Origin: Flammeovirga kamogawensis
GTDB taxonomy: Bacteria > Bacteroidota > Bacteroidia > Cytophagales > Flammeovirgaceae
Direction of reading: 5' to 3'
DNA length: 64,000 bases
NCBI RefSeq assembly: GCF_018736065.1
Contig: NZ_CP076129.1
Coordinates: 868,001 to 932,000, forward strand
Numbering within the stretch: position 1 is the first letter of the stretch; every line of letters starts with the position of its first letter. The position numbers and the translations under genes are program-made. Below are positions 1-64,000 of this stretch, in pieces. The notes under the pieces were generated by a model. That model was not told the DNA's origin, made no database searches, and was given only the letters and a program-made list of their open reading frames with translations.

Positions 1-201
1 CATTCCGTTATTTGCTAATCGGTCTATGTTTGGTGTGTTAATACCCGATCCCATAAATCCTAAATCTGAAAAACCCATATCGTCTGCCATAATCAATATA
101 ATATTCGGCTGACTAACTTTCTCGTTTTTAGTTGTCTCATTTTTTGATGTTTTACAAGAGACTAAAAATGCTAATAGGCTAAAAAGTAATAATCGTTTCA
201 T
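1..201 (-). CDS. Sulfatase, SPII lipoprotein (N-terminal fragment, runs off the window)
   Basis: Reading the minus strand from the ATG at 201 gives 67 open codons to the window edge. The product starts with a lipoprotein signal ([16 protein letters not shown], lipobox Cys16), then a polar linker and the sulfatase N-terminal strand [12 protein letters not shown], whose Asp pair (residues 40-41) normally binds the catalytic calcium, and [12 protein letters not shown], the usual next motif. The formylglycine motif lies beyond the edge. Sulfatases of this alkaline-phosphatase superfamily remove sulfate esters, here probably from algal glycans in the periplasm or on the outer membrane. It reads away from the RiPP gene train and is separated from it by about 140 bases. 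The family is clear; the substrate cannot be told from this fragment. Confidence 0.85.
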
Positions 202-338
202 AAAAAATCTATGTTGCTGTTTAATACTACTACAATATTAGCAATTGTATAAAAGTACATAGAGGATAAATTCGTCGATTAGTAGCACGAAACTGACAAA
301 TTGGTCAGAATGGGGGGATTTATGGAGAAGTAAATCTT

Positions 339-512
339 TTAAAAGTTCTTTTTCTTGAAAACAAAAAACACATAAAACGACTGCAATGCAATGTATATAT
401 AACTTAATGCTAGTAAATATTTATTCTCGAATATCTGAAATAAATCAAGAAATATAATTACTATACAGACAATACTAAGTAGTATAATAAGTACTATTAT
501 AAGTGGTTTCAT
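339..512 (-). CDS. Small two-helix membrane protein (57 aa)
   Basis: An ATG at 512 opens 57 codons ending in TAA at 339. The product has a strongly hydrophobic N-terminal helix (about residues 3-24), a short polar turn with acidic and asparagine residues (about 25-31), a second aromatic-rich hydrophobic helix (about 32-52) and a basic C-terminal tail (KKKNF). It lies 49 bases downstream of the TolC-like gene on the same strand and would be the last gene of the RiPP gene train. Small double-helix proteins at this place in bacteriocin operons are often immunity or efflux accessory proteins, but I recognise no family. The evidence is an open frame with a membrane-protein pattern in AT-rich DNA, so it may be spurious. 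Confidence 0.4.
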   Translation of the reverse strand: MKPLIIVLIILLSIVCIVIIFLDLFQIFENKYLLALSYIYIALQSFYVFFVFKKKNF

Positions 513-561
513 AAGTTTGCTCTTTTAATTTACAAGTTGACTTTTTAAAATAGGTAATTTT

Positions 562-1893
562 TTACTTGATATCTAATAAACTCCCAGAGATTCTAAGCAA
601 AGTAATTTGGGATTGAATTAAACTTAGCTGTGAATTAAATAAATTTAATGAAGAATTAAGGTAACTATTTTGAACTTGTCTAAATTCAAATGTTGTTATC
701 GTTCCTTGCTCTAATTGTTCTTTACTTAACAATAAATTTTTATCTGCTGAAGCTAAACTTTTTTTACTTAACTCTTCTTTCTTTATCTCATTATGATAAG
801 CTAAAAATGCTTTTGTAAATTCATTTTTCAGATAAGTTTCTATTTTTTTTCTTTCTATGAAAGCTTTTTCTCTTTGTAAAATAGCAGATTGAATTTGTCT
901 ATTATTTTTTCCGCCATTATATATAGGCAAGGATAATGTAACTCCTATATTTGGTCCATACCCTAAACCTCTATTCGTTTCTTGTTTAAAACCACCTTCT
1001 AACTGAGGCATATCAGCTGTATACCAATTTGTGTTTCCAGAATATCCAAAATCAGCTGTTAACAAAGGTGCTTTTAAATTCTTCTTTTGTCTAATTGTAT
1101 TTTCCTGAATATATTCAACAATTTTTTGCCTGTTTAAAGACGTATTATTTTCTAAAGCAGTAGAATATAATTGTTCAAAATTAAAATTTTTAGGGGTTAT
1201 ATTCAATGAGTCTAACAAATCATACTGCATATCAATATTTTCAACACCCATAATATAGTTTAAATCTCTTTGTGAATTTTCCCAAATTAATAATTGATCT
1301 ATATAGTTTGTAGAATCAGTATAAAAGGTTGTTTCATCTCTTGCTAATTCAAAGCTACTTCCAGAGCCTACTTTATTTTGTAAACGTGAATTTTCTAATT
1401 TATCCTTAGATAGAGATAAAATACGATTTAAAACTTTTAGTTTCTCTTTCTCATATTGAACTATATAGTATGCTTGAATAACAAGTTCAATTTGTTCTTC
1501 CATCTGATATGTTAATTTCCAACTTGCCTGTTTCTCTAACATATTCAATTGTTCTTTCTTCAAAGAAACATTAAAGCCGTTAAATAATACCCATTGTAAA
1601 TTTAAACCTGCATTTAATGTGTTATTATTACTTTTTCCTTCTAAAGCAAAAGGAGATGCTGGATCTGTATATTGAAACTGTGCAGAATTACCGATTTGCA
1701 ATTGAGCTTGAGGGTACCTCCCTGCATTACCCCAAGTATTTAATTGAGATGCATCCTCGACATTCAAACGTTCAATGTTTATATCAAAATTACTTTTTAA
1801 AGCTTTTTGAACCGCATCATTTAAAGAAAGATTTTGAGCTTGTAATTTTAGGATTGAAAGAGTAATAAATATAGTGGTATAAAAATATTTCAT
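562..1893 (-). CDS. TolC-like outer-membrane efflux channel
   Basis: This 443-residue protein has a signal peptide (about 1-20, cleaved after LQA) and the two-fold repeat of long amphipathic helices typical of outer membrane efflux proteins (OEP family), with the N-terminal LSLNDAVQKALKSNFDI motif and its second-half counterpart around residues 330-400. Length matches the family. It would form the trimeric outer-membrane duct that docks on the HlyD/MacA-type adaptor encoded just upstream. The gene starts 4 bases after the stop of the ABC ATPase gene and is co-transcribed with it. With the upstream permease, adaptor and ATPase it makes a complete MacAB-TolC-type tripartite pump dedicated to this cluster, so the channel probably carries the cluster's peptide out of the cell. 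Substrate is inferred from context only. Confidence 0.88.
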   Translation of the reverse strand: MKYFYTTIFITLSILKLQAQNLSLNDAVQKALKSNFDINIERLNVEDASQLNTWGNAGRYPQAQLQIGNSAQFQYTDPASPFALEGKSNNNTLNAGLNLQWVLFNGFNVSLKKEQLNMLEKQASWKLTYQMEEQIELVIQAYYIVQYEKEKLKVLNRILSLSKDKLENSRLQNKVGSGSSFELARDETTFYTDSTNYIDQLLIWENSQRDLNYIMGVENIDMQYDLLDSLNITPKNFNFEQLYSTALENNTSLNRQKIVEYIQENTIRQKKNLKAPLLTADFGYSGNTNWYTADMPQLEGGFKQETNRGLGYGPNIGVTLSLPIYNGGKNNRQIQSAILQREKAFIERKKIETYLKNEFTKAFLAYHNEIKKEELSKKSLASADKNLLLSKEQLEQGTITTFEFRQVQNSYLNSSLNLFNSQLSLIQSQITLLRISGSLLDIK

Positions 1894-1897
1894 TTTA

Positions 1898-2560
1898 TTA
1901 TATTAAAATATGACCATCTGCTAAGTGAATTATTTTATCAGCATACCCCGCTATTGTTTTATCATGTGTGATCATTAAAATAGTTTTACCACTAGTATTA
2001 ATTCCCTTTAAAAGATTCATAATTTCGTGAGATGTTTTAGAATCCAAGGCTCCTGTTGGTTCATCCGCAAATATAATTGGAGGGTTTGTAACTAAAGCTC
2101 TAGCAATTGCCACTCTCTGTTTTTGACCTCCTGATAATTCATTTGGTAATGAATCTGCTTTTTCTAATAGACCTACTTTTTGTAAAACATCTTTTGCTTT
2201 TAGCGTTCTTTCCTTGCTTTTTACTTTTTGATAAAATAATGCTAATTCGATATTTTTAAGAACGGTTTTATGGGGTAATAAATGAAATGATTGAAACACA
2301 AACCCCATTAATTCATTTCTCAGTTTTGCTTTTTCTGTTTCGTTTAAATCCATACATTCTAAACCATTTAATGATAAATAGCCTGAGTCTAAGTTATCTA
2401 ATAAGCCAATGATATTTAAAAGAGTTGATTTTCCAGAACCAGAAGAACCCATAATAGCAACAAATTCAGATCGACCTACTTTAAGTGAAATATTTTTTAA
2501 CACTTCATTCTTAATATCATTAGTTTGATAAGACTTATAAACACCATCTAGAATAATCAT
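1898..2560 (-). CDS. MacB/LolD-type ABC transporter ATPase
   Basis: A 220-residue stand-alone nucleotide-binding domain. Walker A is GSSGSGKST, the Q-loop region is VFQSFHLLPHKTV, the signature is LSGGQKQRVAIARA, Walker B is IIFADEPTGALDS and the H-loop is MITHD. The PTGALDS form and the length are typical of the LolD/MacB group that powers FtsX-type permeases. The start ATG overlaps the adaptor stop codon by four bases (ATGA), pointing to translational coupling. It should pair with the FtsX-like permease at 3630-4871, which has no ATPase domain of its own. Function in export of the cluster product is inferred from gene order. Confidence 0.93.
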   Translation of the reverse strand: MIILDGVYKSYQTNDIKNEVLKNISLKVGRSEFVAIMGSSGSGKSTLLNIIGLLDNLDSGYLSLNGLECMDLNETEKAKLRNELMGFVFQSFHLLPHKTVLKNIELALFYQKVKSKERTLKAKDVLQKVGLLEKADSLPNELSGGQKQRVAIARALVTNPPIIFADEPTGALDSKTSHEIMNLLKGINTSGKTILMITHDKTIAGYADKIIHLADGHILI

Positions 2561-3624
2561 AATCTTAATAATGACGTTTCAGTTAATCCATTCTTTATTT
2601 CTATTTCTATTCCATTAGATACTCCTACTTCAACATATCTTTTTTCTTTTTCCCCTTCTATGTTTAAGTATACAAAAGTTTGATCTTTTTCATCGAAGAA
2701 TAACATTTCTTCCTTAATTGCTAAAACCGAATCAGTTTCTTCAATTAAGATATTCGCAATAGCAGAATACCCAGATCTAATAACAAGTTTTTGATTTTGT
2801 TCATATTGGATTAAAGCTTCGAATTCAAATTTAGAAATACCATTTATTAATTTACCTTTTGGTGATATATAAGTTAAAATGGCATCAAATACTTGGTTTC
2901 CAGTAGCACCTATAAAAATTGGAAAATGCATTCCTTCTTTTAGATATTGAATATCATTTTCTGAAATTAACCCTTTAAATAACATTTTATTCATATCTGC
3001 TACAGTAGCTATAGTACTTCCTTCATTGAACGTATTTGTTTCAATTACATAACTTCCCTCCTTAAATGGAATATCTAACACTACTCCAGAAATTGTAGAA
3101 TACACATGGTTTGAAACTTGCTTTTCACCATCAATATGTCCCTTCTTAATTAATTGTATTTTCCTTTTGATTGAATAAAGCTCTTGTCTATATTTTTTTT
3201 CCTCATTTTCAATTTTTTGAAAAGTACTTTCTGATATAGCTCCAGCTTGAAATAACTTCTTATTTCTTTCTAAATCTGCTTTGGCTAGATTATAATTATC
3301 TTTAACAAGTCTCATTCTATTTTCTGCATCTTCCAATGATAGTGGATCTATAATAACTTTTAGAGTTGCCACTAAATCTCCTACCTTTACATGATGACCA
3401 GGACGTATATATATTTTTTCTATTACACCCGAAATTTGTGGTTTAAGGTGTATTTCTTTCATCGGTTCAATATATCCAGAAAGTTTTCTTTCATGTTTAA
3501 TAATTGAATAATAAGGATGAATGCCTTTATTTTTCAACCTATCTTCTTTCTGATTTTTTTTAAATGCAAAAGCAGATAATACCCCAATAAATACAATTAA
3601 AAAAATTATTGCTTTACTTTTCAT
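2557..3624 (-). CDS. HlyD/MacA-type periplasmic adaptor of the efflux pump
   Basis: 355 residues with an N-terminal membrane anchor (about 5-21), a biotinyl-lipoyl-like half motif (SGYIEPMKEIHLKPQISGVI, then IRPGHHVKVGDLVATL), a coiled-coil hairpin around residues 105-165 rich in Lys and Glu, the second lipoyl half (STISGVVLDIPFKEGSYV) and a beta-barrel region to the end. This is the membrane fusion protein layout. It bridges the inner-membrane permease and the TolC-like channel. It starts 5 bases after the permease stop and overlaps the ATPase start by 4 bases, so all four pump genes form one transcriptional unit. The C-terminal membrane-proximal domain is short compared with E. coli MacA. 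Confidence 0.9.
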   Translation of the reverse strand: MKSKAIIFLIVFIGVLSAFAFKKNQKEDRLKNKGIHPYYSIIKHERKLSGYIEPMKEIHLKPQISGVIEKIYIRPGHHVKVGDLVATLKVIIDPLSLEDAENRMRLVKDNYNLAKADLERNKKLFQAGAISESTFQKIENEEKKYRQELYSIKRKIQLIKKGHIDGEKQVSNHVYSTISGVVLDIPFKEGSYVIETNTFNEGSTIATVADMNKMLFKGLISENDIQYLKEGMHFPIFIGATGNQVFDAILTYISPKGKLINGISKFEFEALIQYEQNQKLVIRSGYSAIANILIEETDSVLAIKEEMLFFDEKDQTFVYLNIEGEKEKRYVEVGVSNGIEIEIKNGLTETSLLRL

Positions 3625-3629
3625 ACTAA

Positions 3630-4871
3630 TTAATTTTTTTCATTTAATGCATTCACTACTGTTAAATCCATAGCCTTTTTTGCAGGAATAAATCCAGCAA
3701 TAACACCTGAAATAAGTAACAATATAAAAGCTAAAAATATAATTAATGGGTTTACTTCTAACCCTTCTATAATCTTACTTTCAGTAGAATGAAAAATGAA
3801 ATAATTTAAAATTTCAATTATAATAACCCCTAACAATATCCCAATTACACCAGAAAAAAGTGTAAGTAAAGTGGATTCTGTCACAATCATTATCAACAAT
3901 TCTCTTGGTGATGCTCCCAATGCTTTTCGTATTCCTAATTCCTTTGTTCGTTCTTTGATAGCTAATACCATCATATTACAAATACTAATCATTCCACTTA
4001 ATAGTAATGATATTCCTACTCCCCATAAAAAAAAGTTAAGGTATTTAAAAAGGTCATCAAAAGATTTTTTTTGTTCTTTAGCTTCTAGTAAGAAGAGAGC
4101 ATTGGTATCTTTTTCATCAAACCTTAAAGTCTTAGAAAAATGAGGTTTTAATTCTTTATCAACAAAATCACTTTCAACAGCACTTGATAATGAAATACCA
4201 AATGAAAAAAATGCTTCTTTTTTTTCAAAAATACTTTGAAAAGTTTCTAAAGGAATAAAGATATTTCTTGTTTCATTTTGAGAAAATAAATTATCATTAT
4301 CCAATTCACCTATAATTACAAAAGGTACATTGTCTATATAGATTTCTTTTCCTATTCCTTTTTCATTTTTGAATAACGATTCTTGAGAATACCCTCCAAC
4401 AATGCAAACATTTCGTTTTTGTGTTTCATCTAACGGATTGAAATACCTACCTCTTTTTAATGGTAGGTTTTTAAGATCAAAGAAATCATTGTTTACACCT
4501 TTCAAATTACATTGTATATGCTTATTGAGATATGATATTTTTGTAAATCCGTTTTTATTTACTTCTAAAGCAAGTTGTTCTATTTCATTGTACTTTAATT
4601 GAAGTGATGTTAAATATGCATCTGTAAAAGTGATATTTTTACCTTCCGGTTCTCCATTATAAACCATCGAAGTTTGTCCGCCATATACCCAAACAGAATT
4701 CTTAGAATAACCTGAAAAGAGTTTTTGGATACCTTTGTATAACCCTTCTCCACCGCCTAAAAGTAATATTAATATCAACAACCCCCAGGACACGCCTAAA
4801 CCAGTTGTTACATTACGTACTTTATGTGAAGAAAGGTTTTCTAAAGGTTCTTGTAAGAATGATATTAGCAT
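3630..4871 (-). CDS. MacB-type FtsX-fold ABC permease (ATPase in trans)
   Basis: 413 residues. A first membrane helix at about 23-42 is followed by a large periplasmic MacB_PCD-like domain (about 45-275) and three C-terminal helices (about 280-305, 330-360, 375-400) enclosing the FtsX signature KERTKELGIRKALGASPREL. This is the four-helix mechanotransmission topology of MacB. Unlike E. coli MacB it lacks a fused ATPase, which is supplied by the gene at 1898-2560. The N-terminus (LISFLQEPLENLSSHKVRNV) is the usual start of Bacteroidota members. It follows a 324-base gap, so it may have its own promoter. It probably helps move the cluster product across the outer membrane together with MacA and TolC homologues. 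Confidence 0.88.
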   Translation of the reverse strand: MLISFLQEPLENLSSHKVRNVTTGLGVSWGLLILILLLGGGEGLYKGIQKLFSGYSKNSVWVYGGQTSMVYNGEPEGKNITFTDAYLTSLQLKYNEIEQLALEVNKNGFTKISYLNKHIQCNLKGVNNDFFDLKNLPLKRGRYFNPLDETQKRNVCIVGGYSQESLFKNEKGIGKEIYIDNVPFVIIGELDNDNLFSQNETRNIFIPLETFQSIFEKKEAFFSFGISLSSAVESDFVDKELKPHFSKTLRFDEKDTNALFLLEAKEQKKSFDDLFKYLNFFLWGVGISLLLSGMISICNMMVLAIKERTKELGIRKALGASPRELLIMIVTESTLLTLFSGVIGILLGVIIIEILNYFIFHSTESKIIEGLEVNPLIIFLAFILLLISGVIAGFIPAKKAMDLTVVNALNEKN

Positions 4872-4873
4872 TT

Positions 4874-4960
4874 TTAAACTAAAAAAAAGATTAAATAAAT
4901 AGTAACTCCTCTTTTAGAAAAAAGAAAACATACAATTAACTTCAGTAAATTCTTTATCAT
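4874..4960 (-). CDS. Possible 28-aa hydrophobic leader peptide before the MacB-type permease
   Basis: ATG at 4960 opens 28 codons ending in TAA two bases before the ATG of the permease at 4871. The peptide is MIKNLLKLIVCFLFSKRG followed by a hydrophobic tail. The two-base gap would permit translational coupling. It starts 20 bases after motif copy A. The frame is short enough to occur by chance in this AT-rich DNA, so it is reported only because of its spacing. Confidence 0.2.
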   Translation of the reverse strand: MIKNLLKLIVCFLFSKRGVTIYLIFFLV

Positions 4961-4979
4961 TACTATTTTTTTCTAAAAC

Positions 4980-5014
4980 TTTTCAAGTTCAGACTCTCTT
5001 TCGATCTTGCCTAA
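4980..5014 (-). repeat. Cluster repeat copy A (most degenerate)
   Basis: On the minus strand this copy reads about TTAGGCAAGATCGAAAG and ends ACTTGAAAAG. It shares the ACTTGAAAA end and the AGGC...AAG start with copies B and C. An ATG follows 20 bases after the end of the motif. Confidence 0.35.
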
Positions 5015-5035
5015 TAAAAAATATTTGTAGATATA

Positions 5036-5052
5036 TCAACTTCTAAAGTTGA
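5036..5052 (-). terminator. Weak terminator hairpin after the ABC-2 permease
   Basis: A perfect 7-bp stem (TCAACTT / AAGTTGA) with a 3-base loop. On the minus strand it is followed by an AT-rich stretch with TTTTTT about 20 bases on. It lies about 145 bases beyond the permease stop at 5196, so it may separate that operon from the pump genes. Confidence 0.3.
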
Positions 5053-5080
5053 ATTATGTTTCATTTTTTATTAAAGTTAA

Positions 5081-5120
5081 TTTTCAAGTATCTAACTTAT
5101 TAAAAGCTTACTTACGCCTA
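5081..5120 (-). repeat. Cluster repeat copy B
   Basis: The minus strand reads TAGGCGTAAGT, then AAGCTTTTAATAAGTTAGA and ends TACTTGAAAA. It aligns with copy C before the precursor over most of its length with a few gaps. An ATG follows exactly 17 bases after the end, as for the precursor, but opens only a 17-codon frame. Confidence 0.45.
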
Positions 5121-5195
5121 CTATTTTTACAAATACAACTTATTAACCATATAACTGTTTTTTAAAACTAAAATCCACTAAACAATAGTTTTTAA

Positions 5196-6473
5196 CTATT
5201 TAGAAAGTAATTTATATTTTCCTTTTTTATACATAGTTTTTGATATGGTTAAGATTAATCCTCCAATTAAAACTATAATAACAACTAACAAATATAGAGA
5301 AGTTGTTTTTGTTAAATAATAGATTAAAAATGTGCTTATTATTAAAAAAAGAGAAGCAACTTTGGAAGTTGTACCATTTAACTGAAATACTCTTTTGATA
5401 GATAATGGCATTGTAATACTCCAAAAAAAACTACTAGAATATGCTAGTATTAAAGAGAATAAATAAAAGCTACTTATTTTAACCAAGTTAATTTTGAAAA
5501 ATAAAATTGCTAATAAAGTTAATGATAAATCTATAAATAATGGGAAAATAAGAAGTCTAGAACCAATTTGAATAATATGATTAAATTGACCATTTGATAA
5601 GTACGATCTAAACAATAGGTCTTTAAAAAACATTAAAAAGTTATTATGGAGATAATTAAATATAAAAATAGGTGAAAGTATTACCCATAATAACGCTTCA
5701 CTATCGCCAAAATATTTCCCTGTTTTTCTATACAAAACAATATTAATAGTGATTAGTAAACTTTTCATAAAAAACGCAACTAATATAGTATTTAATCTTG
5801 TTTTATTTTTTATTAAAATTGTAATAAAAAATGGAAAATGATAATTATTATTTTGGACAACAAAAGAATAATTTTCTGTTATAGATTCCTTGTAATAACC
5901 ATCTAGAAATGAAAGTAATATTAAACACCAATAAAAATTATCTTTCAAAAAGAAGATAAGAAATACTATAATTATTGTTAGTAGGTAACTTAATAAGTTA
6001 TTTTTAAAATCAATTAAATACTGAATATTTCGAAATATGAATATTACATTCACTATAAGAATAAAGCTTTTTAAGATATATTCATTTTCTGCACCTAAAA
6101 GCCAGATACACATATAAAAAAGAGTTATTAGGAGGATTAGAGGCGTGAAAAAATAGACAACTAAAGAATATAAATATTTCACAAAAATAGATATTGGATA
6201 ATAAGAAGGGAATTCTTTTTTTAATGATGAATAGTTTGGAAAAACTTTAAAAAAAATAAAAAAAACTACTATTAATGTGTTAACAAAAATATTGAATTCA
6301 TTTAAACTAATAAATTCAGTATTTCCATTAATTATTAATTTTGATAAAAGGCTATACAAACCTCCGTATATTAGAGTCGTAAATATTGCTATTATATTAA
6401 TTAATACTATGCCCACATCTTTTAAATGATGAGTCAATAACTTCAATCTTATACTAATCAATGTCTTAATCAT
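5196..6473 (-). CDS. ABC-2-type permease, probable self-immunity pump subunit
   Basis: About 425 residues, nearly all hydrophobic, with roughly ten to twelve membrane helices separated by short loops rich in Lys, Asn and Phe. I place the start at the ATG at 6473, not the TTG six bases upstream, because this ATG overlaps the ATPase stop codon as ATGA. The partner ATPase is the gene at 6470-7222. Small ABC pumps of this BcrAB/LanFE-like layout beside a bacteriocin precursor usually expel the peptide from the producer's membrane; that role is inferred from position. I do not recognise a closer family. Its codon use is very AT-rich, even against neighbours. Confidence 0.75.
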   Translation of the reverse strand: MIKTLISIRLKLLTHHLKDVGIVLINIIAIFTTLIYGGLYSLLSKLIINGNTEFISLNEFNIFVNTLIVVFFIFFKVFPNYSSLKKEFPSYYPISIFVKYLYSLVVYFFTPLILLITLFYMCIWLLGAENEYILKSFILIVNVIFIFRNIQYLIDFKNNLLSYLLTIIIVFLIFFLKDNFYWCLILLSFLDGYYKESITENYSFVVQNNNYHFPFFITILIKNKTRLNTILVAFFMKSLLITINIVLYRKTGKYFGDSEALLWVILSPIFIFNYLHNNFLMFFKDLLFRSYLSNGQFNHIIQIGSRLLIFPLFIDLSLTLLAILFFKINLVKISSFYLFSLILAYSSSFFWSITMPLSIKRVFQLNGTTSKVASLFLIISTFLIYYLTKTTSLYLLVVIIVLIGGLILTISKTMYKKGKYKLLSK

Positions 6474-7222
6474 AACCAATCCAAGTTTAATTGAGTTTCT
6501 TCTACATCAATATTTAACCATTTTAATAATTCATCATAAAGTGATTGATTTGTGATAAATTGTCTATATTCTCCTGAAAATGTAATCTTACTATCAATTA
6601 ATATTCCTATATCTGTACTTATTTTTTCAATATAATTGATATTGTGAGAAGAGATAAATATGCAACGTTCATTATTGATATATTTCTTTAAAAATAAGCA
6701 CAGCTTATTGGCTGAAACTAAATCTAACCCAGTAAAAGGTTCATCTAATATCAATAAATCAGGTGTATGAATGACAGCTGCACAAAAAGCTATTTTCTTT
6801 TTCATACCAGTGGAATAAGTTAAGATTGGTTGATTTAATGATGACTTGTTTTTGTCTTCAAAAAATAAGTCTAACAAATCTTGTATTCTCTTATCAATAA
6901 CTTCTTTAGGTACTTTATAAATCTGAGCTATATATTTTAGAAATGTGTAGGCATCTACTTCTTCTATTAAATTTAATTGATCTTGAAGTACACCTATATT
7001 TCTTTTCTCTATAGTTGTTAAATTCGTAACAGGTTTACCATTAATAGTAATAAGACCTTCATCTATTGTAATTAAATCCAATATCGCATTTAATAAAGTT
7101 GACTTTCCTTCACCATTTTTGCCTATCAAAGTATATATAGACCCAGGATTTATATGAATATCTAATATATCTAGTACCTTATGTGAATTATATACTTTCT
7201 TTAAATTCTTTATTTTTATCAT
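6470..7222 (-). CDS. ABC transporter ATPase, probable self-immunity pump subunit
   Basis: A 250-residue nucleotide-binding domain with Walker A GKNGEGKST, Q-loop GVLQDQLNLIEEVDAY, a slightly divergent signature LTYSTGMKKKIAFCAA in place of LSGGQ, Walker B LLILDEPFTGLD and the H-loop SSHNI. The STGM-type signature and the C-terminal extension are typical of the CcmA/BcrA/NatA group that works with ABC-2 permeases. It is the first gene after the precursor on the same strand, 65 bases on and separated by a strong hairpin, and overlaps its permease by 4 bases. Together they resemble LanFE-type immunity transporters. Family is clear; the immunity role is inference. Confidence 0.88.
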   Translation of the reverse strand: MIKIKNLKKVYNSHKVLDILDIHINPGSIYTLIGKNGEGKSTLLNAILDLITIDEGLITINGKPVTNLTTIEKRNIGVLQDQLNLIEEVDAYTFLKYIAQIYKVPKEVIDKRIQDLLDLFFEDKNKSSLNQPILTYSTGMKKKIAFCAAVIHTPDLLILDEPFTGLDLVSANKLCLFLKKYINNERCIFISSHNINYIEKISTDIGILIDSKITFSGEYRQFITNQSLYDELLKWLNIDVEETQLNLDWL

Positions 7223-7250
7223 AAAAACAATTAATTATTATAAAAAATTA

Positions 7251-7279
7251 TAAACCCTACTTATTTAAAGTAGGGTTTA
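7251..7279 (-). terminator. Terminator/attenuator directly after the precursor gene
   Basis: A perfect 12-bp inverted repeat (TAAACCCTACTT, 7251-7262, and AAGTAGGGTTTA, 7268-7279) with a 5-base loop, nine bases after the precursor stop. On the minus strand it is followed by a T-rich run (TAATTTTTTATAAT). Intrinsic terminators between a bacteriocin precursor and its downstream genes commonly let the short precursor mRNA accumulate with partial read-through into immunity and export genes. Confidence 0.75.
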
Positions 7280-7287
7280 ATTTCCTA

Positions 7288-7476
7288 TTAACTATATGCA
7301 CAGTAAACTGAAGCTATTCCCATACCAATAGCAGTTGGACCTGCTATTAATGCTCCTACAGGACCAGCAAAAGCTGCTACACCAGCAACAAGCCCGGCTG
7401 TTGCAATTACCTTATTGGTTGTTGAAGAACAACCACCTTCAATAATTACCATTTCATTTAAATTAAGGTTTTCCAT
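7288..7476 (-). CDS. Double-glycine-leader RiPP/bacteriocin precursor peptide
   Basis: 62 residues. The first 15 form a short leader (MENLNLNEMVIIEGG) ending in the Gly-Gly that C39 peptidases cleave; the L4, L6, M9 and I11/I12 spacing is of the double-glycine type. The predicted 47-residue core begins with Cys16 and a Ser/Thr cluster (CSSTTNK), continues as an unbroken Gly/Ala/Val/Ile segment with several GxxxG-like spacings and two Gly-Pro pairs, and ends YCAYS, with the only other Cys at 59. So one disulfide could tie both ends of a hydrophobic hairpin. It lies between its probable exporter (7557-9674) and ABC-2 pump. Ser/Thr residues 17-20 are candidate sites for the cluster glycosyltransferase. 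I know no named family with this core. The assignment as precursor is strong; activity and modifications are inferred. Confidence 0.85.
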   Translation of the reverse strand: MENLNLNEMVIIEGGCSSTTNKVIATAGLVAGVAAFAGPVGALIAGPTAIGMGIASVYCAYS

Positions 7477-7492
7477 TATTTATAAAAGTTTG

Positions 7493-7537
7493 TTTTCAAG
7501 TGTCTACTCTTTTCAAGCTTTTCGACTTCCGCTTATT
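7493..7537 (-). repeat. Cluster repeat copy C, just upstream of the precursor gene
   Basis: The minus strand reads TAAGCGGAAGTCGAAAAG, then CTTGAAAAGAGTAGACACTTGAAAA split over the next bases, ending 17 bases before the precursor ATG. Two related copies lie at 5081-5120 and 4980-5014. It may be a regulator binding site or 5'-UTR element. A weak promoter -7-like element (TATTATTG on the minus strand) lies just upstream at 7547-7554. Confidence 0.4.
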
Positions 7538-7556
7538 ATTTGTGCACAATAATATC

Positions 7557-9674
7557 TTATACCAATGCTAAAGTATGCATTGTATTATTTTCTATTTTAT
7601 ATGTCTTATCAACATAGTGAAGTAATTCATCATGGTGAGAAACTAGGATAGTGATTCTATTTTTAGCTTCCTTTTTTAGAATCTCTAAAACTTCTTTCTC
7701 AATAGAAGAGTCCATTGCAGATGTAAATTCATCAAGTAATAACACTTTTGGTTTTTTAAATAAAGCTCTTGCTAATGCTACTAATTGCTTCTGTCCACCA
7801 GATAAGTTTATCCCATTTTCACCAACAATAGTTAAATAATCTTGAGGGAGTTTCATGATTAGTTGATGTAACCCAATTTTTTGACAAAAATTTACTGCTG
7901 CTTCATAATTCTCAGGTTCAGAACTTAGTGTAATATTTTCAATAACAGTACCTGGAAATAACATTATGTTTTGGTCTACTATGCCAATATATTGCCTCCA
8001 ATTCTTATTAGAAATTAAATCTAAAGAAGTTTCATTTACCACAATTTCACCACTTGATATTGTTTGAAATTTTTGAAGTATATTAAATAAAGTACTTTTT
8101 CCTGAACCACTATCTCCTGTCACAGCAATCATTTCTCCGTTCTTTACTTTGAAATTCAGCTTTGACAATAATTCTTTTTTACCTGGAAATCTAAAACTAA
8201 CCTCTTTGAAATCAATTACATCAATTTCATCTATTTTTAAAGTTAAATTTTGTTTTTCCTCTTCAACCTTTACAAATTCATACATTCTATCAAACGCTAC
8301 CTTTGCTTCATTCCATTCTATATTTGATAAAGAAACTCTGATAACAGAAGGTGTAATATTCATAGCTACTGTAAGAATTGCCATCATTTCTCCAGTTGTC
8401 AAACCTTCTTTAAATACTATAGTAGCCCCCAAACCAAGTAGTGCGACAGAAAATACAGTATTCCAACTTTCCATAAAACTTCCTATTTTTAACTGAAGTT
8501 TAGAAAAATCAAAAATTCTAGATTGATACTCGTCGTATATTTGTTTTGTCTGAACTGTGAAAAATGCCTCTTTTTGGTTCACTTTTACCGTTTTTATTCC
8601 TTGAACAGTACTAATATATTGACTTTCCGTATGAGCATACAATTCCATGACTTCTTGCTGTGCATCCATTACCTTTTTATTATATTTAAAAGCAACAAAA
8701 ACATATACCGGAATAAATACTACAACAGTTAATCCTATCCAAATATTAAAAAAGCATAGATAAACTAAGGATATAAATACAAGTAAGAAGTCAATTACCA
8801 CACTTGTCATAAAATACGTAACGACTTGTTGTAAACGTTGCGAATCATTTAATCTTGCTACCATTTCTCCTGTTTTTCTTTGTTGAAAAAAGGAGAATGG
8901 CAAATACATTAATTTACTAAAAAAAGAGTGAATTACTTTTGAGTTAAATTTCTTTGAATGTTTTGATAATAGAACACCTCTAACATATGTAAACAAAACC
9001 CTTACTGAAAGTAATATGAATAACAGCCCTATTGATAATATTAATTTTGTTAGATCATTAGAAGGGAGTATATAATCAATTAATCTTTGTGAAAAGATAC
9101 TCATTGACAGTCCTAATACTGCGATGATTACTCCTAAAAAACCACCTGAAATTAAGTAATTCTTGTCTTCATCAATAATATCTAAAAACCATTTCTTCCT
9201 ATTCTCCTTCTTATTTTTATTTAGTTGAAATTTATCTGTCTTTTCAAGCACTAAAATTGTTTTAGATATCCAAACTTCACTTAATTCTTCTTCTGTATAA
9301 ACTTTAATACCACGAGCTGGGTCACCTATAATGAAAGTATTATTTTCAGAATTATAACCATAAAAAACAATATAATGTTGTAGATGTTGGTTTAGAATAA
9401 CATGTAAAATAGCAGGACTATCATGTTCTTTTAAACTTTCAATCGTCGCCTTACAACCATTGGCATTAAAACCTAAATTATTTGCCGCCTCATAAAGACC
9501 AAGTAAGGTTGTTCCCGTTACTGTCGTTCCACTTATGGCTCTCAGTTCTTCTAAAGGAATAGAAACTCCATCATAATAATTTATAATACTAAGTAAACAG
9601 GCTATTCCACAGTCAGATTCGCCTTGTTGTGTTACCTGATACTTTTCAAACAATTTATATTTTTCCTTCATCAT
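7557..9674 (-). CDS. C39-peptidase bacteriocin ABC exporter (PCAT)
   Basis: 705 residues from the ATG at 9674; a TTG six bases further upstream is less likely. The N-terminal C39 peptidase has QQGESDCGIAC with catalytic Cys22, His100 in LQHYIVFYGY and Asp118 in IIGDPARG. Six membrane helices span about 165-450 (ABC transporter type 1). The ATPase has Walker A GDSGSGKST, signature LSGGQKQLVALARA, Walker B LLLDEFTSAMDS and H-loop VSHHD. All catalytic residues are present, so it should remove the double-glycine leader and export the core. It overlaps the thioredoxin-like gene by 20 bases and precedes the precursor by 80. Related to SunT, ComA and LagD. Very confident. Confidence 0.96.
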   Translation of the reverse strand: MMKEKYKLFEKYQVTQQGESDCGIACLLSIINYYDGVSIPLEELRAISGTTVTGTTLLGLYEAANNLGFNANGCKATIESLKEHDSPAILHVILNQHLQHYIVFYGYNSENNTFIIGDPARGIKVYTEEELSEVWISKTILVLEKTDKFQLNKNKKENRKKWFLDIIDEDKNYLISGGFLGVIIAVLGLSMSIFSQRLIDYILPSNDLTKLILSIGLLFILLSVRVLFTYVRGVLLSKHSKKFNSKVIHSFFSKLMYLPFSFFQQRKTGEMVARLNDSQRLQQVVTYFMTSVVIDFLLVFISLVYLCFFNIWIGLTVVVFIPVYVFVAFKYNKKVMDAQQEVMELYAHTESQYISTVQGIKTVKVNQKEAFFTVQTKQIYDEYQSRIFDFSKLQLKIGSFMESWNTVFSVALLGLGATIVFKEGLTTGEMMAILTVAMNITPSVIRVSLSNIEWNEAKVAFDRMYEFVKVEEEKQNLTLKIDEIDVIDFKEVSFRFPGKKELLSKLNFKVKNGEMIAVTGDSGSGKSTLFNILQKFQTISSGEIVVNETSLDLISNKNWRQYIGIVDQNIMLFPGTVIENITLSSEPENYEAAVNFCQKIGLHQLIMKLPQDYLTIVGENGINLSGGQKQLVALARALFKKPKVLLLDEFTSAMDSSIEKEVLEILKKEAKNRITILVSHHDELLHYVDKTYKIENNTMHTLALV

Positions 9675-10191
9675 CTTCAAAACTTTTTGTAATCATCGTG
9701 AATTTTGACAACCCTTTAATATTTTTTATGAGCTTCCCTTCTTTATTGTATAAAAATGAATTAGGTACTGAACTAGACCCAAAAATTTGAAAGAACATAT
9801 TTTCTCTTGCTCTTAAAAATTTAAAATTAAGATGATCCAATTCACTTTTTTCAATAAACTCCAAAACTACTTCAACAGGTTCTTCAGAGACCAACACAAC
9901 TTGAATCTTTTCTTTTTCTAATATTTGTTGATTCTTTTGAAATAGGAATATTTCATCAATACAGAAATGACATGTAGAATTAAAAAATGTAATTATCACT
10001 TTTTTATTGACATACATTTCAGAAGTAATTACTTCTGTTGTATCTAAATATGATTGAAAAGAAAAGTCAGGTAACTTTTTAATAGTATTTTCTACTTCTT
10101 CTTTTTGTTTTAATGTTTTGATTATGCTATAAGTCAAGAAAGAAATAACCCCTAAAAAAGAAACAATTATTATAAGTTTTTTATTTTTCAT
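9655..10191 (-). CDS. Membrane-anchored thioredoxin/TlpA-like thiol-disulfide protein
   Basis: 178 residues: a membrane anchor (about 5-24), then a thioredoxin fold with the redox motif STCHFCIDE (CHFC) and the cis-proline loop SSVPNSF. The TlpA/ResA type acts outside the cytoplasmic membrane. The precursor carries exactly two cysteines, one at each end of the core, so this enzyme could make or edit that disulfide after export. Sublancin-type glycocin clusters likewise pair a C39 exporter with thioredoxin-like Bdb proteins; that parallel is established, the function here is inferred. The gene overlaps the exporter start by 20 bases and starts one base after the upstream membrane-protein gene. 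Confidence 0.85.
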   Translation of the reverse strand: MKNKKLIIIVSFLGVISFLTYSIIKTLKQKEEVENTIKKLPDFSFQSYLDTTEVITSEMYVNKKVIITFFNSTCHFCIDEIFLFQKNQQILEKEKIQVVLVSEEPVEVVLEFIEKSELDHLNFKFLRARENMFFQIFGSSSVPNSFLYNKEGKLIKNIKGLSKFTMITKSFEDDEGKI

Positions 10192-10192
10192 A

Positions 10193-10840
10193 TTAACTAT
10201 ATTGGATCGATAAAAAAGTAATAAAAATAGCCCAAGTTAAAAGTCCACTGCCGTAACCATATAATACAATTTTATAAGCATTTTGATCTTCTTCCACCAA
10301 AAATTTTTTCGTGAAAAATGTCAAGGAAATAATAAAAAACAACTCAAACAGATTAACTAAATTTAGAGGGTAATTTACCCATTGCATCAGTTCTTCATGA
10401 TCCAAATAATACCATAATGTCCATGGTGTAAATGATACCATATCGGTAATAGTTGTAACATTTGTAATCGTTGAAAACCAAAACAATTGAAAAAAACTGG
10501 GAATTAGAAAGATATATTCAGCAATTATCACCACTCCCATTGTTTTACTAAAAGAGAGTGAAATATCAAATAAAATTGCTCCAATTATTAAGGCTAAAGT
10601 GATCAGTATAACTTTAATACCCAATATTATTGGTACTAATACATATGCAAACCACCAATACTCTAAATTCCATTCCAATAGTCCGTCAATTTGTTCAATT
10701 GTCAATTGTTCTCCATAAGTGGAATACCAAACATCTTCTGTGAAAAGAAACTCACTAGATATAAATTGAATGAGCCAAGACAGAAAAACGAGTAGTATAA
10801 AGGAAGTAAGTTTGTTCGATTTTAAGATTGAATTTATCAT
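10193..10840 (-). CDS. Polytopic membrane protein of the RiPP cluster, family not recognised
   Basis: 215 residues with about five membrane helices (roughly 12-30, 64-92, 98-120, 155-175, 190-212) and a loop rich in Trp, Tyr and acidic residues at 36-62. No enzyme motif is visible. The fold pattern resembles small Yip1-like or Bacteroidota membrane proteins found next to C39 exporters, but I cannot assign it. It lies 12 bases after the glycosyltransferase stop and one base before the thioredoxin-like gene, so it belongs to the operon. Possible roles are redox partner of the TlpA-like protein, immunity protein or export helper. Confidence 0.75.
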   Translation of the reverse strand: MINSILKSNKLTSFILLVFLSWLIQFISSEFLFTEDVWYSTYGEQLTIEQIDGLLEWNLEYWWFAYVLVPIILGIKVILITLALIIGAILFDISLSFSKTMGVVIIAEYIFLIPSFFQLFWFSTITNVTTITDMVSFTPWTLWYYLDHEELMQWVNYPLNLVNLFELFFIISLTFFTKKFLVEEDQNAYKIVLYGYGSGLLTWAIFITFLSIQYS

Positions 10841-10852
10841 TGTTTTATTAAT

Positions 10853-12208
10853 TCAATTTGATGGTATTAGCTTAGAAATTAAATCACCTACAGATGTATA
10901 TTTATTACTTTTACTAATATTCTTATTAAGGTTTTTCAAACTCAGTAAGAATGATTTATCACTGAGTAAAAAGTTAACTTTATTAATTATTTTTCTCTCA
11001 CTATCTGAATATGTACCTCTCATTCCTAATCCATGAAAAACTACTCTAGATGCATTTCCCACTTGATCTAATTCTTTACTCCCTGGGTAGATAAGCATTG
11101 GTGTTTTCGTTAAAATACATTCATTTATAGAATTCACACCACCATGACCTATCATAAGATCGATTCCCTTTTCTAATAAGTCTACCTGTGGTACACGTCT
11201 AAAAAAATAAATTGATTCGTTATCTATCATTTCCCTTAATTTTAATCTTTGATTTTCATCTTCAACACAAACTAAAAAAGTTACTTCCTTTATTTTTTTA
11301 AAAGCTTGAGTGAGTTTCTCTAAAAACTGCTCATGCCCATAATATCTCCATGCCATCGTACCAAAAGAACAAAAGACAAGTTTATTATTTGTTTTACAAT
11401 GCATTTCTATCACCCTATCAAACATATAATCATAAATGAGATTTTTTCTTTTCATTAATTGATTTGGAGCAACATAGAAGTGGTTTTCTTTTTTCTCATG
11501 AGGAAAATCAAATTCTAAAAAGGTAGTATTAATCTCTGGTACTGTATGATATCCAAGAAATTTATAGCGTTTCTTGTCTAAAATACTTTTATCTAGAGAA
11601 CTTCTATCTATATATTCCTTAATTGATTTCTCAAAAGAAGTCATTAATAAATTCATTCTTTTCTGTCTTATATTATGTAAGATCCAGCTACAACTAACCT
11701 TTACATTCGACCATTTATTATTAATTTTTGGAACTATAGAAGAAGATAAAGGTGGTTTATTCTTTGTTCTAATAGTAGAAACTGTAGTCTCCACTAAAGC
11801 TACTGGCATATTTTTTTCCAATAATGGTAATATATTGGCTTTATAAACAGAGTCTACTAAATAAAGGTTTGGATTTAAATCTTCAATTATTTTTGAAAAA
11901 AAATCTTTACTTAGTATTTCCTTGCCAACCTTTTTCATTGATTCACGCTCAATAGACAAAGTAGATAACAACTTTAGGTAATATCTATATTTATTTTTTT
12001 CAGCTTTTCGATTCACTGGTTTTTCTATAATATCATCCTTTTGATCTATTTCATAAAACTCAAAACCATTTTCAATAATTAAATTTTTAATATGTTCAGT
12101 TCCTATATAAATCAATTTATGCCCCATCTTTTGTAATTCTTCAGCGAATTTGAATGTTGCATTATGATGACTTTCTTGAGGAAAAATTCTTAGTGCAATA
12201 GTTAACAT
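10853..12208 (-). CDS. GT1 (UGT/MGT-type) glycosyltransferase of the RiPP cluster
   Basis: 451 residues with the GT-B fold. The N-terminal half begins ALRIFPQESHHNATFKFAEE, the acceptor-side motif of macrolide-type transferases, with the conserved early His. The C-terminal half carries CSFGTMA and the nucleotide-sugar motif: VPQVDLLEKGIDLMIGHGG, then NSINE, PMLIYPG, KELDQVGNASRV. This is the UDP-glycosyltransferase signature including HGG, E and DQ. No signal peptide, so it acts in the cytoplasm before export. GT1 enzymes glycosylate small hydrophobic acceptors; here the precursor peptide's Ser/Thr cluster is a plausible target, but a lipid or antibiotic acceptor cannot be excluded. It lies two bases after the LanC-like gene stop. 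Known glycocin enzymes (SunS) are GT2-like, so a GT1 would be unusual. Confidence 0.9.
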   Translation of the reverse strand: MLTIALRIFPQESHHNATFKFAEELQKMGHKLIYIGTEHIKNLIIENGFEFYEIDQKDDIIEKPVNRKAEKNKYRYYLKLLSTLSIERESMKKVGKEILSKDFFSKIIEDLNPNLYLVDSVYKANILPLLEKNMPVALVETTVSTIRTKNKPPLSSSIVPKINNKWSNVKVSCSWILHNIRQKRMNLLMTSFEKSIKEYIDRSSLDKSILDKKRYKFLGYHTVPEINTTFLEFDFPHEKKENHFYVAPNQLMKRKNLIYDYMFDRVIEMHCKTNNKLVFCSFGTMAWRYYGHEQFLEKLTQAFKKIKEVTFLVCVEDENQRLKLREMIDNESIYFFRRVPQVDLLEKGIDLMIGHGGVNSINECILTKTPMLIYPGSKELDQVGNASRVVFHGLGMRGTYSDSERKIINKVNFLLSDKSFLLSLKNLNKNISKSNKYTSVGDLISKLIPSN

Positions 12209-12210
12209 AA

Positions 12211-13998
12211 TTAGTTTATTTTTTCAATAAATCCATTCATGAAAAGTTCTTGAATTCTATTCTCAAGAGATTCTTTGTTCATTTTGTGAATAGAATTATT
12301 AGATTGTAACATCACCTCCAATAATTTTTGGTAACTTATTGAATTATTTCTTAATTCATTAAACACGACAAAATCTATTGATGACACTTCTATTCTTAAA
12401 ATACCATCTTCTGGATGAAGAAAAAGTATAAAAAATCTATTTTTTATAATGTCAAAAAAAGTAAACATATTACTTCTATTTTTTAGTATCTCATCATATT
12501 TTAATATATGATTTTGTTTACAATTTTTAATCTGTTTTGCTTTTTCATAAAGCCAATTCCCTATCCTGGATCTCAACTTAAACTTTATTTTCTCCTCAAT
12601 TAAACTAGATTGCAAAAATTGATTATCAATAAACTCTTGTTTAAAAAAAACATTAAATAAATCATAAAACAATTCTGTTTTTGGCTTATTTATTTTAAAA
12701 TTTAACGAAAAGTAATTTAACTGAAACTTTAAAATTACATCCCAAACATCAAGATCCAGAAATTCTTTTTGCTCTTTTCTTTTACATACGAAAGGTGTAA
12801 GTACTGATGACATATTTTTTTCTTTTAACTTTAAAAGAAGATACCCCTTACCTACCTTACCTTTTAAAAAAGATAAATCAGAAATATGTTCATTTAGATA
12901 ATGACTTGATTCTTTATCTGATTTCAATATAGCCTTAATTATCAATTCTAGATTATAATTAACATTCAACTCCCCAATACCGTGTAACGATAATATAAGT
13001 CCGCCTGTTTTATTTAATTCAATTTGTGGAAATCTATTTTTTTCTTGTATCAGATCGTTTACTAAAGCATTAAGTGTCTCAATAACTAATTTATATTCCT
13101 TACTATCCTTACTTCTAGAAAGTAAAAAACCAATATCTCCTGTATCCCAAAAAGGAGAATTAATTCCTTTCTTAAAAGAAAATTCATTTTTAGGTTTAAA
13201 TAGTTTATCTGTTTTGTATATGTTACCGAAGTAATAATCAAAATTCAATGTATTAATCCAACCTCTTTCTTCTGGAGCAAAATATGTATTTTCAAATGTA
13301 AAAGCTTCACTAATTATCTTTTTGTATAATTTATCTTCAATCACAAATTGCTTTTGAACTTCTAATAAAGTAAATACAATGCCTGAATTCCCTTTTAAAA
13401 AACCCATAACGGGAGCATAAGAATTAACATCCTCATCCCAAAAAACACCTTTTTTAGTAAATCTTGCCTTTCCTATAATTACATTTAGACATTCAAATAT
13501 TTCTTGTTTAAGATATTCTGACGTGTCGATATCATATAAATGTAATAAAGACAGTAGGTACCCTGCTAAACCTTCCTCTAAATTTACCTTTTTACAATCA
13601 AATTTATTAGTTTTCTTATATGTCAATTTACAAGCTTCATCAAGATATTGCTGTTCTGATAAAAGTTTGAAAGCTTCTAATAAAACATATATTAATCCTC
13701 CTATACCATTATAAAAACCTATCTTACAATCTTTCTTTTTATAATGGTGAATACACTCCTTTAACCCTTTATCAATTAATTCTTTAACTTCTTTTTTATC
13801 AATCGAATGTTTGTAATATGTAATCAGGAAAAGGATAATTCCTAAATTACCATTTAAGATTCCGAAGAGTGACTTTCTATCAAAAATATTTTTAGCATAA
13901 CACCTATAAATTGTTTCCCAATGAATAGATTGTTTATTCTTATTTATTTTCGATTCATGAAGAATAATTCTGAATAGTTGTTCAGTAAAATTACACAT
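12211..13998 (-). CDS. LanC-like (alpha/alpha)6 protein with lost zinc site and PqqD/RRE-like C-terminus
   Basis: 595 residues. The first 400 show the LanC repeats: FGILNGNLGI (45-54), FYNGIGGLIY (95-104), EEGLAGYLLS (141-150), MGFLKGNSGI (198-207), WDTGDIGFLL (284-293), LSLHGIGELN (336-345), FLKGKVGKGY (377-386). In lanthionine cyclases zinc is bound by WCYG and CHG; here these read W284-D285-T286-G287 and L338-H339-G340, so both Cys are replaced and only the His remains. A conventional cyclase is therefore unlikely, and no dehydratase is nearby. The last 75 residues (about 520-595) resemble a PqqD-like winged helix, the RiPP recognition element: a beta hairpin (LHPEDGILRIEV), then helices ending ENRIQELFMNGFIEKI. 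That domain call is tentative. First gene of the operon, so it may recognise and present the precursor. Confidence 0.8.
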   Translation of the reverse strand: MCNFTEQLFRIILHESKINKNKQSIHWETIYRCYAKNIFDRKSLFGILNGNLGIILFLITYYKHSIDKKEVKELIDKGLKECIHHYKKKDCKIGFYNGIGGLIYVLLEAFKLLSEQQYLDEACKLTYKKTNKFDCKKVNLEEGLAGYLLSLLHLYDIDTSEYLKQEIFECLNVIIGKARFTKKGVFWDEDVNSYAPVMGFLKGNSGIVFTLLEVQKQFVIEDKLYKKIISEAFTFENTYFAPEERGWINTLNFDYYFGNIYKTDKLFKPKNEFSFKKGINSPFWDTGDIGFLLSRSKDSKEYKLVIETLNALVNDLIQEKNRFPQIELNKTGGLILSLHGIGELNVNYNLELIIKAILKSDKESSHYLNEHISDLSFLKGKVGKGYLLLKLKEKNMSSVLTPFVCKRKEQKEFLDLDVWDVILKFQLNYFSLNFKINKPKTELFYDLFNVFFKQEFIDNQFLQSSLIEEKIKFKLRSRIGNWLYEKAKQIKNCKQNHILKYDEILKNRSNMFTFFDIIKNRFFILFLHPEDGILRIEVSSIDFVVFNELRNNSISYQKLLEVMLQSNNSIHKMNKESLENRIQELFMNGFIEKIN

Positions 13999-14361
13999 GT
14001 TTATAGTTTTTAGTTCTTTGTTATAGCTTCATAAATTTAAAGTAAAATTAATATAATCTACAAGTCGTAACACTTTAATAATCATCACTTAAAAAAAAAT
14101 GATAGAACATAGAAAAACATCTCGTATAAAATGTTATTAGAACTAACAACATCATTTAAAAAAAATATTTTAACAAAAAAAAACAACTATTTATTACCCT
14201 TGTTATCACTAAACTATCTTAGATATCACCTAAGAAATATAATTGAAAAGTTATAGAATGAAAATAATTTTAAAGACAATACTTTTTCAAATAAAAAACA
14301 CCCAACAACCCACAAATTTCTTCATGGTTTATTGGGTGGTTTTATCACTATAAATTGAGAA
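13999..14361. other. Gap: start region of the RiPP operon and end of the beta-helix gene
   Basis: 363 bases without a credible gene. It must contain the promoter of the minus-strand RiPP operon, but no clean Bacteroidota promoter pair is visible. Near 14299-14338 there is the terminator of the beta-helix gene. The rest is AT-rich with long A runs. Confidence 0.5.
14299..14338 (-). terminator. Terminator of the beta-helix T9SS gene
   Basis: CACCCAA (14299-14305) pairs with TTGGGTG (14332-14338), with further pairing of GGGTTG and TAAACC-type bases inside the loop. On the minus strand the stem is followed by TTTTTTATTT. It isolates the RiPP operon from the polysaccharide genes upstream. Confidence 0.65.
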
Positions 14362-17300
14362 TTATCTCACTAATAATTTAGTTGATGTATTGTTTCCAAA
14401 CTCATCTGAAATCACAACAACATACAAACCGGCTGTTAAAACATTCACATCTACGTTTGTTTGTGATGTAAATGATTTACTCAACTCCATCTGTCCCATC
14501 AAATTATAAATTTGAACAGTTGACACTCCTGCTGATTGAGTAGAAATTGTAACTTGATCAGTTGCTGGGTTAGGATATACACTAACCGTAAATACTTCTT
14601 CCATTTCTGAAATTGAAGCTACTCTTGCCCCACTTCCAGAAATTTCTGTTACGGTAATATCATCTAAATAAGCATTCCCCGTAGAGTTTTGAGGTCTCCA
14701 AAATCCAAATTTTGTATTTTCTACATCGTCAGTTGTAAATGTAAAAGTATGCTTTGTGTTTACAGTTGCAACAATAGATTTTGATGCATATACATTTCCT
14801 CCATCGGCATTTGATAGAGAGAAACTTACTGGAACAGTATTATCTTCTACATATGCATAGAAACTGATTTCGTAGGTTGTAGAAGCTTTCGTTTTAAAGA
14901 TTTGATTTGCCCCTGCATTTCCACTTATTGTTAATGCAGAAGAGCCATTATTCTGTGTTGTTGAAATATTTTGACTTCCCCAAGTAGTCCAACCAATTGT
15001 TGATTTTTCAAAATCGTTATTTACAACATAGGCCGTTTCTTCTAACTTAATTTCATCTGCAAAGGCATTACCAACACCATTCGCGGGGCGCCAGAAAAAT
15101 ACTTTTACAGAATCTGTACTTGCACTTGTTGTAAACATAAACTGATGTAAAGTATACTCGGTATCATAAATTTGAACATTACCGATACCCTTGTCTTTCT
15201 CATCGTTTATACCTAATACAACTCTATCATTTTCTGGATCTATAACTTTTGCAAAACCAGATAACGTATAAGTGGTATTAGGTTTTACTTTTACCCATTG
15301 TCTTATAGATGATGGACCAGTTAACTTAGCAGCAAGATTACCATGGTGCGAAGTGCTTCCTGTATTAGCATCTGCCCATTTTCCCCAGTTTGTTAAACCG
15401 TTTTCGAAATCACCATTTAATACTTCTGTAATAACATCTGTACCAACCGCAATGGTTACACTTGCAGTAAGTCCTTTATCTTCTGTTGTTACTTGAATTG
15501 ATGTTGAACCATTTGCAATTGCTGTTACTAAACCATTGGCATCTACTGTTGCTATTGCAGTATTAGCACTAGACCATGTTACATTTTTATTTGAAGCATT
15601 ATTTGGTAAAATTACAGCTTGTAATTGCTGTGTTGCTCCCTCTAATAATTGTACTGTATTCTGTGGAGAAGTTGATACACTTTCTACTCTAATTACAGAT
15701 GGATCAATCTCGCTATTGTAATTGTTATCCGCACCAACATTCGGAAGGTAAGTTGAGATATCAACTGCATTACCGTAGATATCATGAGAAGCGACTAACG
15801 TAATATCTTTAAAAATACCTTGCCCTGCCATTGGAAAAGTAGGCTCTGGAAATGTTTTACCTGCATCTACAACCACACTTCCTTCATAAATTTGATAACC
15901 TTCAATATTTTTTGCTCCTGCATTTACAAAACTTGGATTACCACTTAAAGCTGAGTTATCTAAATTGGTGAACGCTGAATTAATGTTTCCTCTAAAAAGA
16001 TTGTTATCTACAATAAACTCACCATTATTCTGAATATCAATTTCTACTTTCTCTCCCATAACACCACTACCAGTTTGCACAAATATGTTGTTATAGATAT
16101 AAGTATCCTCGCTAAATATAGAGAAATCTGGTGCGTTATTAGCATCTAAATAGACAGTGTTGTTGTACACATAAACATCATTAGATGGTACAGGTGTGTT
16201 GTCTGTTCCTACATATCCTGAAGTCCAAATAGTACTACCATGATTTGTTCTAAAGCCATCGTTCACACTCACATTATAACGGTAAGCAACATTATGGTTA
16301 TCACCTAAAACTTCTACAAAACCACCTTCACTATCTTCACTATAATTGTATTGATAGATAATGTTTCGGTTACCAAAATCAATGTGCATTCCATAAGAAT
16401 CACCAGACCCTCTTACACTGTATGAACGGTTGTATTGACCAATTACATTCACACATTTAAACACCCACATACCACTTCCTCTACCTGCTAAACGAGGTTC
16501 AGAAGCCATACTATGGCCTGAGCGATCAAACTCGTTATTATCAACCAATGCATTGTACATTTTAGATAGAATTACACCAGATCCACCTGTTTTAGTAAAT
16601 GTATTATTGCGAATAATAAAATCCATATTTCTATTGATCGTATCATTTCCAACCTCTTCAGAACCTTTATGTATTGCCCATACACCTGCTTTTCCAAGGT
16701 GGGTAAAATAACAATCTTCAACAAGTACATTCTTGATAGAAACCTCTAGATTTGGCTCATTTGCTTCTGATTCAAAACGAAGACCTGTTACACTTAAATC
16801 ATTAAATTCTTCGGGTACACCTACACCAAAAATATCAGAAAATTTTAAATCTCTAAACTCTAGGTTAGACGATACTCCACCCCATTTGTTAGCCGTTACA
16901 CGAATACCATAACTATTTGATTCGCCATATGTAAAACGATCATTGTTTTGTCTGTCATTCTTAATCCAAAGTTTAGAAACTACTACATGAGATACATTCA
17001 ATAGCTTCATTGCTTCAAAATAATCTCCTCCTGCAATTGCTCCAGAACCAGTAATAATTGGCAATTCACCTACACCATAACTACTTATATGAATAGGGCG
17101 ATCTGCAGTACCAGAACATTTCACCAAGAAGTTTCCTTCAAAAGTGTCGCCAGCTCTAAAAAGTAATTGAGAACCTGGAGATAAAAGACCTCCACTAGTT
17201 TCTTTTTCTGCCACAGCAGATGCTTTTGCAATTGTTTTCCATGGAGAAGCAAGGCTACCATCGTTCGCATCATCGTCTCCATCTGCACTAAAGTAGAAGA

Positions 17301-17769
17301 TATTATAATGTTCTGTAACTGTAAATTTATCAATTGATAAATCAGAATCATTAGTAGTAATAGCAATTGTATTTGTTCCCTCTACTAAGTTTACATCTAT
17401 AAGACTCACTTTTGCATAATCTTCATAAGCAAAGTTAGACGGATGGATCGTTTCTTGAGAGGCAGCTCCTCCGTTTACTATTACATTTACACTTTGTGTT
17501 ATACCACCATTAAAAGCATACAGATGTAGTTTATATAAACCTGCTTCAACCACATCTGTTACAGTAAATTCGATAGTACCTTCGTTATCAACAGTATTTT
17601 TAATTTTCACAAAAGAACCACCAGAGGCAAATTCTTTTTCAACAGTTGCAAATTCTCCTGTTAACGTTTCATTTTCTGCTTCGATAACCTCTCCATTAAA
17701 CGTAGCACCATAAAGGGCATTCGTAAAGAATAGTAGGAGTGTAATAATTTTCAAGTAATTTCTTTTCAT
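14362..17769 (-). CDS. Secreted multidomain right-handed beta-helix protein with CBM-like and T9SS domains
   Basis: 1135 residues. Domains in order: signal peptide (1-22); CBM6/35-like beta-sandwich (about 24-155); right-handed parallel beta-helix (about 158-665, opening YFSADGDDDANDG, with many N-N-x-F/I turns); Ig-like Big_2 domain (about 693-790); two CBM4/9-like jelly rolls beginning NGDFENGLTNW (about 797-925) and NNDFEKSTIGW (about 928-1050); T9SS type A sorting domain (about 1060-1135, SVYPNPATDQVTI and a KLLVR end). Such proteins are surface-bound or secreted lyases or glycosidases acting on algal polysaccharide; I cannot assign a CAZy family. It is divergent from a sulfatase gene, which supports a sulfated glycan substrate. 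The same N-terminal helix type recurs at 58039-59484. Confidence 0.85.
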   Translation of the reverse strand: MKRNYLKIITLLLFFTNALYGATFNGEVIEAENETLTGEFATVEKEFASGGSFVKIKNTVDNEGTIEFTVTDVVEAGLYKLHLYAFNGGITQSVNVIVNGGAASQETIHPSNFAYEDYAKVSLIDVNLVEGTNTIAITTNDSDLSIDKFTVTEHYNIFYFSADGDDDANDGSLASPWKTIAKASAVAEKETSGGLLSPGSQLLFRAGDTFEGNFLVKCSGTADRPIHISSYGVGELPIITGSGAIAGGDYFEAMKLLNVSHVVVSKLWIKNDRQNNDRFTYGESNSYGIRVTANKWGGVSSNLEFRDLKFSDIFGVGVPEEFNDLSVTGLRFESEANEPNLEVSIKNVLVEDCYFTHLGKAGVWAIHKGSEEVGNDTINRNMDFIIRNNTFTKTGGSGVILSKMYNALVDNNEFDRSGHSMASEPRLAGRGSGMWVFKCVNVIGQYNRSYSVRGSGDSYGMHIDFGNRNIIYQYNYSEDSEGGFVEVLGDNHNVAYRYNVSVNDGFRTNHGSTIWTSGYVGTDNTPVPSNDVYVYNNTVYLDANNAPDFSIFSEDTYIYNNIFVQTGSGVMGEKVEIDIQNNGEFIVDNNLFRGNINSAFTNLDNSALSGNPSFVNAGAKNIEGYQIYEGSVVVDAGKTFPEPTFPMAGQGIFKDITLVASHDIYGNAVDISTYLPNVGADNNYNSEIDPSVIRVESVSTSPQNTVQLLEGATQQLQAVILPNNASNKNVTWSSANTAIATVDANGLVTAIANGSTSIQVTTEDKGLTASVTIAVGTDVITEVLNGDFENGLTNWGKWADANTGSTSHHGNLAAKLTGPSSIRQWVKVKPNTTYTLSGFAKVIDPENDRVVLGINDEKDKGIGNVQIYDTEYTLHQFMFTTSASTDSVKVFFWRPANGVGNAFADEIKLEETAYVVNNDFEKSTIGWTTWGSQNISTTQNNGSSALTISGNAGANQIFKTKASTTYEISFYAYVEDNTVPVSFSLSNADGGNVYASKSIVATVNTKHTFTFTTDDVENTKFGFWRPQNSTGNAYLDDITVTEISGSGARVASISEMEEVFTVSVYPNPATDQVTISTQSAGVSTVQIYNLMGQMELSKSFTSQTNVDVNVLTAGLYVVVISDEFGNNTSTKLLVR

Positions 17770-18122
17770 AGCATTTCTTCTTTTTACAGTTTAAAATACA
17801 CTCTTGATAAGTAGTTCATAAAGTAGTTTTAGATTATCTGCTTTAAGATTCAAGAGTAGTAAAAAAGTGTTCTTCGTTAAATAATAACTTCAGAACTGTT
17901 AGTTAACTGATCACAATGTAGAAGGTGAATCAAAAAATTATGAGCACAATCACTGAAATTAAATATCACTTTCTTTACAAAAAATAGCGTATTTTATACA
18001 CTAATAATTATTAATCTTATTCTGCTAATCACTTTTAGAAAAGGGTATTAAATTCATTTATAGCTCTAAAAACATCATTTTAAATAGCTAAAATGCAAAC
18101 AAGCAAATTGAATTGTAGTATC
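17770..18122. other. Divergent promoter region between beta-helix and sulfatase genes
   Basis: 353 bases, AT-rich, between divergently transcribed genes, so it should hold both promoters and any shared regulator site. I see no convincing consensus promoter pair and no perfect long inverted repeat. A frame-open ATG at 18093 lies upstream of the sulfatase signal peptide and was not used as the start. Confidence 0.45.
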
Positions 18123-19655
18123 ATGAAAAAAATTAAGTCCTTCATTTTTATGTTCATTTTGATGATTAATCCTGTCAAAGCTCAAAATCCAAATATTATT
18201 ATTATTTATGCCGATGACTTAGGAATTGGAATGCTAGGCCACGAAGGACAAAAGATTATTACAACTCCCAATATAGATCAACTTGCTACAGATGGTTTAC
18301 GTTTTGAACAGGCGTATTCTAATATGCTCTGTGCACCAGCAAGAGCTTCGTTAATTACAGGATTGCATGATTGTCATAAAGATGAATTTAAAATAACTAA
18401 AGGTACTGCATATATCAATGCCAATAATTCTAATTTGGCAGCTATTGAAAATTCCTTGCAAGAGAAACTAGGTGAAGAAAATCCAGAAGAGGTTTTTATT
18501 GGTAAAATTGCTCAAGAAATGGGATATAAAACTGCTCAAATTGGGAAATTAGAATGGGGATTCTCTACAACCAATAAGCAAATGAAATTACACGGTTGGG
18601 ACTATTACTTAGGCTACCTAGATCATGTAAGAGCACATGGTTTTTATCCTCCTTTTCTTTTTGAAAATGGTGATATAGTAGAAATTGAAGGAAACACACT
18701 TTTAAATTGTGGTAAATCTAATGAACCAGAAACGGAAGAACATTATAAAGAACGTTGGAATATGAAAGGGAAAAGTGTTTATTCTCAAAACTATTTTATG
18801 GACAAAGTTCTTGGTTTTATAGATGATCATACTGATACTCCTTTCTTGCTATATTTCCCTACGCAATTACCACACGGACCTGTTGCTATCCCTAAAGTGC
18901 ACCCTGATTTTGTAAATGATGACCGTCTAACTCAAATAGAAAAAGAATATGCTTCTATGGTAAAATTATTGGATGATAATGTCGGACAAATCATGAAAAA
19001 ATTAGAAGAGACAGGTTTAGAAGAGAATACCATTGTAATTTTTACGGCAGACAATGGGCACGAAATCTATTATAGTAAAAAAGGAAGAGTTGAAAAACCG
19101 TACACCAATAAAGTAACCAAAGAACAATTTGATGATTACAACAGAAAATATTACAGTACTTTAAGTGGTGATGTTTTTGATGGAAATGGTGGTAGAGCAG
19201 GTTTAAAAAGAAGTAATTTAGAAGGTGGTATTCATGTTCCGTTAATTATAAAATGGCCAAATAAAATTTCTAAAGGCAGTATATCCAAACGTCTTACAGC
19301 CAATTACGATATTCTACCAACAATAGCAGAATTTACGGGATATTGTAAACAATTTACTACCGATGGCATTTCTTTTTATGATGCTCTATTAGGTGAAAAA
19401 GGAAAAGAAAATCACGATTTTATTGTCTATTCATCGTTTACAGGACCTACGCTAATCACAAATGAAGGATGGAAGCTAAGAACTCATCTTCAAAAAAAGG
19501 CATTTGAACTCTATTATTTACCCAATGATTTTGGAGAAAAAAAGAACCTCGCAAACAAGTACCCGAAAAGGTTAAAAGCCTTAAAAGAAAAATTATTGAT
19601 TGCCTGTGAGGGTAATTTTGAAAATGGACTATTTAAGTACGGAGCACAGCTTTAA
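18123..19655 (+). CDS. Secreted type I sulfatase
   Basis: 510 residues from the ATG at 18123, chosen because it begins a clean signal peptide (MKKIKSFIFMFILM, cleaved after KAQ). The earlier in-frame ATG at 18093 would add a polar extension. Metal site Asp31-Asp32 in IIIIYADDLG; the formylglycine motif is CAPARASLITG with Cys70 as the modified residue; later motifs HGPVAIP and FTADNGHE supply metal and active-site residues. Sulfatases of family S1 hydrolyse sulfate esters in the periplasm and need a formylglycine-generating enzyme, not seen in the window. It is divergent from the beta-helix T9SS gene and followed by a CPBP protease gene 60 bases on. Substrate is not readable from sequence. 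Confidence 0.92.
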   Translation: MKKIKSFIFMFILMINPVKAQNPNIIIIYADDLGIGMLGHEGQKIITTPNIDQLATDGLRFEQAYSNMLCAPARASLITGLHDCHKDEFKITKGTAYINANNSNLAAIENSLQEKLGEENPEEVFIGKIAQEMGYKTAQIGKLEWGFSTTNKQMKLHGWDYYLGYLDHVRAHGFYPPFLFENGDIVEIEGNTLLNCGKSNEPETEEHYKERWNMKGKSVYSQNYFMDKVLGFIDDHTDTPFLLYFPTQLPHGPVAIPKVHPDFVNDDRLTQIEKEYASMVKLLDDNVGQIMKKLEETGLEENTIVIFTADNGHEIYYSKKGRVEKPYTNKVTKEQFDDYNRKYYSTLSGDVFDGNGGRAGLKRSNLEGGIHVPLIIKWPNKISKGSISKRLTANYDILPTIAEFTGYCKQFTTDGISFYDALLGEKGKENHDFIVYSSFTGPTLITNEGWKLRTHLQKKAFELYYLPNDFGEKKNLANKYPKRLKALKEKLLIACEGNFENGLFKYGAQL

Positions 19656-19715
19656 ATTTTGTTATTCAATTAAAAAATCATCAAATTTAAAGATATTTTA
19701 AACTAACTGTTACTC

Positions 19716-20471
19716 ATGCTTACTAAAAACGCTAAACCATTGAGACCATTTTTATGTCGTAAACTAGAACTAAATTGGAAGTTTAGTATATCGATACTTC
19801 TGTTAATTTGTATCCCTAGATTTTACTTGGTTTTAAAAGCCAATGTAACGCAAAATTATTCTTCAATTGGTCTAATAATGTTACTTTCTGGTTTAATTCC
19901 CTTTGTTTTCTTGAATAAAAGTGGACTAAAAGAAATTGGAGTATGTGCTCCTAATAAATACTACAAGTTATTTTTTTGCCTTTTAATAGGAATCTTATTT
20001 AGTTATATACTTTATCTTATCGGTATTAATTTATTTGGAGTTACTTATGAAAATTGGTATGTGTATATTCGAGAATCTTACAATATACCTAGCGTTATTT
20101 CTGATGATGATAAAATGACACTTTTCATCATAATGTCAATAACAGGAATGATATTTAGTCCTTTAGGAGAAGAATTATTTTTTCGAGGGCTCGTGCATAC
20201 CGGACTATCGAATTCTTTAGGAGATCGATTAGCAACTGTAATTGATAGTTTATCTTTTGCTTTAGTTCATGTCTCTCATTTTGGTATTTTATATATTAAT
20301 GATAGTTGGAAATTTTATCCAATACCAACTGTAATATGGATAATTAGTATGTTTCTAGTTAGTCTACTATTTATCAAAATGAAAAATTGGACACATTCTA
20401 TTTGGGGTGCTATCGTATGTCATGCTGGATTTAATTTAGGAATGATATATGTTATTTTCTTCTTAATTTAA
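19716..20471 (+). CDS. CPBP-family intramembrane metalloprotease
   Basis: 251 residues with about seven membrane helices. It carries the glutamate-arginine motif PLGEELFFRG (Glu152, Glu153, Arg157), a histidine motif LVHVSHFG (His185, His188) and a last motif CHAGFNLG, the three signatures of the CAAX protease/bacteriocin-processing (CPBP, Abi) family. Members cleave or process substrates within the membrane, and some confer bacteriocin self-immunity. It lies 60 bases after the sulfatase on the same strand, possibly co-transcribed by read-through. It is about 6 kb from the RiPP operon and on the other strand, so a link with that peptide is only a possibility. Confidence 0.88.
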   Translation: MLTKNAKPLRPFLCRKLELNWKFSISILLLICIPRFYLVLKANVTQNYSSIGLIMLLSGLIPFVFLNKSGLKEIGVCAPNKYYKLFFCLLIGILFSYILYLIGINLFGVTYENWYVYIRESYNIPSVISDDDKMTLFIIMSITGMIFSPLGEELFFRGLVHTGLSNSLGDRLATVIDSLSFALVHVSHFGILYINDSWKFYPIPTVIWIISMFLVSLLFIKMKNWTHSIWGAIVCHAGFNLGMIYVIFFLI

Positions 20472-20515
20472 ATTACATTTCTTTTCTAAAAAAATCACTT
20501 AATCTGCTAAAAACA

Positions 20516-20635
20516 ATGAAAAAACTAGTAGGATTCTATCACTCAAATAAAAAATTAGTCCATTCACTATTTCTTGTAGGAGTGGTTATTGGTTCAGTAG
20601 CAATGGGGTATTTATTATACATCAATAAAGTATAA
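20516..20635 (+). CDS. Small single-span membrane protein (39 aa)
   Basis: ATG at 20516 opens 39 codons ending TAA at 20635. The product has a basic N-terminus (MKKLVGFYHSNKKLVHS), one hydrophobic helix (about 18-35, with GVVIGSVAMG) and a short polar end. It lies 44 bases after the CPBP protease on the same strand. Topology is that of a bitopic membrane peptide. No family is recognised. The bases from 20636 to 20911 contain no further gene. Confidence 0.4.
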   Translation: MKKLVGFYHSNKKLVHSLFLVGVVIGSVAMGYLLYINKV

Positions 20636-20911
20636 CTATATTTTTGAATTACATTATAATTATCTCCTGTTATTTCAAGTGTAAGAGTAAGTGTATATTT
20701 AAAAAAATATAACTGATCTATATTTATAAACAAGGGCTTAACTCACATATTATAGAGATTTACAACATACAATAATTACAAATTAATTCTCAGTAGATTT
20801 TGTGTTACTAATTCTTTTTACACCTATTTATTCGTTGAATATATTTTTATAACTTGCATTAAACTTAGTGGATTTACTTATACAAACAATAAAATATTAT
20901 TTAAAGCAACA

Positions 20912-23779
20912 ATGAGACTACTACTAATAACATTGATAATATTATCAACGTCTTTAACCAATTACGCACAAATCAATCATGCCCTTACGGAATCGGATGT
21001 GACAATTGTGAATGGGGAAATAAAAGAATACCACAGTGCGTATACTCATATTATCATACCACCTATTTTAGATGGGCAAGAAGTGACTTCAATTGGTGAG
21101 AGAGCCTTTAGTAATAAAACTTTATTAGGTGTAATTCTACCTAATACTTTAAAAAATATTGGTGATTTTGCATTCACTTCGAATGCATTAATACAAATTG
21201 AATTACCAATGTCATTGAAAAGTATTGGAAGAGGAGCCTTTCAATTTAATTCTATTGAAAGTGTCGAATTTCCAGCATCATTAACTGAAATAGGTAGTGG
21301 TGCTTTTCAGTTAAATCAAATACGAAATGTTGTATTACCTGATTCATTACTACATATTCATAATGCCGTTTTTTCATTAAACCGATTGGAAAGTATCGAA
21401 TTACCTGAATCATTATTAAGTATTGGTAATTTTGCTTTTTCAGATAATTTATTGACGAATATTGAATTACCCGAATCCTTATTAAGGATTGGTTATTCTG
21501 CTTTTTCAAATAACTTAATAACTAGTATTACATTGCCAAATTCACTTTCATATATTAGTGATAGAATGTTTTATCAAAATAAATTAGAAAGCGTAGTACT
21601 TCCAGATTCATTGATATATATAGGTCATGAAGCTTTTGTGAATAATGAACTAAATAGTATTGTGTTACCAGAGACTTTAATTGGTATTGGACGAGATGCA
21701 TTTTATAATAATAATTTAAGTGAAATAGAATTACCAAATTCAATCACCGATATTGGTTTATATGCATTCTCAGGAAATCAAATTTCTAATTTAACTCTTC
21801 CTGAAATAGTTAATGATGGAGAGTGGAATGTTGAAGTCATAAATAATGAAGTGACAGTAAATGGGGAGTATTATTATATTCCTAATGAAATTATGACTTT
21901 ATCTTCTGATGATATATTAATTGAAAATGGAACTATTAAGGCTTATTTCGGGTCAGATCAAGCAATAGAAATTCCTTCAATCATTAATAGTCAAACTGTA
22001 ACTTCTATTGCAGATAGTGTATTTCAAAATAAATTATTAAAGAAGTTAATTTTACCAAATTCACTGAAGAGCATTGGAGAGTTCACATTTCATGACAATA
22101 AATTAACAGAAATTCAGTTTCCTGAATCAATCACAAATATAGGTTCTGGTGCATTTTCTAATAATAAATTAATGGAAATTGAACTGCCAACATCAATAAC
22201 AACGATAAATACCCATTCATTTTCAGCAAATAAATTAACAACTATTATTTTACCAAACTCCATTACAAGTATAGATCATTTTGCTTTTTCCAATAATCGA
22301 TTAACTGATATTAAACTATCTGAATCTATTATAAGTATTGCAAACTATGCCTTTTTTGATAATGATTTAGTTAATATTGATCTTCCTCCATTATTAAAAA
22401 CAATTGGAGCATCTGCTTTTCAATATAACAAATTAATTGCTATTGAGTTTACTGAATCTATTACAAGTATTGGTCGATATGCATTTGCTAATAATGCACT
22501 AAATAGCGTTGAATTACCAAATTCACTTACAGAAATTGGACTAAATGCCTTTAATATTAATAATTTTCAAACCTTTATTCTTCCAAAACCTACATTTGAA
22601 GGAAATTGGAATGAAGGTAAATCTAATGAAGAGGTACCTGTTAAAGGATATTATTTTTATGGTATAGAAGATCAGACTCCTAAAAATGATTATTCTGTTG
22701 AAAATGGTAAAATTATAGCGTATAATGGTAAAGAGACTTCTATTGAAATACCCCAATATATTGATGGCGTAAAGATAATTGCAATTGGCAAATCTGCATT
22801 TAAAAATAAAGAATTAACAAATGTAGTATTACCTGATAGTCTTGTAAGTATTGATAAAGAAGCATTTTCAGGCAATCAATTAACATCAATATCTATACCT
22901 TCATCTGTTGTATATATCGGAGAGAATGCTTTTTCAGATAATCAGTTTGAGCGTTTATTATTGCCGTCTTATATTTCTCGTAATATTTATGAAGTTGTTA
23001 ATGGATGGGTATCTAATACAGGTGAAAAATATGGTAGAGAAGAGGAAGTAGTTGATTTAACAAAAGGTTATCGATTAGATTTTTCATTCACGGGACATTT
23101 AATTACACTTTTATATGAAGATGGAAAAACAGATTTTGGTGTGTTAGGTACTTATTTTCTGTCATTTGAAGGTCAGAAAAGTGCTTCCTTTATTGTAAGA
23201 AAAGGTTCAAATATTATTTCTGGATCAACTGAATTTGATGAAGGATTTGAAATTTCACCTATATTTTATGAATTAAAAGAAGTCCAAGAAAACCACGTTT
23301 TAAGGTTTAAGAAGGTTTTATATAACTATACAATAAACTATCATAATGCCGAAGGTTATGAAGGCGTTGTAAGTTATACGATAGAAAGTGAATTAATAGA
23401 ATTACCATCATTGGAACGCGAAGGGTATACGTTTGAAGGTTGGTATTCCGATGCATTATTTACAACATCAATTGATGAAATTCCCACAGGATCTTCTGGG
23501 GATCTAGATTTGTATGCTAAGTGGTCATTAAATGAAATTACTAATGTACCAACATATGAAACTTCAGTATCTATCTACCCAAACCCAACATCTTCTTATT
23601 TTAGAGTGGAATCTGAACAAAAGATTATCGAAATCAACATTATAGATACAAGAGGTATACTTCAAAAAATGTTTAAGGCACAAAAGAAATACAGTGTAAA
23701 TAAATTATCCCCTGGTGTTTATATCGTTTCAATTACAGTATCAGGTGGCGTAATCAATAAAAAATTGATTATCGAATAA
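20912..23779 (+). CDS. BspA-like LRR_5 surface protein with InlB B-repeat-like module and T9SS domain
   Basis: 955 residues. Signal peptide (1-19, MRLLLITLIILSTSLTNYAQ); then about 25 leucine-rich repeats of the LRR_5/BspA type (consensus IELPxSLxxIGxxAFxxN), arranged in three blocks (about 45-300, 345-575, 620-685). The first two blocks end in a similar separator with a W and a VNGEYYY or VKGYYFYG motif, so the blocks look like duplications. After an acidic beta region comes an InlB B-repeat/Flg_new-like module (about 800-870, EREGYTFEGWYSD and LYAKW), then a T9SS sorting domain (about 880-955, SIYPNPTSSYFRV and KLIIE). BspA-type LRR proteins mediate adhesion. A second LRR_5/T9SS protein lies at 48898-50481. 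Confidence 0.9.
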   Translation: MRLLLITLIILSTSLTNYAQINHALTESDVTIVNGEIKEYHSAYTHIIIPPILDGQEVTSIGERAFSNKTLLGVILPNTLKNIGDFAFTSNALIQIELPMSLKSIGRGAFQFNSIESVEFPASLTEIGSGAFQLNQIRNVVLPDSLLHIHNAVFSLNRLESIELPESLLSIGNFAFSDNLLTNIELPESLLRIGYSAFSNNLITSITLPNSLSYISDRMFYQNKLESVVLPDSLIYIGHEAFVNNELNSIVLPETLIGIGRDAFYNNNLSEIELPNSITDIGLYAFSGNQISNLTLPEIVNDGEWNVEVINNEVTVNGEYYYIPNEIMTLSSDDILIENGTIKAYFGSDQAIEIPSIINSQTVTSIADSVFQNKLLKKLILPNSLKSIGEFTFHDNKLTEIQFPESITNIGSGAFSNNKLMEIELPTSITTINTHSFSANKLTTIILPNSITSIDHFAFSNNRLTDIKLSESIISIANYAFFDNDLVNIDLPPLLKTIGASAFQYNKLIAIEFTESITSIGRYAFANNALNSVELPNSLTEIGLNAFNINNFQTFILPKPTFEGNWNEGKSNEEVPVKGYYFYGIEDQTPKNDYSVENGKIIAYNGKETSIEIPQYIDGVKIIAIGKSAFKNKELTNVVLPDSLVSIDKEAFSGNQLTSISIPSSVVYIGENAFSDNQFERLLLPSYISRNIYEVVNGWVSNTGEKYGREEEVVDLTKGYRLDFSFTGHLITLLYEDGKTDFGVLGTYFLSFEGQKSASFIVRKGSNIISGSTEFDEGFEISPIFYELKEVQENHVLRFKKVLYNYTINYHNAEGYEGVVSYTIESELIELPSLEREGYTFEGWYSDALFTTSIDEIPTGSSGDLDLYAKWSLNEITNVPTYETSVSIYPNPTSSYFRVESEQKIIEINIIDTRGILQKMFKAQKKYSVNKLSPGVYIVSITVSGGVINKKLIIE

Positions 23780-23821
23780 TACAATTATTGTTCAGTTAGT
23801 GTTATTAATTGAAATAGGAGT

Positions 23822-23850
23822 TATACTTTTTACTAATTCATAAAAGTATA
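23822..23850 (+). terminator. Terminator of the LRR surface protein gene
   Basis: A perfect 9-bp stem TATACTTTT / AAAAGTATA with an 11-base loop, 42 bases after the stop, followed by CCTCTTATTTTTT on the plus strand. Confidence 0.6.
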
Positions 23851-24067
23851 CCTCTTATTTTTTAAAAAAACTTTTCTAGTTAATAAACTCTATGTTAATG
23901 TATATACTATGTGGTTAATTTTTTGAATTATTACTGCTACTAATTCTAAACCTAAAAATCCCAATCCACATAAATTTTAAGTAAATAGTACTATCAAAAA
24001 TGAGGAACTATTATTAATGTTGAATACCTATATCATTCTCTATTTAGGTACATTAAAACATAAAGCG

Positions 24068-26686
24068 ATGAACATTATTTTTTATACTATACTATTCATA
24101 ATTGCAGTATTTCTCCCTAAAGGAATACAAGCACAAACTCCTCTTTTAAGCGAGCGGATCCCTATTCTAAAAAGTTACGATCAAAACCATTTACACAGGA
24201 TTGCGCTCCCAATTGGAGGTATTGGAACGGGTACTGTTTCTCTTGGTGGAAATGGAGCTTTAAAAGATTGGGAAATCATGAATGTACCTGCAAAGGGATA
24301 CAGTACTGTAACTACAGGTAACGACGCTCCGTTCTTTGCCATCTATACAAAAAAGAAAAATACTGCAGCTAATACTAAGGCTTTACTTGGTCCTATTGAT
24401 TTTGCAGATTACCAACATTACGAGGGACGTTCGGTAAACCATCACGGATTTCCTCGTTTTAGAAATGCTTCTTTCGAAACTTCTTACCCGTTTGGTATTG
24501 TAAATCTATCTGATAAAACAATGCCTGTTAAAGTGAAAATTGTAGGATATAATCCTTTAATACCTACTAATTCTGATGCATCGGGTATACCAATTGCAAT
24601 TCTTAACTACGAAGTTGAAAATACAAGTACAGAAGAAATTGAAGTAGCTATATCTGGTAATATCAGAAACTTTATTGGAAAAGATGGAAGTAATTTTACT
24701 TCAGATTGGAAAGGAGATTTTATACCTAAAGGGGAGAAATACAATAAAAATGAATACCGTGAATCTGATCAACTAAAAGGTATTTATATGTATTCTGATT
24801 CTGTAGATAAAAACGATGCTGCTTGGGGTACTTTTGCGATTTCTACACCGAATGATCTCAATAGTAAAATTACTTATCGAACTAGTTCAGTTAAAAACGA
24901 TTGGTATAATAGTACTTTAAACTTCTGGGATGAATTTAGTGAAAATGGTTTATTAGTTGAAAAAGAAAAACAAATTGACCCTGACCCTTTGGCATCTTTA
25001 GCTGTTAAAAAAACATTGAAAGTTGGAGAAAAAAAGACATTTACTTTTTACCTTACTTGGAACTTCCCTAACCGTTATGCTTGGTCTACAGAGAAACTGA
25101 AAAATTTCTACGCTACACAATATACAGATGCGTGGGATGTAATTACTAAAGAAGTTGATCAGCTGCCTTTACTTACTAATCAAACATTAGATTTTGTAAC
25201 TGCTTTTGTAAATAGCTCTTACTCTGCACAGGTTAAAGAAGCTGCTTTATTTAATATAAGCACCTTGCGTTCTCAAACTGTTTTTAGAATTGAAGATGGC
25301 AAAATGTTTGGCTGGGAAGGAATTATGGATAGAAAAGGCTCTTGCTTTGGTTCTTGTACTCACGTTTGGAATTACGAACAGACTACTCCTTTCTTATTTA
25401 ATGATTTGGCAATGGGCATGAGAGAAGTTGAATTTGATTATGCTTTATCTGATAACGGACACATGGGATTTAGAACCAAACTCCCATTACAAAAAGGTGC
25501 TTCTGGAATTGATTTAGCCGCAGCTGATGGGCAGATGGGTACTATTATGAAATTCTATCGTGAATGGCAATTATCTGGAGACGCTGCCTTTTTAGAAAAA
25601 TGGTGGCCCAAAGTAAAGCTTGCTCTTTCGTATGCATGGATTGAAAATGGTTGGGATGGAAACCAAGATGGTGTAATGGAAGGTGTGCAGCACAATACTA
25701 TGGATGTGGAATATTATGGTCCTAACCCTCAAATGCAAATTTGGTATTTAGGTGCACTTAAAGCTGCAGAAAAAATGGCAAATCAAGTAAATGATAAAGC
25801 GTTTGCCAAAAAGTGTACACAGCTTTTTGATTATGGTTCTGAATGGACAGATACTCATCTTTTTAATGGTGAATATTATGAGCAGAAAATCCAAATGCCT
25901 ACTTCTAAAGCAGATATTCCTAAAGGTTTAATTCAAGGATACCGTAGAAACGGGTTAGACTTAGACGATCCTTTTTATCAGTTAGCTTCTGGTTGTTTGG
26001 TAGATCAGTTAGTGGGGCAATATATGGCACATATACTCGGTTTAGGGTACTTAGTGAAAGAAAAAAATGTAAAAACAACTTTAGAAAGTATTCTTAAATA
26101 CAATCAGAAAGAAGATATGTTTGAGCACTTTAATAATATGCGATCGTACACTATGGGCGATGAAAAAGCACTTTTAATGGCAAGTTGGCCTAAAGGTGGT
26201 AGACCAAGAGTTCCTTTTCCTTATTGGGCAGAGGTAATGACGGGTTTTGAATATACTGCTGCTATTGGCATGTTGTACGAAGGTATGGAAGCAGAGGGTT
26301 TAAGAACCATTAAAAATATCCGTGACCGTTACGATGGTAAAAAAAGAAACCCATTTGATGAAGCCGAATGTGGACATCATTATGCAAGAGCAATGGCATC
26401 TTGGGCAGGTATCTTAGCTGAAAGTGATTTCAATTATTCAGGAGTTAATAAATCAATTCAGTTTATTGAAAAAGAAGGAAATTACTTCTGGGCAAATGGT
26501 AGTGCTTGGGGCAGTTGTAGTATTGAAAAAGAAGATGAAGAATATACTGTGGAATTAAATGTGAAATATGGGGTACTTAAAGTGAAGTCTATCAAAATAG
26601 GTGAACAGATAAAGTATTATAAATCTGTAAAAGAAGTTACAGTTGATGATGAACCTTTAGTATTCAAATTGAAAAACACTCTTTAA
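24068..26686 (+). CDS. GH116-family beta-glycosidase (secreted)
   Basis: 872 residues from the ATG at 24068, which begins a proper signal peptide (to about residue 23, GIQAQ); an ATG at 24017 in the same frame is upstream of it. The N-terminal beta-sandwich opens with RIALPIGGIGTGTVSLGGNG, the hallmark of bile-acid beta-glucosidase/GH116 proteins. The C-terminal (alpha/alpha)6 barrel has CTHVWNYEQ, with Glu437 the likely nucleophile, and HNTMDVEYYGPN, with Asp546 the likely acid/base. GH116 members are retaining beta-glucosidases, beta-xylosidases and N-acetylglucosaminidases. The sulfatase 94 bases downstream on the same strand suggests desulfation and glycosidic cleavage of the same oligosaccharide. 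Family is sure, sugar specificity is not. Confidence 0.92.
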   Translation: MNIIFYTILFIIAVFLPKGIQAQTPLLSERIPILKSYDQNHLHRIALPIGGIGTGTVSLGGNGALKDWEIMNVPAKGYSTVTTGNDAPFFAIYTKKKNTAANTKALLGPIDFADYQHYEGRSVNHHGFPRFRNASFETSYPFGIVNLSDKTMPVKVKIVGYNPLIPTNSDASGIPIAILNYEVENTSTEEIEVAISGNIRNFIGKDGSNFTSDWKGDFIPKGEKYNKNEYRESDQLKGIYMYSDSVDKNDAAWGTFAISTPNDLNSKITYRTSSVKNDWYNSTLNFWDEFSENGLLVEKEKQIDPDPLASLAVKKTLKVGEKKTFTFYLTWNFPNRYAWSTEKLKNFYATQYTDAWDVITKEVDQLPLLTNQTLDFVTAFVNSSYSAQVKEAALFNISTLRSQTVFRIEDGKMFGWEGIMDRKGSCFGSCTHVWNYEQTTPFLFNDLAMGMREVEFDYALSDNGHMGFRTKLPLQKGASGIDLAAADGQMGTIMKFYREWQLSGDAAFLEKWWPKVKLALSYAWIENGWDGNQDGVMEGVQHNTMDVEYYGPNPQMQIWYLGALKAAEKMANQVNDKAFAKKCTQLFDYGSEWTDTHLFNGEYYEQKIQMPTSKADIPKGLIQGYRRNGLDLDDPFYQLASGCLVDQLVGQYMAHILGLGYLVKEKNVKTTLESILKYNQKEDMFEHFNNMRSYTMGDEKALLMASWPKGGRPRVPFPYWAEVMTGFEYTAAIGMLYEGMEAEGLRTIKNIRDRYDGKKRNPFDEAECGHHYARAMASWAGILAESDFNYSGVNKSIQFIEKEGNYFWANGSAWGSCSIEKEDEEYTVELNVKYGVLKVKSIKIGEQIKYYKSVKEVTVDDEPLVFKLKNTL

Positions 26687-26780
26687 AGTAAAATTTCAAA
26701 CTATCAAGATCAGCCTACAACTTAAGTAGTGGTCTGAACCTGATGAAAAAAGAAATATGAATTATAAAAATGATGATGGA

Positions 26781-28229
26781 ATGAAACACACACACCTCTT
26801 TGTATCAATAATAATAGCATTCACGAGTTGTAACAAAACAACTTTCCAATCAGAAGAGTTACCTAAAAAGCCCAATATTGTACTTATTTTCACAGACGAC
26901 CTTGGCTACAATGATATTGAGCCTTATGGAGCTCCACGCATAAAGACACCCAATTTAAATCAGATGGCAAGTGAAGGAATTAAGTTTACTAACTTTTATG
27001 CACAACCACTTTGCGGACCTTCTAGAGCTGCACTTTTAACAGGAAGTTATCCTATACGAATTGGAGAGCCTCAGAATAAAAAGAACTTTCATACCCAACT
27101 TCATCCAAAAGAAATTACCATTGCAGAAGTACTAAAACCACAAGGATATACTTCTGCTTGTATTGGGAAATGGCATGCAGGAGAGGGTCCTGGACAAATG
27201 CCACTTGAACAAGGTTTTGATAAATTTTATGGGACACCAAAATACAATGGACATACAAAATTAATCAACTCATCAAAATACAGATGTACATTACTTTCTA
27301 ATACAGATACTGTAATGAAAATAAATACGGTAGAAGAAATGGGCTTATTAACGGGTTTGTACACTCAAGAAGCAACTTCATTTATTAAAAAAAACAAGGA
27401 CAAACCGTTCTTCTTGTATTTAGCCCATAATATGCCTCATGTTCCTTTAGGAGCTTCTAAAAAATTTAGAGGGAAATCTGAAGATGGTTTCTATGGTGAT
27501 GTGATTGAAGAATTAGATTGGAGTGTTGGAGAGGTATTAAAAACATTAAAAAAGGAAGGCATTGAAGAAAATACACTCGTAATCTTTACCTCTGATAACG
27601 GTCCTTGGATAGAAGATATTATTGGTGATCATGGCGGAAGTGCTTACCCATTAAGAGGCAATAAAACGCAAACTTGGGAAGGTGGCGTTCGTGTTCCATG
27701 TATTATGCAATGGAAAGGAAAATTGCATGAAGGAACTACAAATACTGAACTTCTAACTACACTTGACTTCTTCCCTACTTTTTCAAAACTTACTCAAAGT
27801 TCGTTTCCAGAAGCACTAACTATTGATGGAATTGACATTTCTAAAGTAATTTTAGAGGAAGAAAAAAGTGAAAGACAATATTTCTATTATTACGCATACA
27901 CACATTTACATGCTATAAGAGATAAAGAATGGAAGCTGATACTCCCTCGCCCAGCGAAACCAAAATTTATGAAATGGGCTAAAAGAAAAATTGATGCCGT
28001 GCACGAAATAAAGCTATTTAACTTATTAATAGATAAAGAAGAGAAAAATAATGTTGCGAATCAGTATCCTGAAAAAGTGAAGGAACTATTAGCTGCTATG
28101 GAAGATGCTAGAATTGAACTTGGCGATCAGGATAGAATTGGAAAAGGGGCTCGCTTTTTTGATGAAGCACCAAAAACAGAAAGATTAAAGGAGTATAAAA
28201 AGTTTATGGGCGAAGAAAATAATTTGTAA
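26781..28229 (+). CDS. Type I sulfatase, SPII lipoprotein
   Basis: 482 residues from the ATG at 26781, preferred over 26757 because it places a lipobox (IIAFTSC, Cys17) at the right distance. The metal-binding strand is PNIVLIFTDDLGYND, the formylglycine motif CGPSRAALLTG (Cys78), then GKWHAGEGP, HNMPHVPL and FTSDNGPW, all typical of arylsulfatase A-like S1 sulfatases. The lipid anchor keeps it in the periplasm or on the outer-membrane leaflet. It follows the GH116 gene by 94 bases without a terminator, so the two are probably one operon. The C-terminal helices after residue 400 complete the usual length. Confidence 0.92.
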   Translation: MKHTHLFVSIIIAFTSCNKTTFQSEELPKKPNIVLIFTDDLGYNDIEPYGAPRIKTPNLNQMASEGIKFTNFYAQPLCGPSRAALLTGSYPIRIGEPQNKKNFHTQLHPKEITIAEVLKPQGYTSACIGKWHAGEGPGQMPLEQGFDKFYGTPKYNGHTKLINSSKYRCTLLSNTDTVMKINTVEEMGLLTGLYTQEATSFIKKNKDKPFFLYLAHNMPHVPLGASKKFRGKSEDGFYGDVIEELDWSVGEVLKTLKKEGIEENTLVIFTSDNGPWIEDIIGDHGGSAYPLRGNKTQTWEGGVRVPCIMQWKGKLHEGTTNTELLTTLDFFPTFSKLTQSSFPEALTIDGIDISKVILEEEKSERQYFYYYAYTHLHAIRDKEWKLILPRPAKPKFMKWAKRKIDAVHEIKLFNLLIDKEEKNNVANQYPEKVKELLAAMEDARIELGDQDRIGKGARFFDEAPKTERLKEYKKFMGEENNL

Positions 28230-28600
28230 TTATTCTCCCTTAATTTGATTATTCTTTGGTGAAAATTAATGTCTTTACTGTGATTAAAAAACCTGTCACA
28301 GCGTAGTATACTTTACTCTATACAATAGAATTCAAAATAAGTGAATATATAATGTTGTTTATACATTTAAATAAAACACACCTATTATTTCAATATTTTT
28401 AATTGAATATCAGTTTCTTTACAATTTTATTAATTCAAAAACTGCGAAATAGCAGTTAATTTTATGGTATAAAAGATTGTATTTACTTGCTGATCGGCAT
28501 CTTTAAAGAAAAATACTTCCCCTACATTTGTAACATGATCAACAACAAAAAGATCAATTACAATTTAAACACGCTCTCAATTATTAAAACATATACTACC
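28230..28600 (+). other. Gap before the small secreted protein, with a possible -7 promoter element
   Basis: 371 bases without a gene. TACATTTG at 28523-28530 matches the Bacteroidota -7 consensus TAnnTTTG, but no good TTTG lies 19 bases upstream, so the promoter is tentative and would give a 5' leader of about 65 bases. A 6-bp CTGTGA/TCACAG pair at about 28278-28301 is too weak to call a terminator. Confidence 0.35.
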
Positions 28601-29227
28601 ATGAAAAATTTAATCAAACTAAGTGCTTTCGTACTATTATTCTTTTTTACAATAACATCCTATGCATCTTCAATTTATTATTTACCTTATAATGGCATAT
28701 CATATTTCTTTAAATCATCTTTAAACGGAAAAGACGTTAGTTTAATATTTAATGATTTAGATGGAGAAGAAATAAACTTTATTATTACGAATAAGCAAGG
28801 AGACGTTTTTTACGAAAAGAAAATTATTGGTACAGGACGTATAGTAGAAGATATTAACCTAAAATCTTTACCTGAAGGAAATTTTATATTCAGAATGAGT
28901 TTTGAGGATAAAATAATGCAAAGAGAGTTTTTTGTGACTCCATCAAAAACATCCATTATGCTTAATTATTCGCTTACTTCTAATCAAGATAAATTTCGTA
29001 TTTCTGTAAAAGATGAAGCACTTTTCTTACTTCTTGAAAAGAATGTTAAAGGGTTTGTGAAGATGCGCCTTAAAAAAGAAAATGGCGAAATTCTTTATAC
29101 AAACAAGTTTTTAGCAGAAGCCAAAAAATTAAAAAAATATGAATTAAATCAGTTGCCAGCTGGTGTTTATGTAGCAGAGCTAGAAATAGGCGGCAAATTA
29201 TATTCAGACTCATTTTCAATCTTATAA
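28601..29227 (+). CDS. Secreted protein of two beta-sandwich modules, function unknown
   Basis: 208 residues from the ATG at 28601; the longer frame starting at a TTG at 28487 lacks a signal peptide at its start. The signal peptide is MKNLIKLSAFVLLFFFTI, cleaved near YAS. Two similar halves follow, each ending in a strand pattern like that of T9SS tails or Fn3 modules: LPEGNFIFRMSFED (about 88-101) and LPAGVYVAELEIGG (about 186-199). There is no cysteine and no enzyme motif. It might be a shortened T9SS cargo or a small structural protein. It is followed by a strong terminator, so it is monocistronic. Confidence 0.75.
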   Translation: MKNLIKLSAFVLLFFFTITSYASSIYYLPYNGISYFFKSSLNGKDVSLIFNDLDGEEINFIITNKQGDVFYEKKIIGTGRIVEDINLKSLPEGNFIFRMSFEDKIMQREFFVTPSKTSIMLNYSLTSNQDKFRISVKDEALFLLLEKNVKGFVKMRLKKENGEILYTNKFLAEAKKLKKYELNQLPAGVYVAELEIGGKLYSDSFSIL

Positions 29228-29259
29228 TATAATAGTGATAAAATAGTTAGTTAAGAATT

Positions 29260-29319
29260 CATTTCATTTCATACTTTGGAAGAGGTTATCATACTGTGGT
29301 AACCTCTTTTTGTTTTATA
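29260..29319. repeat. 60-bp dispersed repeat, copy 1 (contains the terminator)
   Basis: The segment beginning CATTTCATTTCATACTTTGG and running through the terminator recurs at 34287-34346 with only scattered changes over its first 40 bases. It lies downstream of a gene for a small secreted protein in both cases. Confidence 0.6.
29280..29308 (+). terminator. Terminator of the small secreted protein gene
   Basis: AAGAGGTTA (29280-29288) pairs perfectly with TAACCTCTT (29300-29308) across an 11-base loop, followed by TTTTGTTTTAT. Confidence 0.8.
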
Positions 29320-29420
29320 GGAATATATAAAACAATACTTAGTTTTTTTGCTTAGGGTACATAACAAGGCAAATAATACAGTTCGTCTTTAAAAGCAGCT
29401 CCTTTTTGAGACGTGAAAAA

Positions 29421-29464
29421 GGTAACCCCTAAACTATAATTTCATTATAATTCGAGAGGTTACC
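29421..29464 (-). terminator. Terminator of the desuccinylase/RimK/RimB-like operon
   Basis: GGTAACCCCT (29421-29430) pairs with AGAGGTTACC (29455-29464), 9 of 10 positions, with an inner ATAAT/ATTAT stem. On the minus strand it is followed by TTTTTCACG. It shares the GAGGTTA core with the neighbouring plus-strand terminator. Confidence 0.7.
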
Positions 29465-29483
29465 CTATCTATGGATTATTCCA

Positions 29484-30434
29484 TTATTTATTAACACTTA
29501 CATGAAAAATCGCATCACCTTTATATACATTAGGTGCTGTATTTAAACCAAATATATAACAATCAAAAGGCGCATATATTTTCTTTTCAAATTTACCAAA
29601 AGGGTCTGATATTCTACCTAACAGCATTTTCTTTGTTACTTTCTGACCATTCTCAACAGCAGATTCAAATATGCCAGAATAAGAAGCTCTTATCCATTTA
29701 CTTTTCTCAATTAGAACAGTTTCTGAATTCACCTCTATTTCGCCATCATGCATCTTTAAATACTTCATGACATTTATAGCTCCAGTTACACCACAATCTA
29801 TTACAGACTTATCCAATTGCAATGATTTACCACCTTCAAATAAAATAATTGTCTTCCCTAATTTATGTACTGTTTCTCTTAATGAATGTGCAATATATTT
29901 AGAATGCATTAGGTATGGAGCACCAAAAACCTGTGCTAAACTAAGCTGCTTTTCATTGTTAATATCACATCTAACATTAGGATAGTTGCTTCTATCCGCA
30001 CCACCTGTATGAAAGTCTAAAACATAATCTACAAATGGGGCAATTTCTTTGGTAAACTTAAACGCAAACTGACTTGCCAAAGAACCTTTACTAGATCCTG
30101 GGAACATGCGGTTTAAATCTCTTCCATCAGGAAATTCTCTTGTCAAATTTAAATACCCAAAAACGTTAAAAACAGGAATACAAATTATAGTACCTCTCTT
30201 TGGTATATTGTATTTTTTTCTAATAATATCTCTAACAATTGCAACACCGTTCGATTCGTTTCCATGCACACCGCCTAGTAACAATAAAACAGGGCCATCT
30301 TCTTTTCCTCGTTCTACAATTACAGGTACTTTCAAACTATTACTCGTATGTAGTTTTGCAACTTCTAACTCAAGTACAGCACCTTTCCCTTTAGGGATTT
30401 CCGTTCCTAAAAGAACAAATTTATCTTTAGACAT
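29484..30434 (-). CDS. Succinylglutamate desuccinylase/aspartoacylase-family (M14-like) zinc hydrolase
   Basis: 316 residues. The zinc site is visible as [10 protein letters not shown] (His57, Glu60) and [14 protein letters not shown] (third His near residue 142), followed by the lid strand and a C-terminal beta domain (about 235-316). This is the AstE/aspartoacylase branch that removes acyl or glutamyl groups from amino acids or peptide tails. It overlaps the RimK-like gene by 8 bases. The triad with RimK and the RimB-like protein recurs in many bacteria, and a role in trimming glutamate tails added by RimK is a reasonable inference. Confidence 0.88.
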
Positions 30435-31299
30435 TTCTTTCTAAGTATTTAATAATTTCTTTTGCAATATCAATTTTCGTCGCATTTTCTATTCCCTCTA
30501 AACCAGGAGAAGAATTGACTTCTAAAACCAACGGTCCATTTGTAGACTGTAACATATCTACCCCTGCTACACCAAGTCCCATTGCTTTTGTTGCTTTTAA
30601 TGCCGTAAGTTCTTCTTCATTAGATAACTCAATTAACTCTGCGCTACCTCCTCTATGTAGGTTAGAACGGAATTCACCCTCTTTACCTTGGCGTTTCATT
30701 GCTCCAATTACACGTCCGTCTACCACAAAAACACGAATATCTGCCCCTCCAGATTCTTTAATAAATTGCTGGGCAATAACTCTTGCTTTTAGACCATTAA
30801 AAGCTTCAATTACAGAACTTGCCGCATTCTTTGTTTCTGCTAACACAACACCTAACCCTTGTGTACCTTCTAAAAGTTTAAGGATTAATGGAGCACCACC
30901 TACAGATTCAATCACATGATCTACATCTTTTGCATAGTTAGTAAACACTGTTTTAGGTAACCCCACTCCAGCCTTAGCCAAAATTTGTAAACTTCTTAGT
31001 TTATCTCTTGAATCAGTCAATGCCTGAGAACCCACTGCAGAAAAAACATTCATCATCTCGAACTGACGTACCACAGCGGTACCATAGAAAGTTACTGAAG
31101 AACCAATTCTTGGAATAATAGCATCTATATTTTCTAAGTATTTACCATTATAAAATACTCTTGGGCTTTTCTTTTCTAATTCTATTGTACACTTTAAATG
31201 GTCTACAATGATAGCTTCATGTCCTAACTCTTCTGCTGCTTCTACTAAACGTTTTGTAGAATATAAATTATTGTTTCTAGAGAGAATTGCAATTTTCAT
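30427..31299 (-). CDS. rimK: RimK-type ATP-grasp alpha-L-glutamate ligase
   Basis: 290 residues, the usual RimK length. The N-terminal preATP-grasp part ([10 protein letters not shown], then [19 protein letters not shown]) precedes an ATP-grasp domain with [19 protein letters not shown] (the lysine and glycine-rich loop), [20 protein letters not shown] and the metal-binding [14 protein letters not shown] with Glu and Asn ligands. RimK adds glutamates to the C-terminus of ribosomal protein S6; related enzymes act on other substrates such as F420. It lies between a RimB-like gene (12 bases upstream) and a desuccinylase-type gene (8-base overlap), one operon. Confident on family; the protein substrate is by homology only. 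Confidence 0.93.
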
Positions 31300-31311
31300 T
31301 TTATTACTTTT

Positions 31312-31752
31312 TTATTGAGTTAAATTATTTTTTAGTAGGAATGATTCGTCCTTTTTAGACGTATCCACCATAAATTTTTTATTTAAAAATTTCCTTCCAA
31401 TTAAAACAGGAAACTTCATTTCACTTCTATTAGTAAGTGATAATTCAATTGGGTATTTCTTATTAAAAAGAATAACCTGAGTCTTTATTATAAATCGTTT
31501 CTCAACCTCCCCAAAGGAACTTCTAATATTTTTTTCTGTATATTCTTTTACCTTAATTACTTGATTTTGGTATTTTAAATACGCTGGGTCAAGTGTTTTA
31601 AAATGAAGGTATTTTATACCTTTAATTTCTATTTCTTTTATATCATGACAGTGGATTGATGAAGTATAAGCACCTGTATCTATTTTCACAGCAAGGTCTT
31701 CCAAGTATAAATCAGGAAAATCCACTTTGTCACTTCTTCCAATTATTTCCAT
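31312..31752 (-). CDS. RimB-like retropepsin-fold protein (ATP-dependent zinc protease family)
   Basis: 146 residues with LAVKIDTGAYTSSIHC near residue 25, the aspartic-protease-like active strand with DTGA, and PVLIGRKFLNKKFMVD near residue 115, the paired second strand. The family (PF05618) is found with RimK and was shown in Pseudomonas to be part of a rimABK system controlling S6 modification. Length is typical. First gene of the operon. Whether it is a protease or a regulator of RimK is not settled by the sequence. Confidence 0.85.
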   Translation of the reverse strand: MEIIGRSDKVDFPDLYLEDLAVKIDTGAYTSSIHCHDIKEIEIKGIKYLHFKTLDPAYLKYQNQVIKVKEYTEKNIRSSFGEVEKRFIIKTQVILFNKKYPIELSLTNRSEMKFPVLIGRKFLNKKFMVDTSKKDESFLLKNNLTQ

Positions 31753-32058
31753 TACAGTTATTTTTCTAAACTATTATTTCAGTTGATATCATATAATTTT
31801 TATTCTTATTAAATGATGCTCAAAACAATTGAGATGGCTAGTAATACGGTAGATAAACACCCTATGTTACGGTCATAATTGTGAAAAAATTATAAAAAGG
31901 TAAACTGCTGATTACAATATATTTAGTTGATAAAAAAGCGCTTTTTTTTAGGGTAAAAACTATCAAAATTCGATTTTCAAAACTACCTCAAAAATTACTA
32001 ACGAGTGTTAATGCACTTATTACATTAAAATAAAACACATCTATTTATTTCCATCAAA
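31753..32058. other. Gap between the RimB-like gene and the insertion sequence
   Basis: 306 bases of AT-rich DNA without a gene. It should carry the promoter of the minus-strand rimK operon. A 16-base palindrome AAAAAAGCGCTTTTTT lies at 31932-31947. Nothing else stands out. Confidence 0.5.
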
Positions 32059-32082
32059 TGTCTCGTCCTGAATTAGTGTTAC
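32059..32082 (+). repeat. Left terminal inverted repeat of the IS3-family element
   Basis: Begins TGTCTCGTCC and ends GTGTTAC. Its reverse complement matches 33418-33441 at 17 of 24 positions, best in the outer AGACA and inner GTAAC blocks. Confidence 0.8.
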
Positions 32083-32097
32083 ACAAAACGTAACATT

Positions 32098-32526
32098 ATG
32101 AATGAAGATCAAGAATATCAGTACACTAAACGTACACAAAAAGATTATAGCTACTCTTTTAAATTACAAGTTGTAGATGAAGTGGAACGAGGGGAAATAG
32201 GTATAACGGCAGCAAGACTTAAATATGGAATACAAGGTCATGGTACCATCCGTACTTGGATAAGAAAGTATGGTAATTTAGATTGGGATAATAAATCTGA
32301 TTTAAAAATGGGAAAGACACCAGAACAAAAATTATTGGAGCTAGAACAAAAGGTTCTATTATTAGAGAAGCAAAAAGCTTCTTTAGAAAAACAACTCTAC
32401 GTAACAGATAAAAAAGCAATTTTCTTTGATATGATGATCGATATTGCTGAGGATGAGTTTAATATTCCTATTAGAAAAAAGTCTTTACCCAAGCAGTTGA
32501 CCAATTCAAAAAAGAAGAAAAAATAG
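32098..32526 (+). CDS. IS3-family transposase OrfA
   Basis: 142 residues. A helix-turn-helix domain (about 15-60, YSYSFKLQVVDEVERGEIG and TIRTWIRKYG) is followed by a leucine-zipper-like coiled coil (about 80-105, LLELEQKVLLLEKQKASL). The C-terminus runs into a lysine stretch encoded by the slippery A-run, then TAG. OrfA binds the inverted repeats and regulates transposition; with a -1 frameshift it yields the OrfAB transposase. The ATG lies 16 bases inside the left inverted repeat end. Confidence 0.93.
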   Translation: MNEDQEYQYTKRTQKDYSYSFKLQVVDEVERGEIGITAARLKYGIQGHGTIRTWIRKYGNLDWDNKSDLKMGKTPEQKLLELEQKVLLLEKQKASLEKQLYVTDKKAIFFDMMIDIAEDEFNIPIRKKSLPKQLTNSKKKKK

Positions 32527-33404
32527 GAGTCAAACCGACTTGTGAATTGCTTGGGTTAAATCGACAAATTTATTATCGTTCGAAAAGGAAAGTAAAAAAG
32601 AATAATAGTATTGCATCTAAAGTAGTAGACTTAGTGAAAAGAATTCGTTTGAAGCAAACTAAAATAGGGACAAGGAAATTATATCAATTACTTCTTCCTG
32701 AATTGCAATTACTAAATGTAGGTAGAGATAAGCTTTTTGATATCATGAGGGCTAATCGACTCGATATCAAGCCTAAAAAACAATATCATGTCACTACAAA
32801 TTCTCATCACAGATTTAAAAAGCATAAAAACCTTATTGAGCATTTGGAAATAAATAGACCTGAACAAGTATTAGTTTCTGATATAACTTACATAGGTGAG
32901 CGAAGTAACCCAATGTATCTCTCCTTAGTAACAGATGCCTATTCTAAGAAAATAATGGGGTTAAATGTATCAGATAGTTTGAATGCAAATGGAGCTATTG
33001 CAGCATTAAAAGAAGCACTGAAAAATAGAAACTATGTTGATTTACCAATGATACACCATTCAGATAGAGGATTACAATATTGTAGTCACGAGTATCAACG
33101 ACATCTTCAGGAAAATAAAGTATTGTGCTCGATGACAGAATCTTACGATCCTTATCAAAATGCAGTAGCAGAAAGAATAAACGGAATTCTTAAGCAAGAA
33201 TTTATTTTAGGAATAAAAATTAATGATCTCGATTTAATGAATAAATTTATTAGAGAATCTGTATATATTTACAATAATGAAAGGCCTCATTGGAGTAATT
33301 ATATGAAGACACCTGTTGAGATGCATCAGCAAAGTGAAATAAAAATGAGAACTTATAAAAGTAAAAATAGCACCGAGTCTACACTCGATGCTATCAATAT
33401 ATAA
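32475..33404 (+). CDS. IS3-family transposase OrfB, DDE integrase part of OrfAB
   Basis: The OrfB frame is open from 32475, overlapping the end of OrfA in the -1 frame, and has no ATG before the integrase region; a TTG at 32547 is the only early start. This supports expression as an OrfAB fusion by frameshifting. After an HTH_21 region (about VKRIRLKQTKIGTRKLYQLL) the rve integrase core has all three catalytic residues: VSDITYIG (Asp), HHSDRGLQY (Asp) and NAVAERINGILKQEF (Glu), followed by NNERPHWS. The 3' end contains a hairpin at 33367-33394. No frameshift or stop breaks it. Confidence 0.92.
   Translation, partial: KKVFTQAVDQFKKEEKIGVKPTCELLGLNRQIYYRSKRKVKKNNSIASKVVDLVKRIRLKQTKIGTRKLYQLLLPELQLLNVGRDKLFDIMRANRLDIKPKKQYHVTTNSHHRFKKHKNLIEHLEINRPEQVLVSDITYIGERSNPMYLSLVTDAYSKKIMGLNVSDSLNANGAIAALKEALKNRNYVDLPMIHHSDRGLQYCSHEYQRHLQENKVLCSMTESYDPYQNAVAERINGILKQEFILGIKINDLDLMNKFIRESVYIYNNERPHWSNYMKTPVEMHQQSEIKMRTYKSKNSTESTLDAINI
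32508..32514 (+). promoter_or_regulatory. Programmed -1 ribosomal frameshift site (A_AAA_AAG)
   Basis: The OrfA reading frame crosses the heptamer as A AAA AAG, the classical IS3-type slippery site, four codons before the OrfA stop TAG at 32524-32526. A -1 slip moves the ribosome exactly into the OrfB frame. Confidence 0.82.
33367..33394 (+). terminator. Hairpin in the 3' end of orfB
   Basis: ATAGCA and CGAGT (33367-33378) pair with ACTCG and TGCTAT (33383-33394) around one mismatch and a 4-base loop. It lies inside the last codons of orfB. There is no T run, so it may stabilise the mRNA or act as a transcription block rather than as a true terminator. Confidence 0.35.
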
Positions 33405-33417
33405 TAGGTCTAAATCT

Positions 33418-33441
33418 GTAACGCTATGGACGGACTAGACA
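33418..33441 (+). repeat. Right terminal inverted repeat of the IS3-family element
   Basis: Begins GTAACGCTAT and ends GGACTAGACA, matching the reverse complement of the left end at 17 of 24 positions. Confidence 0.8.
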
Positions 33442-33620
33442 AAATGATTAAGAATGGGGCTAGATAAAGAAAGTATGAATTGGTAAGAGACGATAAAATA
33501 AGAATGTGTAAATTATTGTAAGAAATGATAGAAATAGACATCTTATTTTTACTTAATGCTTATTTTGTATATTTAGTCTATTATTTGATTTAAATACAAT
33601 ACCCTAAACACTATACAAAC

Positions 33621-34190
33621 ATGCTAAAATTTCTATTCATTACATTTTTATTTCTTCCTTTTAATTTAGTCTTTGGACAGACTTTGCCATTAAAATATGA
33701 GGCATCTTTAGCTAGTTATTCAGATTTTAAAACATTGGTTGAAGAAGTTGAACCTTATCGAGAGGAACGTCTTATAAGCTTAGACAGGTTTCTTGAGATG
33801 AGTAAAGAAAAGAACGTAATTATTCTCGACAGCCGTTCTAAATTCAGGTACGATAGAAAACACTTAAAAGGCGCTGTAAACTTGACTTTTGCAGATTATA
33901 CACAAGAAAGTCTATGGGAGTTAATTCCAGACCCAAACACAATTATTCTAATTTATTGCAATAATAACTTTATTGGAGATCAAGTAGATTTTAGATCTAA
34001 AGTTGCAAAACCAAAGCCTGATGTTGTAGAAACGCAAATTTTATCAAACAAAAAGCCAATAATGTTGGCCTTAAATGTTCCTGTTTTTATCAATTTATAT
34101 GGATATGGTTATCGTAATATTTATGAGTTAAATGAGTTGGTAAATATCAACGACAAGCGTATTAAATTTAAAGGGACAGAAGTAAAATAG
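33621..34190 (+). CDS. Secreted rhodanese-like domain protein
   Basis: 189 residues. Signal peptide (about 1-19, cleaved after VFG). A rhodanese-type domain (about 50-130) shows VIILDSRSKFRYDRKHLKGAVNLTF, the usual D-x-R and HLKGA motifs (split: DSRSKFRY, then HLKGAVN), and IIYC-like IYCNNNFIGD where the active-site loop with Cys should be. The loop differs from the standard CxxGxR form, so sulfurtransferase activity is uncertain. It lies 210 bases upstream of the caspase-like gene on the same strand. Exported rhodanese domains may handle sulfur or phosphate compounds or only bind. Confidence 0.82.
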   Translation: MLKFLFITFLFLPFNLVFGQTLPLKYEASLASYSDFKTLVEEVEPYREERLISLDRFLEMSKEKNVIILDSRSKFRYDRKHLKGAVNLTFADYTQESLWELIPDPNTIILIYCNNNFIGDQVDFRSKVAKPKPDVVETQILSNKKPIMLALNVPVFINLYGYGYRNIYELNELVNINDKRIKFKGTEVK

Positions 34191-34286
34191 GTAATCACCT
34201 AATCAATTTTGATAGATAATCAAACTTTAAGATACTTGTCTTCATATAAAAGAATAATATCTGCTTGTAATGAAGATAAAGTTATA

Positions 34287-34346
34287 CATTTCATTTCATA
34301 TTTTGGAAGAGGTTATCATAGTGTAGTAAACTCGTTTTGTCTATAA
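34287..34346. repeat. 60-bp dispersed repeat, copy 2 (terminator stem decayed)
   Basis: Begins CATTTCATTTCATATTTTGG like copy 1 at 29260-29319. The right arm reads TAAACTCG in place of TAACCTCT, so the hairpin is broken. Confidence 0.6.
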
Positions 34347-34399
34347 TAATTAATACATTAGTTCTATCTTTAGAGAATAATTAATAAAATAGACTCTCC

Positions 34400-37300
34400 A
34401 TGCGTTTACTTCTTTTCTACTTACTACTTACATTTTATTATCTTACTTCTTTTGCCCAGCAAACTTCTTTTTATCCTTATAAGAACTACTATTTTACTGT
34501 AGGGGATGCCAACGAAGATTATGCAATTGGTCTAATGCAAGGTTATGACGATCAAGATGGAATGTTTGCGGTAATTTTAATTAATGCAGACGGTACATAT
34601 CAATACATGACTTTAGGTGAATATAGTGAGGTAACTGATATAAAAATACACCCCTCGTTACCAATAGTTGCCGTTTCTTCTTTACATAAAAATGAAAATA
34701 AAGTTGGTGAATTGACATTTTACGATGTTAAAAACAATGCACTAATCGGTAAGATTCAAGGAAATTATGAACAGCTTCAGTTCTTAGATAATGATTCATC
34801 GATTACAGCTCTTCAGAAAAGCTATGGTTTTACAAATCGCATAGATAGAATAAACTGGAAGACACAAAAAAACACAGGTACTTTTTATTTTAAAGATATT
34901 AAAAAGTACTTTATTTCATCTATACCTAATCAATTAGTATACCTTAAAAATGGCTTTTTGAGTACTTTAGATACACTTAATGTACTAGATGTAGCAAAAA
35001 GTTCTACGCAAACAATTCCTCTACAGTTAGTCTCTTTTACTACTGGAGGGAAAACTAAATACCTAAAAGATGGGAAAATACCAATTTGGAAAAACAATAA
35101 TTGGTCGTCTAAAACAATTAAAAATATTATTCCTATTAGTAACCCTACTTCTCTAATTCCAAGGTTAGAAAACAGTTATTATATAGAAGATATTAATAAT
35201 AAATTCCAAAGGTATTTTCTTTCCGACTTTTCTTTAGGAAATGCATCCGATTATATTTTAACACAAGCTGGTAGTAAACAACTTCTACTTTTCGAGGATA
35301 AAATCTATTATGCAATAGGACAAAATAATGTAAAAGAAATACAAAGTCCTTTTTATCTAAATCTTTCAAAGAACAGTAATGTATCTATATTATCAACAAA
35401 AATTGTAGAGAAAGGTACTTGGATTTTTACAGGAAGTGGAATTCAGTTTGCAGAGTTTCCTCAAAGGAATTTTATTCCTAAAAAAGCTCCTCCACATATT
35501 GATTTCCCAAAAGGGTTTAAAGAAATAAATAAAGATATTACTTGGGTCAATAAAGCTGGTACAGTCCAAAAATATGATTTTGTAGATACTGAGGTAAAAA
35601 ATGAACTTCCACTTATTAAATCTTACCAACTAGCAAATAATGGAAATAAACAAGGATCATTTTCTAAAGATGGATTGCATTTTACAATTAATAAAAAAGA
35701 CAATATCATCTATGCCTATTTTAATTACGCTGGAGCAAACTCAATTGATTACCTCTCTGGGATTAATGCGTTTAATTTATCATCAGATTCCATAGTAAAT
35801 ACATTCGATGATTTTAATGCAATTATAGATAACCTAATATTTAATAGGTTTCACTACGACGAAAAATCAGAAAGTATCTATCTATGTTATCACTCTTCCT
35901 TTGGGTCTCCATCAAATAATTATAAAATTGATGTGGTTAAAAAAGGTAGCTTTGAAAAGGTTGAAGAATGGCCAGAAAAATTCACTTCGATACTATCACA
36001 CAATAGAGTTTTAAATCAATACGAAAAGCTAAATATAAAAGGCTTTTCTCCAATTTCTGCAAATAAAAAACTCGGAGATTTAAACCTTGATTGGTTTGAT
36101 GGTGTACCGTACTTGTATATCGAACACAAAAATATATTATTATTCCCATTTAATAATAAAAATGGAAATAGTGAATTATTTGTCTATGATACCTCTTTGG
36201 CTTTAGATAACCCAACTTTTCTTCGTTCGTATGCTATTGGTGATAAAATAACTCAAATTGATTTTCATAACAATCAGGTAATTATTGGATTAAAAAAAGG
36301 GGAAATCCAATTTATTGATTTAGAAAAATTAATAAATAAGAGTAGAATTAAAGAGAAGCAATTTGGAGAAAATATGCTTTCTGTTTACATCAATAAATCT
36401 CATGAGGGTAAAATAAAAGGGTTAAATTTTATCAATAATGGACAACAACTATTGATACGTGATAACAACTCCTCTTTTAGTATATGGGATTTAAAAAATG
36501 GACTGCAAACTTTTTTCGAAACTAGTAGTGATAAAGGGTGGTTTTACCAAAAGGAAGACACGTTAGTTCATAGAGGAAAACACAAGGTAAATGAAAAGTG
36601 GCTACTCTCTAAAGAAGTGAAAATTTATGATAGTAGTGATTATAACTCAATAGAATACCTACAATACGACGAGAATAATACCCTTTTTTTAGATCGTAAC
36701 CAACTAGTTATTGTTTCTGAAAACGACTCTAATGCCATCAGTATTAATAAACTGAAAAGCAATTACATTTATAAAGAATATGAATATAGCAATGCCGTTA
36801 AAAAAACAAGTGAATTATTAGCGGCGAAGAAATATAAAAATAAAATTGCCTTCCTATTTAGTAATGGATGGGTAGGTGTCTATTCTTTAAAAATTGACCA
36901 ATGCTTTTATAAGGTTGATCTATCAACTTTAGAAAAAATTAATCAGTTGCCTAAAGAAAGTACTATTTCCATGAATTATGGAGCACTTACTATTGATAAA
37001 AATAATGATGCACTTTATGTTTCTAACCAAAATAATGAAGTTGTACAATTGCAATTCAGTACAGGTGATTTCATCAACAAAATAACGCCATTTAAAAATT
37101 CCGACAGCCCTATTTCGGCTATAGAAGTGAATAAAAATTTACTCGCTATAGGAAATACAAATAGTAAGGTGAAAATCTTTTCAACAGCACCTTTAGCAGA
37201 TCTATTTACTTTATATACACCCACCAACGATATCTTTAAAAAGAAGGAAGTAAGTCCTTTCAATCAAAGTGCATTTTATGTAAGTTACCTCTCTAGAAAT

Positions 37301-39508
37301 GAATTGATGTATGTTGATTTTTCTAATGAGTTTTTTACCCAACATAAAATGAAAACAGGTCAATATAAGCTTGTTGAAACTGCTGGTGATTATACCTACG
37401 AGACAACAAAAGCTTATTATCTTTCATCACAAATATGCTTAAATAACAAAATAATAGGCATTGATTATTCAGAGAATCAATACGTAATGGAGTACGATTT
37501 GATTAATAAAAGCTATAAAAAGCTTTTTAAAATTGAGGTACAAGAAGATGAAAAAATGTATGCTTTATTCAAAAGCCCTGATGATACAATGTATGGTATC
37601 TACATAACAAAAAAAGATGGTTCTTATTACGAACAAGAAGTTGTAAAAGTGCTGCTCTATTCTACGAAGAATCATGAGAAAATCTCTGAAATAAACACCT
37701 CTACTTTTGGTGTAAGTAATCTTTTTAATCACATACATTTTATAAATAACCATGAGTTAGTTTTTATAAAAGATGGTAATACTTTCTTCACTTATAATCT
37801 AACAACAAAAACTGGTAAATTATTAAATAATACAGAGGTAAAAAACATCTCTTCTAATTACTTCTTAAGTGATGGAACGGTACTACACACAGCTTATAAA
37901 AGTACAACATCTACTAAAAACAAACTGCTCTATAGTATTGATTTTAATAAAGAATTAGAAGTTATAGACTTAACTACTTCCAAATCTATAAAACACTGGC
38001 CACTCCCTATAGATACTTACCGTTCGTTTTTAATGAACGACGATAAAGTATTGGTCACTGCATCGGAGAAGAAAGAGATTTTGTTTTGGGATGTAGATCA
38101 AAATGTTGGTGAGTTATTGGCTACTATGTACCTCTCTCCTAGTATGGATTATATTATCTATACTCCAGACCTATATTATACATCTACTAAAAGTATTGAC
38201 GACCTTATAAGTATAAAATCTAATAATAATGTCTATAAATTTGAACAGTTTGATTTGATGCTAAATAGACCCGATATAGTATTTGATAGATTAAAATTTG
38301 CCAATCCAAAATTGGTGGAATATTATACAGAACTAAGGAAGAAAAGAATCGATTTATTAGCAACTTCAGTGGTAGATGCCATACAAAATATACCTACTAT
38401 TAAAGTTAAAAATGCACCTAATTTAGTAGTCAATGAAAAAGAAACTACACTCTCTATTACTGCTGCCTCTGATAGTTCGACGTTAGCATCATTGCAAATT
38501 TGGGTAAATAATGTTCCTTTTTATGGTTCCTCTGCCCTGTCAATTAGTGATAAAGTTTTCAATATAAATCAAAAAATACCTTTATCTATGGGAGAAAATA
38601 AAATAGAAGTTTCTTGTACAGATACACTAGGTAGAGAATCCATCCGATGGGCTAGAACGGTCAATAATCAATATAAAAGAAAACCAAAAACCATTATTGT
38701 AAGTATAGGTGTATCGCAGCATCAGCAAAAAGATATGAATTTAAAATATGCTGATAAAGATGCTAAAGATTTTGCTCAATTATTTATTGATACCACTGAT
38801 TCTACTACTATAGAAACCATTCTATTGCAAAACGAAATGGTAAGTTCTGAAAATGTAAAAGCAACCAAAACTAGATTAATGGAAACTTCCGTAGACGATC
38901 AAGTATATATATTTTATGCAGGACACGGAACTGTGGCCAACAAACAACTTTTTCTCTCAACATATGAAATTGATTTTAACGCACCTGAACAAAAAGGCCT
39001 AAGCTATAATGTTCTCGAAAATCTATTAGACAGCATCCCTGCAAGAAATAAAGCACTATTTATAGATGCTTGTCAGAGTGGAGAACTTTTAGATGTCAAA
39101 AATGACATGGGTACTGGTATTGCAAGTACAGAAAGTCCGGCAAATAGTAGAGGATTAAAGGTTAAAGTAAGTGCTAAAAAAAGTGACGCTACATTAAGCA
39201 ACATTAAAGCTGTTTTTAATGAGTTAAGACGTGGTACAGGTGCGTTTATTTTTAGTAGCGCTAGTGGTATGGAATATGCCTACGAAGGTGAACAATGGAA
39301 AAATGGTGTATTTACCTATGCACTACTAAAAGGTTTATCGGAAGAAGATGCAGACCAGAATAATGATGGTATTATTAAGGTTTCTGAATTACAAGATTAC
39401 CTATTTAAAGAGGTTTCTGAACTTACAAATGGACGGCAGAACCCTACCAATAGATTAGAAAATATTGGCAACGACTTTAATTTTTACAATAGAAAAATAC
39501 AAGAGTAG
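34400..39508 (+). CDS. Exported giant beta-propeller/caspase (C14) protein
   Basis: 1702 residues. Signal peptide (1-19, ending SFAQ). Residues about 20-1330 are WD40/quinoprotein-like beta-propeller sequence with repeated L-x-I-x-D/N strand turns. A short Ig-like segment follows (about 1350-1430). The C-terminal caspase domain (about 1432-1695) opens KTIIVSIGVSQHQQ and has the His motif FYAGHG (His1509) and the Cys motif IDACQSGE (Cys1558), the complete catalytic dyad of family C14. The end has an EF-hand-like DADQNNDGIIKV loop. Bacteroidota propeller-caspases of this length are undescribed in function. The signal peptide places it in the periplasm, unlike cytoplasmic defence caspases. Its substrate is unknown. 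Confidence 0.88.
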   Translation: MRLLLFYLLLTFYYLTSFAQQTSFYPYKNYYFTVGDANEDYAIGLMQGYDDQDGMFAVILINADGTYQYMTLGEYSEVTDIKIHPSLPIVAVSSLHKNENKVGELTFYDVKNNALIGKIQGNYEQLQFLDNDSSITALQKSYGFTNRIDRINWKTQKNTGTFYFKDIKKYFISSIPNQLVYLKNGFLSTLDTLNVLDVAKSSTQTIPLQLVSFTTGGKTKYLKDGKIPIWKNNNWSSKTIKNIIPISNPTSLIPRLENSYYIEDINNKFQRYFLSDFSLGNASDYILTQAGSKQLLLFEDKIYYAIGQNNVKEIQSPFYLNLSKNSNVSILSTKIVEKGTWIFTGSGIQFAEFPQRNFIPKKAPPHIDFPKGFKEINKDITWVNKAGTVQKYDFVDTEVKNELPLIKSYQLANNGNKQGSFSKDGLHFTINKKDNIIYAYFNYAGANSIDYLSGINAFNLSSDSIVNTFDDFNAIIDNLIFNRFHYDEKSESIYLCYHSSFGSPSNNYKIDVVKKGSFEKVEEWPEKFTSILSHNRVLNQYEKLNIKGFSPISANKKLGDLNLDWFDGVPYLYIEHKNILLFPFNNKNGNSELFVYDTSLALDNPTFLRSYAIGDKITQIDFHNNQVIIGLKKGEIQFIDLEKLINKSRIKEKQFGENMLSVYINKSHEGKIKGLNFINNGQQLLIRDNNSSFSIWDLKNGLQTFFETSSDKGWFYQKEDTLVHRGKHKVNEKWLLSKEVKIYDSSDYNSIEYLQYDENNTLFLDRNQLVIVSENDSNAISINKLKSNYIYKEYEYSNAVKKTSELLAAKKYKNKIAFLFSNGWVGVYSLKIDQCFYKVDLSTLEKINQLPKESTISMNYGALTIDKNNDALYVSNQNNEVVQLQFSTGDFINKITPFKNSDSPISAIEVNKNLLAIGNTNSKVKIFSTAPLADLFTLYTPTNDIFKKKEVSPFNQSAFYVSYLSRNELMYVDFSNEFFTQHKMKTGQYKLVETAGDYTYETTKAYYLSSQICLNNKIIGIDYSENQYVMEYDLINKSYKKLFKIEVQEDEKMYALFKSPDDTMYGIYITKKDGSYYEQEVVKVLLYSTKNHEKISEINTSTFGVSNLFNHIHFINNHELVFIKDGNTFFTYNLTTKTGKLLNNTEVKNISSNYFLSDGTVLHTAYKSTTSTKNKLLYSIDFNKELEVIDLTTSKSIKHWPLPIDTYRSFLMNDDKVLVTASEKKEILFWDVDQNVGELLATMYLSPSMDYIIYTPDLYYTSTKSIDDLISIKSNNNVYKFEQFDLMLNRPDIVFDRLKFANPKLVEYYTELRKKRIDLLATSVVDAIQNIPTIKVKNAPNLVVNEKETTLSITAASDSSTLASLQIWVNNVPFYGSSALSISDKVFNINQKIPLSMGENKIEVSCTDTLGRESIRWARTVNNQYKRKPKTIIVSIGVSQHQQKDMNLKYADKDAKDFAQLFIDTTDSTTIETILLQNEMVSSENVKATKTRLMETSVDDQVYIFYAGHGTVANKQLFLSTYEIDFNAPEQKGLSYNVLENLLDSIPARNKALFIDACQSGELLDVKNDMGTGIASTESPANSRGLKVKVSAKKSDATLSNIKAVFNELRRGTGAFIFSSASGMEYAYEGEQWKNGVFTYALLKGLSEEDADQNNDGIIKVSELQDYLFKEVSELTNGRQNPTNRLENIGNDFNFYNRKIQE

Positions 39509-39582
39509 TTTATAAAAAAGAGCAATTAGAAAATATAAAATTAACGCTATCCGTAATTTTTAAATTTTATATATTTAAAATC

Positions 39583-39726
39583 TGGCCAGGCAATCCAAAA
39601 AAGAGAGTGCTGTATTACTGCAAATGTGTGACTTAGCACTCAAACAACTTCTATCTGGCAAATCACTAACAGGGTCAAGGAGGTGTATTTGCACAAAAAC
39701 TTAATTATGAACTAAGAAAAAAATAA
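39583..39726 (+). pseudogene. Remnant of an IS256-like transposase N-terminus (frameshifted)
   Basis: A plus-strand frame reads DLALKQLLSGKSLTG and, after one extra base, QGGVFAQKL before stopping. This resembles the opening helix of IS256/mutator-type transposases (consensus like ALKELLSGKxLTGxxGVFAPL). The rest of the transposase is missing. The call rests on my memory of the family motif and covers only about 25 residues. Confidence 0.35.
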
Positions 39727-39791
39727 ACTCTGAATCAAAACGAGACAGCGTTCAGATTAAACTCCTGAATCCAATCAAATTCATCATTCAC

Positions 39792-40241
39792 CTATAAAAT
39801 CTTTTCAAAGCATATACTACTTTCTACTTCTTCATACTGACCATAATTTGGTATAATTTTATACATACTTTTTTTATAAAGACCAATAGCCTCTGGCATT
39901 TTATCACCTGTTTCTAGAACACATTTTTTATAGCCTAGTGCAGTTGCCCAACATTCTAAATCATGTAAAATTAAAACTGCCACTTTCTTTCCTCGCATTT
40001 CTGGTATTACATACATTCTTTTCATTTCCATAACAGATAATGCATATTCTTTCATTGCACCACAACCTACTGGTATATCATCGTAATAGGCGACAATTAC
40101 ATTTTTAATTTGATCTGTTGTATTGTACTTAGCAAAAAAATCATTTGTATCACCATTTCTAATTGCTAAATCTTTATCTAGTTGAAGTACTAAATTTTGA
40201 AAGTCTATATCTGTAGAGTTTGTTCTTTTTAATGTAATCAT
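39792..40241 (-). CDS. GNAT-family N-acetyltransferase
   Basis: 149 residues from the ATG at 40241; the frame extends to a TTG at 40262 that is not needed. The GNAT core shows GCGAMKEYALSVMEMKRMYV (beta4), VIPEMRGKKVAVLILHDLE with the acetyl-CoA P-loop (R-G-K-K-V-A) and YKKCVLETGDKMPEAIGLYKK (beta5-helix). Typical single-domain length. Substrate unknown. It lies alone between the caspase gene (convergent) and the lipoprotein at 40308. Confidence 0.9.
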   Translation of the reverse strand: MITLKRTNSTDIDFQNLVLQLDKDLAIRNGDTNDFFAKYNTTDQIKNVIVAYYDDIPVGCGAMKEYALSVMEMKRMYVIPEMRGKKVAVLILHDLECWATALGYKKCVLETGDKMPEAIGLYKKSMYKIIPNYGQYEEVESSICFEKIL

Positions 40242-40307
40242 TTCTTTAATGTTGATTTTCAAGAGTTATTTATTAAAATAGAAACACTAATACTATATTA
40301 AACACAT

Positions 40308-41180
40308 TCACCTTATTCTATATCCCATTGTAATTGATGAAACATTAAATGAGTTTATTATTCGATTATTATATGATATGTTAAACCTTTTGTACAATAC
40401 ACTACCTCCTATCAATGTACTCATTGTAGCTTTAGGAGAGTACTCATCTGTGTAACTTGAGCTTCCTAAACCCATTTTTAAATGCATAGCTAGAGATTTA
40501 CTAATTTTAAAATCTAATTCTGAGTAAAACATATGATCAATAAACACAGCATTAGATTTAGGAATATATAATTCATCAATTCCTTGAGTTAGTAAAGTGT
40601 GTATTTTATCTCTAATATTATCATATTCCCCTCCATCCCAAAATATATTTAACTGATAATTAATAATTCTGAAGTTGACATATTTAGTAGGGATTTGAAA
40701 ACCTAAATTAAAATTAAACCCACCACCATAATAACTAGTTGCACTCGGTATATTCCCAATATTATTTGAATAATCTGGCAAACCGTTATCTATAACTTTT
40801 CTTAAAGCGTATTTATTTTCTACAGATCCTACAAAATCTTGTAAACTATTTAAATTTAATTGACCTACATAAAAACTTGTCCCTACACCTATATGATGAT
40901 ATTTAGCTACTTTTGAATATGATAAATTTCCAAATAAAGATTGATGATCAAACACATTATCAACGTACTGTAAGCTTCCACTTTCACCATAATAATGACC
41001 TCTTCCATTCCCTTTAGAAAAACTGAGAGAGCCATTTAAAATATACTCTGTACTATCTCTATATGTTGGGATTTCTATTGGCTGAGCTGATACAAGTTCT
41101 CCTGAATGAGGTAATAAAACGACACAACTTTGAAAAAAGATAGATAGAATTACTAGAGAATATAATACGTTAGTTTTCAT
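40308..41180 (-). CDS. Outer-membrane-type lipoprotein, function unknown
   Basis: 290 residues with an SPII signal (MKTNVLYSLVILSIFFQSC, Cys19). The rest is rich in alternating aromatic and polar residues with strands such as GNLSYSKVAKYHHIGVGTSFYVG and a final MGYRIR ending in an aromatic-basic end, as seen in small outer-membrane beta-barrels. No family motif is recognised. It is followed by a GNAT gene 66 bases downstream and lies 56 bases downstream of the trypsin-like gene on the same strand, so it may share that transcript. Confidence 0.72.
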   Translation of the reverse strand: MKTNVLYSLVILSIFFQSCVVLLPHSGELVSAQPIEIPTYRDSTEYILNGSLSFSKGNGRGHYYGESGSLQYVDNVFDHQSLFGNLSYSKVAKYHHIGVGTSFYVGQLNLNSLQDFVGSVENKYALRKVIDNGLPDYSNNIGNIPSATSYYGGGFNFNLGFQIPTKYVNFRIINYQLNIFWDGGEYDNIRDKIHTLLTQGIDELYIPKSNAVFIDHMFYSELDFKISKSLAMHLKMGLGSSSYTDEYSPKATMSTLIGGSVLYKRFNISYNNRIINSFNVSSITMGYRIR

Positions 41181-41236
41181 TCATAGTTTTAAGTTTTTCA
41201 GCAAAAATACTCTTTATTTTTTAATCTAAAAATTTA

Positions 41237-42241
41237 TTATTGAATTCCCAATATAATCCAATCATAAGAAGTAGACACGCTAACAAAAATACTGATATCA
41301 CCGTAATCACCATCTGTATGATTGGCAATTGGTTTTGTTGCTCCTCCAGATAAAACACCAGCTATTTCCCAAACCCCATTGTTATTTATAAACAGTGGTC
41401 CTCCACTATCTCCTTTAACAGTCGTTCCTTCAAAATCAAGTGCCACTGTATTACTAGTCCCACTGCCAAGTATTTGTTCATCTTCACTTATATAATCATC
41501 GCCTAAAGAATTAATAGTACCTGAAGGGTTATCAAAATCAATAGCTAAAAGACCGCCAGAATAAGTAACTCCATTAGCTGAAGTAGTTAAACCGTCTACT
41601 TTTCTATCTAAAATATTACTGACTGCATGTTTTTTAGAATCTAGGTTATCATCCTGATCTGCCCTTTTTGAATAATCACCAAAGCCACAAATCCATACTA
41701 CACTTTCGAGTTGTTCTATACTTTTACTAACTAGTTTTACAGGTGTTATGGTTGTTATGGGTGTAGAAAGTTTAACTAAACATAAATCGTTTGCGTGGCC
41801 ATAATCTTGATTTCCCGTTAACCATGTAGGGTGTAAAATAACTTCTGTTACTAAATATTCGGCAGTCGGATTGTTGGGGTCATTTCCAACTTTTACCGTA
41901 ATACCAGAGGCTGGTGCAGGACTCGATTGTGTTTCTTGTACATAAAAATTATGTGCTGCAGTTAAAATCCATTCTTCGTCAATTAGTGTCCCAGATGCTG
42001 TGTATTCTTGATTATCGCTCCCGTCTAAACTATATCTAAATTGTATTACAGCGTCAAAATTGGGTAAGTTACTATCGCTATTAACTGTCAATGCTTCATA
42101 TTCCGCTAATTTCTTATCATGTCTAATACCAAAAGTCGAAGAATTTTCTTCTTTGCTTACAATCTCTTCATCCTCCTCTTTATTACATGAAAAAAACAAT
42201 GCTATAGAGCACATTAATACTAAAATACGTTGATAAAACAT
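41237..42241 (-). CDS. Trypsin-like (S1) serine protease lipoprotein
   Basis: 334 residues. SPII signal with lipobox Cys19 (IALFFSC), an acidic linker, then a chymotrypsin fold with all three catalytic residues: TAAHNF (His97), HANDLCLVKL (Asp152) and VKGDSGGPL (Ser279). The oxyanion glycine context is standard. It should be anchored in the periplasm or on the surface and cleave proteins. No propeptide-like N-terminus of zymogen type is evident. Loop 190-260 is unusually long and acidic for a trypsin. It sits upstream of the unknown lipoprotein at 40308 on the same strand. Confidence 0.92.
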   Translation of the reverse strand: MFYQRILVLMCSIALFFSCNKEEDEEIVSKEENSSTFGIRHDKKLAEYEALTVNSDSNLPNFDAVIQFRYSLDGSDNQEYTASGTLIDEEWILTAAHNFYVQETQSSPAPASGITVKVGNDPNNPTAEYLVTEVILHPTWLTGNQDYGHANDLCLVKLSTPITTITPVKLVSKSIEQLESVVWICGFGDYSKRADQDDNLDSKKHAVSNILDRKVDGLTTSANGVTYSGGLLAIDFDNPSGTINSLGDDYISEDEQILGSGTSNTVALDFEGTTVKGDSGGPLFINNNGVWEIAGVLSGGATKPIANHTDGDYGDISIFVSVSTSYDWIILGIQ

Positions 42242-42410
42242 AGGAGTATTTCTTAGGTTTAAAATAGATAATTGGGTATTCTTTAAAATACAGATGCAGT
42301 TTCTAACCTAATAATAAGCAATTCTATTTTAGCTGTAGCTCTCTTTCAATTACTTGAAGAATATAATTGAAGATGTTCTTAAATTAATACAATTAGTAAT
42401 GATAAAAAAA

Positions 42411-42439
42411 GAGCAATTAAGATACTATCCTAATTGCTC
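42411..42439 (-). terminator. Terminator of the GlcG/HbpS-family gene
   Basis: A perfect 9-bp stem GAGCAATTA / TAATTGCTC with an 11-base loop; on the minus strand it is followed by TTTTTTTATC. Confidence 0.82.
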
Positions 42440-42469
42440 CCTTCAAGTTATATAAACTTTATTATTTTT

Positions 42470-42877
42470 TTATTTTACTAAGGCTTCAACACCAGCCATA
42501 GCAACAGCATGATCATCTTCTACAGTACTACCACTTACACCAATAGCACCAATTATATTACCTGTTTCAGGACATTTTATTGGTACACCACCTGGGAATG
42601 TAATTAAACCATTATTCGAATGTTCAATATTGTAAAGAGCTCCACCCGGTTGAGATAATTCACCTATCACACCAGTATTCATATCAAAGAATCTTGCTGT
42701 TTTTGCTTTTTTAATTGAGATATCTAGAGAACCTAACCAAGCACCGTCCATACGAGCAAATGCAGTTAAGTTAGCACCACCATCCACTACAGCAATGTTC
42801 ATTTTTACTCCTAATGCTTCTGATTTAGCTTTTGCTGCACTAATAATTTTTTCTGAGTTTTCTAATGAGATATTCAT
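42470..42877 (-). CDS. GlcG/HbpS-family protein (PF03928)
   Basis: 135 residues from the ATG at 42877. The longer frame starts with TTG and would add a hydrophobic stretch without support. The sequence has the family motifs [30 protein letters not shown], and [23 protein letters not shown]. HbpS binds heme in Streptomyces, GlcG is linked to glycolate use; this homologue has no known role. It is monocistronic with a strong terminator and lies next to an AraC regulator on the same strand. Confidence 0.9.
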
Positions 42878-43001
42878 GTAATTATTTTTTAGATTTATTA
42901 TCTGATTGTACAGCAAACATACTAGATCATTTTTTACGTTTTGTTACTTAAAAAGGTCGATCTGTTGTGATAAAAGTTCAGATATAAAAAAGTAAATCCA
43001 T

Positions 43002-43847
43002 TTAAGCTATTTCTGTTGGGCTCACACCAAATTTCTTCTTAAAAGCATTGCTAAAATTAGACAAATTATGATAACCAAGATCCATGTAAATGTCTGAAGG
43101 CGTTCTGTTTTCCATTTCTAATAATTCTTTGGCCTTTTCTAAACGCTTATCTCTTAACCACTTACCAGGTGATATATTATACTCTAATTTAAAATGTCTT
43201 TTAAAAGTAGATAAACTCATATTACATAAAAAGGCAATTTCTTCTAAACTTAACGATGAAAATATATTTTGTTCAACACTTACTTTAAAAGAGGAATCCT
43301 TTTTCTGACTTTCAAGAGATAATAAAAACTTCTCAAATGATTTGCCATATTTTCTTAATAGATAGATTAAAAGTTCATCAAATTTTATTGATAATAGCTT
43401 GTCGTTTAATTTGGCTTGAGGTTCATTAATATTAAAAAGAGAATCTATGTAAGAAGTGAGATAATTATCATTTTCAATACAGAAAAAAGTTTCTTCTATC
43501 TCTTCATTTTCAGCTGTTTCTTTATCTATATATTCAGTAATAAATTTAGACAACCTTTCTTCTGTAAAAAATAGTAATTTACAATAATAATTCTCCTCCG
43601 GATCGAGCAATTCACTCCACAAACAATTCCCCTTTCTTAGCAAAATGGATTGTTTCTCATTTACTGTTACTGCCCTATCTGCATAATGTACTTCTTTCTT
43701 TCCTTTTTGTAAGAAGCTAAACATATGCATATTAAGGTTTACTTTTGTTTTAATTATCTCTTTTGACATTTTTAAGTTATATATCAAAAGCTCTTTTTCT
43801 GCTAGCTCAGATTGAATGTAGTGTTCTGGGATATTTTCAATGGTCAT
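43002..43847 (-). CDS. AraC-family transcriptional regulator
   Basis: 281 residues from the ATG at 43847, one codon into the computed frame. The N-terminal half has a cupin-like effector domain (HMFSFLQKGKKEVHYADRA). The C-terminal 100 residues are a double HTH: SLEEIAFLCNMSLSTFKRHF and YNISPGKWLRDKRLEKAKEL, then PSDIYMDLGYHNLSNFSNAF and KKFGVSPTEI. It lies upstream of the GlcG/HbpS gene (about 124 bases) and downstream of the beta-lactamase-like gene, so it may regulate either. The inducer cannot be predicted. Confidence 0.93.
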   Translation of the reverse strand: MTIENIPEHYIQSELAEKELLIYNLKMSKEIIKTKVNLNMHMFSFLQKGKKEVHYADRAVTVNEKQSILLRKGNCLWSELLDPEENYYCKLLFFTEERLSKFITEYIDKETAENEEIEETFFCIENDNYLTSYIDSLFNINEPQAKLNDKLLSIKFDELLIYLLRKYGKSFEKFLLSLESQKKDSSFKVSVEQNIFSSLSLEEIAFLCNMSLSTFKRHFKLEYNISPGKWLRDKRLEKAKELLEMENRTPSDIYMDLGYHNLSNFSNAFKKKFGVSPTEIA

Positions 43848-43912
43848 CAATTCCTGTTATTTTTGATGATATAATTATGATTAGTAATCAATCTAGCCCC
43901 TATTTCTATGAA

Positions 43913-43960
43913 AAAAGTATGCTCAATAGATTTTCATAGAAATCTACTAAACATACTTTT
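43913..43960 (-). terminator. Terminator of the beta-lactamase-like gene
   Basis: A two-part stem: AAAAGTATG / CATACTTTT outside and TAGATTT / AAATCTA inside, with a 5/5 internal loop and a 6-base apex. On the minus strand it continues into TTTTTTC. Confidence 0.72.
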
Positions 43961-43999
43961 AATAGTAAAACATATTGCTTCAAAGCTTATGTTAATAAT

Positions 44000-45040
44000 C
44001 TATTCTTGCTCTCTTTTTAGTATCTTAATTATTCTACTATTTATAATTTCTGATAAGTTCCAAAATAATAAATCGGCATCTGTAGTACTGTAAAATACAA
44101 TTACAATAGCATCTAATTCCTTATCATAATTTGCAAAACTTTGATACCCAGGAACCCACCCCGCATGTTCATATTTATAGATTGAAGAATAAATTTCCTG
44201 TTCTCCATCACTAAAAACAGTACCATTATTAAGTGCTCTTAAAAAAATGCCTACGTCTTCTGCTGTCGCTAACATACCATGTTCATTTCCCCTTAAATTG
44301 TAAGGGTACCCAATATGGTAACCACTCATTACTTTTAAACTATCTACTTCATTTAGAGAAGCAAATGTATTTGTAAGATGTAAAGGAGATAATATTTCTT
44401 TTTGAATAAACTGGAAATGAGAATAGCCTAAAACATTGTCCATTATTTTACTGAGCAATAAATAGTTTGTATTGCAATATTCATAGTCTTCACCAGGTTT
44501 AAAATTTGCAGGTTTATCTAAAATTAAAGCAAGGCTTTCTTCGTAAGTTTCCGTTGGTTGAGCCCAAAAATTTGGTGCATCCGTAAAATTAGGAATTCCA
44601 CTTTTATGCTGTACCATTAACCTTAAGGTGATTTCATTCGCATTTTCTATTCTACCATCTAATTCTGGCAAGTAATCTACAATCGTTTTATCCAGCGACA
44701 GTCGACCTTGTTTTACCAATTTTGTAATTGCTACAACATTGTACAATTTACTGATACTTGCAATTTTAAAAAGAGCATCTGTTTTAGCTGGAATCTTCTC
44801 TTCTCTATTATCCCAACCTGCAGCAAAATACTGAGGTTGTTTTCCTGTTTGATCTACATATACAATAATTCCTTCGTAACCATAATCAAGGCTATTTTCT
44901 AGTTGTTCCTGAATGGTATCTGGCAATGGTGGAATCCAAGCTTTTACTAAAACCCACGGCACAAAAAACATGGAAATAATTGTAGAAATAAGCAATACTA
45001 CTCTAAAAATCTTTTTGGCTGTTGTTGTTTGTTTTTTCAT
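44000..45040 (-). CDS. Serine beta-lactamase-like hydrolase (class C/penicillin-binding fold)
   Basis: 346 residues. An N-terminal membrane anchor (about 12-34) precedes a beta-lactamase-fold domain. The nucleophile motif is FKIASISKLY (Ser95-x-x-Lys98), the second motif YEYCNTNYLLL with a Tyr-x-Asn triad, then HQ-type and glycine loops at PGYQSFAN near the third motif region. Such anchored proteins act as carboxypeptidases, esterases or beta-lactamases; the substrate cannot be fixed. Followed by a hairpin terminator and the AraC gene. I see no resistance gene context. Confidence 0.88.
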   Translation of the reverse strand: MKKQTTTAKKIFRVVLLISTIISMFFVPWVLVKAWIPPLPDTIQEQLENSLDYGYEGIIVYVDQTGKQPQYFAAGWDNREEKIPAKTDALFKIASISKLYNVVAITKLVKQGRLSLDKTIVDYLPELDGRIENANEITLRLMVQHKSGIPNFTDAPNFWAQPTETYEESLALILDKPANFKPGEDYEYCNTNYLLLSKIMDNVLGYSHFQFIQKEILSPLHLTNTFASLNEVDSLKVMSGYHIGYPYNLRGNEHGMLATAEDVGIFLRALNNGTVFSDGEQEIYSSIYKYEHAGWVPGYQSFANYDKELDAIVIVFYSTTDADLLFWNLSEIINSRIIKILKREQE

Positions 45041-45244
45041 AGTTTGGGTGAAGTAATGTCTAAGTATTCAATACTAACTTATTGATTAATAGTAGAGGTA
45101 GCGTTTCCGTATTTTACTAAGTACATCAGTAATCAAATAAGAGCAACAATATAACACCTTATTACTTTATTTAAATAGAAATTTCAGCTTTTCTATCCTT
45201 CTTTAATCTATGCTCATTCTCAATACAATTTAATTAAAAAAGTA

Positions 45245-45294
45245 TCCTCCATATTAATCACTTAAACAGCTAATGCAAAGCACAATATGGAGGA
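45245..45294 (-). terminator. Terminator of the TonB receptor operon
   Basis: A perfect 11-bp stem TCCTCCATATT / AATATGGAGGA with a 28-base loop, just downstream of the TonB receptor stop; on the minus strand ATACTTTTTTAATT follows. Confidence 0.75.
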
Positions 45295-45308
45295 ATGTAA
45301 TTATTAAT

Positions 45309-47693
45309 TTAAAACTCAAATGAATAAGCTACATAAGGTAAAATAGTAAATAATCCGGTTTTAGTAACCTCTGCTTTATTCTCCTGATTTACAGTTAATG
45401 TATAAGTGAATGCATTATTCCTAGCGTAGGTATTATAAACACCAAAAGACCATGTTCTTTTCTGATTTCCTTTTTTAAACTTATGGAATTGAGCTGATAA
45501 GTCTAATCTATGGTAGGCATCACCTCTAAAATTACTTCTATTTCCAAGTATATCTACGTCATTGCCATTTCCATAGAACCCGTTTATATTTACCTTCCCA
45601 ATTGGCATTGTATAAACAGCTCCAGTGGTATATGTGAATACAGAAGAGAGTGTTACCTTTTTTTGAGGTTGATAAATTGTTGTCAGAGTAAAATTATGCC
45701 TTCTATCCCATGGTGCATAAAATGATTTTCCATTATTCAAGTTATCAAAATCTAGTTTTGCCCAAGAAAGAGTGTACCCTAACCAACCAGAAAATTTACC
45801 CGTTTTCTTCTGTAATAGAAATTCGGCTCCATAAGCAGTCCCTTTTCCAGATGTTATCATTTCATCCCATTTCTTCTCGTTATAAGTAGTTTTTAAACTA
45901 TTGAAATCAAAATCTAGTATAGGTTCACCTTCTTTCAATAAAGTTATATCATCTAGTTTTTTATAATACCCTTCAACACTAAGCGTTATTCCTTTTGATT
46001 TTGAAAAATCTTTAGCAATCCCAAGAGATATTTGATCTGACCTCTGTGGTAAAATCTTGTCGTTTACTGGAGCATATAAACTAGACTGCATATCTTCTCC
46101 AATTTCAGCACCTTGTAATCTAATAATGTATTGATTCATTCGAGAATATGCACTTTTTAAGGTCAAATTTTCTGTCAATTTATAGGCAATATTTAAACGA
46201 GGTTCAAGATCATTATATGTTACTTTATTATTGTACACAGACCATCTTACCCCATATTGAAACCTCCATTTATCATTTGGAATCCATAGATGTTGTAAAT
46301 AGAAAGAATATTCCTCTGTATTGATTTCTGTTCTTACCTCATCCTGAAATGTATCACTGTTAACTTGTTGGAAATGGTTGATGTTTTTAGGCGTAAATTT
46401 ATGATACGTTACTGTTGTTCCTAAAGTAAAAGAGTGTTCGCTGTTTAGATTAAAATCCAATTCATATTTAATTCCAAGATCTTCTATAGATGAAATAAAA
46501 TTAAATTCAGTTTTTTGATTAGAAGTCGCATTGGTAAGTTGGTTTTTATATTCTGATTGAAATTTATATTTATTATAAATCAAAGAAGTTTTACCTATCA
46601 AGTGATTACTAAAAAAATGCTTCCACCTTAAATTATTTGTGTAATTTCTCCAATTCATCTCATTAATAGTATTCTCATTTATCTTCTTAGGAATTGATTC
46701 AAGTAACGTGGTTTGAGAATAAATATCTTTGCCTAAAAATGTTGAGAATGAAAATGAATTCTTATTATTTAATTTGTAAGTCAATTTTAAATTTGAATCA
46801 TAGAATAATAGTTTTGATTTTGTGTTTTCAGTAGATAAAAATTTAAACAAAAAATCAGTAAATGATCTTCTAGCAGAGAAAATAAGTGATAATTTCTCTT
46901 TTTTAAGAGGTAATTCAACAAGAACAGAACTTGATAAAACTCCTAAATGAAATTTACCATGAATATTTTCATAATCTCCGTCTCTTGTTTTCATAGCTAA
47001 AACAGAAGATAGTCGACCGCCATATTTAGCAGGAAACCCACCTTTATATACAGCAGCTGTTTCTAATATATCTCCAGAAAAAACCGAAAACAATCCTCCT
47101 AAATGTTGTCCATTATAGATTGTTACACCATCTAAAAGCATTAGGTTCTGATCTCCTGATCCTCCCCTAACGAAGAAGTCCCCATTCCCATCTCCATTTT
47201 TTTGAACGCCAGGCATTAACTGAAATGCTTTTATCACATCTTTTTCACCTAAAAATAGTGGCAGATTATCAAGCTGTTCTATTGGAATCTCAACTTTTGA
47301 CATTTGAGGAACGTCAGTAATTTTATCATTTATGTTTGCTTTTACTTCTATAACATCAAGTTCAGTAACAGATTTCTCTAACAATAAATCAATAACTGTA
47401 TCTCTCTCAACATTAATAAATAAGCTATGTTCTTTAAAACCAGTACATTTTACTTTCAGTTCATGGTATCCGTCTATCAAATTTAATGTAAATACACCAT
47501 CAACATTTGATGTGGTCCCCTTTTTTGTGTTTATATCATAAATAGATGCTCCAATAACGTCTTCCTGATTGTCTGCATCTTTTACCCTTCCTCTAACAAC
47601 AATTTTTCTATTTTGTGCAACTGTAAAAATTGAAATACATGAGAGTAGTAAAGTAAAAATCACTTTACTTTTTTGATAATGTAGAAATGTCAT
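45309..47693 (-). CDS. TonB-dependent outer-membrane receptor with carboxypeptidase-D-like domain
   Basis: 794 residues. Signal peptide (1-27, ending TVAQ); CarboxypepD_reg-like domain (about 30-110, with RGRVKDADNQEDVIGASIYD); plug domain (about 125-235, ENVFxL-like KAFQLMPGVQKNGDGNGDFFVRGG, split as VKAFQLMPGV and FFVRGGSGDQNLMLLDG); beta-barrel to the end, final residues AYSFEF, the aromatic terminus of TonB-dependent receptors. It follows the DUF4249 lipoprotein gene by 3 bases; this pair is a recurrent Bacteroidota arrangement in which the lipoprotein caps or assists the receptor. The ligand is unknown; nothing points to glycans, siderophores are possible. Confidence 0.93.
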   Translation of the reverse strand: MTFLHYQKSKVIFTLLLSCISIFTVAQNRKIVVRGRVKDADNQEDVIGASIYDINTKKGTTSNVDGVFTLNLIDGYHELKVKCTGFKEHSLFINVERDTVIDLLLEKSVTELDVIEVKANINDKITDVPQMSKVEIPIEQLDNLPLFLGEKDVIKAFQLMPGVQKNGDGNGDFFVRGGSGDQNLMLLDGVTIYNGQHLGGLFSVFSGDILETAAVYKGGFPAKYGGRLSSVLAMKTRDGDYENIHGKFHLGVLSSSVLVELPLKKEKLSLIFSARRSFTDFLFKFLSTENTKSKLLFYDSNLKLTYKLNNKNSFSFSTFLGKDIYSQTTLLESIPKKINENTINEMNWRNYTNNLRWKHFFSNHLIGKTSLIYNKYKFQSEYKNQLTNATSNQKTEFNFISSIEDLGIKYELDFNLNSEHSFTLGTTVTYHKFTPKNINHFQQVNSDTFQDEVRTEINTEEYSFYLQHLWIPNDKWRFQYGVRWSVYNNKVTYNDLEPRLNIAYKLTENLTLKSAYSRMNQYIIRLQGAEIGEDMQSSLYAPVNDKILPQRSDQISLGIAKDFSKSKGITLSVEGYYKKLDDITLLKEGEPILDFDFNSLKTTYNEKKWDEMITSGKGTAYGAEFLLQKKTGKFSGWLGYTLSWAKLDFDNLNNGKSFYAPWDRRHNFTLTTIYQPQKKVTLSSVFTYTTGAVYTMPIGKVNINGFYGNGNDVDILGNRSNFRGDAYHRLDLSAQFHKFKKGNQKRTWSFGVYNTYARNNAFTYTLTVNQENKAEVTKTGLFTILPYVAYSFEF

Positions 47694-47696
47694 GAT

Positions 47697-48851
47697 TTAT
47701 AAAAAGTTTTTGATAGGGTAATTATTTTTAAATTCACTCATTGGTACTTTAAATAGATCCGTTCCAATTGGATTGCTTTTTAACAACTTAAGGTTACCAT
47801 TTTCAATTATTCCATAACCCTTTAATTTTATAATTAAGAAAAGTTCATTATGCTCTTTTTCAATAGTATAATTTCCATAAAAAGCATAAAGGTTATTGTC
47901 TTTTAAAATTCTAAGGTCTACACGATACTGTTGTCTATTGATAGCATAGGATATATTTATTTGAGCATCATTTCCATCAATTTTTATCTGAAGATTCTTA
48001 TTTAAAAATTGTTCTATAGAAATAATGTATTTTTGAAAAGCATCCTTGAAAAACGTATTTTTCTTTTCTAATAAGTAACTTCCTACATAGCCTTTGCCAC
48101 CTGTAACATTTGAGTAAATATTTTTAGAATTCAATTTTTTAGAATTAATCTCAAGTTCAGATGCTTCTTTATTGTAATTAAAAAAATGAATATCACATGT
48201 AAATACCTCTATACTTCCTTTATCAATAGCGTAATAATCTGTTAGATGTAAGCTTATCAGTTCTACTTTTTTCTGTTCATTCATTTTCTGAAAATCACAA
48301 GGCGAATTATTAATAAGACCATACACTAACACTTTATTTGTAAAACCTTTGGGTTTATGTAATACCACATCTGTATCTAAAGTAAAATCTCTTTCATTAG
48401 TTTTTTCAAAATACGTTGACTTGGCATTAGTCAATACTACTTTTTCTGTAGGTATGGTTGTTGAGCCGTATAAATATTTATCTTCATATTTTACTGTAAT
48501 CGTATAGGTTTCTCCTTTTTTTATAGGAAAACGATCTCTACTGATAACATATTCAGAAACATCGTCTAGATTAGAACTAAAAGGAATTTGAATAGAATCA
48601 TTATTATGAACAATATGAACAACTGCAGATGTTATTGGAGCTTTATTTGTGTTATTCATAATAACTTCATTTTGTAATACTATTTTAATGTCCTTATCAT
48701 CTGGATTCAGATTACAAAACAAATGTATGTTAGGTTTGTAATTTTTTAATCCTACTATTTCAAAATTCTCTACTACATCTACTTTATTAATCGAATCACA
48801 TGAGAACATAAATAATAGCATTAAACTAAAGAAAGTCCTTCTTAATATCAT
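47697..48851 (-). CDS. DUF4249-type lipoprotein, partner of the TonB receptor
   Basis: 384 residues. SPII signal with lipobox FSC (Cys18). The domain pattern is that of DUF4249: N-terminal NIHLFCNLNPDD strand region, INxxxVxI-like SAVVHIVHNN at residue 80, ETYTITVKYEDKYLYGSTTIP (shared cleavage-like motif), then beta-rich domain to the end. It sits 3 bases upstream of the TonB receptor gene and 46 bases downstream of the LRR/T9SS gene, all on the minus strand. Function is unknown in the family; surface ligand binding is a reasonable inference from the pairing. Confidence 0.85.
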   Translation of the reverse strand: MILRRTFFSLMLLFMFSCDSINKVDVVENFEIVGLKNYKPNIHLFCNLNPDDKDIKIVLQNEVIMNNTNKAPITSAVVHIVHNNDSIQIPFSSNLDDVSEYVISRDRFPIKKGETYTITVKYEDKYLYGSTTIPTEKVVLTNAKSTYFEKTNERDFTLDTDVVLHKPKGFTNKVLVYGLINNSPCDFQKMNEQKKVELISLHLTDYYAIDKGSIEVFTCDIHFFNYNKEASELEINSKKLNSKNIYSNVTGGKGYVGSYLLEKKNTFFKDAFQKYIISIEQFLNKNLQIKIDGNDAQINISYAINRQQYRVDLRILKDNNLYAFYGNYTIEKEHNELFLIIKLKGYGIIENGNLKLLKSNPIGTDLFKVPMSEFKNNYPIKNFL

Positions 48852-48897
48852 AATCTTATTTATTAGGTCTATTTGAAAATAGTTTTCCGGTTTAGAA

Positions 48898-50481
48898 TTA
48901 AAAAGATGATTTAATTATTCTTTTTTTAACAATAACTTTTTTACCACACATTACCTGCAAAAAGTATATCCCCTTTGGTAATAATGATAGGTCTATTTCG
49001 TCTTCATTTTGATTATTCAATTGTACTTGAAATCTGATAACTTCTCCAAGTGAATTCATCAATCTATAATCATAATTATTTTCTAATTGTTCATGTTGAA
49101 TATGGATACTTCTAACTACAGGATTAGGATAAATAGAAATAGTTGGTACAATGTTATTTTTCACCTCTTTCACCCATGATTGCATCTTCCCATCAAAATC
49201 TACTTGTGTTAATCTATAATATATTTTTGAGGCGTTTGTTACAAAATCAAAGTCATGAGTTGAGTACTTATTTAATACATTTGAATTTCCAGAACCATTT
49301 ACTTCATTAATTTTTTCCCAATAATGTTGGTCTAATGATCTTTCAATAATAAAGTGAGAGTTATTTATTTCTTGGCTCGTTACCCATTCTATTTTGTTTG
49401 TATTTCCATTCTTTGTTACTTCAAATGATGACAATTCAATAGGCAAAAAAACATTTATACAATCTCCATGAGGTAGAATAAGTGATTGTTTTATGTCAAT
49501 CAGGTATTTTTTATTTACGCCTTGCTTATTTGTTATATATAGATTTTTTAATTTTAGATTTCCTGTGTTAGTTCCAAATATTAAATGCTTCTTTTTAATG
49601 TCAAAGTTATCAAGAAAACCAACTTGAATTTCTCCTTTTTTATTTAGAAGTATACCTTTATCCTTTTTAAGAAATGGTTTAACTAACTGTATGTTTGATT
49701 CTTCAAATGAAGATTCATTAAAAATATCAGCGTTTAAATCACAATTAAAACTCACTGATTCAATATTTTTATTATAAGCAAATGCAAATCCATCAACATT
49801 AGTTAGCTGTTGAACCGAAACAAAATTGATTGATTTTACATTTGAATTTTTAAAAGCTCCAATAGCTATTTCATTTAATTTTGGTACTCCATCAATAACT
49901 AAATCCATTTTGACTTTATTATTTGTAAAAGCCCCTTGATGTATTTTTTGTAAAAAATCTAATCCAATAAAATTAAGTTTTGCTATTTCATTTCCTGAAA
50001 AAGTATAATCACTTATATATCTCAATCTATTTAAACCATTAAAATTTATTGCTGTAATTTTTGAATTTTCAAATCCGTATGACCCTAAATCAAACAAACT
50101 TTTAGCACCCTTAAAATCAACAGTCATGTTTACTTTATTATCAGCAAAAGCATGACTTTCTATTATAATTAATGAAGTTGTTCCTTTAAAAGATAAGTGA
50201 GTAAATTTGTTTCCTCTAAATGCTTCTTCCTCTATTATGGAAAGGTGAGAAGCTTGAGTAAAATCGACTCCTTCTAGGTTTTTATTTTTAAAAGCAGCTG
50301 TACCAATACTTATTATTTTCTCACTACCAAAAGAAGCTGGTATACTAATATTATTTGCGGTACCATGATAAGAAATTATTTTTCCCTTATTAAATACAAC
50401 ATCCTTTTTTGAAAGGAGAGTCTGACAAAATGAAGTATTTACAGAAAAAACTAAAATAAGTATTAGTAAAATAGTTTTCAT
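48898..50481 (-). CDS. LRR_5 (BspA-like) surface protein with T9SS sorting domain
   Basis: 527 residues from the ATG at 50481; the computed frame begins one codon earlier with GTG. Signal peptide (1-20, ending SFCQ). LRR_5-like repeats span about 30-255 (IISIGTAAFKNKNLEGV, IIEEEAFRGNKFTHLSF and so on), then a beta region with an Fn3/Ig-like domain (about 340-430, FEVTKNGNTNKIEWVTSQE) and a C-terminal T9SS domain (about 440-527, SIYPNPVVRSIHI, LPKGIYFLQV and IKSSF). It lies 46 bases upstream of the DUF4249 gene and shares its direction. Likely an adhesin or surface binding protein. Confidence 0.88.
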   Translation of the reverse strand: MKTILLILILVFSVNTSFCQTLLSKKDVVFNKGKIISYHGTANNISIPASFGSEKIISIGTAAFKNKNLEGVDFTQASHLSIIEEEAFRGNKFTHLSFKGTTSLIIIESHAFADNKVNMTVDFKGAKSLFDLGSYGFENSKITAINFNGLNRLRYISDYTFSGNEIAKLNFIGLDFLQKIHQGAFTNNKVKMDLVIDGVPKLNEIAIGAFKNSNVKSINFVSVQQLTNVDGFAFAYNKNIESVSFNCDLNADIFNESSFEESNIQLVKPFLKKDKGILLNKKGEIQVGFLDNFDIKKKHLIFGTNTGNLKLKNLYITNKQGVNKKYLIDIKQSLILPHGDCINVFLPIELSSFEVTKNGNTNKIEWVTSQEINNSHFIIERSLDQHYWEKINEVNGSGNSNVLNKYSTHDFDFVTNASKIYYRLTQVDFDGKMQSWVKEVKNNIVPTISIYPNPVVRSIHIQHEQLENNYDYRLMNSLGEVIRFQVQLNNQNEDEIDLSLLPKGIYFLQVMCGKKVIVKKRIIKSSF

Positions 50482-50658
50482 CACACAATGAGGTTTATAA
50501 AAGAAATAATTTTTTCACATTTCAAATGTATTTTAAAGATTAGTTCTTTCGAAACTTTATTGCATCACCTTAGTATACTCTGCATTAATTTAAGAAAAAG
50601 AGTATATTTACCTAAGTAAAACACTGTTTATCAATACTTTTATTTAAATGATTACTTT

Positions 50659-52197
50659 TTATCTCTTAAAAAAAATTAAATAGATTAGTTCTTCATTATT
50701 GCTGCATTGGTATTTCTCTCTAAGCTTTTTAAATTTCATTTTTATGTACCCTTCATTAGAATCCAGCTGATCTGCAATTGCTTTATAAGGTAAACCCTTA
50801 ATGACAAGATCCAACATTTCTTTTTCTTGCTTACTTAATTCTTCAGTCAGTTTATTATTATTCTTAAGGTTATTGGGGGTATTCGTATTCTTTTTTATGT
50901 ATAATATAACTGCAACAATTAAGAGAATAAAAAATCCAATTATTGTTAAGAAAATAATAGTTGAGTTTCTATATCTATCTGTTAATAATTTGACTTCAAG
51001 TTCACGTATTAAGATATCCAACTCATCCATTGTTGGTCTAAATAAAATTGTTTGTTCAGTCCATGCTTTAATATACGTTGAATCATTTTTATAATTTAAA
51101 AACCTTTCTTTTGTGTTTACTACTCCATTATAATCTTCATTAACTAATGCTTGTAAGTAATCAAGATATATATTTTCATACTCTATATTAAAATAGTTTT
51201 TAGGAAAAGGGGACAATAAAATTCGGGCATCATCAATATGTTTATTAATAATATCAATATCAGTTTCAATAAGGCATAATTCCGTTAGAATTAAACTCTC
51301 TGAAATCTTATTATTGCATTGTGTTATCTCATCATTCTTTTCTAAATAGATCAATGCTTCATCAAATTCTTTTTTAGCTTTTAACTTATTTCCCAGATCA
51401 ATCTGACACTTCCCTATCAAATAGTGATTTTCAGCTAACTCTCTATATGTATCAAATTTATCGCGATTAGTACTATCCAACTCACTTAATTCTTTGAGGA
51501 AAACATTATTATACTCTTCTAGATACTGAATTGCTTTAAGATAAGCTCCATTTTTATAAGCGGCATAACCATGAACATATTTCTGTGCCTGCTCATCATT
51601 ATTAATAGAGTCCAAATTATCAAGAGTATTATTTTCAAAGTAATTTAGTAATAGATACTTTTTAATACCTCCTCTTAACATTCTAGGGTCTTTAATGGAA
51701 CTATTATAACTTTTTACTTTAAGAAATTTCCTTTGGAAAAAGTTTATATCAATTAATTCTAATTTTATATCTAGTGGTGTCGTTTCTATATCAGGAAAAA
51801 GGGCTTGCAATTTATCTCCATATTTAAATACTTGATTAATATCTCCTTTAAAAAGATAATAGTCAATATTTGAAGCGTTTACTATACTTGCATATTTAAT
51901 TCTTTGCGATTTGTCATCTAGTAATGGATAGAGTTTTTCTACTTCATTTAAATGTTTTATAAATTTATCATCATTTTTTTTCCTTAATAAGGCAATAAGA
52001 GCAATATATGTGTGGCATAAAACCATCTCATCATTATCTGTTGCTTTTTCTAAGTATTGCTCATTAAGTGCAATAATTTCATGTAACTTATTATTTTCTA
52101 AAAGTACATTAATACTATCTTTTAACTGTGTAAAAGTTAGGTCTGCTGAGAATAATAAATTGGGTAGACAAGTCAGAATTATAATCAGATATTTCAT
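50659..52197 (-). CDS. TPR-TM-LuxR-type transcriptional regulator
   Basis: 512 residues. Signal peptide-like N-terminus (MKYLIIILTCLPNLLFSA), TPR-like helices to about residue 400 (helix pairs such as RELAENHYLIGKCQIDLGNK), one membrane helix (about 409-430, IFLTIIGFFILLIVAVILYI), coiled coil, and a C-terminal LuxR-type HTH (about 452-512, LSKQEKEMLDLVIKGLPYKA, then EGYIKMKFKKLREKYQ). This layout of periplasmic sensor, single span and cytoplasmic HTH is common in Bacteroidota and acts as a one-component regulator. It lies 177 bases upstream of the LRR/DUF4249/TonB genes on the same strand and probably controls them. Confidence 0.88.
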   Translation of the reverse strand: MKYLIIILTCLPNLLFSADLTFTQLKDSINVLLENNKLHEIIALNEQYLEKATDNDEMVLCHTYIALIALLRKKNDDKFIKHLNEVEKLYPLLDDKSQRIKYASIVNASNIDYYLFKGDINQVFKYGDKLQALFPDIETTPLDIKLELIDINFFQRKFLKVKSYNSSIKDPRMLRGGIKKYLLLNYFENNTLDNLDSINNDEQAQKYVHGYAAYKNGAYLKAIQYLEEYNNVFLKELSELDSTNRDKFDTYRELAENHYLIGKCQIDLGNKLKAKKEFDEALIYLEKNDEITQCNNKISESLILTELCLIETDIDIINKHIDDARILLSPFPKNYFNIEYENIYLDYLQALVNEDYNGVVNTKERFLNYKNDSTYIKAWTEQTILFRPTMDELDILIRELEVKLLTDRYRNSTIIFLTIIGFFILLIVAVILYIKKNTNTPNNLKNNNKLTEELSKQEKEMLDLVIKGLPYKAIADQLDSNEGYIKMKFKKLREKYQCSNNEELIYLIFFKR

Positions 52198-52421
52198 TTA
52201 TATATTATATGGGTTATTTAGTATTTCAAAAATAAATTGATTTAAATAAGAATCAAATTCATTAATAGGTATTATTTCTATTATCTAGGAATAAGAACTG
52301 AATAACTTCAAAAAAGTAAAGAGTAGAAGACGTAATAACTCTCTATTTGAAATAAAAGAATGTTGAAGCAAAAAAAGTGTATTGAATTATCTTATTAGAG
52401 CAATTGTTAACAATAGAAAAC

Positions 52422-52447
52422 TATAAAGGATAAATTTGTCCTTTATA
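52422..52447 (+). promoter_or_regulatory. 9-8-9 inverted repeat, candidate Rrf2 operator
   Basis: Arms TATAAAGGA (52422-52430) and TCCTTTATA (52439-52447) are perfect reverse complements around 8 bases. The spacer holds the promoter's TTTG box, so a bound dimer would block RNA polymerase. This is the expected position of an autorepressed NsrR/Rrf2 operator. Confidence 0.75.
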
Positions 52448-52465
52448 AAATTATACCTACATTTG
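52435..52465 (+). promoter_or_regulatory. Bacteroidota promoter of the NO module (TTTG-N19-TACATTTG)
   Basis: TTTG at 52435-52438, exactly 19 bases, then TACATTTG at 52458-52465, an exact match to the Bacteroidota consensus TTTG-N19-TAnnTTTG. The ATG of the Rrf2 gene at 52473 lies only 7 bases beyond the -7 element, so the transcript is leaderless or nearly so. Confidence 0.82.
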
Positions 52466-52472
52466 TAACGTT

Positions 52473-52904
52473 ATGTTTTCAAAAGCTTGTCAATATGGAT
52501 TAAAGGCTGTCATCTTTATAGGAAAAGAGTCAGCAAAGGGTAATAAAGTTGGAGTAAACGAAATTGCAGATGCAATTGACTCTCCAAAAGCGTTTACCTC
52601 TAAGGTTTTGCAGTCGCTTAGTAAAAAGAAGATTGTATCATCTATTAAAGGTCCTTACGGCGGTTTTTATATCAATAAAGAAGTAAGTGTTAGCACATCT
52701 TTAAGTGAAATTGTGAAAATTATTGATGGAGATAAAGTATATACTGCTTGTCTGCTAGGGTTTAATAGTTGTAATAAAGAGAAACCCTGCCCAATGCATG
52801 ATCGATTTGCCGAGATTAGAGAAAACTTAAAAAAGAAATTAGAAACAACTACTGTACAGTTATTAATTGATGAAATAGGATTAGATCTTTTCAATTTTAA
52901 ATAA
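52473..52904 (+). CDS. Rrf2-family Fe-S transcriptional regulator, probably NO-responsive
   Basis: 143 residues. Winged helix-turn-helix (about 5-70, KACQYGLKAVIFIGKES, GVNEIADAIDSPKAFTSKVL, GPYGGFYI) followed by the dimerisation helix. Three cysteines in CLLGFNSCNKEKPC (Cys93, Cys100, Cys106) are spaced as in the Fe-S-binding loop of NsrR/IscR-type members. Gene order regulator, membrane protein, NO reductase points to an NsrR-like role: repression lifted when NO destroys the cluster. The promoter and 9-8-9 operator just upstream support autorepression. No isc/suf genes are near, which argues against IscR. Confidence 0.9.
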   Translation: MFSKACQYGLKAVIFIGKESAKGNKVGVNEIADAIDSPKAFTSKVLQSLSKKKIVSSIKGPYGGFYINKEVSVSTSLSEIVKIIDGDKVYTACLLGFNSCNKEKPCPMHDRFAEIRENLKKKLETTTVQLLIDEIGLDLFNFK

Positions 52905-52951
52905 AAATTTATTATAATAAAAGATAAAAAGGTCTTCTAATCTACTTTAAA

Positions 52952-53401
52952 ATGAAAAATATAAATATTGCTCTTATATATTTATGGATTGGGTTTGTAT
53001 GTGCCATTAGCTTTATGGAAGCATGGTTAAAATTTCAAGCCCCAGGTGTAACTTTAAAAATTGGTTTGGGGATTGGTACACTGGTATTTAGTGCCTTAAA
53101 TGGTGTGGAAATATGTTTCGCTGTTATGTTATTTGCCGATACATCATACCGTCATATTAAATTTCCAAGTGTTGTTGTGTGTAGAAGAGAATACTTGTAC
53201 CTCTCCCTTCCAATTTTTATTCTCCTTATTCAGTCTGTTTGGATACTTCCAGAATTAACTATAAGAGCAGAAAAAATTATAAATAATATAGCCGTTGCAC
53301 CAAGTTATATACATGCAGTGTATGGTGCTTTAGAGGTCATCAAGGTGCTGACTCTCTTTCAACTAGGCAGATTATATCTTAAGAAAACTGATACAAAATA
53401 A
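52952..53401 (+). CDS. Four-helix membrane protein of the NO-reductase operon
   Basis: 149 residues with about four membrane helices (roughly 6-22, 35-62, 85-107, 122-143), no signal peptide and no known enzyme motif. Histidines lie at ends of helices (YRHIKFPS, YIHAVYGA). It stands 47 bases after the regulator and 53 bases before the quinol NO reductase, all on the same strand, and is likely co-transcribed. Possible roles are assembly or quinol access for the reductase, but no family is recognised. Confidence 0.75.
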   Translation: MKNINIALIYLWIGFVCAISFMEAWLKFQAPGVTLKIGLGIGTLVFSALNGVEICFAVMLFADTSYRHIKFPSVVVCRREYLYLSLPIFILLIQSVWILPELTIRAEKIINNIAVAPSYIHAVYGALEVIKVLTLFQLGRLYLKKTDTK

Positions 53402-53454
53402 ACAAACTAGGTACTTAAATAAAGTACTATTCAACTCTTAATAAAACTCTTAAC

Positions 53455-55674
53455 ATGAAAAAAATTTGGTTCATATTTTCCAGCATAATGTTACTTTCCT
53501 TTGCCGCTCTAATTTGGGTAGGAACGGAAATTTATCAGAAACAACCTCCTATTCCTGATAAAGTAATTGTTCAAGAAACTGGAGAAGTACTCTTTACTAA
53601 AAACGATATACAAACTGGACAGAACGTTTGGGAATCAATTGGAGGTATGGAAATGGGTTCTATTTGGGGTCACGGTAGCTATGTTGCACCAGACTGGTCT
53701 GCAGATTGGATACACAAAGAGGCAGTCTATATTCTTAACAAATGGGCTCAAAAAGAATTTTCTAAAGATTATGAACAACTTTCAATTGTAGATCAAAGGA
53801 TACTACAAGTAAAATTAAGAGCTGTTATAAAAACCAATACGTACAACAGTTCAACAAAAGAAATTACAATCTCTAAAATCAGGTTAGCTGCAATTCAAGA
53901 AAACATGAATTACTATGCTGCCCTGTTTAAAAACGGAAATGAGAAATACGCAATGCAAAAAGGCGTGCTTACAGATAAAAGTAAACTTTTTCAATTAAAT
54001 GCGTTCTTATTCTGGACTTCTTGGGCGGCAAGTACTGATAGACCCGACCAAGAATACACCTATACTTCTAATTGGCCACATGAACCTTTAATTGGTAATA
54101 CGCTAACCGATGATTCGATGATTTGGTCTGGTTTTTCTATAATGCTTCTCCTCTTTTTTATTGGAATTTTAACGTTCTATTATTTAAAAACTCACGAAGG
54201 GGAAGAAGGATTAATAACAAAAACAACTGCTGACCCAATGAAGGATTTCAAGTTGGTAGACTCTCAGAAAGCAGTATTAAAATATTATATCATTATCTCT
54301 TTATTAATAGCACTTCAAGTCGTTTTAGGTGCTGTAACTGTACATTATACTGTAGAAGGACAAGGATTTTTTGGTTTTGAACTTTCTAAATTCCTACCAT
54401 ATGTAGTAACAAGAACCTGGCATACACAACTTGCTGTATTTTGGATTGCTGCTACATGGTTGGCTACTGGTTTATTTTTAGCCCCTATTGTGAGTGGTAA
54501 AGAAATGAAAGTGCATATTTATGGTATTAATTTCTTATTTGTAGCCTTACTAATAATTGTTTTAGGCTCAATGGCTGGAGAGTGGCTAGGTGTTCATCAA
54601 TTCTTTGACCTTACTACTAATTTCTTTTTCGGGCATCAAGGATACGAATATGTTGATTTAGGTAGATTCTGGCAAATTTTACTGGGTGTTGGTTTAGTGT
54701 TATGGATGATAATGGTGGGTAGACATGTAGTTTATGGGATCAGAAAAAATGATGATTCTAAACACTTACTGATTATCCTTCTTATTTCGGTAATGGCTAT
54801 AGGAATGTTCTTTTTCTCTGGTTTAGTATATGGAGAAAACAGTAGTTTACCAGTTATTAATTATTGGAGATGGTGGTTAGTTCACCTTTGGGTTGAAGGA
54901 TTTTTTGAGGTTTTTGCTACAGTAGTCATTGCTTTTATCTTCTTCAAATTAGAGATTATATCAGTTAAAACGGCTAGTTTCACTGCAATAACATCAGCTT
55001 GTATATTTTTATCTGGAGGTATTATTGGTACACTGCACCATATCTATTTCTCGGGAACACCAGTACAGGCCATTGCTCTAGGTGCAACATTTAGCGCTTT
55101 AGAAGTAGTTCCTTTAACATTAATGGGTTTTGAGATTTTTGAGAGTTGGAACATCTTAAAAAGTTATGATTGGATTAAGAAATATAAATGGCCAATCTTC
55201 TTCTTCATGTCTGTATCGTTTTGGAATATGCTAGGTGCAGGTGTTTTTGGTTTCTTAATTAATCCACCTATTGCATTGTACTATATACAAGGTTTAAATA
55301 CCACGGCTGTTCATGCACATACAGCATTATTTGGCGTGTACGGTATGTTGGGAATGGGTTTTATTATACTTTGCCTAAGACTGTCAACTTCAGAAGTATG
55401 GGAAGAAAAATATTTAAAAAGAGCATTCTGGGGCTTAAATATTGGGTTAATGGCAATGGTTGTCATTAGTTTATTACCAATTGGAATAATTCAATTTTAT
55501 ACTTCTCTTACCAAAGGATATTCTTATGCAAGAAGTTCAGATTTACTCTATTCTCCAGTAGTTCAAGCGTTAAAATGGAGTAGAATAATTGGCGATATTA
55601 TTTTCTCAATAGGGATTTACTATTTCTGTCTTTTTACTGTAAAACAGACTATTAAAGCCATTAAATCAAATTAA
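53455..55674 (+). CDS. norZ: Quinol-dependent nitric-oxide reductase (single-subunit qNOR)
   Basis: 739 residues, the usual qNOR length. The N-terminal extension (about 1-250) replaces NorC: a first helix, then GQNVWESIGGMEMGSIWGHG and YVAPDWSADWIHKEA, the family hallmark. The C-terminal 12-helix NorB part carries the heme and FeB histidines, visible in VTRTWHTQLAVFWIAATW, LHHIYFSGTP and VHAHTALFGVYGM. It reduces NO to N2O with quinol in the cytoplasmic membrane. It is the third gene after the Rrf2 regulator. A 6-bp hairpin GTACTT/AAGTAC (53411-53427) precedes it. No nitrite reductase is visible, so the role is probably NO detoxification rather than denitrification. Confidence 0.95.
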   Translation: MKKIWFIFSSIMLLSFAALIWVGTEIYQKQPPIPDKVIVQETGEVLFTKNDIQTGQNVWESIGGMEMGSIWGHGSYVAPDWSADWIHKEAVYILNKWAQKEFSKDYEQLSIVDQRILQVKLRAVIKTNTYNSSTKEITISKIRLAAIQENMNYYAALFKNGNEKYAMQKGVLTDKSKLFQLNAFLFWTSWAASTDRPDQEYTYTSNWPHEPLIGNTLTDDSMIWSGFSIMLLLFFIGILTFYYLKTHEGEEGLITKTTADPMKDFKLVDSQKAVLKYYIIISLLIALQVVLGAVTVHYTVEGQGFFGFELSKFLPYVVTRTWHTQLAVFWIAATWLATGLFLAPIVSGKEMKVHIYGINFLFVALLIIVLGSMAGEWLGVHQFFDLTTNFFFGHQGYEYVDLGRFWQILLGVGLVLWMIMVGRHVVYGIRKNDDSKHLLIILLISVMAIGMFFFSGLVYGENSSLPVINYWRWWLVHLWVEGFFEVFATVVIAFIFFKLEIISVKTASFTAITSACIFLSGGIIGTLHHIYFSGTPVQAIALGATFSALEVVPLTLMGFEIFESWNILKSYDWIKKYKWPIFFFMSVSFWNMLGAGVFGFLINPPIALYYIQGLNTTAVHAHTALFGVYGMLGMGFIILCLRLSTSEVWEEKYLKRAFWGLNIGLMAMVVISLLPIGIIQFYTSLTKGYSYARSSDLLYSPVVQALKWSRIIGDIIFSIGIYYFCLFTVKQTIKAIKSN

Positions 55675-55737
55675 AAAAATATAGTGTAGTATACAACTTA
55701 CTGATATTAATACCGATTGTTTATTTATACTTTATAA

Positions 55738-55768
55738 GAGGGTAGTTCTATTAATTTAGACTACTCTC
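55738..55768 (+). terminator. Possible terminator hairpin after the NO reductase
   Basis: GAGGGTAGT (55738-55746) pairs with ACTACTCTC (55760-55768) with one G-T wobble. No T run follows, so it is only a candidate. Confidence 0.4.
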
Positions 55769-55897
55769 AAAATAAAATCAAGAGGTGCAAAACTTTAAAA
55801 GTTGTACTATTAATCCGATAATAATCAGTAAATTAAATAGAGGGTATCACAAAAAATAAGATACCTACTATTACTCATAAAATAAATACAAATTGTT

Positions 55898-56128
55898 ATG
55901 TCAGAGCAACCTTGGTTACCAACTTTAATTACTTCTACTCCTCAAGAGGGGTACGAATTGGCTATTAAACTTTCCCGTATGGGAGTAAAATCAACACAAC
56001 CAAATGTTGAACTATTAAAAAAAATGCGCCCAGATTATGCAGAAAATGCAGACAGTCTTACAAAAGCATCGCAAGTAATTGCTATTAACTTTCAGACTGT
56101 AGCGGCCGCAAATAATTATTGGAAATAA
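55898..56128 (+). CDS. Small hypothetical protein (76 aa)
   Basis: 76 residues from an ATG with a plausible context (AATTGTTATG). The sequence is soluble and amphipathic: MSEQPWLPTLITSTPQEGYE, a central VELLKKMRPDYAENADS, and FQTVAAANNYWK at the end. It has no cysteine and no known motif. It stands alone and is followed by two strong hairpins at 56161-56189 and 56228-56269. I do not recognise a family. Confidence 0.7.
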   Translation: MSEQPWLPTLITSTPQEGYELAIKLSRMGVKSTQPNVELLKKMRPDYAENADSLTKASQVIAINFQTVAAANNYWK

Positions 56129-56160
56129 CCCAAATTCTAGTAAAATTTCTAATAGTGTGT

Positions 56161-56189
56161 ACAGCTTCCGAGCTTAGTTTGGGAGCTGT
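56161..56189 (+). terminator. Rho-independent terminator of the 76-aa gene
   Basis: ACAGCTTCC (56161-56169) pairs with GGGAGCTGT (56181-56189), 8 of 9, followed by TTTTTTTATTG. Confidence 0.85.
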
Positions 56190-56227
56190 TTTTTTATTGA
56201 TTAATAACCAAAAAAAACGAGTAGTAT

Positions 56228-56269
56228 CACCCACTTAAACCTAAAATTATGAATAGATTTAAGTGGGTG
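56228..56269 (+). terminator. Second hairpin, 12-bp perfect stem
   Basis: CACCCACTTAAA (56228-56239) and TTTAAGTGGGTG (56258-56269) with an 18-base loop, then TTTTAC. It could be a back-up terminator or act on the convergent minus-strand gene at 56333. Confidence 0.55.
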
Positions 56270-56332
56270 TTTTACTTACAAAAACAGAATATTAAAAACT
56301 AAGTATATTTTTTTTGAGCTTTCAGAGTTAAC

Positions 56333-56512
56333 TTATTTTTCAATCTCTCCAATCCAGCTAAATCTTTGATCTTTAAGATAGGCCTCTATTATTTTCTTTG
56401 CCTTATCTTCTGAACATTCTATGAATTCAATGATCATCTCACTCTTTTTTTCAGTGGTATTATCACTTGCAAGTATCTTTCTGATACCGCTAATTTTTTC
56501 TTTACTCTCCAT
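56333..56512 (-). CDS. Small acidic/basic helical protein (59 aa)
   Basis: ATG at 56512 opens 59 codons ending TAA at 56333; below the usual 60-residue cut-off. The product is highly charged and helical (MESKEKISGIRKILASDN, then EMIIEFIECSEDKAKKII, ending FSWIGEIEK). A real protein pattern of alternating hydrophobic positions is visible. It lies between two opposing hairpins and has the typical order of a small conserved Bacteroidota hypothetical. Function unknown. Confidence 0.6.
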   Translation of the reverse strand: MESKEKISGIRKILASDNTTEKKSEMIIEFIECSEDKAKKIIEAYLKDQRFSWIGEIEK

Positions 56513-56578
56513 TTTGTTCTTTTATTTGAGATGTAAATATACTGTTACTATTGATCATTAATACCCATATATAAAAAA

Positions 56579-56607
56579 CACCTACTGAATTAATGATTAA
56601 GTAGGTG
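56579..56607. terminator. Bidirectional terminator
   Basis: CACCTACT (56579-56586) and AGTAGGTG (56600-56607), a perfect 8-bp stem with a 13-base loop. T runs flank it on both strands (CTTTTTT on plus; TTTTTTAT on minus). It ends the lipoprotein gene at 56632 and may end read-through from the other side. Confidence 0.75.
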
Positions 56608-56631
56608 CTTTTTTAGCTATCTTAATTCTTA

Positions 56632-57822
56632 TTAGTAATTCAATAATTTAACATATCTATTCACTCGCTCACCAGAAGATAGGTTCTTATCTACTAATCT
56701 AGTAGTGTTCGTAACCGGATTATATTCTATTGTTTTGCTGTTATCATTCGTATCCTCTTCAGAGGTTGCGTAGTATTTATCCCTTAAATACTTAAAATAA
56801 ACAAGTGTCAATTTATTGAGAGCAAATCTAGAATTGGTGTCTTCAATAGTATACATTTCTCTTAAAAAGGCTTCTGTTGGTCTTTGCACAGTTTGTGTTA
56901 CACCACGTATTTCTACTGTCTGGTCTCCTGCAGTCCATGTTGCAGAATTAGAATATTCTGATAGAGACACTAAAGTTATTACTGTTGCATCTATTTTATA
57001 CACAAGATAACTTGATGTTAGAATTTGAGTAGTGACATCGGTAATATACTCATCTGGTTGAATTGGAAATAAATCACCAACTTCTGGAATAGCTGTGGTT
57101 ACTTCAAAAGTTTCTGATTTAACTTCTTTATTATCATCATAAATAGCATAAATTCTAACATAATATTTAGTATTTACTGATAATTCTATAGCACTTACTG
57201 AAATTGAATTTTGATAAGTAAGTGCTTCATCCTCTATTGATTTATATGAATTCGTAAAATCTTCATTTTTAGAATATTCTAATCCATATGTAGTGGGTAT
57301 TTCTCCTATCAAAACTAAATCTGCTCCAATTTTAATACTCACATAGTCATACGCATTAGCCAATGTACTCAGGTTAGAAAAAGTTAAAGACCTTTGATCG
57401 TGTAATAAAGTTGAAGGGGGAACTAATTTTTCTGGTGTACCATAATACACTGCTCCATTATTACCTTTTACATATGTATTTATATAATATGTTGCAGTTC
57501 TATACATATCGTCATAAGAATGAGAAAAAGTATTATCTGTTGTATTTAGGTTGACGGATAAACTTGTATTATCGTCAATTTTTCCATTTTCAAGAGTAGA
57601 TAATAGAATACCGCTTTCTTCTACATTATCACTAATATTTTGAGCATAATTTCCAGTCACAGTAATGTTAAAAGATTCATATTCATTTAATTCATACGCT
57701 ACATCATCTATACTAATTTTATTTAAGTAGGTTTCTGGAGTTGGATCTAAATTATCTGAATCTTTATCACAAGAAAAGAAAGATACAAACAATAGTAACG
57801 CAATAATATAGTTAACTTTCAT
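56632..57822 (-). CDS. Surface lipoprotein with Fn3/Ig-like domains, function unknown
   Basis: 396 residues. SPII signal MKVNYIIALLLFVSFFSC (Cys18), an acidic linker (KDSDNLDPTPETY), then three or so beta-sandwich modules: about 35-130 (YELNEYESFNITVTGNY), 140-245 (YYVRIYAIYDDNKEVKSETF near the end, an Fn3-like strand) and a last domain to 396. No enzyme motif. Acidic residues right after the lipid-modified Cys resemble the Bacteroidota lipoprotein export signal that sends lipoproteins to the cell surface. Monocistronic; terminator at 56579-56607. Confidence 0.78.
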   Translation of the reverse strand: MKVNYIIALLLFVSFFSCDKDSDNLDPTPETYLNKISIDDVAYELNEYESFNITVTGNYAQNISDNVEESGILLSTLENGKIDDNTSLSVNLNTTDNTFSHSYDDMYRTATYYINTYVKGNNGAVYYGTPEKLVPPSTLLHDQRSLTFSNLSTLANAYDYVSIKIGADLVLIGEIPTTYGLEYSKNEDFTNSYKSIEDEALTYQNSISVSAIELSVNTKYYVRIYAIYDDNKEVKSETFEVTTAIPEVGDLFPIQPDEYITDVTTQILTSSYLVYKIDATVITLVSLSEYSNSATWTAGDQTVEIRGVTQTVQRPTEAFLREMYTIEDTNSRFALNKLTLVYFKYLRDKYYATSEEDTNDNSKTIEYNPVTNTTRLVDKNLSSGERVNRYVKLLNY

Positions 57823-57979
57823 AGGTTTAAATAATAGGTGATAGTGTAATTAGGTTAAATAACTTCTTAATTAAGTTATTAAATAAATAGATAACTCAAA
57901 TCTAAAACCGATTATAATCGAATTAAATGTTCAAAAATTTCAATGTTTTTGATATAAATAGGAGAACATTATACAAAAA

Positions 57980-58013
57980 AGAGCATCAAGAAAACTTAAC
58001 TCCTTGACACTCT
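57980..58013 (-). terminator. Terminator of the beta-helix/sulfatase operon
   Basis: AGAGCATCAAG (57980-57990) pairs with CTTGACACTCT (58003-58013) at 9 of 11 positions; on the minus strand TTTTTTGTAT follows. Confidence 0.65.
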
Positions 58014-58038
58014 CTTCTCTAAAAAAATTAGTTTATAC

Positions 58039-59484
58039 TTACAGTATCTTTAATCCTTGAACAAATTTATAGAGTTTCTTAAACTCCTCACTATCTTGTA
58101 ATAACGGATTATTTTTTAGTTCGTCAAGTACTTTTATGGGATCACGTTCCTCATAATTAAAGAGTGTAGAGATATCATTATCCTCATTCGTAAAGTTGGT
58201 TGTTTTCCCTAAAATAATTCTAGCTGTGGTCTGGTTCCTTACTATATTTTTCTCAAATATTGTTTTATCAGGATACTTCTTTCCCCAATCTTTAAACTCT
58301 AACAAATCATTTTCCATTTCAGGAATTTCCTTATTTGGAATAATCACAATATTATGGTGAATATCTGTATTTTCTAATGGTCCAGTTGCATGAAAAGTAG
58401 GGGCAAAATATCGTTTATTATGTGCCTTGTAAGGTCTTATTCCATCATTTATACTTAGATTATATTTAACTATTGTATTTTTTGTTCCATGGTTCATGGG
58501 TTGCCCGTAGCTAAAGCCGTTATTACAAATTAAAATAAACCCACCCCAATTATTAAAGCTTAGGTTGTATTGAAAAGTTGTATTAAAACAATTAAAATCT
58601 GAATCATAACCTTGCCCGTCCCATTTTGCTCTATGATCGCTCACACTGTTAAATTGAATCAAGGTGTTATCACTACTCCAAGGCCATATACCTGCTGCTG
58701 CATCACCCACAGGCAAAGAGTCTACTCCTTTTCTAATAACATTATATTCTATCAAAGCACCATCACAAGCAATAGGAACAATCCCATCACCCGGAATATT
58801 CTCTATAAGGTTTCCTCTTATCACTACTTCTAAACTTGGGTGCCAATTTGTGCGGCTTGCATATCCTTTAGAATTTATTGCATTACGCTCGCAATGATGC
58901 ATATAATTATTTAGCAACTGAAGATCAATAAAGCGAGTTTTCACTTTTTCGCCCATATTTTGCCAAAGTATTGCTGAACCTCCTCCTTTCTTTTTCTCAA
59001 AAAGTCCGTTTACATCAAAAATTTCTAGCCCTTCTAAAACTATATGATGACAATCCCCGAAGTTTTCTGCACGTACAATTACTCCTCTTCTTTTTCCTTT
59101 ACGTTCTCCACCTTTGTTGGTTATTTTAAGGTTTCTCACTTCAAAATACTCTACATTATATAAAAGTAATGTGGCTTCCTTTTTTCCTTTTCCATTGATC
59201 TGAGGATTCTCTCCTTTTCCATAGCGATCAATTTTAATTACATCACCTTTTGTTCCCGAACCTTGTGGTTTTAACTGACCACTGTATGTAGTTCCTGCTG
59301 CAAATAAAACAGCATCTCCGGGTTGCAATATTTTTTGATTTACCTTCCAAAGAGATTTCCAAGCATGCTTTTTTGATGTACCTTCATTTTTATCATTTCC
59401 ATTCTTTGCATCTACATAATAATTAGTAGCTGAAGCTAAAGATGAAAGCAGTATCAAGATACTTAATATGTTTACTATTTTCAT
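58039..59484 (-). CDS. Secreted right-handed beta-helix protein, probable polysaccharide-active enzyme
   Basis: 481 residues. Signal peptide (1-19, ending SAT). The sequence opens YYVDAKNGNDKNEGTSKKHA and KVNQKILQPGDAVLFAAGT, the same family start as the T9SS protein at 14362-17769, then runs through parallel beta-helix coils with N-x-I/F turns (LLNNYMHHCERNAINS, FQYNLSFNNWGGF, IVKYNLSINDGIRP). It has no T9SS domain, so it is probably periplasmic. The sulfatase gene lies 23 bases upstream on the same strand. Related helices occur in lyases, GH28-type and iota-carrageenase-type enzymes; I cannot choose one and do not see a catalytic triad. Confidence 0.82.
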   Translation of the reverse strand: MKIVNILSILILLSSLASATNYYVDAKNGNDKNEGTSKKHAWKSLWKVNQKILQPGDAVLFAAGTTYSGQLKPQGSGTKGDVIKIDRYGKGENPQINGKGKKEATLLLYNVEYFEVRNLKITNKGGERKGKRRGVIVRAENFGDCHHIVLEGLEIFDVNGLFEKKKGGGSAILWQNMGEKVKTRFIDLQLLNNYMHHCERNAINSKGYASRTNWHPSLEVVIRGNLIENIPGDGIVPIACDGALIEYNVIRKGVDSLPVGDAAAGIWPWSSDNTLIQFNSVSDHRAKWDGQGYDSDFNCFNTTFQYNLSFNNWGGFILICNNGFSYGQPMNHGTKNTIVKYNLSINDGIRPYKAHNKRYFAPTFHATGPLENTDIHHNIVIIPNKEIPEMENDLLEFKDWGKKYPDKTIFEKNIVRNQTTARIILGKTTNFTNEDNDISTLFNYEERDPIKVLDELKNNPLLQDSEEFKKLYKFVQGLKIL

Positions 59485-59507
59485 GACTGATGTATTTAAA
59501 AAAAGGT

Positions 59508-60935
59508 TTATAACACATTACCGGGTTTGTTCCAAACAACAGTTTTCAACTTCCCCTCAAACTCATTGATTAATTTTTTATATTTCTTGTTTGATGCCAA
59601 ATTGTTCCACTCGTAAGGATCTTTCTTTAAATCATAAAGTAAATATTTACCATCTTTAGTAATTGTAAACCTGTACTGATCTGTCACTAAACCGTAGTTT
59701 TCTTGAGCACAAGTATATACTAAATCTTCCCAATCTACTTTCTCTCCTTTTAATAAAGGCACAAGACTTTTGCCATGTAATTGTGTTCCTTCAGCCATTG
59801 TCGACTCCGTTAAAGCCATTAATGTTGGGTAGATATCGATGTTCTGAACCACATTTTCTATTACTTTAGGTGTTTTAGAATGAGGCATTTTTATAATCAG
59901 AGGACTTCTTAAAGCAACATTGTACCCTGTATTTTTTCTCCACTTTCCATGATCTGTAAGATGATATCCATGATCTCCCCAAATTACAATAATGGTATTA
60001 TCATATAATCCTTCTTCTTTTAATGCTTTTATTACTTTACCCATTTGTGCATCTGCATAAGTGGTGCTTGCCATGTATCCACGAATTAGTTTTTGAGCCG
60101 TCTCATCAGATACCCCTTCGTTCCAAACTTCGCTTCCTTTTCTACCACTAAATGGCTCATTCGACATGTCTTTTTTTGCATCTTTAGGAAGGTAAGCCAA
60201 CTTACCAGCATCCTCTGGATACATATCAAAATATTTTTTAGGTGCTACCCATGGCATATGAGGTCTTGCAAAACCACAAGCAATCATAAACGGCTTTGTT
60301 TTATCTCTTTTTGTTTTAATATACGAGATAACATCTTCTGCAACTTTCCCATCATTCAGCATATTATCCGGGCAATCTACAGAAGCATACATTAAAGAAC
60401 CCGGTCCTGATCCTTTCTCATGATAGATATCAATCTGATCTTGTCTGCCACCAATATCTACAATTCTTTTTTCTATTTCTGGCCCACCATCATGGTATTC
60501 GCTTGTCCAATATTTACCCGCAATATCCCAAGAAGATTTATCCCCACCTGGTACTTTTCCATGGTATAACTTTCCTCTTGTTGCCGTCCAATAACCGTTG
60601 TCTCTTAACTGCCCAGGCCATGTTTTTTGCATTGCAATCATTTTCGGAAAAGTTATTTTTTGTCCTTTAGGTGCCCACTTATTATCAAAACGAACTCCAG
60701 TAAGCATAGCTGCTCTAGAAGGTAGACATAAAGGATAACTTACATAAGCTCTATTAAAACGAACTGCCTGATTTGCCAATAAATCAATGTTAGGCGTATG
60801 AGGTTCTGGTTCTCCATACGCTCCTATTAATGGACGTAAATCATCATAAGCAATAAATAAAATATTGGGCTTATCTTGTCCATATGAAATAAGATTAGCA
60901 CTAAATAGTAATAATAAAATGTAATACGTTTTCAT
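59508..60935 (-). CDS. Iduronate-2-sulfatase-like (S1_7-type) secreted sulfatase
   Basis: 475 residues. Signal peptide (1-19, ending SYG). NILFIAYDDLRPLIGAYG with metal Asp31-Asp32, formylglycine motif CLPSRAAMLTG (Cys70), TWPGQLRDNGYWTATRGKLYH, CGFARPHMPW and IVIWGDHGYHLTDHGKW match iduronate-2-sulfatase-type S1 sulfatases. In marine Bacteroidota this subfamily removes sulfate from carrageenan or other algal sugars; which one is not readable. The beta-helix gene follows 23 bases downstream. An inverted repeat (60973-60997) lies 38 bases upstream of the start. Confidence 0.92.
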   Translation of the reverse strand: MKTYYILLLLFSANLISYGQDKPNILFIAYDDLRPLIGAYGEPEPHTPNIDLLANQAVRFNRAYVSYPLCLPSRAAMLTGVRFDNKWAPKGQKITFPKMIAMQKTWPGQLRDNGYWTATRGKLYHGKVPGGDKSSWDIAGKYWTSEYHDGGPEIEKRIVDIGGRQDQIDIYHEKGSGPGSLMYASVDCPDNMLNDGKVAEDVISYIKTKRDKTKPFMIACGFARPHMPWVAPKKYFDMYPEDAGKLAYLPKDAKKDMSNEPFSGRKGSEVWNEGVSDETAQKLIRGYMASTTYADAQMGKVIKALKEEGLYDNTIIVIWGDHGYHLTDHGKWRKNTGYNVALRSPLIIKMPHSKTPKVIENVVQNIDIYPTLMALTESTMAEGTQLHGKSLVPLLKGEKVDWEDLVYTCAQENYGLVTDQYRFTITKDGKYLLYDLKKDPYEWNNLASNKKYKKLINEFEGKLKTVVWNKPGNVL

Positions 60936-60972
60936 TTTCTATCTGTTTAATTCATTTCAAAAAGTGTAAAAG

Positions 60973-60997
60973 ACACTGTGCCTAACCAACACAGTGT
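60973..60997 (-). promoter_or_regulatory. Inverted repeat upstream of the sulfatase gene
   Basis: ACACTGTG (60973-60980) and CACAGTGT (60990-60997) form a perfect 8-9-8 repeat. It could be an operator for regulated sulfatase expression or a 5'-UTR hairpin. A weak T run on the minus strand also allows a terminator. Confidence 0.4.
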
Positions 60998-61180
60998 ACA
61001 ATTACCTTAAATAGTCACATCATCATTGTGCAATATATTGATGAGTTTATAGTATGTTTAATAGCTGATCACATGTCTCCTTTTTAGAGTAATGTGCTCA
61101 TTTGTTTATTCCTATAATTTTGTAGCATGCTATCATTTAAAATGATTTTACTACTTACTTTTCATTAGTAAAAATAATAA

Positions 61181-61211
61181 CGAATATGGTAATATTCATC
61201 TTCCATATTCG
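61181..61211 (-). terminator. Terminator of the GH2 gene
   Basis: A perfect 9-bp stem CGAATATGG / CCATATTCG with a 13-base loop; on the minus strand TTATTATTTTTAC follows. Confidence 0.72.
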
Positions 61212-61299
61212 CTATTGAGGCACATTTTCTATAAAAACTAATTTGTGCTATAAATTGAATAATTTACACACAGGTAATCATTCTCTAATCAATTTTTTA

Positions 61300-63801
61300 T
61301 TAGATATTTAGTTTTCTTGTCGCTTTAATTTTAAGGGTAGCTGTAGTTAATCCTTCAGATTTTGCTTTAATTTTTATATATCCAGTTTGCCCTTTAACGC
61401 TTTTAATAATCAACATACATAAACCATTAAATGCTTTTCTGTTATTACCCTGAAAAGATTCTATTGTTGCTGCATTTCCGTTACCAACTCCAGCAATTGT
61501 ACCTACACCGTCTACTTCAAAAGTAACTAAATTACTTGCTAGAGGACAGAAATTACCGTCTTTATCTTCTACTCTAACAGTAACAAAAGAGAGGTCGGCT
61601 CCATCTGCTGTAATCACGTGTTTATCTGGAACAACAGTTAATTTTGCAGGTGCACCAGCTGTTACAATCACTTTCTCTGCGGCTACTTTACCATCTTTAT
61701 ACGCAACAACTTTTAATTCACCCGGTTCGTAAGCAACATTCCAATTTAAACGGTAAGGAGAATCCCATGTTTTTTCTGGTCGCTTCCAAAATTTAAAATC
61801 AGCAGGAATAGTGGTTTTATCAACACCCATCACTTTTTTTCCCAATGATTTTCCATTTAAGAAAAGCTCTGCTTCGTCGCAGTTTGTATAACAATATACT
61901 GGAATTTCTTCCTGATCTGTACCTTTCCAATTCCAATGAGGTAAAATATGTACCATTGGTTTTTCAGTCCATCTACTTTGATAATAATAGAATCTGTCTT
62001 TTGGAAAACCACATAAATCTACAATTCCAAAATAAGAACTTCTAGATGGCCAATCACCTGTCCATTTTCCATTTGTTTCGTTATCTCTTCCATTAAATGG
62101 GGTAGGCTCTCCTAAATAATCAAAACCAGTCCAAACAAATTCACCTAAGGAACGTGTCATTGTTTCTTGCGCATACGTCTCGAAATCTGGAGGATATGCC
62201 CAAGGTGGACTAATAATATCATAACTGGTAATTTGGAAAGAATCATGTTTTTCATAATTCTCTAACGGTAAATGATATACACCTCTAGAGCTTACAACAG
62301 ATGAGGTTTCTGAACCATAAACAATATAGTTAGGGTTCATTGCCAATAGGTTGTCGTATTGTGTCGGTTTGTAATTCATACCAATAATATCTACGGCATC
62401 TGCTAATCCATTTTTTACAAAATGAGGATAGATACTTAAACCAGCAGAAACAGGTCTAGTAGGATCTTCATCATGACAGATATCTACAAGTGCTTTTGCC
62501 AATTCTCCTCCGTTTTCATGTCTTTGCTCCTTAATTTCGTTACCAATACTCCACATTACAACAGAGGGGTGATTACGATCGCGTTTAATCATATCTCTTA
62601 AGTCCCTTTCGTGCCACTCGTCCCAAACAGTGTTGTAACCATTTTCTACTTTTGGTGCCTTCCATTCATCAAAGGCTTCTACCTGAACAAGAATTCCAAG
62701 TTTGTCGCAAAGTTCTAATTGTTCTGGCGAAGGTGGATTATGGCTTGTTCGGATGGCATTTACACCCATACTTTTCATTATTTCTAACTGACGCTGAGTT
62801 GCTCGATAATTTACTGCTGCCCCTAAAGGACCTAAATCATGATGCATACAAACTCCCTTAAACTTTGTGGGTTTTCCGTTTAATAAGAAACCCTTATCAC
62901 GTGAATAGTCGATCGTACGCACACCAAAAGTGGTTGCGTACGAATCTATTACTTGGTTATTGTTTAAGATAATTGAATTTGAAGTGTATAAATATGGATT
63001 CTCAGTATCCCATAAGATTGGTTCACTGATGCTAATTTCTTGTTTAATAACAGAAGGCTTCCCTGTTTTAGACTCAAATTTAGAGGCTAAAACACCAACT
63101 TGCTGTCCATTTTTATTTAAAATAATAGTCTTTAAAGTGTAGTCTCCATTTTGCGGTGATTGGTTTTCTATAGTTGTTTCTATAGCCACAACAGCACTTT
63201 TTAGTTCTACTTTAGGAGTAGTTATGTACGTTCCCCAGTGAGCTACATGTATAGGATTTTGTATATCTAACCACACATTTCTATATATTCCTGCACCAGG
63301 GTACCATCTAGCAGATAAGTCTTTAGGAGCAACACGAACAGCCAGTACATTTTCTTTTCCATATTGAATATATGGTGTTAAATCTACTTCAAAACCGATG
63401 TAGCCAAATGGACGAGCTCCTACTTTTTTTCCATTAAGATACACTTCGGCATTGTTCATCACTCCATCAAAAGCAACTTTAATTACATTCCCTTTTTGAT
63501 TTTCAGAAATAGTAAAACTTTTTCGGTACCAAGCCGTGCCAAAAATTGGCAATCCACCAGTTCTGGCATCATGCTTTTCGTCAAAAGGTCCTTCAATAGC
63601 CCAATCATGTGGCAAATTTAATTTTCGCCAGCTGCTATCGTCAAAATCCTTATTTGCTTCTGTTCCAATTTCTCCCTTTTTAAAGGTCCAATCTTCATTA
63701 AAAGACTGACGTGCTAGTGGAATTTCGTTCTCGTATGTAGAACAGAATCCCATAGTACTTATTGCTAATAACAATAGTACATTAAAAAATTGCTTGTACA
63801 T
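61300..63801 (-). CDS. GH2-family beta-galactosidase-like glycoside hydrolase
   Basis: 833 residues. Signal peptide (1-20). Sugar-binding jelly roll (about 30-180, PHDWAIEGPFD, GAGIYRNVWLD), Ig-like domain (about 185-295), TIM barrel (about 297-600) with acid/base Glu422 in MWSIGNEIKEQ and nucleophile Glu498 in VYGSETSS, then DUF4982-like domain (about 635-700) and a C-terminal Ig-like domain (about 705-833). The layout is that of Bacteroidota GH2 enzymes in algal galactan or glycosaminoglycan loci; neighbours are sulfatases and beta-helix proteins. It has no T9SS domain, so periplasmic. Exact sugar specificity is unknown. Confidence 0.93.
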   Translation of the reverse strand: MYKQFFNVLLLLAISTMGFCSTYENEIPLARQSFNEDWTFKKGEIGTEANKDFDDSSWRKLNLPHDWAIEGPFDEKHDARTGGLPIFGTAWYRKSFTISENQKGNVIKVAFDGVMNNAEVYLNGKKVGARPFGYIGFEVDLTPYIQYGKENVLAVRVAPKDLSARWYPGAGIYRNVWLDIQNPIHVAHWGTYITTPKVELKSAVVAIETTIENQSPQNGDYTLKTIILNKNGQQVGVLASKFESKTGKPSVIKQEISISEPILWDTENPYLYTSNSIILNNNQVIDSYATTFGVRTIDYSRDKGFLLNGKPTKFKGVCMHHDLGPLGAAVNYRATQRQLEIMKSMGVNAIRTSHNPPSPEQLELCDKLGILVQVEAFDEWKAPKVENGYNTVWDEWHERDLRDMIKRDRNHPSVVMWSIGNEIKEQRHENGGELAKALVDICHDEDPTRPVSAGLSIYPHFVKNGLADAVDIIGMNYKPTQYDNLLAMNPNYIVYGSETSSVVSSRGVYHLPLENYEKHDSFQITSYDIISPPWAYPPDFETYAQETMTRSLGEFVWTGFDYLGEPTPFNGRDNETNGKWTGDWPSRSSYFGIVDLCGFPKDRFYYYQSRWTEKPMVHILPHWNWKGTDQEEIPVYCYTNCDEAELFLNGKSLGKKVMGVDKTTIPADFKFWKRPEKTWDSPYRLNWNVAYEPGELKVVAYKDGKVAAEKVIVTAGAPAKLTVVPDKHVITADGADLSFVTVRVEDKDGNFCPLASNLVTFEVDGVGTIAGVGNGNAATIESFQGNNRKAFNGLCMLIIKSVKGQTGYIKIKAKSEGLTTATLKIKATRKLNI

Positions 63802-63837
63802 TCTTATATCGTTGCTTGTGACTGAGCTATAAAGCTT

Positions 63838-64000
63838 CTATTTCATTTCGATTGCCCCCATATCTGGCTTTCCTTTTATAGGATTACCTAATATATCTTT
63901 CTCTGTTGCGAGACCTAAAAATAATCCATTATTATCTCCAGGAATAGCTGTTATTTCAATTCCCTTATCTTTTACAAGGCGCTCATTCTGAGGTACAAAA
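63838..64000 (-). CDS. C-terminal end of a secreted beta-helix-type protein (partial)
   Basis: The minus strand encodes 53 residues up to the TAG at 63838-63840, running in from the window edge. The sequence ends GKPDMGAIEMK, and the pattern D-I-x-G-N-P-I-x-G-x-P-D-x-G-A-I-E is the common C-terminal turn of right-handed beta-helix proteins. It lies 36 bases upstream of the GH2 gene and is probably co-transcribed with it. The body of the protein is outside the window. Confidence 0.65.
   Translation of the reverse strand, partial: FVPQNERLVKDKGIEITAIPGDNNGLFLGLATEKDILGNPIKGKPDMGAIEMK

Follow-up and report, generated by a model that had tools for sequence, protein, structure and literature searches.

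A putative bacteroidetocin-type bacteriocin island with a proposed GT1/LanC-like glycosylation module in Flammeovirga kamogawensis

The marine bacterium Flammeovirga kamogawensis carries a 13.7-kb train of 13 genes, all on the minus strand, at positions 339-13998 of the window, by which we mean the whole 64,000-nucleotide stretch of DNA that we analysed. On balance we favour reading it as an island for a bacteriocin of the bacteroidetocin type, to which a module for glycosylation has been added. The core is already known; the novel part is a coupled pair of genes for a LanC-like protein and a GT1 glycosyltransferase.

Results

Layout of the island

A first-pass annotation had named the main genes of the train, and we found all of them in place on the minus strand. 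The features are as follows.

12211-13998, minus: LanC-like pseudo-cyclase of 595 aa whose C-terminal domain is winged-helix-like, possibly an RRE; LANC_like PF05147, 5e-29
10853-12208, minus: GT1 (GT-B) glycosyltransferase of 451 aa, following the LanC-like gene at a distance of 2 nt; UDPGT, 1.2e-11
10193-10840, minus: TM215, a 215-aa polytopic membrane protein; no family match
9655-10191, minus: TlpA/ResA-like thiol-disulfide protein with C74-H-F-C77; AhpC-TSA, 9e-12; hydrophobic N-terminus by eye
7557-9680, minus: C39-peptidase ABC exporter (PCAT), 707 aa, TTG start as listed; Peptidase_C39, 7.6e-30, with ABC_membrane and ABC_tran
7288-7476, minus: precursor of 62 aa, made up of a 15-aa leader with IIEGG at its end and a 47-aa core rich in Gly and Ala that contains Cys1 and Cys44
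7251-7279, minus: terminator-like hairpin, 12-bp stem then T-rich tail, directly after the precursor; stem search
6470-7222, minus: ABC-2-type ATPase, 250 aa, putative self-protection exporter; ABC_tran, 2e-25
5196-6479, minus: 427-aa hydrophobic protein, putative ABC-2 partner permease, overlapping the ATPase gene; no family match
3630-4871, minus: MacB-type permease (split MacB); MacB_PCD, 2e-23, and FtsX, 3e-19
2557-3624, minus: MacA-type periplasmic adaptor; HlyD_D23, 3e-13, and TIGR01730 above its cut-off
1898-2560, minus: MacB-type ATPase; ABC_tran, 6e-34
562-1893, minus: TolC-type outer-membrane channel; OEP, 4e-40
339-512, minus: hydrophobic peptide of 57 aa encoded by the island's last ORF, 98% identical in locus L012; no family above cut-off

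Plus-strand ORFs within 339-13998 reach at most 115 aa, and all overlap minus-strand genes. The segment is an island: its flanking genes adjoin each other in another Flammeovirga. We base this empty-site reading on gene order, because local nucleotide similarity at the island ends is only weak. Enzymes that had been reported missing did not turn up. Among the non-overlapping ORFs of the window of at least 200 aa there was neither a LanB-like dehydratase match, using a small HMM set of our own, nor a CxxxCxxC motif, and Pfam, run on the 13 genes, gave no YcaO.

Precursor, exporter and thiol protein

The peptide is as the first-pass annotation had described it: a bacteriocin-like precursor of the double-glycine kind, accompanied by an exporter and a thiol oxidoreductase of its own. 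It has no Pfam or NCBIfam match. F. pectinis has the precursor at 100% identity, and also a second one that joins an identical 15-aa leader to a different core. The core is hydrophobic and Gly/Ala-rich with GxxxG-like spacing and two Cys, and a precursor of locus L015 matches the class IIb bacteriocin cerein 7B weakly (E 0.02, below cut-off). Six hairpin sites of the type found behind the precursor occur in positions 1-14500, against 2.8 expected, and the stem at 7251-7279 is the longest.

The exporter has HYIV, DPA, Walker A and LSGGQ motifs, and its catalytic Cys was read by eye in QQGESDCG. The CXXC motif is present in all five TlpA orthologs examined, and the protein matches ResA structures (6e-5). 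TM215 gave an all-helical AF2 model (pLDDT 90) with no PDB match at E ≤ 0.001. Going by gene content, it is a putative counterpart of the bacteroidetocin 5-TM protein.

TM215 homologs occur in 105 of 390 genomes of the order. We fetched 20 further loci, one of which (L189) had no ORF of at least 180 aa, leaving 19. TlpA is present at 18 of these and TlpA plus C39 at 16; 11 have a GG peptide on the same strand (L181 doubtful) and none on the opposite strand. GT1 is lacking at 18 of the 19. One locus in the same genome, L019, runs TM215, 49-aa precursor, 266-aa ORF, TlpA and C39, with neither GT1 nor LanC. Two Bacteroidales plasmid loci fetched as possible bacteroidetocin loci (L215, L216) had no TM215 or TlpA.

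Both zinc Cys and the active-site His are gone from the LanC-like protein

The AF2 model of the LanC-like protein (pLDDT 84, pTM 0.89) has LicM2, LanCL, MadC and NisC as its best PDB folds, and its sequence matches are LANC_like and LanM. In LanC enzymes, zinc is held by a triad of Cys, Cys and His, and a further His acts in the active site. Both zinc Cys are absent and the active-site His is replaced by Lys in all five family members, in agreement with the earlier remark that the protein has no zinc cysteines. At the position of the third zinc ligand, His, these five have N in three cases, D in one and a gap in one; in the window copy an unaligned SLHG nearby could hold a remnant His. We rejected the reading as an active cyclase because these key residues are missing; judged by its residues, the protein very probably cannot cyclise. 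It is nevertheless under purifying selection (dN/dS 0.235 against F. pectinis).

The first-pass annotation had also assigned an RRE. The predicted topology of residues 504-594 (strands, then three helices, then a strand) agrees with this, whereas none of the six tails searched matched PqqD at E ≤ 10, and one of the six matched DUF3658 at 9e-5, just below cut-off. The C-terminal domain is thus possibly an RRE, on its predicted topology. Scanning genome contigs with the single LanC-like protein gave no match, and scanning with the alignment gave F. aprica only, in a collection that may lack records near the window genome.

GT1 is coupled to the LanC-like gene, and its relatives often lie near leader peptides

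The glycosyltransferase is not of the SunS-type GT2 family, whose absence had been stated before: it matches UDPGT, the MGT model (5e-18, below cut-off, as for all macrolide glycosyltransferase models matched) and YjiC structures (5e-10). GT1 enzymes have an N-terminal catalytic His and a C-terminal donor motif. Both motifs (S-H and HGG.NS..E....DQ) are invariant in six of six sequences, which bears out the claim that they are intact, and dN/dS is 0.178.

The GT1/LanC-like pair occurs at five Flammeovirga loci in three of nine genomes, once on a plasmid. Its two genes are 2 nt apart or overlap at all five, and at four the exporter and a two-Cys precursor belong to the same uninterrupted run on that strand. 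Every time, a gene for a GG-leader peptide is found with the pair; the same genes without a peptide gene, which had been named as the finding that would speak against a cluster of this kind, were not seen at these five loci. The precursors are swapped, being of three unlike kinds. At L013, a class I lanthipeptide cluster, the pair lies beside LanB and directly adjoins the precursors; a separate LanC with a full zinc triad is also present. Beyond the genus, the GT1 relative nearest to this one (L044) has a LanC-like gene with it and no C39-peptidase exporter or GG peptide.

The GT1 clade, at E ≤ 1e-20, is found in 36 of the 390 order genomes. A Cys-containing GG peptide lies on the same strand within 6 kb at 36 of 52 places and on the opposite strand at none, a lenient control, since any ORF that overlapped a longer gene had been taken out beforehand. 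The leaders are convincing at 31 places and doubtful at five (L057, L058, L059 twice, L100). Our filter found no GG peptide at 16 of the 52 (21 without the five doubtful leaders); L013 counts among the misses though GG peptides are present there, since the filter rejects them. A C39 exporter lies within 8 kb at 28 of the 52. In 12 versus 12 hand-picked peptides, cores from loci with GT1 and from loci lacking it showed no visible difference in how much Ser and Thr they contain.

We compared LanC-like residues with gene neighbourhood in 104 proteins from the fetched loci, some partly aligned and the window copy uncounted. A GT1, DUF6734 or PLOD-type gene lay within 8 kb on the same strand for 7 of 32 proteins without both Cys and 4 of 72 with both (p 0.03). 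Where the active-site His was lost, a glycosyltransferase was nearby for 6 of 12, versus 5 of 92 (p 2e-4); counting four Flammeovirga proteins once gives 3 of 9 (p 0.02). For 25 of the 32 that lack the Cys pair, our models found no glycosyltransferase nearby. A general rule that a LanC without zinc Cys accompanies a glycosyltransferase is weak, and we limit the claim to Flammeovirga.

Putative outer export and self-protection

Two export routes had been proposed, and genes for both are present. MacB pumps act on periplasmic substrates, according to passages of PMC5985334. Of the suggested ABC-2 pair, the ATPase half holds by its ABC_tran match, with drrA and lantibiotic-protection models matched below cut-off; the 427-aa "permease", 96% identical in L012, has no family to confirm it.

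Discussion

Comparison with known systems

The "new class" proposed for this cluster was not upheld; we drop it because bacteroidetocins, already published (Coyne et al. 2019, PMC6671954), have a four-gene core of matching content, encoding a membrane protein, a thiol oxidoreductase, a C39 ABC exporter and a leader peptide. In that work both the TM protein and the thiol oxidoreductase were needed for full activity, processing at GG took the leader off, and reduction altered the migration of the peptides; their target is BamA (PMC8546649). Both systems have a membrane protein, a thiol oxidoreductase and a C39 ABC exporter; their GG leaders measure 15-16 aa, and their cores, some 35-50 aa long, contain two Cys or more. 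Judged by gene content, the core of the island follows the known bacteroidetocin plan. Bacteroidetocins A and B have four Cys, whereas the window precursor has two and a hydrophobic, class IIb-like core. The bacteroidetocin order is TM, bacteriocin, thiol oxidoreductase, ABC, which L019 keeps with the 266-aa ORF added; the window has TM, TlpA, C39, precursor. The extras of the window are GT1, pseudo-LanC, the ABC-2-type pair and MacAB-TolC. No word starting "glycosyl" occurs in the main text of PMC6671954 or PMC8546649.

All the glycocins that we know of come from Gram-positive bacteria, and glycosylated lanthipeptides (NAI-112, cacaoidin) are also known. As described in parts of PMC12457901 and PMC10373908, the clusters of the glycocins sublancin, thurandacin, glycocin F and Thg resemble the window in combining a glycosyltransferase and a thioredoxin-like protein with a GG precursor and its C39 exporter. 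The window differs in its GT1 of GT-B fold, where PMC10373908 in the relevant part gives SunS and ThuS a GT-A fold, and in its single Cys pair, Gram-negative host and LanC-like partner. Bacteroidota class I lanthipeptide clusters (L013, L069, L073) have the LanC-like fold and C39 exporter in common with the window, which in contrast has no dehydratase and a LanC-like protein without zinc Cys or catalytic His. A survey of Bacteroidales RiPPs also reports, in passages of PMC10352776, LanC-like proteins without the zinc motif C...CH and without LanB; these stand with radical SAM genes and CAZymes, whereas the window protein is coupled to GT1 and stands with a C39 exporter. No published GT1/LanC/C39 layout was found among the titles listed from the open-licence literature.

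A proposed mechanism

We propose that the 62-aa precursor would be made mainly from a short transcript ending at the hairpin behind its gene. In the cytoplasm the pseudo-LanC, unable to cyclise, may hold the precursor, perhaps by its leader, and present the core to the coupled GT1, which would add a sugar, most likely at Ser or Thr. The C39 exporter would cut after Gly-Gly and move the core into the periplasm, aided by TM215; TlpA would then join Cys1 and Cys44. The mature product could leave through the outer membrane by way of MacAB-TolC, and protection of the producer may fall to the ABC-2-type pair.

Alternative readings

The island could be of ordinary bacteroidetocin type, its peptide disulfide-bonded only, with GT1 and the LanC-like protein acting on something else such as the cell surface or a small molecule, for instance in self-protection. 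That the four-gene core is enough for production, as stated in part of PMC6671954, and that nearly all fetched TM215 loci do without GT1 would fit, as would the likeness of GT1 to macrolide-inactivating enzymes, below cut-off though it is, and the L044 locus with its pair and no GG peptide. We think this unlikely, with real weight left to it, since it does not account for GT1 relatives adjoining GG peptides on one strand only, for a pair coupled at every Flammeovirga locus and mostly run together with exporter and two-Cys precursor, or for its place directly beside lanthipeptide precursors at L013. The LanC-like protein might instead be a sugar-active (alpha/alpha)-barrel enzyme, such as an epimerase providing or trimming the sugar, and not a presenter: Foldseek also lists GH76, GH88 and 2-epimerases for the model, and passages of PMC10352776 suggest that Bacteroidales LanC-like proteins without these residues are endoglucanase-like. 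Yet the match to LanC/LanM structures is much stronger (E down to 3e-9, where no glycosidase does better than 2e-4) and the sequence matches agree with it, which makes a sugar enzyme quite improbable.

Two further readings concern the product. C39 exporters carry pheromones as well as bacteriocins, and the island could serve peptide signalling; a hydrophobic, GxxxG-spaced core with two Cys, the weak cerein 7B match of L015, the ABC-2-type pair and the lack of any receptor or kinase family among the 13 genes make this very unlikely. We find it scarcely credible that the product is a lanthipeptide or other thioether RiPP, with the LanC-like protein still cyclising and a dehydratase elsewhere in the genome. 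The LANC_like domain, the LanC fold and the pair beside LanB at L013 are what one would cite for it, but the residues lost in all five members, the lack of a LanB-like gene in the window and the separate full-triad LanC at L013 oppose it.

What the module may mean

The bacteroidetocin-type island with an added glycosylation module, our preferred reading, has a plain bacteroidetocin-type copy in the same genome, and a clean comparison is therefore possible. With MacAB-TolC in the train, the question of how such peptides get past the outer membrane, left open for bacteroidetocins in PMC6671954, gains an answer that can be tested. More tentatively, and with more doubt than conviction, we suggest that a gutted lanthionine-cyclase fold has been reused as the peptide-presenting partner of a glycosyltransferase, that in Flammeovirga the two form a mobile module that passes between bacteriocins like those of class II and a lanthipeptide of class I, and that the GT1 clade marks a large, unrecognised, order-wide group of GT1-glycosylated GG peptides. 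If true, the GT1 clade beside Cys-containing GG peptides in Bacteroidota would be a further enzyme class for peptide glycosylation, and its LanC-like partner would show a dead cyclase fold serving as a peptide-handling subunit.

Gene content and boundaries of the island

The island comprises 13 minus-strand genes, the precursor counted, running from 13998 to 339 in a genome of 6.97 Mb; 9 Flammeovirga genomes entered the comparison.

Genes of the island in order of transcription
12211-13998, minus strand, LanC-like protein (pseudo-LanC), 595 aa
10853-12208, minus strand, GT1 glycosyltransferase, 451 aa
minus strand, polytopic membrane protein TM215
minus strand, TlpA-like thiol protein, 178 aa
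minus strand, C39 ABC exporter, 707 aa
7288-7476, minus strand, precursor, 62 aa
minus strand, ABC-2-type ATPase, 250 aa
minus strand, putative permease of the ABC-2-type ATPase, 427 aa
minus strand, MacB permease, 413 aa
minus strand, MacA-type adaptor, 355 aa
minus strand, MacB ATPase, 220 aa
minus strand, TolC-type channel, 443 aa
minus strand, hydrophobic peptide, 57 aa

The C39 catalytic residues, the TlpA CXXC and the GT1 motifs are intact, and a hairpin resembling a terminator, its stem 12 bp long, lies 3′ of the precursor. The ABC-2-type ATPase resembles lantibiotic-protection ATPases below the cut-off only.

The gene train is an island. F. pectinis carries a near-identical train (L012) flanked by the same neighbors, with about 1.4 kb extra, including a second precursor, separating the ABC-2 genes from the MacB genes. 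Two other Flammeovirga genomes lack the LanC-like gene: in G003, the ortholog of the right-hand neighbor is followed directly by that of the left-hand sulfatase (queried from L012, since the window holds only part of its own copy), and in G005 it is followed directly by a paralog of the right-hand neighbor. The exact nucleotide ends could not be placed, as the sequences are too diverged. Adjoining the island, at 14362-17769, 18093-19655 and left of 339, are sulfatase-like genes and a secreted protein of 1135 aa (families assigned by eye), the latter with several paralogs in this genome.

Between the window and L012, the LanC-like gene is the most diverged of those compared (75% identity, dS 0.62); dS is 0.21 for GT1 and 0.02 to 0.07 for ten other genes. 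This step in dS suggests recombination at the LanC-like/GT1 end, 10853-13998.

A bacteroidetocin-like core

The bacteroidetocin gene set is present in the window, and the core appears bacteroidetocin-like. This kinship is drawn from gene content. For the published bacteroidetocins, deleting the gene for the membrane protein or the oxidoreductase attenuates activity, and a sensitive strain made to express either protein did not become immune (PMC6671954). A second locus in the window's genome (L019; G000:C3:98000-117000) is bacteroidetocin-type and plain: its genes follow the published order, with one ORF added. Its 266-aa ORF and its outer-membrane-type protein of 869 aa both have, by eye, counterparts beside the F. 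pectinis plasmid cluster, that of the first annotated GLPGLI.

Of 390 genomes in the order, 105 encode TM215 homologs. We fetched 20 further loci; one had no TM215 ORF of ≥180 aa, and some contigs end early. TlpA was present at 18 of the remaining 19, TlpA together with a C39 peptidase at 16, and a same-strand double-glycine (GG) peptide at 11 (one doubtful), against 0/19 on the opposite strand. The 24 tabulated GG peptides have leaders of 13 to 18 aa, mostly 15 (two after cutting at an internal Met), and 22 contain two Cys.

GT1 and the pseudo-LanC are the additions to this core. Among the open-licence papers listed, PMC10352776, PMC6671954, PMC8546649, PMC12457901 and PMC10373908 included, we found no description of either with bacteroidetocin-type genes.

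The pseudo-LanC

The first-pass annotation had proposed a LanC-like protein with an RRE and without zinc cysteines. The AlphaFold2 model (pLDDT 84, pTM 0.89) is closest to LicM2, LanCL2 and MadC in the PDB, and the predicted fold is that of LanC. In 5/5 proteins, other residues stand in place of both zinc Cys, and Lys occupies the position of the active-site His (residue roles as in NisC). Aligned with the third zinc-ligand His, the five have N, N, N, D and a gap; a few residues beyond, the window's protein has SLHG, a possible remnant of that His. The LanC and zinc-cysteine parts of the proposal stand; a C-terminal RRE is plausible from predicted topology and had no sequence support.

In 5/5 Flammeovirga loci, only 2 nt separate the LanC-like gene from the GT1 gene that follows, or the two overlap; a sixth match is a fragment at an F. 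aprica contig end (L011). Since dN/dS is 0.235 against F. pectinis despite the divergence, the protein is maintained. The subfamily occurs in 3 of 9 Flammeovirga genomes, and when 84,980 species genomes were scanned by pattern, a scan that may omit the window's near relatives, only F. aprica had it.

Of the 104 LanC-like proteins in the loci retrieved, 32 lack both zinc Cys. Zinc loss alone does not predict a glycosyltransferase, because 25 of the 32 have none nearby by the models used. Tandem LanC pairs occur in L068, L074, L075, L135, L136, L145, L147 and L149; one member retains Cys, Cys and His, and its partner has lost part of them. LanB is close by in L068, L074 and L145.

GT1 relatives and their possible substrate

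A search of the order's 390 genomes puts GT1 relatives (E ≤ 1e-20) at 52 places in 36 of them; in a phylum-wide sample of 198 genomes they turn up in 4, one of which is the window's own. At 36/52 places, the same strand carries a Cys-containing GG peptide no more than 6 kb away; the opposite strand does so at 0/52, a lenient control because short ORFs overlapping longer genes had already been filtered out. Five of the 36 leaders are doubtful (L057, L058, L059 twice, L100), leaving 31. A same-strand C39 exporter lies within 8 kb at 28 places, with a GG peptide at 24. GT1 also joins bacteroidetocin-type loci on its own, since several places have TM215, TlpA and C39 and no LanC-like gene (L060, L076, L083, L175).

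GT1 could instead act on something other than a GG peptide. The filter found none at 16/52 places (21/52 without the doubtful leaders); one of the 16, L013, is a filter miss where GG peptides are present. L044, the closest relative beyond Flammeovirga, has a LanC-like gene and neither C39-peptidase exporter nor GG peptide; its neighbors look like cysteine-synthase and ornithine-cyclodeaminase genes (translations by eye). All 12 tabulated cores from GT1 loci contain at least one Thr, as do the 12 tabulated from loci without GT1. If the peptide is the substrate, an S-linked sugar would be unlikely because the two Cys would form one disulfide, and Ser or Thr would be the likelier site.

L061, a locus with a GG peptide and GT1, encodes a C39-like domain, VKOR and DsbA/DsbG-like thioredoxin in one chain (7784-9388) adjoining GT1 and a Cys-rich GG peptide, again pointing to disulfides; by eye, L063:7665-9287 encodes a similar protein of 540 aa. 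In L057, L058 and L059, the neighbors of GT1 relatives are, judged by eye, a small thiol protein, a secreted protein of ~400 aa and a small secreted peptide that contains Cys and starts M(R/K)SKLKK; L059 has three GT1 genes in 12 kb. Two DUF6734 proteins from double-glycine or lanthipeptide loci show DxD-like motifs by eye (HVDGD, HIDYD). One (L017:9618-11555) has a C-terminal C39-like domain in the same chain; the other (L013:16496-17332) adjoins a protein of 336 aa that matches LANC_like weakly (E 0.008). DUF6734 is a candidate GT-A-type glycosyltransferase of peptides.

Proposed export route and possible role of the pseudo-LanC

Two-step export, through C39 and then MacAB-TolC, would be reasonable because the substrates of MacB-type pumps are periplasmic and a protein toxin leaves the periplasm through MacAB-TolC (PMC5985334).

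The second F. pectinis precursor, upstream of the MacB permease, has an identical 15-aa leader, an unrelated core and similar DNA directly upstream of its start codon. The simplest reading of these sequences is that both precursors would use common machinery via the leader. The precursors that adjoin the GT1/pseudo-LanC pair are of three kinds. Those of the window, L012 and L015 are hydrophobic peptides with two Cys, and that of the F. pectinis plasmid (L014/L217), also with two Cys, is more hydrophilic. L013 has two lanthipeptide-type precursors of 44 aa, together with LanB and a further LanC, which is zinc-bearing. For the pseudo-LanC, a helper role unbound to one chemistry fits best.
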